Virus record (IMG/VR): IMGVR_UViG_3300020074_003022
Span: 1-27,304 of that record
DNA length: 27,304 nucleotides
Source of the DNA: a virus
Strand: one strand, 5' to 3'
Shown: in pieces, positions 1-27,304 of the stretch
Position numbering within the stretch: the stretch's first letter is position 1
Layout: each line of letters starts with the position of its first letter
Translations under genes and position numbers: made by a program
Notes under the pieces: model-generated
Told to the model about the DNA's origin: nothing
Seen by the model: only the letters and a program-made list of their open reading frames with translations
The model's database searches: none

Positions 1-2
1 CC

Positions 3-125
3 TCTCGGTGCCCCCGTGCGCCCTCGACGGAGAGTGGAAGACCAGGCAAAGCACAACCGGGCGCGGCACCGCCGCCAACGGATCCCGTCGTCCTGCACGT
101 AGACGGGACAGGGAGTGAGAGATGA
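3..125 (+). CDS. 3' end of an upstream gene, truncated by the window edge
   Basis: The frame starting at base 3 is open from the left edge to a TGA at 123-125. That stop overlaps the ATG of the next gene as ATGA, the same coupling seen repeatedly further along this operon. The 40 visible residues are rich in Pro, Gly, Arg and Ser, end in GTGSER, and give no hint of function. An open frame this short is weak evidence in GC-rich DNA; the overlap is the main support. Alternatively, bases 1-121 are simply leader sequence. Confidence 0.35.
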   Translation, partial: SRCPRAPSTESGRPGKAQPGAAPPPTDPVVLHVDGTGSER

Positions 126-388
126 GTGACTCCCCGGATATCTGCTATCTCTGCAGCAAGCAAGCTCTCTCCGCCTACGAGCCCGGATGGTTCGCGTGGG
201 GCAAGGCACGCACGCTGTGTCCTCGCTGCGCGGGCAAGATGCGGAAGGCCAACGCTGCCCGGTACCGGAAGGCCAAGGGGCACCTGGAGCGGAGCATCGA
301 ACAGGCCAAGGACCACCACGAGCGCGTGCGCCAGGCCATCGACGAGAGGCTGATCCAGCGCGTCAAGTCCAAGGGCTGGCCCAAGTGA
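122..388 (+). CDS. Small zinc-ribbon-like protein, 88 aa
   Basis: Translates to an 88-residue basic protein starting MSDSPDICYLC. Two Cys pairs, CYLC near residues 8-11 and CPRC near residues 33-36, are spaced as in a treble-clef or zinc-ribbon knuckle. After them comes a long, charged, probably helical segment rich in Lys, Arg and Glu. The ATG follows GGGAGTGAGAG, a usable Shine-Dalgarno. Phages often carry such small zinc-binding proteins as early regulators or host-protein binders, but no specific family can be assigned. It is the first complete gene of a train of same-strand small genes. Confidence 0.7.
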   Translation: MSDSPDICYLCSKQALSAYEPGWFAWGKARTLCPRCAGKMRKANAARYRKAKGHLERSIEQAKDHHERVRQAIDERLIQRVKSKGWPK

Positions 389-431
389 TTCCCAGCGAGG
401 CCGTCCACGACTGGCTCGGGAGGAAAACACC

Positions 432-647
432 GTGACCACCGAGAACAGCCGGTCGGAGATCCTGGCGGCAGCAGAGACCCGAGCGTTCCGGCTGGAGCTG
501 GATGCGAAGGTGGAAAGGATGCGGGCGGACCGAGCGGAGCTGGTCGCGGCGTGGGAGAACACCATGGCGACGGCGCTGTTGGTTGCCCGCGCTCCGGCGT
601 ATGAACAGGCACGGGCTGCCGTTGCAGCGGCGTACAGGCTGGCATGA
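432..647 (+). CDS. Ala/Glu-rich coiled-coil protein, 71 aa; frame continues past a TGA
   Basis: Begins with GTG at 432 behind GGGAGGAAAACACC and encodes 71 residues starting MTTENSRSEILAAAETRAF, mostly Ala, Glu and Arg in a heptad-like pattern. The TGA at 645-647 is followed in the same frame by 34 sense codons ending ANGEEETP, with a second TGA at 750-752. That tail closely resembles the C-terminus of the next gene (ANGEKGTP), and the N-termini also match (LAAAETRA in both). The two genes therefore look like tandem duplicates, and this copy is interrupted by a stop. Readthrough, a real nonsense mutation or a base-call error are all possible. Function unknown. Confidence 0.6.
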   Translation: MTTENSRSEILAAAETRAFRLELDAKVERMRADRAELVAAWENTMATALLVARAPAYEQARAAVAAAYRLA

Positions 648-748
648 GCTGCAGGCGCGGTGGCGGAAGGCGCAGAGCTGGAGGCAAGGGTGGCAAGAGC
701 GGAGGCCAAGCGGTTGCGTCAGGCTGCCAACGGCGAGGAGGAGACACC

Positions 749-1042
749 ATGACGAGTACCGAGGGAATCTTGAAGGAAAGGCTGGCAGCGGCAGAGACGC
801 GGGCGTTGCTGGCAGAAGAGAAGGCAGAGCGAGCGTTGTCGGAGCGGAAGGAGGCTCGAGCAGCAGAGACCGCAGCGTGGGCTCGGGTAGATGCAGCGGA
901 GGTAGAAGCGCGTGCGGCGGCAAAGCGAACGCAGGAGGCGGGTGCGGCGGCTGCGGAGGAGGAAACGACGGCGAGGGTAGCATGGGAGGAAGTTGCCCGA
1001 CTGCGCTCCCTGATCGCCAACGGCGAGAAGGGGACACCATGA
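749..1042 (+). CDS. Ala/Glu-rich coiled-coil protein, 97 aa, paralogue of the preceding gene
   Basis: I chose ATG 749, following GGCGAGGAGGAGACACC, rather than the in-frame ATG at 644: the extra 35 residues would be an unlikely Gly/Arg run, and the 749 start aligns with the preceding paralogue. The protein is almost entirely Ala, Glu, Arg and Lys, starts MTSTEGILKERLAAAETRA and ends IANGEKGTP. It should form one long coiled coil. The start overlaps the second stop of the preceding frame (ATGA), and its own stop overlaps the next ATG. Function unknown; possibly a small scaffold or bridging protein. Confidence 0.65.
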   Translation: MTSTEGILKERLAAAETRALLAEEKAERALSERKEARAAETAAWARVDAAEVEARAAAKRTQEAGAAAAEEETTARVAWEEVARLRSLIANGEKGTP

Positions 1043-1332
1043 GCTACACGTGCGCATCGTGCCCACTGAGGACCAGAGATACCGACGGCTCTTGCCACTG
1101 CGGCGGGGATCCAGATCGTCGCTTCCCCAGGCATCCGGGAGATTCAGGGCTGCTGCACACCTGGTGGGGACTATGCCCGCCCCCGGACTGGTGCCCTCGG
1201 CGTCCCGAAAACAGAGAGAGCCTCCTTTTCTCGCTCGTGGGAGATCCCGGCGGCGAGTGGAAGGAACGTCGGGACTGGGACAGGGAATGGGATGCGGAAG
1301 CGCGGAGATGCAGGGAGGAGAGCCGGCGATGA
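1039..1332 (+). CDS. Small Cys/Trp-rich protein, 97 aa
   Basis: Starts at ATG 1039 in an ATGA overlap with the preceding stop, downstream of GGCGAGAAGGGGACACC. The first 60 residues contain CASC, CHC and CPPPDWC, with a conserved-looking TWWGLC segment. This arrangement resembles small structural zinc-binding phage proteins. The C-terminal third is highly charged, with many Arg, Glu and Asp and the segment WDREWD. No family recognised. Neighbours on both sides overlap by four bases, so translation is probably coupled along the mRNA. Confidence 0.6.
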   Translation: MSYTCASCPLRTRDTDGSCHCGGDPDRRFPRHPGDSGLLHTWWGLCPPPDWCPRRPENRESLLFSLVGDPGGEWKERRDWDREWDAEARRCREESRR

Positions 1333-1541
1333 AAGACCACCTCACTCCCGACGAACGCCGCCGGCGCCTCGAGGCTGGCATGGCCCGGCTCGTCCGCATG
1401 CAGTCGGATCCGCGCTCGCACCGCTACCACCCCCACCGATGCCTCACCGGTGCCTGCGCGATCTGCGGCGAAGGCGAGCGAGCGCACCGGCCCGGGTGGA
1501 TGGCACGGGTCATCGCCTGGATGCTGGGGGAGACTCCATGA
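1329..1541 (+). CDS. Small basic Cys-containing protein, 70 aa
   Basis: Starts at ATG 1329 (ATGA overlap with the preceding stop), behind GGGAGGAGAGCCGGCG. The 70-residue product begins MKDHLTPDERRRRLEAGMAR and carries a compact CLTGACAIC cluster with flanking His residues in the middle, plausibly a metal site. A hydrophobic WMARVIAWMLG segment near the C-terminus may be an amphipathic helix. The N-terminal half is strongly basic, so nucleic-acid binding is possible but not shown. The stop overlaps the next ATG. Confidence 0.6.
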   Translation: MKDHLTPDERRRRLEAGMARLVRMQSDPRSHRYHPHRCLTGACAICGEGERAHRPGWMARVIAWMLGETP

Positions 1542-1729
1542 CCCTCGGCGACCTGGCTGGAGTCCTGAGCCGCCTGCTCGTCGAGATCAAGTTCGAGCCC
1601 AGGGACCTGTGGATCGGCATCTTCTGGGATCGCCGGCCCGACCCGCAGGGCATTCTGCGGATCGAGGTCTGGATCTGCCCACTGCCCACTCTCGTCATCC
1701 ATCTTCGCTTCTGGCCCGAGAGGAGATGA
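1538..1729 (+). CDS. Small hypothetical protein, 63 aa
   Basis: Starts at ATG 1538, overlapping the preceding TGA, behind GGGGGAGACTCC. It encodes 63 residues. The alternation of hydrophobic and polar residues (LWIGIFWDRR, LRIEVWICPLPTLVIHLRF) suggests a small beta-rich domain. It ends in PERR, which is largely dictated by the shared CCCGAGAGGAGATGA junction that also serves as the next gene's ribosome-binding site. No homologue recognised. Confidence 0.55.
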   Translation: MTLGDLAGVLSRLLVEIKFEPRDLWIGIFWDRRPDPQGILRIEVWICPLPTLVIHLRFWPERR

Positions 1730-1734
1730 TCATG
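1715..1734 (+). promoter_or_regulatory. Repeated stop/RBS/start junction, copy 1
   Basis: CCCGAGAGGAGATGATCATG combines the last codons and TGA of one gene, a strong AGGAG Shine-Dalgarno and the ATG of the next gene. Near-identical copies occur at 2150-2169 and 2539-2558. Confidence 0.7.
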
Positions 1735-1947
1735 ACCCTGATCGATCCGCCGGCCTTCACCCTCTACAACCCGTTCACGGGCAACGTCTGCGGCTACTGG
1801 GTTTTCGGGCTCCGACTGGCGATGGCCCTCTACGAGTGGTTCGACGGCGATGCGATGGGACTCCGTATCATCCCCGAGCCCTATGCTCTGTACAGAGACC
1901 GCCGGGGTGGACTCGGGCAGTTGCTCCTCCCGGAGCGGTGCCCGTAA
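1732..1947 (+). CDS. Small hypothetical protein, 71 aa
   Basis: The ATG at 1732 sits six bases after AGGAG, the right spacing; the in-frame ATG at 1726 would directly abut the Shine-Dalgarno and is less likely. The 71-residue product starts MTLIDPPAFTLYNPF and has a hydrophobic middle (YWVFGLRLAMALYEWF) that might be a short membrane-associated helix. It ends at a TAA inside CCCGTAAAGGAGATGACACC, which supplies the ribosome-binding site of the next gene. Function unknown. Confidence 0.55.
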   Translation: MTLIDPPAFTLYNPFTGNVCGYWVFGLRLAMALYEWFDGDAMGLRIIPEPYALYRDRRGGLGQLLLPERCP

Positions 1948-1960
1948 AGGAGATGACACC

Positions 1961-2164
1961 ATGGCCGACCCACATGTGCATGACTGCCCGGCTTGTAACC
2001 ACTACTTCATCTGCCATGAGAACACCTGCACCGAGGACGATCTCTGCGCGGCGTGCGCTGCCGAGAAAGCGGGGGAACCCTACTGCCCTACCTGCCACAA
2101 CAGCGGCGTTCGCGGGGACGGAGCGGAATGCACCGCCTGCGCGAAGCCTCCCGAGAGGAGATGA
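1961..2164 (+). CDS. Small protein with four CxxC knuckles, 67 aa
   Basis: ATG 1961 follows AAAGGAGATGACACC. The 67-residue product has four CxxC pairs: CPAC, CAAC, CPTC and CTAC. There is also HENTC and several His residues, so the protein very likely folds around two zinc ions as a rubredoxin or zinc-ribbon type domain. Such proteins act as small DNA/RNA or protein-binding adaptors, but no particular partner is indicated. Like two other genes here it ends in PERR at the shared junction. Confidence 0.7.
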   Translation: MADPHVHDCPACNHYFICHENTCTEDDLCAACAAEKAGEPYCPTCHNSGVRGDGAECTACAKPPERR

Positions 2165-2169
2165 CCATG
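2150..2169 (+). promoter_or_regulatory. Repeated stop/RBS/start junction, copy 2
   Basis: CCCGAGAGGAGATGACCATG: it encodes the C-terminal PERR and TGA of the upstream gene and supplies AGGAG plus the ATG of the downstream gene. It differs from the 1715 copy at one base. Confidence 0.7.
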
Positions 2170-2553
2170 CCGGTCGAGAAAGGACAGAAACAGCTCCCGA
2201 CGGAATTTCGGGGATGCCAGTGGGATGACGGTTGGGAGTTCGATGCCCCGTGCGTGGTCTACGCTCCATGGGAATACCGCTGCGAGGGGGCTGGCGGAAA
2301 TTCCGGCGCGATTGACTCGCTGGTAGATGATGTCCTGTACGACATCATCCGTGGCGATGATCAGGCACGGGAAGCGCGGGCGGCAGCACTGGACAGAGAG
2401 GCCAAATGGAGGGGGTGGGGACGTGGGTATTCCCGGAGGCGCCGCGCCTGGCATGTCACGATCAAGATCGAATGGGTGATCATGGGCGGAAAGCCAGTAG
2501 ATTACAGCATAATATCCAGGGAAGAATCCGAAGGTCCGCCCGAGAGGAGATGA
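2167..2553 (+). CDS. Hypothetical protein, 128 aa
   Basis: ATG 2167 is six bases after AGGAG; the in-frame ATG 2161 directly abuts the Shine-Dalgarno. The product begins MPVEKGQKQLPTEFRG and contains WDDGWEFDAPCVVYAPWEY, a helical acidic middle (SLVDDVLYDIIRGDDQ) and a basic WRGWGRGYSRRRRAW segment, then a beta-like tail. The mixture suggests a folded domain rather than a spurious frame. It shares the 'D-APC-V' wording with the next gene (LNAPCDLVV), so the two may be distantly related. Function unknown. Confidence 0.6.
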   Translation: MPVEKGQKQLPTEFRGCQWDDGWEFDAPCVVYAPWEYRCEGAGGNSGAIDSLVDDVLYDIIRGDDQAREARAAALDREAKWRGWGRGYSRRRRAWHVTIKIEWVIMGGKPVDYSIISREESEGPPERR

Positions 2554-2558
2554 CCATG
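2539..2558 (+). promoter_or_regulatory. Repeated stop/RBS/start junction, copy 3
   Basis: CCCGAGAGGAGATGACCATG, identical over 20 bases to the copy at 2150-2169. It joins the genes ending at 2553 and starting at 2556. Confidence 0.7.
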
Positions 2559-2810
2559 CTGATCACCCTGCGAATCGTTCCCCGTGGTGCCCCGGCTCAG
2601 TGGGATGAGGACGACATCGATCTGAACGCCCCCTGTGACCTCGTGGTGCTGGAGCACGAAACGAAGGATGAGGACGATCCGGGCGTGGAGCGCGCACGAG
2701 AGGAGCACCCGGATGGGCATGCGGCCTCGAAGCGGATCTGCGAGATCGTGCGGCGACCTACGGCCCCCGGTGCGCCAGGAGGATCAACCGGGCCGGTACT
2801 CCCGCCGTAA
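2556..2810 (+). CDS. Small acidic hypothetical protein, 84 aa
   Basis: ATG 2556 has the shared AGGAG junction upstream. The product starts MLITLRIVPRGAPAQWDED, is acidic in the first half (DEDDIDLNAPCDLV, KDEDDPGVE) and ends in a Pro/Gly-rich tail. Its last 27 bases overlap the 3' end of the convergent minus-strand endolysin gene, which ends at 2784. It is the last gene of the left plus-strand operon. No family recognised. Confidence 0.55.
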   Translation: MLITLRIVPRGAPAQWDEDDIDLNAPCDLVVLEHETKDEDDPGVERAREEHPDGHAASKRICEIVRRPTAPGAPGGSTGPVLPP

Positions 2811-3326
2811 CGCTGCTGGCGGGTTCCTCATCTCAACGTGAGCCACATCCCAGCCAAGTTTCCAATGATTCCAGGGACTTGGGTGCGTCGGCCTCTCTCG
2901 CGTCCCGCCCTTCCCGAACCACGTCCCTCCGCAGACGAGCCCGGCCGCGACGGACAGCCGGCAGAGGGCCCCAAAGAACTTGGCGTTCTCTTCGGTGACC
3001 TTCCAGCCCCATCGACGGTCGATCACGTCGGCGGCCAACCCCCAGGTGTGAGCGCCCGGCCTGGCGCTCTTGGCGAACCCCTGCGCCTTCTTCTTGGCCT
3101 GCTCCTCGACGGACCTGTAGGCGTTGCTGATCTTGGGCTGGAAGCCCAGCCTGGCCAGCTCCACAAGGATAGGCTCGAGCAAAGCACGGAACTCCGGGCG
3201 CAGTTCATTGAGCTTCGGGTCGGGGAAGGCCTCGCGGGTCGCGGCCGGCTGTGCGGTCTCTTCCATGGCCCACGTCGGGGCTACGACCAGGGCCTCTGCC
3301 TCGGCTTCCGGCTTGTCGTCAGGCAT
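2784..3326 (-). CDS. Peptidase M15-family endolysin, 180 aa
   Basis: Likely cuts the peptide stem of peptidoglycan during host lysis (D-Ala-D-Ala carboxypeptidase or L-Ala-D-Glu endopeptidase type). The M15/VanY fold signature is visible. NAYRSVEEQ at 68-76 is the usual N-terminal marker; H93 and D100 lie in AHTWGLAADV; H163 and E165 lie in AHVEM. Together these make up the zinc ligands and catalytic Glu. About 60 N-terminal residues are acidic and Ala-rich, with no signal peptide. ATG 3326 is preceded by AGGAGGTGCCCG, an excellent Shine-Dalgarno. It is last in the lysis cassette and overlaps the preceding gene by eight bases. Confidence 0.88.
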   Translation of the reverse strand: MPDDKPEAEAEALVVAPTWAMEETAQPAATREAFPDPKLNELRPEFRALLEPILVELARLGFQPKISNAYRSVEEQAKKKAQGFAKSARPGAHTWGLAADVIDRRWGWKVTEENAKFFGALCRLSVAAGLVCGGTWFGKGGTRERPTHPSPWNHWKLGWDVAHVEMRNPPAALRREYRPG

Positions 3327-3528
3327 CGGGCACCTCCTGGCAGGGACAGCCTTCGCCTTGGTATGGGTAGAACACGATGAGATGCCGGTAGGCGTGGGGG
3401 ATATGTCGATCACGCGCCCATGTACAGCGCCCGCGTGTCTCCGCCAACGGCCCCAAGCGGGACTCTGGTTTCCACCATCGACATTCCAGGCAAGAGGTGT
3501 TGGTTCCGGCGGGATGGTTCTCAGGCAC
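3319..3528 (-). CDS. Small Cys-rich protein in the lysis cassette, 69 aa
   Basis: Starts with GTG at 3528, directly behind AGAGGTGCCCG. This leader is almost the same as that of the endolysin gene, which supports this start over longer in-frame options. The 69 residues start MPENHPAGTNTSCLECRWW. They contain CLEC, a lone Cys (GRC) and CPC near the C-terminus, suggesting a small metal-binding or disulfide-linked protein. There is no clear membrane segment. The gene overlaps the flanking muramidase and endolysin genes by eight bases each, so a lysis-related role is possible but not shown. Confidence 0.65.
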   Translation of the reverse strand: MPENHPAGTNTSCLECRWWKPESRLGPLAETRGRCTWARDRHIPHAYRHLIVFYPYQGEGCPCQEVPDA

Positions 3529-3979
3529 CGGGCACCTCTTGGTGAACGCGCAGCCGTCGCTGCACGGAGCGCAGCGCACGGCACCACTGCGTGCGCGAGC
3601 CCCAGTTGTAGTGCGCCTCGGGGCAGGGGCAGCCCCGCTGGCGGGCACACCGTCGCCGCGAGTCCGCGAGCAGCATGCCCATCACGGAGACATGCACGCG
3701 CAGGTCCCGCAGCCACCATGTCACCCGCCGGCCCGCGCCGGAGCGCCAGCGCGGGACAAGGACTTGGCCCCACCCCACGGCCGCGTCTCGCCCGAGGTCT
3801 CCCCGTCCGGTCCCCACGGCCCATTCCCCTCCAGTCTCGACGAGGATGACTGAGCCCACGGTCGCCGGTCGGAGGTGGTACGCCGCGTCAGCGGCCAAGG
3901 ACTCCTGGGTCAATCGCATGGCCTCACCGGGGTCGAGGCCCCGGCTCAGGAACGCGAGTAGGAGCAAGGCAGGGGTCAT
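3521..3979 (-). CDS. SLT-like lytic transglycosylase/muramidase, 152 aa
   Basis: Probably cleaves the glycan backbone of peptidoglycan. The N-terminus (MTPALLLLAFLSRG) looks like a short signal or signal-arrest segment that could export the enzyme. VILVETGG at 44-51 places a catalytic-type Glu at 48. AVGWGQVLVPRW at 67-78 matches the G-x-GQV core of SLT domains, and AHYNWGS at 122-128 resembles the family's substrate-binding N/YxxG segment. The length is normal for a compact SLT domain. The ATG at 3979 has only a weak Shine-Dalgarno. A second wall-cleaving enzyme beside the M15 peptidase implies attack on two bond types. Confidence 0.7.
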   Translation of the reverse strand: MTPALLLLAFLSRGLDPGEAMRLTQESLAADAAYHLRPATVGSVILVETGGEWAVGTGRGDLGRDAAVGWGQVLVPRWRSGAGRRVTWWLRDLRVHVSVMGMLLADSRRRCARQRGCPCPEAHYNWGSRTQWCRALRSVQRRLRVHQEVPGA

Positions 3980-3992
3980 GCAGTGCCCCGGC

Positions 3993-4178
3993 CTACCTTC
4001 CCCGGAGCGCCGCGTCCTCGGCGGCCTTGGCCGCCTTCTCTCGGTCCATCGTGCGCTGGAGATCGTCCAGCGCCTCCTGCACGATCTTGCCGACGGAGGA
4101 CGACGTGTCGCCGGAGCGAACGAACACCTGAAGGAGCCCGGAGATGGCCGCAGCGATACCTTGTGCCAGAGGACTCAT
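3993..4178 (-). CDS. Small helical protein, 61 aa
   Basis: Starts at ATG 4178 behind GGGAGGTGCGCG and overlaps the stop of the upstream gene (ATGA). The product begins MSPLAQGIAAAISGLLQVF, a moderately hydrophobic amphipathic stretch, and continues into a charged helical tail ending AAEDAALRGR. Its place between a membrane-anchored protein and the muramidase suggests an accessory lysis role such as an antiholin or peripheral membrane factor, but there is no diagnostic motif. Confidence 0.65.
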   Translation of the reverse strand: MSPLAQGIAAAISGLLQVFVRSGDTSSSVGKIVQEALDDLQRTMDREKAAKAAEDAALRGR

Positions 4179-4636
4179 CGCGCACCTCCCAGCAGTCCGG
4201 CCGCTTGGGCGGCTTTTCTCGCGGCGTCGAGGGAGGCCGCGACCTTGAGCAGCCAGGTCTTGGCCCCCGCCTCGTCGCCTTGTACGGCGAGAGGGGCAGC
4301 CGCAGCCACACCGGAGTGGACCGCCCGCACGGCGATGTAGAAGGCTGCCCGCGCGTCTTGGCAGCTCGTGAGCTTCGGGCAGCACGCCGGCTGATGGCAG
4401 CCGGAGACGGCACAGGCCTTCGCCTCGTCGAGGCACTTCTGATCCCATGGCGGGATCACCGTGTCCGTCAGCACCTTCGCCGAGGTGTTGACCACCCCGA
4501 GCTGCTCCAGCGCGGACATGCCGCACCCCGACGACGCCAGGGCGATGAACAGAAGCAACACGAGCGACACGAGGATCAGCGTGATGCCGGCGACGGCGCA
4601 GCGCCGTAGGTTAAGAGAGAGAATCAGGACTCGCAT
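4175..4636 (-). CDS. Membrane-anchored or lipoprotein-like Cys-rich protein, 153 aa
   Basis: Starts MRVLILSLNLRRCAVAG, with one strong hydrophobic segment at about 14-36 ending LASSGCG. That is either a signal anchor or, less certainly, a lipobox with Cys38 as the lipidated residue (the -3 position is not the preferred Leu). The exported part has a Cys cluster around CAVSGC, ACC and SC (roughly 70-88), then an Ala-rich helical C-terminus. In a lysis cassette this topology fits a spanin-like or other envelope protein, but no spanin partner can be identified with confidence. The stop overlaps the next start. Confidence 0.65.
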   Translation of the reverse strand: MRVLILSLNLRRCAVAGITLILVSLVLLLFIALASSGCGMSALEQLGVVNTSAKVLTDTVIPPWDQKCLDEAKACAVSGCHQPACCPKLTSCQDARAAFYIAVRAVHSGVAAAAPLAVQGDEAGAKTWLLKVAASLDAARKAAQAAGLLGGAR

Positions 4637-4638
4637 GG

Positions 4639-5019
4639 TTACCCTCCCACCGGGGGCGTGATCTTGGCCACCCCCCATTGGCTCAGGACACCCGCAGCGT
4701 AGGTGAGCGCGGCCCATCCCTGGAGCTTCCCCGCGAGGGCCAGCCCGACGATGACCAGGAAGATCACCGCCGAGATCCAGAACCGAGGCTGGAGGTGCAA
4801 GGGAACGTTGGCCTCGCCATCCGACTTCCACCGGGTCAACAGCCCGGTGAGCCCCGTCGCCGTCGCGTCCGCGCCGATGCTGCCCGCCGCAGCAAGGGCG
4901 CCGGCGAACAGGACCAGGGCCGCTGTTGCCCAGAACCGAGGTTCTTTCCAGGCTGGCAGGGCCACCTTCTTCGTAGGGGTTCCTTCCGGCCCATCGCTCG
5001 CGTTGGTCACGTCGCTCAT
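4639..5019 (-). CDS. Holin-like membrane protein, 126 aa
   Basis: Contains two clear membrane helices (about 29-48 and 81-98) and a weaker third (about 100-118), with a charged soluble N-terminus. Both strong helices are introduced by the same PRFW motif (residues 27-30 and 78-81), suggesting internal duplication. Size, topology and position at the head of the wall-degrading genes fit a holin, which would form pores and release the endolysins. ATG 5019 follows GGAGGAGACCCC. A near-consensus promoter lies directly upstream, leaving a leader of only about a dozen bases. Confidence 0.7.
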   Translation of the reverse strand: MSDVTNASDGPEGTPTKKVALPAWKEPRFWATAALVLFAGALAAAGSIGADATATGLTGLLTRWKSDGEANVPLHLQPRFWISAVIFLVIVGLALAGKLQGWAALTYAAGVLSQWGVAKITPPVGG

Positions 5020-5037
5020 GGGGGTCTCCTCCGTTCC

Positions 5038-5065
5038 ATCTTAGCGGTTTCCACAAACCTGTCAA
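5038..5065 (-). promoter_or_regulatory. Sigma70-like promoter of the lysis cassette
   Basis: On the minus strand, a perfect TTGACA (5065-5060), a 16-bp spacer and TAAGAT (5043-5038). Transcription would start near 5031, just before the Shine-Dalgarno of the holin-like gene. The -35 box overlaps the stop codon of the upstream gene. It lies within CCTGTCAACGGG (5058-5069, plus strand), a motif found again at the 19084 promoter. Confidence 0.65.
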
Positions 5066-5445
5066 CGGGTCAATCTCCGGCCCTTCCGCAGTTGAGCCGC
5101 GAGAATGGCCCGAGACAGGACACCGTCGATCGGGATGTCTTCGATGGGGAGCATGTCCTCGGCAAGATTGGGGGCCAGCGAGCGGAGCCGCGTCACGGCT
5201 GTGATCTCTTCGCCCACGAGCATGACCACGGGTACGCACCGGCAGATGTCTCGCCGGAAGATCTCCGCCGTCTCCACGCCCGCGCTGTCCGCCAGGCGGG
5301 CATGCAGGAGGACCACGTCGTAGCGCCCCTTCTGGTACAGCGTGGCAGCAGCGCGGATGGTGACGGTCTCCTCCAAGGTCGCGTCAGGGAGCGCTCCACG
5401 GATGTCCTCTGACAGCTCGGGGGGGCCTATGACGAGAACGCGCAT
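5062..5445 (-). CDS. Degenerate response-regulator receiver (pseudo-receiver) protein, 127 aa
   Basis: The whole protein has the layout of a CheY-like receiver: a first strand MRVLVIG, the core strand YDVVLLHARLADSAG, the strand VPVVMLVGEE, and the terminal strand/helix DMLPIEDIPIDGVLSRAI. The phospho-acceptor Asp is replaced by His48, the acidic pair after strand 1 is missing (GPPE), and the conserved Lys near the end is absent. It therefore cannot work by normal Asp phosphorylation. There is no output domain. ATG 5445 follows GGAGGTCACATGCC. It could be a decoy or partner for host signalling, or simply a flavodoxin-like fold put to another use. Confidence 0.65.
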   Translation of the reverse strand: MRVLVIGPPELSEDIRGALPDATLEETVTIRAAATLYQKGRYDVVLLHARLADSAGVETAEIFRRDICRCVPVVMLVGEEITAVTRLRSLAPNLAEDMLPIEDIPIDGVLSRAILAAQLRKGRRLTR

Positions 5446-5485
5446 GGCATGTGACCTCCAATCCCGCGCCCCCTCCCGCCGTTCG

Positions 5486-5863
5486 CTATGCCGACTTGCC
5501 TGCGCCGCCGCGTGATCCGCTTCCCCCTCCACCCCCTCCATGGATGGCCAGCGTCGGAGCCACTGTCAGCCGCTCGATGAGCCGGTTGATCATGTCCGCT
5601 TGCCGGTCCATGGCGTCGATCAGCGCCGTGAGCCGCGCGGCGGCCTGGACGTCCCGCAGCTCGAGCTGGTGGCACAGCTCGCGCATGTCAGTTCGCAGGG
5701 CCTTGATCTCCTCGAGGACCGGGTCCGGCTCGTTGTCCTTGCCGGCCTTTGCCGGGGCCTTGTCACGTGAGAGCCACTCCCGGATGGTCGCGGTCAGCGC
5801 CCAGAGCGCCGCTGCCACGCCGCCGCCAATGGCCCCTCCGACGACATCAGGGGGTGCATCCAT
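5486..5863 (-). CDS. Membrane-anchored coiled-coil protein with Gly-rich tail, 125 aa
   Basis: Begins MDAPPDVVGGAIGGG, with one hydrophobic segment at about 9-27. A long charged, probably coiled-coil region spans about 45-100, and a GGGGGGSGSRGGAG tail closes the protein. The start is coupled to the upstream stop (TAATG). This layout occurs in small phage membrane proteins near lysis genes, including some holin-associated or antiholin-type proteins, but no family-specific motif is seen. It precedes the pseudo-receiver gene in the same transcript direction. Confidence 0.65.
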   Translation of the reverse strand: MDAPPDVVGGAIGGGVAAALWALTATIREWLSRDKAPAKAGKDNEPDPVLEEIKALRTDMRELCHQLELRDVQAAARLTALIDAMDRQADMINRLIERLTVAPTLAIHGGGGGGSGSRGGAGKSA

Positions 5864-6180
5864 TATGCTTGGCCTCCGCAGGGATACACGAGGAAGAACA
5901 GGAGCACGATGCCGATGACGAACAGGACGGTCGCGGCCCAGAGGGTCACACGGTCGCTTTCTCGAGTAGCTGGCACGTAATCTTGGTCCCCATGCAGCGG
6001 GCAGGGGTACTCGCCTGGAAGCAGGAGCTTCCTGCGCTGGCCCGGCTCCCGGAGATATCTCACCGAGGCGATGGGCTTGCAGCCGCAGTCCAGCTTGAGC
6101 CGGACAGGCACGTCTTCCGTGCCCCCGTGCTCCTCGTCGGGGCCAACGCGCTTGCCGGAGATGACACGCCGCCAGGGCAT
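5863..6180 (-). CDS. Small tail-anchored membrane protein, 105 aa
   Basis: A soluble Cys-containing N-terminal domain (LDCGCKPI, then PCPLHGD, a possible zinc site) is followed by one strong C-terminal membrane helix (about 80-99) and a short YPCGGQA tail. That gives a C-tail-anchored topology. The start is uncertain: ATG 6180 has a poor Shine-Dalgarno, while an in-frame GTG at 6189 overlaps the upstream stop and would add three residues. The stop overlaps the next ATG. Function unknown. Confidence 0.6.
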   Translation of the reverse strand: MPWRRVISGKRVGPDEEHGGTEDVPVRLKLDCGCKPIASVRYLREPGQRRKLLLPGEYPCPLHGDQDYVPATRESDRVTLWAATVLFVIGIVLLFFLVYPCGGQA

Positions 6181-6185
6181 CAAGA

Positions 6186-6437
6186 TCACGTCACCGACAG
6201 GATCTTGATGCTGGTGATCTCCGCCGGCAGATATCCTGAGCCCGCCCCCGTCGGATCGGGAGCATTCGGGCTCCAATAGGTGTACAGCCCCGTGGCGATC
6301 ACCTTGGCTCGGTGTAGGTACGTCTTGGGATACGGGTGGCAGTGGTCTCCCCGTCGGGGGATGCGCCAGGCCGGGAACACGGTGCCGTCGGAATATGGCG
6401 CGTTGAACTGAACTGCATCACCTTTTACGTGCGCCAC
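6186..6437 (-). CDS. Small hypothetical structural-type protein, 83 aa
   Basis: Starts with GTG at 6437 behind a strong AGGAGGTGGTGTC. The product begins MAHVKGDAVQFNAPYSDGT, is rich in aromatic residues, His and Pro, and contains GLYTYWSPNAPDPTGAGSGY, typical of beta-rich appendage proteins. It lies 11 bases after a large fibre-like gene in the same operon, so a small virion or fibre-associated protein is the best guess. No family recognised. Confidence 0.6.
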   Translation of the reverse strand: MAHVKGDAVQFNAPYSDGTVFPAWRIPRRGDHCHPYPKTYLHRAKVIATGLYTYWSPNAPDPTGAGSGYLPAEITSIKILSVT

Positions 6438-6448
6438 GACACCACCTC

Positions 6449-7453
6449 CTACGCGCAGATGTCAGGCGGGGTGCCCGGAACGCCCGGCACGCCGTCCCAG
6501 GCCATCACCACATGGCCGAACTGGACGAACTCCATGTCCCCACTATCCGGGTGCGTGGACCCGTTCGGATTGCCCGTACTGCCAAAATACAGGTCCCGGA
6601 GTCGCCCGAAGGGACCTCTCCATCCTACCGTTGCGGAGACCAAGATGATCTCGGTCATGTTCCAGCCCAGCCCCCCGGTCTCGTTGGCATGCGTCTGGTT
6701 TTCCCCCAACATGGCCGCTCCATAGCCTAGCGTTGCCGCGTATGCCGTCACGGCAGTCCCGGCCAGCTTGGCGGTCCACGCGGCAGCGTCGTTGAGGTTG
6801 CTGTAGAGAGGCTGGTACGCCCCCACCACAGCGACGGGGTTGGCGTCCCAGGAGGCCGCGCCGATGAGGTCCACGGCCCGCTCGAAGTCGAAGAACCCCA
6901 CCCCGGAAGGCGAGGCGGCGAACGTACAGAACACCGTGCGGAAACATGTTCCGTCCGACGAGTACGCCGCGTTGAAACTCATGATCACATCGGAGGCAGT
7001 CCCGCCCAGCCAGTAGCCGCCCGTCGCGAAAGTCCCCGTGCGGATCACGACCTCACCGGCCGCCGTCGGAAGAGTCGTTGTCGAGCCCCCGGTGTAGGCT
7101 GTCGTGAACGAGTAGGAGGAGTAGATGATCTGATAGTTGTTCCCGTTGGTCCCTGCGACACCACACAGGCCGATGAGGACGTACATGGCCGGGTGCATGG
7201 CCACGGGAGCTCGCAGTACGATCCAGGACCGCGCCGTGCTCCCCGTGTTCCAGACGCACTTGGTGTAGCCATCCCAGAGGTCGGCATCTGCCACCGAGAC
7301 CCCATCGCAGGACCGGGCCACGGTCCAGCCAGCAGTCAGGAAGGCAGTCTTCCAGTTGTACATCATATACTGGTGGTTCGTGATTATGTTTCCCGTCGCC
7401 GTTCGACGGTACACCACTGCGGACCAGGTTTTCTCTTTGACTGGGATCGCCAC
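6449..7453 (-). CDS. Tail fibre/appendage-like protein, 334 aa
   Basis: Starts with GTG 7453 behind AGAGGAGAAGAAC. The protein is rich in Gly, Thr, Ser, Ala, Tyr and Trp with low charge, typical of beta-structured phage appendage proteins. It begins MAIPVKEKTWSAVVYRR and ends with a collagen-like GVPGVPGTPP segment. Features such as ARSWIVLRAP and YQIIYSSYSFTTAY recall uncharacterised phage virion proteins that contain sandwich domains. It sits among other fibre-like genes, so a receptor-binding or baseplate role is plausible, though unproven. Confidence 0.65.
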   Translation of the reverse strand: MAIPVKEKTWSAVVYRRTATGNIITNHQYMMYNWKTAFLTAGWTVARSCDGVSVADADLWDGYTKCVWNTGSTARSWIVLRAPVAMHPAMYVLIGLCGVAGTNGNNYQIIYSSYSFTTAYTGGSTTTLPTAAGEVVIRTGTFATGGYWLGGTASDVIMSFNAAYSSDGTCFRTVFCTFAASPSGVGFFDFERAVDLIGAASWDANPVAVVGAYQPLYSNLNDAAAWTAKLAGTAVTAYAATLGYGAAMLGENQTHANETGGLGWNMTEIILVSATVGWRGPFGRLRDLYFGSTGNPNGSTHPDSGDMEFVQFGHVVMAWDGVPGVPGTPPDICA

Positions 7454-7464
7454 GTTCTTCTCCT

Positions 7465-8406
7465 CTAGGCCAGGACCAGGCCGCCCCAACCCACATAGAT
7501 CTTATCCTCCGCTGCCCCGCCCACTCGTCGAACTATCCCCTCGAGCAGGTGCGCCCCGGCAGGGACGGCTGGGATCGTCACGGTCGTCTCGACGCCGAAG
7601 GTCCCGTTGTTGAGCGCCAGCGTCGTCACGAGGCTGCCGGCGGTCAGGTCGTACAGGTCCAGCTCGCCCGTGGCCGCGCCCGAGATTGCTCCCTCCGCGC
7701 GGAACTTCACCGTCGTGTAGGCATACTTCGTCCGGTCGATCAGCAACGTGCCGATCACCGTGGACAGCGTATCCGTGCTGGACTGATCGTTCACGATGGT
7801 GATTCTGAGGGTGGACACGTAGGCCAAGTCGGCCTTGTCCCCCTGCGCGGACGTGGCGAACTCGGCTGCGTCGCGCGTCACGATGTCTCCCGCCCCGGTG
7901 TGCGCCCCGATGGCGTGTGCGTCCGGGGGCCGCGCCGCACCTGCGGCATCGGTCCCCACGGCGGTCTGTGCCGTGGCCTGGTCGGCTGCGGCAAGCACGT
8001 CCGCTCCTGTCACGCCTGCTCCGTGGACACCCGCACCGGAGGCCGAAGCATGCCCTGCAGCGACAGGCTCGTCTCCGGCGGCGACGTCGCCGGCACCAGC
8101 TCCCACGTTGCGCGTGGCGGCATCCCCGAGGGCGAGGGTTGTCCGGCCGGCCGCCGCGTTCACGGCCTGGAGCAGGGAGGTTCCCACCCCGGTGATCCCC
8201 TGGATGTTGGCGGTCGGGATGGTGGGGATTTCCGTGCTGTTGAGCTTCGCGGCCATGTTCAGGGAAGCCACGCCCCCCGGCTGCCCCTTCATGGAGGTCA
8301 GGACCAGGGTGGCGTCCGTGATGATGGCCTGGAGCTCGGCGATGGAGTCGATGTCCGACGCCTTCAGGAAGCCGGAGACATCGAGGAGGGTATCTGCCCA
8401 GGGCAT
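7465..8406 (-). CDS. Tail fibre-like protein, 313 aa
   Basis: ATG 8406 follows TAGGAGGAACATCC. The N-terminal about 100 residues (MPWADTLLDVSGFLKASDI, then AAKLNSTEIPTIPTANIQGIT) have the repeated 'sIpaanItGv' wording typical of phage tail fibres. The middle is a low-complexity Ala/Gly/His repeat region (AAGHASASGAGVHGAG). The C-terminal about 110 residues form a beta-rich domain (RITIVNDQSSTDTLS to KIYVGWGGLVLA) that could be a receptor-binding or trimerisation tip. It is followed 11 bases later by the next fibre-like gene. Confidence 0.75.
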   Translation of the reverse strand: MPWADTLLDVSGFLKASDIDSIAELQAIITDATLVLTSMKGQPGGVASLNMAAKLNSTEIPTIPTANIQGITGVGTSLLQAVNAAAGRTTLALGDAATRNVGAGAGDVAAGDEPVAAGHASASGAGVHGAGVTGADVLAAADQATAQTAVGTDAAGAARPPDAHAIGAHTGAGDIVTRDAAEFATSAQGDKADLAYVSTLRITIVNDQSSTDTLSTVIGTLLIDRTKYAYTTVKFRAEGAISGAATGELDLYDLTAGSLVTTLALNNGTFGVETTVTIPAVPAGAHLLEGIVRRVGGAAEDKIYVGWGGLVLA

Positions 8407-8417
8407 GGATGTTCCTC

Positions 8418-8783
8418 CTACTCGATTCGCTTCTTGGAGACCCACACGTCCAGGTCGTTGGCCTGGCCGCCTCCGGTGCGGGCGTACTCGACCCAGACGT
8501 ACTCGTGCCCCGTGAGCGGCGTGTTCGACCCGGAGGAAAGCTCCCCGGCTCCAACGGCGATGGTAGCCACGATGGGCCACAGGGTCTGGGCGAGCTGGGT
8601 CTCATCCACGAGGGAAGCCCGCACGCGGACGTTCCCCGACCGACCCCCCAGCGCCGGGGCATAGGCCTGGATCGAGTAGATGTTATGCTGCCCGACGTGG
8701 ACGATGGGAGCGCTCTGGATGTCCCCAGAGGTATCCCCTCCGTCGATCACGTGCCCGCCGGTCTTGTACCCGAGCTTGGCCAT
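8418..8783 (-). CDS. Small beta-rich virion-type protein, 121 aa
   Basis: ATG 8783 follows GAGAGGAGATTCCCTG and overlaps the stop of the amidotransferase gene (TGATG). It begins MAKLGYKTGGHVIDGGDTSG. The composition is Gly/Ser/Thr/Val-rich with segments such as GNVRVRASLVDET and HEYVWVEYARTGGG, which fit a jelly-roll or Ig-like small appendage protein. Placed immediately before two larger fibre-like genes, it is probably a virion component. It could also be a fibre chaperone; no motif decides. Confidence 0.6.
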   Translation of the reverse strand: MAKLGYKTGGHVIDGGDTSGDIQSAPIVHVGQHNIYSIQAYAPALGGRSGNVRVRASLVDETQLAQTLWPIVATIAVGAGELSSGSNTPLTGHEYVWVEYARTGGGQANDLDVWVSKKRIE

Positions 8784-10615
8784 CAGGGAATCTCCTCTCG
8801 TAGCCGATCCCCATGGTACCCGGAAGGTTCCCTGGAGTCCACGTTCCCGTCCCGACTCGTCAGCCCCGAGCGCCAGGCCGAGAGCATCCGGTCCCGGAAC
8901 CAGGACCTGTCCCACGTCGGGGTCGAGGTCGAGGTCTGATGCCCGAGGCCGGAACCGTTCGTGGCTCGCGTCCAGCTCGAGGGGAGGGCCAGGCCTCGCT
9001 TGGTCTTCTCCTCGACGATCTCCCGGGGCACGCCCAGCCGGCGGGCTACCTCCCGGAGCACGTGCTTGCTCTCCACGGAGGTGATCTTGGCCTGCCAGGA
9101 GATGCGGGGGGAAAGCTCCAGCAACCGGTAGTCCAGGAACGGGGACCGGTTCTCGATGCTCCAGGCCATGGCCATGCGGTCGGCCATCCGGAGCAGGACC
9201 TGCATGGTCGTGTGGAAGTCCGTCCGGGCCATGCCGGAGATGAAGTCTCCCTGATGGATGCTGGCCCCGCCGTACTTCACGAGGAGCTCCCGGGCCAGGC
9301 ACTCGGTTCGATCGCCTCCCCGGTTGAGCATCCGGGTCATCCAGGCCCACGGGTCCCCGTGCGTCCGCTGGATCAGGGGCCTGTACTCGGCCAGGTGGGG
9401 ATCCATCTCCTTGCGCTGCTCCCAGTACAGGTCCCGGTACCGGGCGTACCCGCCGAAGAGCTCGTCGGCACCCTCCCCGGAAAGGGCGACCTTGATCCCG
9501 TCTGATCGCATCCGCTGGAACAGGAACCACTGGCAGCAGGCGGTCCAGGTCGCGGGCGTGTCCAGGTGCCGGGCGATGGACGGGAGCGCCTCGAGCATCT
9601 CGTCCCGGGAGAACCGGACGGGGATCACCTCGGCCCCCTGCGCCGCCGCGCGGGCCAGGGAGAGGTTGTCGATCTCCCCGGGGAAGTCCACGCAGTACAG
9701 GCCCTGGACGGGAATCCCCTGCATCCGGCAGACTTGGTAGATCAGGGCCGAGTCCAGGCCCCCGGAGAGCATGATCCCCACGGGGACCTCGGCCCGTGCC
9801 CGTGCCCTGACAGCATCCTGCAGGATGTCCTCGAGCAAGAGCACGGCCTGGGAGAAGGAGAGGCAGTCCCCCGGCTCACGGGCAACGGGGAGCTCCCACC
9901 AGGGGGTCTCCTCCCCCCGGCGGTCCTGCGACGAGAGCAGGAGGGAATGCCCGGGCAAGACCCTCCGGATGCCGGCCAGCGGGGTGGATCCTCGGAAGTC
10001 GAACTCCAGGCAGTCCATGTCCGGGCAGGAGGTCTCTTGCAGGGAGACCCCGAGTCCCTTCAGCCCGCACACGGTGGACGCCAGGAGGATCTCCCCTGGA
10101 TGACCCCCCGCGGCTCGGTAGAGGGGCTTCTCCCCGGCGCGGTCCCGCGCGGCGAAGACGCGCTCCTCGTGCTCATCGACCAGGATGAACGCCCACATGC
10201 CGTTCAGGCGGGTCAGGCAATCCACGCCCCAGGCTTTCCAGGCGCGGGCCAGGACCTCGGCATCGCACTGGGTGAGCCACGGGTCGTCGCCGGACAGGAC
10301 CTGACGGAGCTCGTCCAGGTTGTAGATCTCCCCGTTGTACGCCAGGGAAACCCCCAGGTACGGGAACCGGAACGGGACGGGGATCTCCCGCTGGTCCACG
10401 ATCTTGAGACGGGTCATGCCCAGGGTTACCCGGGCCCAGGAGAGCTGGATCTCCGCCTGCCCCTGCCCGTCCGGCCCCCGGTGCCTCTGGGCCACGCAGG
10501 AAGAGAGAGCCACCTGGGGGGAAGGTAGAGGTAGAGGTAGAGGCGAAGGTAGAGGTAGAGGTAGAGGATGCCCGTTCCCTTCATGTTCCTGAATACTTGC
10601 GAAGATCCCGCACAT
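8783..10615 (-). CDS. asnB-like: AsnB-family glutamine-dependent amidotransferase, 610 aa
   Basis: Belongs to the asparagine synthetase B family: glutamine hydrolysis feeds ammonia to an acyl-adenylate formed with ATP. The N-terminal Ntn domain has the nucleophile Cys2 (MCGIF), RHRGPDG at 44-50 and NGEIYN at 94-99. The synthetase domain has SGGLDS at 284-289 (PP-loop) and SGEGADELFGGY at 379-390. The start is fixed by Cys2. A Leu-Pro repeat insert lies at about 16-33 of the glutaminase domain. In polysaccharide gene clusters this family often amidates sugar acids rather than making free Asn; the neighbouring sulfo-, methyl- and glycosyltransferases favour that reading here. No Shine-Dalgarno lies near the start. 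Confidence 0.88.
   Translation of the reverse strand: MCGIFASIQEHEGNGHPLPLPLPSPLPLPLPSPQVALSSCVAQRHRGPDGQGQAEIQLSWARVTLGMTRLKIVDQREIPVPFRFPYLGVSLAYNGEIYNLDELRQVLSGDDPWLTQCDAEVLARAWKAWGVDCLTRLNGMWAFILVDEHEERVFAARDRAGEKPLYRAAGGHPGEILLASTVCGLKGLGVSLQETSCPDMDCLEFDFRGSTPLAGIRRVLPGHSLLLSSQDRRGEETPWWELPVAREPGDCLSFSQAVLLLEDILQDAVRARARAEVPVGIMLSGGLDSALIYQVCRMQGIPVQGLYCVDFPGEIDNLSLARAAAQGAEVIPVRFSRDEMLEALPSIARHLDTPATWTACCQWFLFQRMRSDGIKVALSGEGADELFGGYARYRDLYWEQRKEMDPHLAEYRPLIQRTHGDPWAWMTRMLNRGGDRTECLARELLVKYGGASIHQGDFISGMARTDFHTTMQVLLRMADRMAMAWSIENRSPFLDYRLLELSPRISWQAKITSVESKHVLREVARRLGVPREIVEEKTKRGLALPSSWTRATNGSGLGHQTSTSTPTWDRSWFRDRMLSAWRSGLTSRDGNVDSREPSGYHGDRLREEIP
10521..10568 (+). repeat. 24-bp tandem repeat, two copies, made of GGTAGA units
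   Basis: Two 24-base units (10521-10544 and 10545-10568), differing only at their last base, each contain three GGTAGA hexamers. They lie inside the amidotransferase gene and encode two copies of an eight-residue Leu-Pro/Ser-Pro unit. Copy-number changes would keep the frame. Confidence 0.9.
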
Positions 10616-10622
10616 GGAAAGG

Positions 10623-10651
10623 ATGATAGGGATTTCCTCGAAGAAGGACAA
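10623..10651 (-). promoter_or_regulatory. Candidate promoter of the amidotransferase gene
   Basis: On the minus strand, TTGTCC (10651-10646), a 17-bp spacer and TATCAT (10628-10623, five of six consensus). The -10 box ends seven bases before the ATG, so the transcript would be essentially leaderless. Confidence 0.45.
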
Positions 10652-10655
10652 GAAC

Positions 10656-11186
10656 TTACTTGACTGCCTCCACGTTGAGGGACATGAGCAGTCCGTGCTC
10701 CTTGTCCATGTAGGGAAGGTACGCCTGGGAGTAGTCGTCCAGGTCGGCATGCTCCGTGGTTCTCCAGTCGTAGCCATGGACCCGGGAGAACCCGGCCTGG
10801 AGCAAGAGCTCCTGGAGACTCACATGATCGAACACAATGTGATGGAAGTTGTACAGATAGGTTTGTCCCCCGAACAGGAGGCCCATCACGTCTTTCAGGG
10901 AGCCTCCTTGCACGTACCACCGGCAGATCGCCGCGAAGTCCGGGACGGCCAGGCGGAGGATGCCTCCCGTGCGAAGGATGCGGTGCCATTCCTGGAGGAC
11001 TCGAGGGACCTCCTGTCGGAGGAAGTGCTCCAGGACATGGCAGGCGTAGATCACTTCCACGGACTCGTCCTGGATCATGGGCAAGCTGTCGATGGAATGC
11101 CGGATCTGAATGTGAGGCAGGTCCAGGACGTCGATGTGGTCATACCCGGGGATGTATTTGGTTCCGCAGCCGAGGTGCAATTTCAT
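10656..11186 (-). CDS. Class I SAM-dependent methyltransferase, 176 aa
   Basis: Starts MKLHLGCGTKYIPGYDHID, the motif I (SAM-binding GxG loop) of class I methyltransferases of the Methyltransf_11/type-11 group often found in polysaccharide clusters. VIYACHVLEHF (motif IV region) and LRTGGILRLAVPDF (post-motif) follow in order. The acceptor is not predictable; a sugar or lipid-linked glycan is likely from context. The gene begins two bases after the sulfotransferase stop, with only a weak Shine-Dalgarno. Base composition here is lower in GC than in flanking genes (27 of 60 G+C at 10801-10860), suggesting recent acquisition. Confidence 0.8.
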   Translation of the reverse strand: MKLHLGCGTKYIPGYDHIDVLDLPHIQIRHSIDSLPMIQDESVEVIYACHVLEHFLRQEVPRVLQEWHRILRTGGILRLAVPDFAAICRWYVQGGSLKDVMGLLFGGQTYLYNFHHIVFDHVSLQELLLQAGFSRVHGYDWRTTEHADLDDYSQAYLPYMDKEHGLLMSLNVEAVK

Positions 11187-11188
11187 CT

Positions 11189-12097
11189 TTACAGTCTCGT
11201 GGTCCGTGCAATGGCGCTGCCATCAGGATTCCGTCCCAGGAAGGGGAGCAACTGTTGAATCTCGGGTCTGCCATGGAGAAAGGCACGGGCTTCCATGGGC
11301 ATTTCATCCAGGTAATCCGACCTCCGGGTTCCCTCTACGAGGCCACGTTCGTATTTGTATTTGAGGGGACCATTCCCCCCAATGAGATGGTGATCTGCCA
11401 GGTGCCATTGTAGCACATGGGGATCCCAGGGGAGGCCAAGCCATTCCAGGATGTCTCCGAGCGTGCCCTGCGTGTCCGTGAGTAAAGATTCGTATGGAAC
11501 CGAAATACACGGTATCCTTGGATTCTCCAGGAGGAGCGCCCTTGCCCTCCTATAGTATTCGCAGTAGATATCAACGCAGGTCAAGAACAAACGCAATGGC
11601 ATTTCGGCAACAGAGCCTCCCCCACGGGCGATGTTGCGTGCAGCCGAGGAGTACCAGGCGTGCGGTGCCTTGTGCAGTAAAATGAAAAACGCGCTCGTGG
11701 GCTGCCCTCGTGGAAGGAGCCATTGGTACCAGAAGAGACCTTTGCTCATGTCTACAATGAACGGCTTACGGAATGTCGAGGCAACTGCTGCCAAGAGTTT
11801 GTCGATGGGCTGGAAGCCGATCTCGTCCCAGTAGGGACAATACGCATCATGACAGCACTTGATATTACAGATGCTTGCGGCACCTGTAGAGAAGCCTATT
11901 CCTGCCTCTCTTGGATAGCTGGGCTCCTGCGGAGCCCGTAGCTTGCTGTAGCAGTACCACCATTCCAGTCCGCCCACGCTGCAGATTCGCTCGTGTGTGT
12001 CCAGCATGTAGGACAACACGGTGGCCCCGGACCATTCTTGCGCCAAGATCCCGACGAATTGCGTGCCCTGCGTGTCACTGCGGGATGCAGATGACAT
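11189..12097 (-). CDS. Sulfotransferase-family protein, 302 aa
   Basis: Resembles PAPS-dependent sulfotransferases. SGATVLSYMLDTHERI at about 23-38 fits the 5'-phosphosulfate loop followed by the usual 'LLxxHP' helix. HKAPHAWYSSAARN at about 142-155 fits the 3'-phosphate-binding segment, with Ser150/151. A later YESLLTDTQGTLGDILEWLGLP matches the family's C-terminal 'Y.eL..dP..tl..i..fLglp' pattern. A Cys cluster (C77, C81, C82, C87) is an unusual addition. It would transfer sulfate from PAPS to a glycan or protein Tyr. It overlaps the FkbM gene by 23 bases. Its GC content is low (29 of 60 at 11821-11880), unlike the genes further upstream. Confidence 0.72.
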   Translation of the reverse strand: MSSASRSDTQGTQFVGILAQEWSGATVLSYMLDTHERICSVGGLEWWYCYSKLRAPQEPSYPREAGIGFSTGAASICNIKCCHDAYCPYWDEIGFQPIDKLLAAVASTFRKPFIVDMSKGLFWYQWLLPRGQPTSAFFILLHKAPHAWYSSAARNIARGGGSVAEMPLRLFLTCVDIYCEYYRRARALLLENPRIPCISVPYESLLTDTQGTLGDILEWLGLPWDPHVLQWHLADHHLIGGNGPLKYKYERGLVEGTRRSDYLDEMPMEARAFLHGRPEIQQLLPFLGRNPDGSAIARTTRL

Positions 12098-12869
12098 TGA
12101 TGCTCCGCAGGTTCAGGTCCCATTGGGCTCGTATGCCCTCCGGGGTCAAGGCCTGACCGGACTCCTCGTCCTGGATCTGATAGCCTAGATAGGAGAGCAG
12201 GTCCACCAATGTGTCCACGTGTCGCGTGTTGTTAGGAATGTGCCCCAGGCCCACGGGGCGCATGGTGTATTCGCACAGTTCGAGGACCAGAACCGGCCGG
12301 AAGTGGAGGAGGGTACGGGTGGCACCCAGGATGGCACGGAGTTCGTAGCCGTCCACGTCGATCTTGATCAGATTCACACTGGGGAGCGACGGACTTCCCG
12401 CATGGTCGAAGCAGAGTCCGTCGATGGTCACGAACTGGAGGTCCCGTGGGGCATGGAGGACACGTGCACCTTGCACGGGCCAACTGAATCCGAAGCCCAG
12501 GTCTCCCTTGTGCGTCCTGGCCATCCAGTCTGCCCCGGCCTGGATATCCTGAACGTTCACGCACTGATTCAGACGCAGGTGCTCCCGGAGGACCTGCATG
12601 GGTTCTTCCATGGGCTCGAGGGCAATCACGCGGCCGGTCGCGCCGACCAGCGAAGAGAACAACACGGTGTAGTACCCGATGTTGGCGCCCACGTCGAGGC
12701 AGACCCAGCCCGGCTGGATGATCCGCCGGACTGCGGCCGTGGTCGGGTGCTCCCAGCCTCCCGGATGGTTCTGGATCGAGAGGTCGATGAGCTGATCAGG
12801 ATGCAACCACCAGCGGAACCCGTGCTTTTCGACGACTTGCCTTCCCTGGAGGAATCCGGTGTCAGGCAT
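12075..12869 (-). CDS. FkbM-family methyltransferase, 264 aa
   Basis: FkbM-family enzymes O-methylate sugars or other hydroxyls using SAM. The diagnostic SAM loop LDVGANIGYYTVLF lies at 58-71, followed by GRVIALEPMEEPMQVL. The second family hallmark, NLIKIDVDGYELRAILGA, comes near 165-182. Length is typical. ATG 12869 is preceded by GAGGTCCTCTC. It lies ten bases after the glycosyltransferase gene and overlaps the sulfotransferase start, so these genes are clearly cotranscribed. Together with the sulfotransferase it points to tailoring of a glycan. Confidence 0.88.
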   Translation of the reverse strand: MPDTGFLQGRQVVEKHGFRWWLHPDQLIDLSIQNHPGGWEHPTTAAVRRIIQPGWVCLDVGANIGYYTVLFSSLVGATGRVIALEPMEEPMQVLREHLRLNQCVNVQDIQAGADWMARTHKGDLGFGFSWPVQGARVLHAPRDLQFVTIDGLCFDHAGSPSLPSVNLIKIDVDGYELRAILGATRTLLHFRPVLVLELCEYTMRPVGLGHIPNNTRHVDTLVDLLSYLGYQIQDEESGQALTPEGIRAQWDLNLRSINVICIPQ

Positions 12870-12878
12870 GAGAGGACC

Positions 12879-14078
12879 TCACTCGTTCTGGAAGCGCTCG
12901 TGTGGAAATCGATCTTTGTAATTCGCGCAGGCGCGGGCTACTGCCTGAGGAAGTGTGTATTCAGCGAGGAACTCCCTTGCCTTCCTTGCTGCGGAGCGCA
13001 GAAGTCGGGCCAGATCGGGGCCCGGCATGCGCCGGGCCTCTCGTACAATGGCGAGGAGGTTTGCCGTGGTCCCGTCGAAAGGCAAGTAGTGCTCGCCTGG
13101 TACGAAGCCGAGGGGCTTCAGCTCCTGATGCCGGTCGTGGAGAATCTGCACCACGCCGCAGGCTGGTAGGTCCACGAAGCGCGTGTTGAGTAATCCGCTC
13201 TGCTGCAAGTTCACGCCACACAGGCAGCGCTGGTAGAGCCGGCTCACCGGTCCTCCAGGAGAGCTGCCTCGCTCAGGGAGCTCTCCATCACGCATGCCCA
13301 CGCCATGGAGGGCGATGCGCAGGTCTCCTTGCTCCTTGGGCATGCCGTTCAGGTCGGAAATGACAGTGCTCCGGACAGGATTTCCTCCTCCTGCGTATCC
13401 GACGAAGCAGAGATCCCAGTCGTAGTCTCCTACGAGGACCCGTGCAATCTTGTCCTCCACAGCGTTTCCGGACTTGTCGTAGGCCTCCGGGAGACCGACC
13501 ACGTGGCCTGACCCGAATGGATACACACGAGGGCATCCCTGTGCCTTGTACATGGCCTCGGTCATGGCTCCAGAAGTGTAGTCCCAGACCAGCATTGCCA
13601 CGCAGGCCGCATCGGCGTATGGAGCCACGGGGAAGGTCTTTGCCTCAGAGGAACCGGGGCAGTCATCTCCCGTGGCGATGATGTTCAGGCAGCCCAGCTC
13701 GCGGACCCGGCGAAGGACCTCCGGATAGCACTGGAAAGGACCCTGCCATGTGATCACGTCCGTCAGGGGATCGGCCAGGATCTGCAGGAAGGAATCAACT
13801 ACACGAGGGTCAGGAGTCTTCCGGTTGTCGATCCATCCAGGGGGCACCGGGAGCGCCGAGACGTCCGTGATTCCAGCATGGACGTAGGGGTAATAGGCAG
13901 GGACGTACCGGTTCGTGAAGACCACCCGGATCCCCTGAACGTCGTACACTTCCGTCCACCGTTTGGACAGGATTTCGGAAAAGTCCAGGTCTGCTGTCTC
14001 TGGCCATTTCCCCCAGAGACCCCAGTGATGGACCACGATGGTCTGGGACAGCCGGAGCGTGGGAAGGTGCGTCGTCAT
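12879..14078 (-). CDS. CgeB-like GT-B glycosyltransferase, 399 aa
   Basis: ATG 14078 lies ten bases after AGGAGG; an in-frame ATG nine codons upstream has less support. The C-terminal half contains DLCFVGYAGGG, LYQRCLCGVNLQQSGLLNTRFVDLPACG and a following VVQILHDR. This 'N..r.fE.paCG' pattern is typical of CgeB/glycosyl-transferase group 1 (GT4-like) proteins, where the nucleotide-sugar site lies. The N-terminal Rossmann-like half (TIVVHHWGLWGKW, LNIIATGDDCPG) would bind the acceptor. The donor sugar is unknown. It lies between FkbM and methyltransferase genes in the cassette. Confidence 0.75.
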   Translation of the reverse strand: MTTHLPTLRLSQTIVVHHWGLWGKWPETADLDFSEILSKRWTEVYDVQGIRVVFTNRYVPAYYPYVHAGITDVSALPVPPGWIDNRKTPDPRVVDSFLQILADPLTDVITWQGPFQCYPEVLRRVRELGCLNIIATGDDCPGSSEAKTFPVAPYADAACVAMLVWDYTSGAMTEAMYKAQGCPRVYPFGSGHVVGLPEAYDKSGNAVEDKIARVLVGDYDWDLCFVGYAGGGNPVRSTVISDLNGMPKEQGDLRIALHGVGMRDGELPERGSSPGGPVSRLYQRCLCGVNLQQSGLLNTRFVDLPACGVVQILHDRHQELKPLGFVPGEHYLPFDGTTANLLAIVREARRMPGPDLARLLRSAARKAREFLAEYTLPQAVARACANYKDRFPHERFQNE

Positions 14079-14111
14079 GGAGCAGGAACCTCCTGTCGCA
14101 GCCACCGGAGG

Positions 14112-15026
14112 TCACTCCTTTCCAGGCATAGTGGCTCGGAATCCACGGACGCTCACAGGGAACTCTCCGGTCCGGTCCACCTGGTACCCGGCCTCGGCGA
14201 ACCAGCCCCGGACTTCCTCCGGGGTGTGCCAGGACCTGTACTCGGGGGAGTGCCAGTCCATGGTGTCGGAGATGCAGGCGGAGTCGTCCTCCTGATTGGA
14301 GACCCGCAGGATCTGCTGGAGGGCTCCCCATTCCTTGTTGTAGGCGTCCCGCACGCGGGGGGCCAGTCGCTGGAAGATCTCGTACAGCCGCTGCGGGGGC
14401 ACGCCCTTGGTGATCTCGTGGAACATCTCCAGGACGGGGAGCCACCGGTCGTCGGAGACGTGCTTGGTGTAGACCCAGACGGCCAGGGACTCTCGAGGAA
14501 TCTTGGCCAGGACCCGGAAGGCACCGGCCGGGTCCGGGGTGTGGTGCAGGACGCCGATGGACAGGGCCATGTCCACGGACCCGGGGGCCAGGTAGGGCCG
14601 CGTGAGGTCGGCCCGGATCAGGGTGACGCGGTCCTGCTGGATGGCCTCCGCGAGGTTCTCCCGGGCAGCTTGAATCCCCGTGGGAGAGCAGTCCACGCCC
14701 ACGACGTGCTTGGCCCCCCATGCCAGGAGCACCTGGATGAACCGGCCCACGCCACAGCCGGCGTCCAGGATGGTTTTCCCATCGACGTCTTTGGGCTCCC
14801 AGCCCGTCTTCATTCGGAGGTGCTGCTCCGTCTGGGCCTGGGGCCGGGGATGGTTCAGCCAGCGGGTGTCGAACCCGTCGTCGCTGTCTTCCGTGAGGCA
14901 GACGACCTTGTCCTTCAGCGACCACGCGCCCTTGGAGCCCGGGCAGCTCGGAGTCGCGCACTGGATGCCCTTGCCCACCCGCTTGAGGGGCTGGGAGCAG
15001 AGGGGGCACAGGATGTCCTTGAACAT
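14112..15026 (-). CDS. SAM methyltransferase with N-terminal zinc ribbon, 304 aa
   Basis: ATG 15026 follows GGGAGGCGAAAGACC. Residues 7-28 form a zinc-ribbon (C7, C10, C23, C28), as in Trm112-like heads fused to methyltransferases. ILDAGCGVGRFIQVL (motif I) then gives the SAM-binding loop, with VVGVDCSPTGI (motif II) and MALSIGVLHHTPDP (motif IV region) in the expected order. A long helical C-terminal part resembles methyltransferases of polysaccharide and lipid pathways. Substrate unknown. It is separated from the next methyltransferase gene by 17 bases. Confidence 0.82.
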   Translation of the reverse strand: MFKDILCPLCSQPLKRVGKGIQCATPSCPGSKGAWSLKDKVVCLTEDSDDGFDTRWLNHPRPQAQTEQHLRMKTGWEPKDVDGKTILDAGCGVGRFIQVLLAWGAKHVVGVDCSPTGIQAARENLAEAIQQDRVTLIRADLTRPYLAPGSVDMALSIGVLHHTPDPAGAFRVLAKIPRESLAVWVYTKHVSDDRWLPVLEMFHEITKGVPPQRLYEIFQRLAPRVRDAYNKEWGALQQILRVSNQEDDSACISDTMDWHSPEYRSWHTPEEVRGWFAEAGYQVDRTGEFPVSVRGFRATMPGKE

Positions 15027-15043
15027 GGTCTTTCGCCTCCCGG

Positions 15044-15655
15044 TCACTCGAGGAGAAGCAGGACGCCGAAGTTGACGTCCTGCATCTGGTGGAACAGCAA
15101 GGGCAGCTCGAGGCGCTCGTGCACGTCGTTCTGCCCGTCGGACGTGTAGATCTGCACGCCCCGGATGTCGTGGTGCAAGCACAGCAGGAGGATCAGGGCC
15201 TTGATCTCCTGGGGGGAATACTCCCGGATGTGGTGCGGGTTGGCCCCCCGGCAGACGTTCCAGTTGGGCGTGGAGAAGAAGGCCCCCCGCTTGGCCACCC
15301 GGAGCAGGTGCCGCAGGAACAGGATGTCGTTCGCCACGTGCTCGACGACGTCCACGGCCAGGACCCAATCCCAGGACCCCCCGGGAATGGCGGAGATGTC
15401 CGTGTTCTTCACCGACTCGTGGAGCGGAGCGATGTCGATGCCAGAGGAGGCGAACCCCGCCTCCTGAAGGATGCGAACGCCGTACCCGTCGGATGCCCCC
15501 ACGTCCAGGACGTGCGGGCCCATCTCCCGAGCCGCTTCCAGCTCCTTGGCCAGGAACTGATACCAGTGCTTCTGGAACTGGTGGGATGCCCCTTCCAACC
15601 GGTACTCCAGGGGCATCGTGTGGAGGTCCTGCTGGAAGTTGGCGCTGCGTGGCAT
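15044..15655 (-). CDS. Class I SAM-dependent methyltransferase, 203 aa
   Basis: Motif I is VLDVGASDGYGVRIL, followed by SGIDIAPLHESV (acidic end of strand 2) and WDWVLAVDVVEHV (motif IV region), the layout of Methyltransf_11/23-type enzymes. LRVAKRGAFFSTPNW is the post-methyl strand. ATG 15655 lies behind a 9-bp direct repeat rather than a clear Shine-Dalgarno, so translation may be coupled to the upstream glycosyltransferase 25 bases away. The substrate cannot be predicted; the setting suggests glycan methylation. Confidence 0.8.
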   Translation of the reverse strand: MPRSANFQQDLHTMPLEYRLEGASHQFQKHWYQFLAKELEAAREMGPHVLDVGASDGYGVRILQEAGFASSGIDIAPLHESVKNTDISAIPGGSWDWVLAVDVVEHVANDILFLRHLLRVAKRGAFFSTPNWNVCRGANPHHIREYSPQEIKALILLLCLHHDIRGVQIYTSDGQNDVHERLELPLLFHQMQDVNFGVLLLLE

Positions 15656-15661
15656 GCTCGT

Positions 15662-15679
15662 CTGTCCTGCCTGTCCTGC
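15662..15679 (+). repeat. 9-bp direct repeat, two copies, in an intergenic gap
   Basis: CTGTCCTGC occurs twice without spacing and fills almost all of the 24-base gap between the tandem glycosyltransferase stop and the methyltransferase start. On the coding strand it reads GCAGGACAG twice and replaces a normal Shine-Dalgarno. Confidence 0.8.
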
Positions 15680-17779
15680 CTACGTGTTCCAGGCTTTTTG
15701 CAGGAAATCCCAGTATCGATCGGCCCAGGCGTCCCAGCTCCAGCGCTTCTGGATCTCCTCCCGGTTGATCTCGCCCATGGCGCGGACCCGCGCCGGATCC
15801 TTCTTGAGCTCCAGGATGGCCTGGGCAAGGGCTTCCCGGGTGCGATCGGGAAGGATCACGATGCCCGTGTCTCCCAGCTCGCGGATCTGGCTCTCCTGGA
15901 TCTCCCGGTGGTTCCCGCAGTCCGTGGTGATCAAGGCCTGGCCGCTCGCCATAGCCTCTGTCGTACTGTTACTCGCACCCTCGTACAGAGACATACACAG
16001 GCACACATTGGCCTGCAGGTAGAACCGGGGCATTTCCTCGAAGGAGAGCTTCTTGATGTTGTACTCGGCGTACTCCAGCTTGACCTTGGCCGCTTCACAG
16101 GCGGGCCGGATGATCGAGTGGAAGCCCTTCACATCCTTGCCGTCGGGGCTGAAGTGCTTGGCGTTCCCGTTCCAGGAGCAGACGATCTCCCCTTGGACGG
16201 GGGTCATCTCGGGGTGCCGGCGCATGTTGACCGGGTTGGTCAGGTACACGACGTTGGGGCATCGCTCCTGGAGCTCCTCGAAGTTCTTCCAGGTCACGAC
16301 GTGGAAGGCCCGGTACTGGTTCACGATCTGGAACTCCAGCTCTCCGGGTGGCTCGGGCCGCTCGGGCCAGAACCAGGTTGCCCGGAGGGAGCCCACGGTC
16401 CGGTTCCAGGGAAGGAGCCGGTCGATGCCCCAGCGGTGGTACACCGAGAACACGCCATCCTGCCGCTGCATGTCCGGGACGAACCCCGTGCGCTGGTAGT
16501 CGGCGATCATCCAGTGCTCGAAGCGTGCCCGGTCCCGGAGGTACTCGGCCAGGTCGAGCATGTTCCGGCGGAAGGCCCAGTCCGGCTGGTCCGAGATCAG
16601 GAGAGCACGGGGAATCCCATCCACGGGAAGTACCGGGCGGGGGAAGCGGATGTCGGAGATTTCCAGGAGAGTTTTCTCCCGAGGTCTCTTCCCTATGGAT
16701 ACCTGCGTGGGTGCAGGTATGGGCTCTGGTACAGGAAGATCCTGGATTTGAAGTGTCTCTGGTCTCGAGGAGAGAGCTTCGGGTTCTCGGATGGGAGCGG
16801 GAATCCTCTGGATGTGCCTCTGGGGGACCACGATGGGGACTTGCCGGCCGCCGGAGAGGGCGGCTCGTTGGAGGAGCCAGCGGAAGGTCTGCCTCCAGAC
16901 CTCGGCCTTGATGTTCCAGTCGTGCTGTTCGGCAGCCTTCCGGGCCAGGGCACCCACCTGGGACAGGGTTCCCGGGGAGGCCTCTTTCAGGATGCGGAGC
17001 CGCTCGGCGAGAGCCTCGACCTCTCGGGGGATGATCCAGCCGTTGGCGCCGGACTGGATCAGCTTGGGGACCAGGCCCACCGGGGTGGAAACCACGGGTT
17101 TTCCGCAGGACATGGCCTCGAGCACGGGGTTGGGCGTGCCTTCCTCTTCGGACATGCAGACGTAGACGGAGATCTCCCGGTAGAACTCGTGCATCCGCTC
17201 GTGCGGCCAGTCCGCGCCCTCGGCCGCGTCCAGGTAGGCCAGCTCCACCTTGGCCTGCTTGCAGGCCTCCTTGATCAAGGCCAGGCCTTTGCCCCGCTCG
17301 GGCGCCCCGGGGATCACCGCCGCCGAATTGCCCGTCCAGCCCACGATGAACTTGGTGGGGAATGCCTGGGGCGGGAACAGCACCGTGTCCACGCCATCCT
17401 CGAGGATGAAGATCTCCAGCTCCCGCGTCTCCGTGGGGAACTCCGACCGGATCGCCTCCCGGAACGCTTCGTTGGCGACCCCCAGGGCCGTGGCCTGCTT
17501 CAGGGTTAGGGCGAACTGCTTCCGGGAATCCCCGGAGCTCCTCCAGGACCAAGCGTCGTACACGCAGGGCAGGCACGCCCGCGCCTTCAGGGTGGCCTGC
17601 AGCCGGAGGGCAAAGCCCCACCAGAGCGCCGCCACGATGTCGCAGGGACCTCGAACGAACTCGAGGTGGACTCGGGAGTCAAGCTGGAACTCGTCCTGAA
17701 GCCGCTGGACGAGGGCCTTGCCGATGTTCGAGAAGCTCCAACCCTGACGCTCGAAGGCAATGGCTACCGTGGGTCTCAT
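15680..17779 (-). CDS. Tandem two-domain GT4 glycosyltransferase, 699 aa
   Basis: Two GT-B/GT4 units in one chain. The first (about 1-330) has GWTGNSA, then the EX7E nucleotide-sugar motif in EEEGTPNPVLEAMSCGKPVV. The second (about 415-699) has CSWNGNAKHF and EX7E in YEGASNSTTEAMASGQALI. A Pro-rich linker (IPAPIREPEA, PVPEPIPAPTQ) joins them. It could add two sugars in sequence, or one unit may serve acceptor binding. The donor is unknown. ATG 17779 has a modest Shine-Dalgarno, and a good promoter lies just upstream, making this the first gene of the glycan cassette. Confidence 0.85.
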   Translation of the reverse strand: MRPTVAIAFERQGWSFSNIGKALVQRLQDEFQLDSRVHLEFVRGPCDIVAALWWGFALRLQATLKARACLPCVYDAWSWRSSGDSRKQFALTLKQATALGVANEAFREAIRSEFPTETRELEIFILEDGVDTVLFPPQAFPTKFIVGWTGNSAAVIPGAPERGKGLALIKEACKQAKVELAYLDAAEGADWPHERMHEFYREISVYVCMSEEEGTPNPVLEAMSCGKPVVSTPVGLVPKLIQSGANGWIIPREVEALAERLRILKEASPGTLSQVGALARKAAEQHDWNIKAEVWRQTFRWLLQRAALSGGRQVPIVVPQRHIQRIPAPIREPEALSSRPETLQIQDLPVPEPIPAPTQVSIGKRPREKTLLEISDIRFPRPVLPVDGIPRALLISDQPDWAFRRNMLDLAEYLRDRARFEHWMIADYQRTGFVPDMQRQDGVFSVYHRWGIDRLLPWNRTVGSLRATWFWPERPEPPGELEFQIVNQYRAFHVVTWKNFEELQERCPNVVYLTNPVNMRRHPEMTPVQGEIVCSWNGNAKHFSPDGKDVKGFHSIIRPACEAAKVKLEYAEYNIKKLSFEEMPRFYLQANVCLCMSLYEGASNSTTEAMASGQALITTDCGNHREIQESQIRELGDTGIVILPDRTREALAQAILELKKDPARVRAMGEINREEIQKRWSWDAWADRYWDFLQKAWNT

Positions 17780-17808
17780 CGCAGGACTTCCCGTCCTTCT
17801 GTCCTTCT

Positions 17809-17837
17809 CTTTTACAGGTGTGTGGAGAGAACGTCAA
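17809..17837 (-). promoter_or_regulatory. Sigma70-like promoter at the head of the glycan cassette
   Basis: On the minus strand, TTGACG (17837-17832), a 17-bp spacer and TAAAAG (17814-17809). Transcription would start near 17802, about 23 bases before the tandem glycosyltransferase ATG. It gives the cassette its own start, separate from the gene upstream. Confidence 0.6.
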
Positions 17838-17895
17838 GAGGAATCCCCAGGAAGATGAAGAGCGAGAAGAATCCCCCCGACCGGAACGCCGGATC

Positions 17896-18237
17896 CTACA
17901 GCGGGCCGACGAGGACCAGGGCGCCGGCCTGGCACTCGATGTCGTACAGGGACCCGGTGTTCTGATCCTGGATCCGGTACTTGCTGGCGAACGGGGGGTT
18001 CGTCCCGTCGCACAGGAGCCAGCCGTGGTTGGTCCCGCCGGCGTAGTAGCCGGTGACCGTGCCCACCTGGAGGGCGTGGCAGGCGGTCGTTCCGTTGATC
18101 CGGTTCACGGTCTCGTTGACCGTGGCCTGGATCGACCGGACGATCCCGCTCAGATCGGCAGCCGACTTCCCGTACAGTCGGCTACCGCCGCCGAACTTCT
18201 TGGCAGCGATCAGAGTCTGGAGCGTCACGAGAGCCAT
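17896..18237 (-). CDS. Small virion-type protein with tail-collar-like motif, 113 aa
   Basis: ATG 18237 follows GAAGGAGGCCATCCC. The N-terminal half is helical (AADLSGIVRSIQATVNETVNRI). The C-terminal half is beta-rich and contains HGWLLCDGTNPPF, similar to the 'GWllCdG' signature of phage tail-collar domains, though it is too short for the full domain. A structural or fibre-related role is therefore a weak guess. It is the most upstream gene of the minus-strand block, divergent from the XRE-type regulator. Confidence 0.65.
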   Translation of the reverse strand: MALVTLQTLIAAKKFGGGSRLYGKSAADLSGIVRSIQATVNETVNRINGTTACHALQVGTVTGYYAGGTNHGWLLCDGTNPPFASKYRIQDQNTGSLYDIECQAGALVLVGPL

Positions 18238-18264
18238 GGGATGGCCTCCTTCAATCTGCCCTCG

Positions 18265-18293
18265 AAGGTACTTCTATCCCCGGGAACCGGCAA
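18265..18293 (-). promoter_or_regulatory. Weak candidate promoter for the minus-strand block
   Basis: On the minus strand, TTGCCG (18293-18288), a 17-bp spacer and TACCTT (18270-18265). Both boxes are imperfect; position upstream of the 18237 start is the main support. Confidence 0.35.
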
Positions 18294-18331
18294 GAGATTG
18301 CAGCCCAGGGTATCCCCCGGAAGAACAGGAC

Positions 18332-18360
18332 TTGCCAGGATCCACGAACCTGTGTAACCT
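18332..18360 (+). promoter_or_regulatory. Promoter of the XRE-type regulator gene
   Basis: TTGCCA (18332-18337), a 17-bp spacer and TAACCT (18355-18360), followed by GT. The sequence AACCTGT occurs twice around the -10 box (18346-18352 and 18356-18362). The same TAACCTGT -10 is used by the promoter at 19470. Confidence 0.55.
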
Positions 18361-18392
18361 GTAGGACTCGGATCAAAGGATCTCTGACTTCA

Positions 18393-18764
18393 ATGCCTCG
18401 AGCCGCGCAAGACGATCCCCTCCAGCCCCATCGGGCGCACGCCGCGCAGGAGCTCGGCCAGTTCCTGGCTGCCATCCGGACGCGGGCGGGCCTGACCCTC
18501 GCCGACCTGGCCCAGCGGCTGGGCTACGGCGTTTCCTACGTCAGCCTCATCGAGCACGGCCAGCGTGTCCCGCCCTGGCACATGCTCTTGGCCTGGCTCC
18601 GGCAGTCCCCCGGAGAACCCCCCCTGCACTACGGCGTTGCCCTCTGGCTCCGCACGCACCAGGGGCCGGGCATCCCCTGGGTCGTGCAGGCGGAGCCAAG
18701 GGACGCTCGCCTGCTTCAGCTCGCAGGGGTCTTCCTCCAGGGAAACGCCCCCTCGTCCAAGTAG
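18393..18764 (+). CDS. XRE-family helix-turn-helix regulator, 123 aa
   Basis: Residues about 18-70 form a Cro/CI-type HTH: LGQFLAAIRTRAGLTLADLAQRLGYGVSYVSLIEHGQRVPP reads as helix 1, the turn and recognition helix, and the typical 'S.iE.G.r.P' ending (quoted here as a span, positions 21-61). The C-terminal half (HYGVALWLRTHQGPGIPW onward) shows no protease or dimerisation signature. It probably binds operators in this intergenic hub. Its 3' end overlaps the convergent winged-helix-like gene by 49 bases. ATG 18393 has only a weak GGAT Shine-Dalgarno. Confidence 0.82.
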   Translation: MPRAAQDDPLQPHRAHAAQELGQFLAAIRTRAGLTLADLAQRLGYGVSYVSLIEHGQRVPPWHMLLAWLRQSPGEPPLHYGVALWLRTHQGPGIPWVVQAEPRDARLLQLAGVFLQGNAPSSK

Positions 18765-19000
18765 ACCCAGGTCTCCGGCTCGGCCCCGCCCTTCCCTTCC
18801 TTCTCCTGGAGCCGGACCTGACCTGACTCCACCAAGAACCGGAGGTCCCCTCGGGTCTGGGATCGGTTCCCGCCCAGGCAGTCCCGGGCCATCGCCCAGG
18901 GCATTCCCCCGCCCCGGCAACGCAGGTTGTGCAAGAGCCTCTCCCGGCGAGTCCGGGCAGCCAGGATCTTCCGTAGCTCTGACCTTGATGTCCTCGGCAT
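18716..19000 (-). CDS. Winged-helix-like DNA-binding protein, 94 aa
   Basis: Begins MPRTSRSELRKILAARTRRE. A helical region (LLHNLRCRGGGMPWAMARDCLG) is followed by RSQTRGDLRFLVESGQVRLQEK, the pattern of a winged-helix recognition helix ('..v..dL..L...G.v') leading into the wing, and then by ETWVYLDEG as the last strand. The small size fits a phage regulator. It has its own promoter at 19063-19091 with a palindrome over the -35 box. The 3' end runs 49 bases into the opposing XRE gene, so the two transcripts are mutually antisense. Confidence 0.65.
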   Translation of the reverse strand: MPRTSRSELRKILAARTRRERLLHNLRCRGGGMPWAMARDCLGGNRSQTRGDLRFLVESGQVRLQEKEGKGGAEPETWVYLDEGAFPWRKTPAS

Positions 19001-19062
19001 CGGAGGTGGATGTCCCTGCCCCCTCCCCTATCCCCCCTCTTCACCCCACCCTACCTCCATCC

Positions 19063-19091
19063 ATGTTACAGGAGATTGACATTCCCGTCAA
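19063..19091 (-). promoter_or_regulatory. Promoter of the winged-helix-like gene
   Basis: On the minus strand, TTGACG (19091-19086), a 17-bp spacer and TAACAT (19068-19063). The leader before the ATG at 19000 is about 55 bases. Confidence 0.6.
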
Positions 19092-19095
19092 CGGG
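19076..19095. promoter_or_regulatory. Operator-like inverted repeats over the 19091 -35 box
   Basis: Two overlapping inverted repeats: TTGAC-6-GTCAA (19076-19091) and CCCGT-CA-ACGGG (19084-19095). The second covers the -35 box and matches 11 of 12 bases of CCTGTCAACGGG at the lysis promoter, at the same offset. Confidence 0.5.
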
Positions 19096-19140
19096 GAAAT
19101 AGAGCAGTCGAAGGGAACGAGGAACTGGGGGAAGGGAGTG

Positions 19141-19311
19141 TCAGGGGGACAGCAGGAACTTGACGAGGGTGATGCCCCAGCAGAGCCAGGACAGGAGCAG
19201 GATGATCTTGAGGAAGCGGATGTCTCTCTCGAGGGTGTAGATCTCGTCGTGGAGCAGGTAGCCCAGCGGGCCGATGTCGTCGATGTCGCCTCGATCTCTC
19301 TCTTCGTGCAT
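19141..19311 (-). CDS. Small membrane protein, 56 aa
   Basis: ATG 19311 lies ten bases after AGGAGG. The product begins MHEERDRGDIDDIGPLGYL, a charged N-terminus, and has one strong C-terminal membrane helix (about 34-53, FLKIILLLSWLCWGITLV). A promoter lies at 19336-19364. Being embedded among transcription regulators, it might be an anti-holin, a superinfection-exclusion protein or a signalling peptide; the sequence does not decide. Longer in-frame upstream extensions are Pro/Ser-rich and lack an RBS. Confidence 0.65.
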   Translation of the reverse strand: MHEERDRGDIDDIGPLGYLLHDEIYTLERDIRFLKIILLLSWLCWGITLVKFLLSP

Positions 19312-19335
19312 GCCCCGTGATCCTCCTGAGCTTCC

Positions 19336-19364
19336 AGTGTAGCGGGCTGGGTGGAGGAGCGCAA
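19336..19364 (-). promoter_or_regulatory. Promoter of the small membrane protein gene
   Basis: On the minus strand, TTGCGC (19364-19359), a 17-bp spacer and TACACT (19341-19336). The start of transcription would fall about 20 bases before the ATG at 19311. Divergent from the promoter at 19470. Confidence 0.45.
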
Positions 19365-19469
19365 GGGCACAAGGTAGGGAAACGAGAGGAGGGTCAAGAA
19401 AACGGCTCCCAGGTGGCCCCCGGGTGGCACTTGTGCGGTACGGGACGGAATCTTTCGGGAAGTTTCCCC

Positions 19470-19498
19470 TTGACTTCACCGGGTTGGGTGATTAACCT
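19470..19498 (+). promoter_or_regulatory. Promoter of the ribbon-helix-helix gene
   Basis: TTGACT (19470-19475), a 17-bp spacer and TAACCT (19493-19498), followed by GT. The -10 octamer TAACCTGT is identical to that of the XRE gene promoter. Confidence 0.6.
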
Positions 19499-19501
19499 GT
19501 C

Positions 19502-19514
19502 CTCCTGTCAGGAG
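19502..19514. promoter_or_regulatory. Operator-like inverted repeat at the predicted transcription start
   Basis: CTCCT-GTC-AGGAG is a perfect 5-bp inverted repeat covering about -3 to +10 of the 19470 promoter. It could be a repressor site or a short mRNA hairpin. Confidence 0.4.
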
Positions 19515-19564
19515 CATAGAGCTGAGTGGAAAATATGGGGAGAGTGAAGCAAAGGAGAGCAGAA

Positions 19565-19816
19565 ATGTCCGTTCGCAAGCCGCCCGTCCGGTGGCGGAAG
19601 ACGACCTTGCGGTTCAGCCAGGAGGATCGGAAGAACCTGGACCTGATCGCCCAGGAGGCTGCCGTCCGTCTGACGGGGGGGAAGAACGACCTGATCCGCC
19701 GCGTCCTGGCCAAGTACGCCCGTCTCCTCGTGGATGCCCGTGGAGGGCGAATCTACCTGGAGCGGGAAGGAGAAGGCCGGGAAGGCCGGACAGGCCTCGA
19801 GCTGACTGTCTTCTGA
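19565..19816 (+). CDS. Ribbon-helix-helix DNA-binding protein, 83 aa
   Basis: ATG 19565 sits seven bases after AGGAG. In-frame GTG 19526 and ATG 19535 would add 13 or 10 residues and are less well placed. The region WRKTTLRFSQEDRKNLDLIA reads as the DNA-contacting strand and first helix, and GGKNDLIRRVLAKYARLL as the second helix, of an Arc/CopG-type domain. An acidic/basic tail (REGEGREGRTG) follows. Such proteins usually repress their own promoter. Its stop lies within one copy of a direct repeat, opposite the end of the next regulator. Confidence 0.7.
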   Translation: MSVRKPPVRWRKTTLRFSQEDRKNLDLIAQEAAVRLTGGKNDLIRRVLAKYARLLVDARGGRIYLEREGEGREGRTGLELTVF

Positions 19817-19838
19817 CGAGGGAACGGCTGTCTTCTGA
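19806..19838 (+). repeat. 11-bp direct repeat, two copies 22 bp apart
   Basis: CTGTCTTCTGA occurs at 19806-19816 and 19828-19838, each followed by a GAG-containing tetramer. The first copy contains the stop of the ribbon-helix-helix gene. The 22-bp spacing is about two helical turns. Confidence 0.7.
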
Positions 19839-19844
19839 GGAGAG

Positions 19845-20108
19845 TCAGGGATGCAGGTGAGACACGACCTGGGCCAGGCGGGCGATGGCCTTGGCTCGAG
19901 GGGGCCGGCGGGAGCCTCCTTGAAGGATGACGAGCGGGACCTTGGCCTTCTTGGCCAGAGATCGGACGTCCAGGCCTCCCCGGCGGGCCAGGTCCACCAG
20001 GATCCTGCCCACCCGTTTCCGGTGGTTTTCCTCGGTGGCGAGACAGGCGTGGCTCCTCTCGCCGGGGGATATGCTGGGGGAAGTCTCCAGGGTTCTCTTG
20101 CTGGGCAT
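19845..20108 (-). CDS. Helix-turn-helix protein, 87 aa
   Basis: ATG 20108 starts MPSKRTLETSPSISPGERSH; the C-terminal about 50 residues contain VGRILVDLARRGGLDVRSLAKKAKVPLVILQGGSRRP (quoted as positions about 34-70), with the helix-turn-helix pattern of short XRE/Cro-type domains. It is divergent from the portal gene, and its start codon lies between the -35 and -10 boxes of the portal promoter. It is thus well placed to influence head-gene transcription. No clear Shine-Dalgarno precedes the start, so the N-terminus is uncertain. Confidence 0.65.
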   Translation of the reverse strand: MPSKRTLETSPSISPGERSHACLATEENHRKRVGRILVDLARRGGLDVRSLAKKAKVPLVILQGGSRRPPRAKAIARLAQVVSHLHP

Positions 20109-20127
20109 ACCCGGATTGTCGCATAAT
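20098..20127 (+). promoter_or_regulatory. Candidate promoter of the head-gene operon
   Basis: TTGCTG (20098-20103), an 18-bp spacer and CATAAT (20122-20127). Predicted transcription start is near 20134, about 11 bases before the portal ATG and next to the GGGGAGA ribosome-binding site. Confidence 0.5.
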
Positions 20128-20144
20128 TCCTGGGGAGATTCCAC

Positions 20145-22088
20145 ATGTCCGACATTGACGCACAGCATCCCCCCGTGAGTCTTCCCGGGCCATTGCAGGC
20201 TGCTCTGAAGGCGGCTACCGGAGAAGGGAATGGAGAGGACAAGACCCGCGCGGACGGGTCTTCCGCTCCTGCCACGGGGGATCGGCCCGCCTTTGAGGTG
20301 GGCTGGCTTTCCATCACTTCTCCGACGGGGAGGCAGCTCGACACGGGAGTGGAGGGCTCGGTCCTGTTCGGCGGGCTGGACGTGGAGGAGCAGCTCTCCA
20401 CGGGCGATCCGTACCTGGAGCCCCCGGAGAACGTGGACGAGGCGTACAAGCTCTACCGACTGTCCGTCTACCTGTCCGGGATCGTGGACGCGCTGTGCGT
20501 GAACGTGTACGCGGCTGGCCTGGTGTTCACGCCCCGGCTTCCCTTGAGCCAGCCCCAGGCGATCACGCCCCGGATCCGGGCCTCCCTGGAGCTCCGGAAG
20601 TCCGGGGAGGTCCTGGGGGATACCCCGGAGGTATCCGACGAGGAAGTGGACGCGGAGATCAAGAAGCTCACTTCCCGCGCGTACCAGGAGGCCGTGTACC
20701 TGGAAGGCTTCTTGTCCCGATGCTGCCCGGACATGAGCTTCCTGGAGCTGGGCTGGCAGACCGGCCTGGATCTGGAAGTGAGCGGGAACGCCTACTGGGA
20801 AGTCCTGCGGGATACCCAGGGAAGGCCCGCCCGGTTCGTCTGGGTCCCGGCGTCCACGGTCCGCGCGCAGACGCAGGACCCGACCCTGGTGGTGACGTCC
20901 CGGATCTGCCAGCGGAACGCCCTGGACTGGTCTCGGGAAGTGCAGCCCCGGCGGTTCCGTCCCTACCTCCAGATCAATCCCTCGACGGGGCAGATCCTGG
21001 CCCGGTTCAAGGAGTACGGGGATCCCCGGGTGATGTCCCGGACGACCGGCCGGTACTACAAGGACATGGAAGAGTTCCAGGCCTCGGACAAGGAGAGGTA
21101 CGAGGACGCCACGGGGGTCGAGCATCACTACCTGCCGGCCAACGAGCTGCTCCACTTCCGGCTGCCCTACGCCGGGAGCCATGTGTACGGGCGCGGCAGG
21201 TGGGGCGGGAGCTACCCCAGCCTGCAAGGGACTCGGGACCTGGACGAGCTGAACAAGCGGGTCGTGACCGACCAGGAGATCCCGCAGATGATCATGTCCA
21301 TCTGTGGAGGGCATCCCGGAGCCATGTCAGCCGCCGTCAAGCGGTTCCAGGAACAGATCGCCGACCGCAAGAAGAAGGGGGAACGCGGGATCTGGATCAT
21401 CCACGCCTACGGGAGGGATACCACCCCGGGTGTCGCTGCGCAGACCCCGACCGTGGAGTGGAAGGAAACCAAGCAGGCGCAGACCGACGATGCCCTGGGT
21501 CTGCAGTACAAGAAGGCCAGCTACTTCGACGCTCGCCTGGGCTACCGCATCTCCCGAATGGCCCTCGGGGACGACGCCGACCTGAACAAGGCCACGGCCA
21601 TGCTGTCCCTGCGGCAGACCGAGGAGCAAGTGCACGACCCTCGACGGGACCTGATGGCCAGCACGCTGAACACCCTGGTCCTGCCCGAGCTGGGCATCCA
21701 GGTGGTCCGGGCCAAGTTCCTGAGCCGGCCCCCCAAGGACCCGACCGAGCTGGCCAACATCACCAAGATCTTCTCGGAGATCGGCCTGACCCCCGACGAG
21801 TCGCGGGAGATCGCCGGGGAGATCCTTGGCCGGGACTACAAGGACCTCGCCGGCGCCTGGTCCCGCATCCCCAGCCGGATCCTCACGGCCATCCTCCAGA
21901 CCAAGAACCATGTCACGGCCGCCGCCCTCCTGGGCGCGGAAGGAAGTGGAGACCTGCTTCCTGCTCTCCAGGAAGCGCTTCGCCAGGAGTTCCTGTCAGG
22001 GAAGGAATCAGAACGTACACCTCGAGAAGAAGTACCACCCCAAGAAGGATCGCACGAGGATCCGGAAGAGAAAGAGGCTGGATCGTGA
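20145..22088 (+). CDS. Phage portal protein, 647 aa
   Basis: Forms the dodecameric ring through which DNA enters the capsid. About 60 N-terminal residues are low-complexity. The region from VDEAYKLYRLSVYLSGIVDALCVNVY (about 98-123) resembles the start of PBSX-family portals. LELGWQTGLDLEVSGNAYWEVLRD, the 'vlgNayve' part, follows, then the HHYLPANELLHFRLPYAGSHVYG segment (all spans, given by position). GYRISRMALGDDADLNKATA is the 'ppellG' analogue before the stem helices. The C-terminal tail is Glu/Arg-rich. ATG 20145 follows GGGGAGATTCCAC. No terminase gene lies upstream, which is unusual for this position. Confidence 0.85.
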   Translation: MSDIDAQHPPVSLPGPLQAALKAATGEGNGEDKTRADGSSAPATGDRPAFEVGWLSITSPTGRQLDTGVEGSVLFGGLDVEEQLSTGDPYLEPPENVDEAYKLYRLSVYLSGIVDALCVNVYAAGLVFTPRLPLSQPQAITPRIRASLELRKSGEVLGDTPEVSDEEVDAEIKKLTSRAYQEAVYLEGFLSRCCPDMSFLELGWQTGLDLEVSGNAYWEVLRDTQGRPARFVWVPASTVRAQTQDPTLVVTSRICQRNALDWSREVQPRRFRPYLQINPSTGQILARFKEYGDPRVMSRTTGRYYKDMEEFQASDKERYEDATGVEHHYLPANELLHFRLPYAGSHVYGRGRWGGSYPSLQGTRDLDELNKRVVTDQEIPQMIMSICGGHPGAMSAAVKRFQEQIADRKKKGERGIWIIHAYGRDTTPGVAAQTPTVEWKETKQAQTDDALGLQYKKASYFDARLGYRISRMALGDDADLNKATAMLSLRQTEEQVHDPRRDLMASTLNTLVLPELGIQVVRAKFLSRPPKDPTELANITKIFSEIGLTPDESREIAGEILGRDYKDLAGAWSRIPSRILTAILQTKNHVTAAALLGAEGSGDLLPALQEALRQEFLSGKESERTPREEVPPQEGSHEDPEEKEAGS

Positions 22089-22459
22089 TCGCATTCAGAT
22101 CGGAGGACTGGACACCCGGTCCGACAGAGTTCCCAGGGACTCCCCCCAGAGAAACCCTGGAGCAAGAGGCGCAGCGGCTCCTCTCGCAAGGGAAGGCCCG
22201 CTGCATGATCTGCCACCAGGTCCGGGGCCTGGATGACCAGGTGACCATCGCCTTCGGCAAAGGGCTGCTCCTGGCCGCCTGCACCGACTGCGTTCCCATG
22301 GGAGGGATCGTCCTCCTGAAGCTCTCGGGGGGATCCTTCCAGGTGATCCTCCGAGAGCCCCGCCTGCTGACTCGGATCATCGACAGGGCCCTGGACCTCC
22401 TGGCTCCCAGGAAGGTCCAGTGCCAGGTCGTCCGGAACACAGAAAGGGGGGACTCCTGA
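22085..22459 (+). CDS. Small zinc-ribbon-like protein in the head operon, 124 aa
   Basis: Starts with GTG at 22085, overlapping the portal stop as GTGA. The product begins MIAFRSEDWTPGPTEF. CMIC (about 39-42) and CTDC (about 65-68) make a CxxC-x22-CxxC site likely to bind zinc. A mixed alpha/beta C-terminal half (IVLLKLSGGSFQVILREPRLL, about 74-94) follows. The position between portal and head proteins suggests a packaging or morphogenesis factor, but no family is recognised. The stop overlaps the next start (TGATG). Confidence 0.65.
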   Translation: MIAFRSEDWTPGPTEFPGTPPRETLEQEAQRLLSQGKARCMICHQVRGLDDQVTIAFGKGLLLAACTDCVPMGGIVLLKLSGGSFQVILREPRLLTRIIDRALDLLAPRKVQCQVVRNTERGDS

Positions 22460-23049
22460 TGGGCAACATCATTCTTCCGGGAGATCCCCGGTTCGGCGCG
22501 ACCCCGACGGGCCCGCGTGAGGAGGCCCCCCCGAGAGACATGCCCGTGCTCGCATCGCACGAGGTGAGCATCTCGATCCCTCCGGCCTTGCAGGAAGACC
22601 TGCGCATGAACCAGCACCTGGCCCGGGAGTTCATGCAGAGGCTGACCCAGGCCATCGCTACGAGCATGCAGGACCCCCGGACCAGACCTCGGCTCATCGG
22701 GAGCGACATCGGTGCCGTCCTCAAGGAGAGGATGGCGATCGTCTGCAAGGCGGCGATCATCCTCCGGCGGGACCTGGGCTACACCCTGCAGCAGACCATG
22801 GACGAGCTGCCCGGGCAGTTCATGACCTCCCTGATTGAGGGGCGAAGTCTCCTGGACATCCTGGAGGAACGCACGCAGAAGGGCCGCTGGCAGGACCCGG
22901 AGACCCAGAACAAGCCCGTCCTCCGCGCGGTGGATCAGGAAGACATGCACGAGGTCCAGCCGGAAAGCCTGGGAAACCTGGACGCGGACCTCGGGGACGT
23001 GCGAAGCATAGGGAACGTCCCGGACGACGATGATTCCAAGGCGGAGTGA
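22459..23049 (+). CDS. Hypothetical head-operon protein, 196 aa
   Basis: ATG 22459 overlaps the preceding TGA, with GGGGGGACTCCTG upstream. The product starts MGNIILPGDPRFGATP, has a Pro-rich leader and then a helical core (LAREFMQRLTQAIATSMQ; LKERMAIVCKAAIILRRDLG; LQQTMDELPGQFMTSLIEG). The C-terminus is acidic and ends DDDDSKAE. The all-helical core with acidic tail might be an assembly or scaffolding accessory. No homologue recognised. Confidence 0.65.
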   Translation: MGNIILPGDPRFGATPTGPREEAPPRDMPVLASHEVSISIPPALQEDLRMNQHLAREFMQRLTQAIATSMQDPRTRPRLIGSDIGAVLKERMAIVCKAAIILRRDLGYTLQQTMDELPGQFMTSLIEGRSLLDILEERTQKGRWQDPETQNKPVLRAVDQEDMHEVQPESLGNLDADLGDVRSIGNVPDDDDSKAE

Positions 23050-23055
23050 CAGACC

Positions 23056-24105
23056 ATGACCGAAGCTGAGAAGATCAAGTCCCTCGTGAACGCTATCCAG
23101 TGGCGGGACAACCCCGAATACTGGTCCACCGAAGAGCTCGTCATGGTCTGGCGGGATCTGCACACCAACTTCGGGGACAAGCCCAACGCGGTGGCCGAGG
23201 AGCTCGAGCAGAAGATCTCCATTGCCGCCAGCCAGCGAGGCCTTCCCAACCGATACAAGGACAAGCTGTCCAAGGACGCCGGGACCCAGCTCACGGATAT
23301 CCCCGCGCCCACCATCCGGGAGGTCATGGCCTACCTGGACCCGATCGCCCTGGATTCCCGCGCGGTGAACCTCGTTCAGAGCACGGACCAGGGGCCCGTC
23401 TACGTCGAGGTCCGGGCTTCTCTCCTCCAGCCCCTGGTCCAGGAGATCATCCGGGCCGTCAACCGGTTCATGCCCCCGGGCGTCACGGTCCTCCGCCTGC
23501 CCAACGCGAAGAAGGGCACCTTCGTCGAGACCGCCTCGGTCTACTCCCTCGCCCTCCAGAAGACCTACGGCTGGTCCGAGGTTTCCACCTGGGACGCCGT
23601 CGTGAAGGATGTCCGGGGGCAGGCGCAGGACGCCTCCCGGGTCTTCAAGCAGTATGATCCCCTGGCTCTCCCGCTGACCGTGGTGAAGGTCTCCGAGGAC
23701 GACAAGCGCATCATCACCGCCTGCATCCTCCGCCCGGGCGTCGTGGACAAGACCGTGGCCAACCCGGACGGCAGCGCCACGGGCGCCGCCGGGGACGTCT
23801 ACGACGAGGGGGAGGTCTGGAAGGCCATGTGCTGGTACATGGAGCACTGCCGGGACGTGGGCGTGCACCACTCCGTGGACGGCGGCTACGCCGTGACCGA
23901 CGACGACATCGTCCTCCTCGAGAACTGGCAGGAGCGCCAGGGCTGGAAGACCGACCGGGGTGAGATCAAGCTCGGCGACTGGATGCAGACCCACAAGGTG
24001 CACAACGACAAGATCTGGGCCGACATCAAGGCCGGCAAGCTCACCGGCTGGTCCGTGGGCATGAACATGCAGTACCGGATCGAGGAGATAGCCCAGGAAG
24101 AGTAG
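23056..24105 (+). CDS. xkdF-like: XkdF-type putative prohead protease with extra N-terminal region, 349 aa
   Basis: The C-terminal part (about 215-342) matches the pattern of XkdF, the PBSX-type putative phage serine protease. RIITACILRPGVVDK is followed by DEGEVWKAMCWYMEH, HHSVDGGY (H271/H272), IVLLENW, LGDWMQTHKVHNDKIWADIKAG and TGWSVGM (S333), the last being the 'tGfSigg' motif. The likely job is to cleave scaffold and capsid during head maturation. The first about 205 residues are not part of the usual domain and are unrecognised. The protein stops soon after TGWSVGM, where relatives normally continue into a 'sLVdrgAN' segment; that segment appears at the start of the next gene. Confidence 0.75.
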   Translation: MTEAEKIKSLVNAIQWRDNPEYWSTEELVMVWRDLHTNFGDKPNAVAEELEQKISIAASQRGLPNRYKDKLSKDAGTQLTDIPAPTIREVMAYLDPIALDSRAVNLVQSTDQGPVYVEVRASLLQPLVQEIIRAVNRFMPPGVTVLRLPNAKKGTFVETASVYSLALQKTYGWSEVSTWDAVVKDVRGQAQDASRVFKQYDPLALPLTVVKVSEDDKRIITACILRPGVVDKTVANPDGSATGAAGDVYDEGEVWKAMCWYMEHCRDVGVHHSVDGGYAVTDDDIVLLENWQERQGWKTDRGEIKLGDWMQTHKVHNDKIWADIKAGKLTGWSVGMNMQYRIEEIAQEE

Positions 24106-24184
24106 GTGTCCCCGACCTGTGGGATTTCTTCCCCGTCTCCTCTCTATCTTTCCCCTGCCCATCCTGGAAATCTGAATCCTGAAA

Positions 24185-24218
24185 AATCTTGCGGCCCCCG
24201 GATACCTGTCGCAAGGTT
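24185..24218 (+). promoter_or_regulatory. Hairpin between protease and scaffold-like genes
   Basis: AATCTTGCG (24185-24193) can pair with CGCAAGGTT (24210-24218), nine pairs including one G-U, with a 16-base loop. It is not followed by a T run, so it is unlikely to be a simple terminator. The rest of the 130-base gap is a C/T-rich stretch (about 24124-24160). No convincing promoter was found. Confidence 0.4.
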
Positions 24219-24235
24219 GTCCTTGGGAGTCATCC

Positions 24236-25192
24236 ATGGCTCGGAAGAGTGACAAGACCCTCAAGGTCAGGCGGCTGGTGAACATGGAGCCCTTCGAGAA
24301 CCGACTGGTTCCGAAGGGTGCAAATGGCACGCCCTTCGTCGTGATCAAGAGGGTGATCGAGGAGCATCGCATGAGCACGAAGCCCAAGGTGGATGCCGAC
24401 AAGCTGGACCTGGCCATCCAGAAGCTCCAGGAGATCGCGGCCGTGGTCAAGTCCGGCAAGCCCCTGGACGACCCGGCCGGCCAGGCCGTCCTCGACGGGA
24501 TGTCCGGCGCGGCCGGCCTGCTCTCCGAGAGCATGCCCGACCTCGCCCCGGAGATCACGCTCCCGGGCAAGGACCCCCTGGCCCCCGTGATCAAGAGCCT
24601 CGAGGCCCTGGCCGTGGCCGCCAACGGACTGGACGTGAACCTCGCGGCGGGCATCGACGACGTCAAGGCCGCCCTCGTGGAGCTCCAGAAGGTAGCCACC
24701 AAGGATGAGCCCCCGAAGGTCGAGGAGACCAAGCCGGTCGAGAGCCCGAAGACCGAGGAGAAGGTCGAAGGGAAGACCGAGCAGAAGACCGAGCAGAAGA
24801 CCGAGGAGTCCAAGCCGGTCGAGACCAAGCCACCGGAGACCAAGCCGGAAGGCGACGGGAAGGGTTCCGAGGGGAAGGCTCCCGAGGGGCAGGGCGACCC
24901 GACGGTGGTGACCCGGGCGCAGCTCGAGGAGTTCGGCAAGGGGCTCACGGCCAAGCTGCTCCAGGACCTGCAGGCGGCCCTGTCTCCCATGACGGAGACC
25001 GTGAAGTCCCTGCAGGGAGCGCTGGCCTCCGCGCCGTCGGCGGCTTCGCCGCAGGCCAGCACCGAGGTGATCAAGAAGGAGACCCCCGAGGAGCAGAAGC
25101 AGCGTGTGCTGCGCGGGCAGGCGTTCGACGACCTGTCCAACCCGGAGGTCATCAAGCTGTTCGACGTCGAGAAGGACGTGCCGGCCCTGTAG
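24236..25192 (+). CDS. Scaffold-like protein with protease-type N-terminal segment, 318 aa
   Basis: ATG 24236 follows GGGAG at a six-base spacing. The first 40 residues include ENRLVPKGANGTPFVVIK, which resembles the 'vsLVprGANg.pf.viK' segment that closes many XkdF-type proteases. The rest is helical and acidic. Residues about 160-220 are a Lys/Glu/Pro/Thr repeat region (KTEQKTEQKTEE, ETKPPETKP). The last about 90 are helical again. Composition and position directly before the capsid gene fit a scaffolding protein or capsid-assembly core. An internal ATG at 24371 (MSTKPKVD) could give a form without the protease-like segment. Confidence 0.65.
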   Translation: MARKSDKTLKVRRLVNMEPFENRLVPKGANGTPFVVIKRVIEEHRMSTKPKVDADKLDLAIQKLQEIAAVVKSGKPLDDPAGQAVLDGMSGAAGLLSESMPDLAPEITLPGKDPLAPVIKSLEALAVAANGLDVNLAAGIDDVKAALVELQKVATKDEPPKVEETKPVESPKTEEKVEGKTEQKTEQKTEESKPVETKPPETKPEGDGKGSEGKAPEGQGDPTVVTRAQLEEFGKGLTAKLLQDLQAALSPMTETVKSLQGALASAPSAASPQASTEVIKKETPEEQKQRVLRGQAFDDLSNPEVIKLFDVEKDVPAL

Positions 25193-25234
25193 CCACGGGG
25201 CTCTCACCAACGAGCTGACGGAGAGGGACGCACC

Positions 25235-26182
25235 ATGAAGGAGAACCGAGAGCTGATCCAGGCCGTGGTCGCCAAGGCCGACATGGCCGTGGCCGACCTT
25301 GCCGCCGGTGGAGCCGAGGTCCGGGAGCAACTCAACCGCTTCCTCGTCATCATGATCGTGAGGGACACGGTCCTCCCGCTGGTCCGGACCATGACCATCG
25401 GGAGGAACCAGCGGGAGATCCCCAAGATGACCACCTTCGGCGGGAACGTGATGCACCCCGCCGTCGAGTCGCAGGCCCTCACGATCGCGCAGCGCGTGCG
25501 ACCCGGGTTCGGCCAGGTCATCCTGACCACCTTCAAGGGCAAGTGCCAGGTGGACTTCCCCGAGGAGGTGCTCCGCCGACAGGTCGAGGGCCCCGCGTTC
25601 AAGAACACGATGCTCGCCTACCTGGCTCTGCACGTGAAGCGGGACATCGGCGACAAGCTGCTCAACGGCAACACGGTCACCGGCGCCACCCCGTGGCTCC
25701 GGCAGGCCAACGGCATGCGGGCGCTGGCCACCACGAACGTGTTCCCGGCTGGCAACGTGGACCTGTCCGGCGACGTGCTGGACACCACGATCCTGACCAT
25801 GCCCCTGGCGTTCGAGGACGTCGAGGAGCGGGCCGTGTTCCTCACGAACCGGAACGCCCACGCCGCCTACCGGCGCGAGCTCGGGCTCCGCATCGGTGGC
25901 CTGGGCGACTCCCACGTGGTGGACAAGCGGCCCCTGATGTACGACGACGTCCCGGTGGTCAAGGTCCCCCTGATGCCGGGCAACCTGGGCGGCGGGCTCA
26001 ACGAGACGGTGGTCCTGTACCTCGACCCGAAGAACATGATCTACGCCGTCGAGGAGAACCTCGTCGTCCGCTCGGAGTACGCCATCCGGGAGGACGTGTG
26101 GACCGTGGTCATGACCATCACCTACGCCCAGCAGTACGAGCACGAGCCGATGGTGGTCCAGACCACGCAGGTCAACGGGTAG
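25235..26182 (+). CDS. Major capsid protein, HK97-fold type, 315 aa
   Basis: ATG 25235 follows CGGAGAGGGACGCACC. An N-terminal helix (MKENRELIQAVVAKADMAV) is followed by REIPKMTTFGGNVMHPAVE, the E-loop-like region. A long P-domain helix (NTMLAYLALHVKRDIGDKLL, about 128-147) comes next. The A-domain strand/loop series ends with LYLDPKNMIYAVEENLVV and WTVVMTITYAQQYEHEP, typical of the C-terminal part of HK97-like capsid proteins ('..r.......a....a'). Its position after protease and scaffold-like genes agrees. It makes the icosahedral shell. Structured DNA follows the stop. Confidence 0.8.
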   Translation: MKENRELIQAVVAKADMAVADLAAGGAEVREQLNRFLVIMIVRDTVLPLVRTMTIGRNQREIPKMTTFGGNVMHPAVESQALTIAQRVRPGFGQVILTTFKGKCQVDFPEEVLRRQVEGPAFKNTMLAYLALHVKRDIGDKLLNGNTVTGATPWLRQANGMRALATTNVFPAGNVDLSGDVLDTTILTMPLAFEDVEERAVFLTNRNAHAAYRRELGLRIGGLGDSHVVDKRPLMYDDVPVVKVPLMPGNLGGGLNETVVLYLDPKNMIYAVEENLVVRSEYAIREDVWTVVMTITYAQQYEHEPMVVQTTQVNG

Positions 26183-26183
26183 T

Positions 26184-26219
26184 CCCTGGGGTAGCCCCGG
26201 GCCCAGGGGTAACCCTGGG
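26184..26219 (+). promoter_or_regulatory. Two tandem hairpins just after the capsid gene
   Basis: GGGG-TAG-CCCC (26188-26198), extendable by three pairs, is followed by CCCAGGG-GTAA-CCCTGGG (26202-26219), a seven-pair stem with a GNRA-class tetraloop. CCCTGGG at 26184-26190 could instead pair with CCCAGGG at 26202-26208. There is no T run. Confidence 0.6.
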
Positions 26220-26236
26220 AAATGGGACCCGGTAGG

Positions 26237-26283
26237 GGGGAACCAGTGCCTTTGAACCCGATGGGGTTCCCCGTGGGGAACCC
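26237..26283 (+). promoter_or_regulatory. Mutually exclusive hairpins ahead of the next gene's RBS
   Basis: GGTTCCCC (26265-26272) can pair with GGGGAACC upstream (26237-26244) or with GGGGAACC downstream (26275-26282). The second choice is a near-perfect nine-base palindrome ending three bases before the GGGAGGAG ribosome-binding site. Confidence 0.55.
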
Positions 26284-26300
26284 TTGGGAGGAGTGAGAAC

Positions 26301-26666
26301 ATGGCCATCACGAACGCTGCCGCCACCGGGACCCAGGGCCTGCGGGCGCCCCTCAAGGTCCAGAGCATGGGCCGGCTGGACTTCGACCTGGACAACAGCT
26401 ACCCGGCCAACGCGGGAGGGTACGCCTCCTTCGCCAACACGGCCGGGGGCACGATCCAGGGCATCTCCGCGTTCACCGGGGTCACGGTCATCGAGATCCC
26501 GGACAAGATCGTGGAGAACGCCGCCGGCGGAACCTGGGCGCTCCTGCACTGGGACCGCGCCAACGACCGGCTCATGGTCATCAACCCGGCCACGGGCGTC
26601 GAGTTCGCGAACGGCGCGGACCTGTCCGGGTTCACCAACGTGGAGCTCTCGTTCTACTACATCTGA
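26301..26666 (+). CDS. Small capsid-associated protein candidate, 121 aa
   Basis: ATG 26301 lies seven bases after GGGAGGAG. The product begins MAITNAAATGTQGLRAPLK and is uncharged and beta-rich, with Gly/Ala/Asn-rich loops (NTAGGTIQGISAFTGVTVIEI, about 49-69) and an aromatic end (VELSFYYI). Size, composition and position directly behind the major capsid gene fit a decoration or cement protein, but no fold can be confirmed. The 118-base leader contains strong hairpins that may tune its expression relative to the capsid protein. Confidence 0.65.
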   Translation: MAITNAAATGTQGLRAPLKVQSMGRLDFDLDNSYPANAGGYASFANTAGGTIQGISAFTGVTVIEIPDKIVENAAGGTWALLHWDRANDRLMVINPATGVEFANGADLSGFTNVELSFYYI

Positions 26667-26692
26667 TCGACCTCCACGACAGCCTCTCCCGC

Positions 26693-26707
26693 GGGGTCAC
26701 GGACCCC
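26693..26707 (+). promoter_or_regulatory. Short hairpin between structural genes
   Basis: GGGGTC-ACG-GACCCC, a six-pair stem with a three-base loop, 24 bases upstream of the next ATG. No T run follows, so attenuation or mRNA protection is more likely than termination. Confidence 0.4.
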
Positions 26708-26731
26708 TGACAACGTTCAACGGAGGCTCCC

Positions 26732-27304
26732 ATGTCCCAGAACCAGTCCCATTCCCCTCCTTCTTCTGTCATCGATCAGATCCGCCTGGCCATCGCCAAG
26801 GGGGATCGGATGCGTGCGCTGGAGCTGCTCGAGCAGTTCGAGGGGACATCCCAGCCGTTCGCGTCCGGCACCGCCGAGGAACTCTTCGCCGGGTGCGAGA
26901 CGGTGTTCGTCCGGCTGAAGCCCTACGACCCGGCCGCCGGTCAGCTCGTGCAGCGGGCGTCCGTCCCGGAGATCACCCGCCCCAGGGCCACCAAGCGGCC
27001 CCGGTGGGACGCAGACGCGGGCCAATTCGTCCAGGTCGAGAGCGTGACGAGCCTGCCCCGGCCTATCCAGGGCGGAACCGGACTGCCCGGGGACATCCCC
27101 GAGTGGATCGAGGTCCCGCGCAGCGTGGGCATCGCCGTGCTCTCGCACCGCCAGTCCGGGGACAACCCGCGAGCGCCGGCCCTCTTCGACGTGGTCACGC
27201 CGACCGAGCGCCAGGCCATCGACGAGGCGGAGCAGCGGGCCCGGGAGCGTGTGCTGGCCGGCCAGGACCCGGCGCTCGTCCGGATGTCCACGGCCGCCAA
27301 GGCC
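26732..27304 (+). CDS. Head-operon protein, 5' part, cut by the right edge (at least 191 aa)
   Basis: ATG 26732 follows AACGGAGGCTCCC, and the frame is open to the last base. The product starts MSQNQSHSPPSSVIDQIRL, then a helical segment (KGDRMRALELLEQFEG). A beta-like middle follows (ETVFVRLKPYDPAAGQLVQ; FVQVESVTSLPRP; PEWIEVPRSVGIAVL), and a charged helix begins near the edge (ERQAIDEAEQRARERV). By position it may be a head-completion or other structural protein, but it is unrecognised. Confidence 0.65.
   Translation, partial: MSQNQSHSPPSSVIDQIRLAIAKGDRMRALELLEQFEGTSQPFASGTAEELFAGCETVFVRLKPYDPAAGQLVQRASVPEITRPRATKRPRWDADAGQFVQVESVTSLPRPIQGGTGLPGDIPEWIEVPRSVGIAVLSHRQSGDNPRAPALFDVVTPTERQAIDEAEQRARERVLAGQDPALVRMSTAAKA

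Follow-up and report, generated by a model that had tools for sequence, protein, structure and literature searches.

The DNA analyzed in this work (hereinafter, the window) corresponds to an entire IMG/VR virus record of 27.3 kb, whose genes were called by ORF, codon-position GC, and Pfam analysis. Its minus strand harbors, between positions 8783 and 17779, a cassette of eight intact and consecutive enzyme genes, all of which exceed the curated cut-off of one or more Pfam families: a tandem GT4 glycosyltransferase (GT4x2), the class-I SAM methyltransferases MT1, MT2, and MT3, a CgeB-like glycosyltransferase, an FkbM-family methyltransferase, a PAPS-type sulfotransferase (ST), and an AsnB-type amide synthetase (Table 1). 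An earlier note, made from the letters of the window alone, had described the same eight genes on one strand; all of them were found where it had placed them, except that three starts were moved inwards (AsnB to 10615, CgeB to 14078, and MT2 to 15026). The corrected AsnB start reads MCGIF, in which Cys2 is the nucleophile. The gaps among the eight genes range from only -23 to 40 nt, so that the cassette reads as one operon, and the GC content drops to 0.56-0.62 in its middle (0.559 in the sulfotransferase gene).

Table 1. Features of the window, listed by their position relative to the cassette.
Feature	Coordinates	Strand	Evidence and remarks
Second downstream gene	6449..7453	-	Fibre-like by position and composition only, sequence read by eye; no Pfam match, and no PHROG match for a slightly longer ORF
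Fibre-like gene	7465..8406	-	Weak match to PHROG 1446 (minor tail protein, 6.6e-5); fibre repeats of the GDAATRNVG type recognized by eye
sm8.4, 121 aa	8418..8783	-	Virion-like by position; start codon overlaps AsnB stop (TGATG)
AsnB-type glutamine-dependent amide synthetase, 610 aa	8783..10615	-	Asn_synthase 1.4e-61 and GATase_7 2.9e-26; core gene
MT1 SAM methyltransferase	10656..11186	-	Methyltransf_11 7e-9
PAPS-type sulfotransferase (ST)	11189..12097	-	Sulfotransfer_3 1.3e-10
FkbM-family methyltransferase	12075..12869	-	PF05050 2.2e-15; TIGR01444 74.5 bits (cut-off 37.7)
CgeB-like glycosyltransferase	12879..14078	-	Glyco_trans_1_2 6.2e-8
MT2 SAM methyltransferase	14112..15026	-	Methyltransf_11 1.3e-15; core gene
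MT3 class-I SAM methyltransferase	15044..15655	-	Methyltransf_23 1.6e-8
GT4x2 tandem GT4 glycosyltransferase, 699 aa	15680..17779	-	Glyco_trans_1_4 (Pfam) 5e-32, two GT4 stretches; core gene
small17.9, 113 aa	17896..18237	-	Lies just ahead of the cassette; putative virion protein, by position
Helix-turn-helix regulator	18393..18764	+	HTH_31 1.3e-13; between the diverging operons
Portal protein	20145..22088	+	PHROG 12 portal 5.9e-14
Head maturation protease, XkdF type	23056..24105	+	PF14550 1.2e-12
Major capsid protein	25235..26182	+	Matches PHROG 1623 (virion structural protein, 1.3e-43) and, by tblastn, annotated major capsid proteins

The cassette shares its strand with virion-type genes and overlaps sm8.4 by one base, in agreement with the previous reading of it as a phage cassette for a tailored glycan. 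The claim that fibres are encoded just downstream on the same strand holds for the position; a fibre identity is suggested by a weak PHROG match for the first of these genes. The regulator, portal, protease, and capsid genes are transcribed divergently from the cassette. Possible lysis genes were also noticed on the minus strand at 2784-3824 and 3521-3979, the former with a weak endolysin/VanY match and the latter being an overlapping lysozyme-like ORF recognized by eye.

A separate contig, IMGVR_UViG_3300020222_002989 (38.4 kb; G001), overlaps the window at 99.9% identity and carries the cassette without any difference, which makes a misassembly unlikely. It lengthens the head side with head-tail adaptor, tail tube, and tape-measure genes, and a third contig (G002) runs on to the baseplate wedge. 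The few differences between the window and G001 in the main overlap fall in or near the capsid genes (window 25.2-26.7 kb). A diverged copy was found in G007, a phage contig of 157,287 bp that is collinear with the window, G001, and G002 at roughly 27-49% protein identity. It harbors, at the same site and in the same orientation, small17.9, GT4x2, MT3, MT2, CgeB, ST, FkbM, MT1, and AsnB, with two extra ORFs and with ST and FkbM swapped in comparison with the window; most of the eight enzymes share 37-50% protein identity with their counterparts, the sulfotransferase being lower. A gene set repeated in this way, in G001 and G007, is well outside chance. In the same contig (L118-L125), DnaK-like and sliding-clamp-like genes were seen, by eye only, at 40761-42614 and 53189-54277, the latter of which might help in identifying the host.

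Enzymes encoded by the cassette

The AsnB of the window belongs to the glutamine-dependent AsnB superfamily: it keeps the glutaminase-site Cys2, Arg, Asn, Glu, and Asp and the SGGLDS ATP-pyrophosphatase motif, and its TIGR01536 asparagine synthase match reaches 327.9 bits (cut-off 267.1); it is also distantly similar to lasso-peptide cyclases. The Thr322 and Arg325 residues of E. coli AsnB, a motif with a role in the aspartate site (PMC5775275), are replaced in all five cassette AsnBs according to a MAFFT alignment, with W and C in the window and W and V or L in the relatives. The window enzyme thus lacks the pair that marks an asparagine synthetase proper and, since the aspartate-site residues are replaced, aspartate is an unlikely substrate, as far as the alignment allows us to judge. 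Moreover, only the synthetase domain is left in the AsnBs of G006 (L108:12309-13271) and G007 (L121:11141-12283), and neither record was found to encode a GATase_7 domain elsewhere. This would imply that another amine may be used; that is, the enzyme may join free ammonia or a different amine rather than transfer glutamine ammonia, and "amide-forming" is preferred here to "amidotransferase". The AsnB-type assignment of the earlier note therefore stands, while its term "amidated" is less certain. The window protein also has a low-complexity insertion near its N terminus, PLPLPLPSPLPLPLPSP (residues about 21-39; window 10500-10555), absent from the relatives.

GT4x2 carries the EX7E-type motifs EGTPNPVLE and EGASNSTTE. 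The N-terminal segment of MT2 is Cys-rich and zinc-ribbon-like; the protein is 45-48% identical to its relatives in G003, G004, G006, and G007, and the best solved relative of its profile is the D-glucose O-methyltransferase 6uv6 (9.6e-15). MT3 has relatives in G007 and in G003/G005, MT1 in G006 (62%) and G007 (50%), the CgeB-like glycosyltransferase in G006 and G007 (37-38%), and FkbM, whose domain membership follows from the curated cut-off (Table 1), in G007 (38%). The assignment of ST as a PAPS sulfotransferase relies on a Sulfotransfer_3 match over the cut-off, on an SG-x-T-x-L segment near the N terminus that is kept in the G006 and G007 relatives, and on a fold search with a weak, low-confidence AlphaFold model, whose matches were sulfotransferases, with tyrosylprotein sulfotransferases ranking first. 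None of the eight enzymes has TM-like segments according to a simple hydropathy analysis, and no membrane, lipid-carrier, flippase, polymerase, or export gene was seen in the cassette.

Phylogenetic distribution of the cassette and variability of its site

The search for the same gene set in other phage genomes, which the earlier note had proposed as a check, retrieved the full set from G007 and a core of it from G003/G005, G004, and G006. These relatives were found by scanning IMG/VR with AsnB and GT4x2 profiles, the first AsnB profile being partly seeded with INPHARED AsnB matches; probing IMG/VR with the single AsnB, GT4x2, MT1, and portal proteins retrieved the near-identical contig only. 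GT4x2, whose relatives occur in G003/G005, G004, G006, G007, and G008, together with MT2 and AsnB represents the core common to every complete cassette, with 32-56% conservation and catalytic motifs kept. The remaining content differs, as follows. G003 and G005 are the same virus, with a baseplate wedge and a P2-type tail-collar fibre gene, the latter followed by GT4x2, MT3, a radical SAM gene, MT2, an ORF, AsnB, and a weakly tail-like gene. In G004, which also has relatives of the capsid, adaptor, and tail genes of the window phage, GT4x2, MT2, two radical SAM genes, a methyltransferase, an epimerase, and AsnB lie between the capsid and adaptor genes. G006 has a capsid gene and a 95-aa ORF, then GT4x2, CgeB, MT2, MT1, ST, a radical SAM gene, and AsnB; its GT4x2 (L108:6120-7803) is split over two overlapping frames, owing to either a sequencing error or a true frameshift. 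The G008 contig shows small17.9 and GT4x2, which run beyond its end. The radical SAM genes, some with SPASM (L109:9929-10879, L103:11251-12327, L104:3-764, and L108:11236-12321), do not occur in the window or G007. All relatives have the cassette among virion genes, and in G007 and G008 it is divergent from the portal gene and beside small17.9. The cassette is not confined to this contig: several other phage lineages have relatives of it that hold the core in common and differ in their tailoring genes.

In a FastTree phylogeny of the synthetase domain only, which took in other fetched viral AsnBs, the AsnBs of the five cassettes fall into a single clade (support 1.0), in which G006 groups with G007. 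In contrast, the capsid protein of G006 does not significantly resemble its counterparts in the window or in G007, which suggests that the cassette may have been exchanged between phage types. No isolated phage searched in INPHARED has the gene set: tblastn retrieved no relative of GT4x2, CgeB, ST, MT1, or small17.9, and one weak partial match only for MT2. Apart from that of Streptomyces phage TurkishDelight, discussed below, the INPHARED AsnB matches come from unannotated records, several with flanks that look bacterial by eye, and they were not counted as phage cassettes.

The site itself was surveyed in 79 further portal relatives, of which 43 reach 4 kb or more beyond the portal match on its upstream side. 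Small17.9 is present in four of these 43, G007 and G008 among them, and the same four have an adjoining GT4 gene, so that wherever either gene is present at this site both are (4/4); the phages with this pair include the nearest portal relatives of the window, so the co-occurrence partly reflects shared ancestry, and a Fisher value, being blind to kinship, is no measure of its significance. The small gene precedes GT4 at the same site in G007, G008, L131, and L134, as in the window, and different enzymes follow it in the window, G007, L131 (GT4 genes), and L134. The last has small17.9 and a relative of sm8.4 (35%) at the two ends of the equivalent locus, with another filling, that is, a large GT4-containing protein and two epimerases; fibre-like genes were seen by eye in the equivalent arm of L132. 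Variable glycan genes thus occupy a fixed site among fibre or other virion genes, as in host-recognition clusters and, given that the small genes are kept while the filling differs, the site looks like a virion-surface arm where glycan genes turn over. For small17.9 there was no PHROG or Pfam match, and G003, G004, and G006 have no recognized relative of it; its AlphaFold model was too weak for a structure search, and its role as the glycan acceptor is conjectured from where it lies and from its company with GT4 genes.

Possible roles of the cassette and comparison with known systems

We consider it somewhat better than an even bet (probability about 0.55) that the cassette would be a virion-directed module for glycan decoration, making a methylated, sulfated, amide-bearing glycan. 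The gene identities, the catalytic motifs, the phage context, the conservation, the single AsnB clade, and the differing structural modules on which this reading is built are direct observations, and the phage-encoded glycosyltransferases by which virion glycosylation systems are recognized are present. We infer the substrates, the acceptor, the order of the steps, the timing of expression, and the benefit as follows. The soluble glycosyltransferases (tandem GT4 and CgeB-like) would build a short cytoplasmic glycan on a phage structural protein from host nucleotide sugars, small17.9 being the best candidate acceptor and fibres or capsid the alternatives; FkbM and the other methyltransferases would cap the sugars with O-methyl groups, the sulfotransferase would contribute sulfate from PAPS, and the AsnB-type enzyme would adenylate a carboxylate (of a uronic acid or a protein side chain), leading to an amide. 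The decorated surface might alter adsorption, stability, or recognition, and such an effect could explain why the core persists while the tailoring genes are swapped. A bolder scenario is offered only tentatively: the cassette would be a horizontally exchanged island whose acceptor is the dedicated small virion protein at its head, and a repurposed AsnB-type amide ligase, sometimes without a glutaminase domain, would attach an amide-linked group to either glycan or protein, so that the phages would wear a sulfated and methylated coat that can be swapped.

The earlier note had left three targets side by side, that is, fibres, capsid, and host surface. The last represents the main alternative, albeit a rather doubtful one: the infecting phage would alter the O-antigen, capsule, or peptidoglycan precursors of its host, and thereby keep out rival phages or prevent re-adsorption to debris. 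The glycosyltransferases of the pelagimyophage host-recognition cluster are read in this way, with late action on the host surface proposed (PMC7029224), and a position among structural genes also fits late genes of this kind. Furthermore, AsnB-type enzymes can act cytoplasmically on peptidoglycan precursors, and Lactobacillus casei asnH mutants are phage-resistant (PMC3885529). However, the lack of membrane-spanning and lipid-carrier enzymes, flippase, and polymerase argues against it (the membrane-bound glycosyltransferase and flippase of gtr-type serotype conversion were not found by simple hydropathy), as do the small protein genes that stay at both ends of the locus while the enzymes change. 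The location, the lack of TM-like segments, the missing lipid-carrier and export genes, and the kinship of MT2 with sugar O-methyltransferases would favor the cytoplasmic glycosylation of a virion protein. Two further points weigh against that preferred reading, since small17.9 is a putative virion protein without a PHROG match and with a weak model, and the radical SAM genes of three relatives (G003/G005, G004, and G006) could perform a chemistry other than glycan tailoring. The latter, together with the resemblance of AsnB to lasso-peptide cyclases and the tyrosylprotein sulfotransferases that lead the fold matches of the weak ST model, would suit a RiPP-like tailoring of a peptide or small molecule, in which AsnB, radical SAM, ST, and methyltransferases would modify a peptide or virion polypeptide directly and glycosylation would be one step. 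We regard this as unlikely, because GT4 is among the three constant genes, FkbM and the sugar O-methyltransferase kinship point to glycans, and neither a precursor-peptide pattern nor an export gene was noted.

That the cassette would glycosylate and decorate modified bases in phage DNA, as a protection from restriction, appears quite unlikely. Phage glycosyltransferases placing diverse glycans on DNA are known (Pyle et al. 2024, as reported in PMC12619734), a groundwater study suspects sulfotransferase-linked nucleotide modification (PMC10829341), and G005 and G007 have C5 DNA methylase genes; yet the cassette lies in structural modules, away from replication genes, no thymidylate-synthase-fold hydroxymethylase was found in nine incomplete records, including the 157-kb G007, by a search whose positive controls worked, and a search run without a positive control gave no Tet/JBP match. 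Plain asparagine supply for phage protein synthesis, with incidental neighbors, would account for the TIGR01536 match but not for the aspartate-site replacements in five of five cassette AsnBs, nor for the company of GT4 and MT2 in every complete cassette; it is very improbable, and we rejected it. The idea of misassembled or passing host DNA, which had been named as a possible refutation, was also discarded as hardly credible: the fall in GC content speaks for it, but the cassette is identical in G001, diverged yet collinear in G007, and conserved in its core, with motifs kept, in other contigs, and scans of 84,980 species genomes with the MT2 profile and CgeB, seeded by short peptide patterns and thus able to miss relatives, retrieved no relative.

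In line with the earlier note, a phage system with this combination does not seem to have been described: our literature search for phage together with FkbM, glycosyltransferase, and AsnB or sulfotransferase found no published one, nor did we find a description of amide, sulfate, and methyl chemistry on phage particles. Taken one by one, the elements are known: glycosylated phage virions, fibre genes accompanied by glycosyltransferases or by FkbM, and an AsnB gene in a phage. The pelagimyophage host-recognition cluster likewise is a variable region with glycosyltransferases among tail-fibre genes, but it is GT8-rich, is read as O-chain modification, and is described without mention of AsnB, FkbM, or methyltransferases (PMC7029224). 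Sinorhizobium phage phi3LM21 has an FkbM gene right after two same-strand tail-fibre genes; however, it is a single gene, with no glycosyltransferase or AsnB annotated beside it. In Streptomyces phage TurkishDelight, gp123-125 (L005:6673-10101, at the genome end) include an AsnB-like gene between two methyltransferase genes, but no glycosyltransferase or sulfotransferase is annotated there and the AsnB is about 30% identical over part of its length; being an isolated phage, it offers a tractable test case. Chloroviruses, prasinoviruses, and mimivirus, with autonomous glycosylation, encode glycosyltransferases and methyltransferases, and prasinoviruses also asparagine synthase and FkbM genes (PMC4691112, PMC5371798); unlike the phages considered here, they infect eukaryotic hosts, their asparagine synthase is discussed as amino-acid metabolism, and a shared cassette is not shown. 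Phage DNA glycan hypermodification, in the same account of Pyle et al. 2024 (PMC12619734), resembles the cassette in that viral glycosyltransferases build diverse glycans, but differs in that no hydroxymethylpyrimidine gene was found here by the thymidylate-synthase-fold search.

A close parallel to our proposal is that of mycobacteriophages, whose phage-encoded glycosyltransferases act on the capsid and tail tube (Freeman et al. 2023, as reported in PMC10877033 and PMC12619734), so that the virion is the target in both cases; the function is demonstrated there and predicted here. Glycoproteins were also reported in phage XacN1 virions (PMC5852040). The novelty appears to lie in the combination of these elements, in a conserved core common to phages whose structural modules differ, and in a site headed by a conserved small gene and, in the window and L134, closed by a second one. 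A further outcome is a family of AsnB-like enzymes whose acceptor site is altered and some of whose members naturally lack the glutaminase domain. Since the locus, the core set, and a candidate acceptor are concrete, the benefit of phage sugar coats can be tested by cloning about 10 kb. If the proposal is true, several phage groups would own an interchangeable kit of surface chemistry, comparable to the O-antigen clusters of bacteria.
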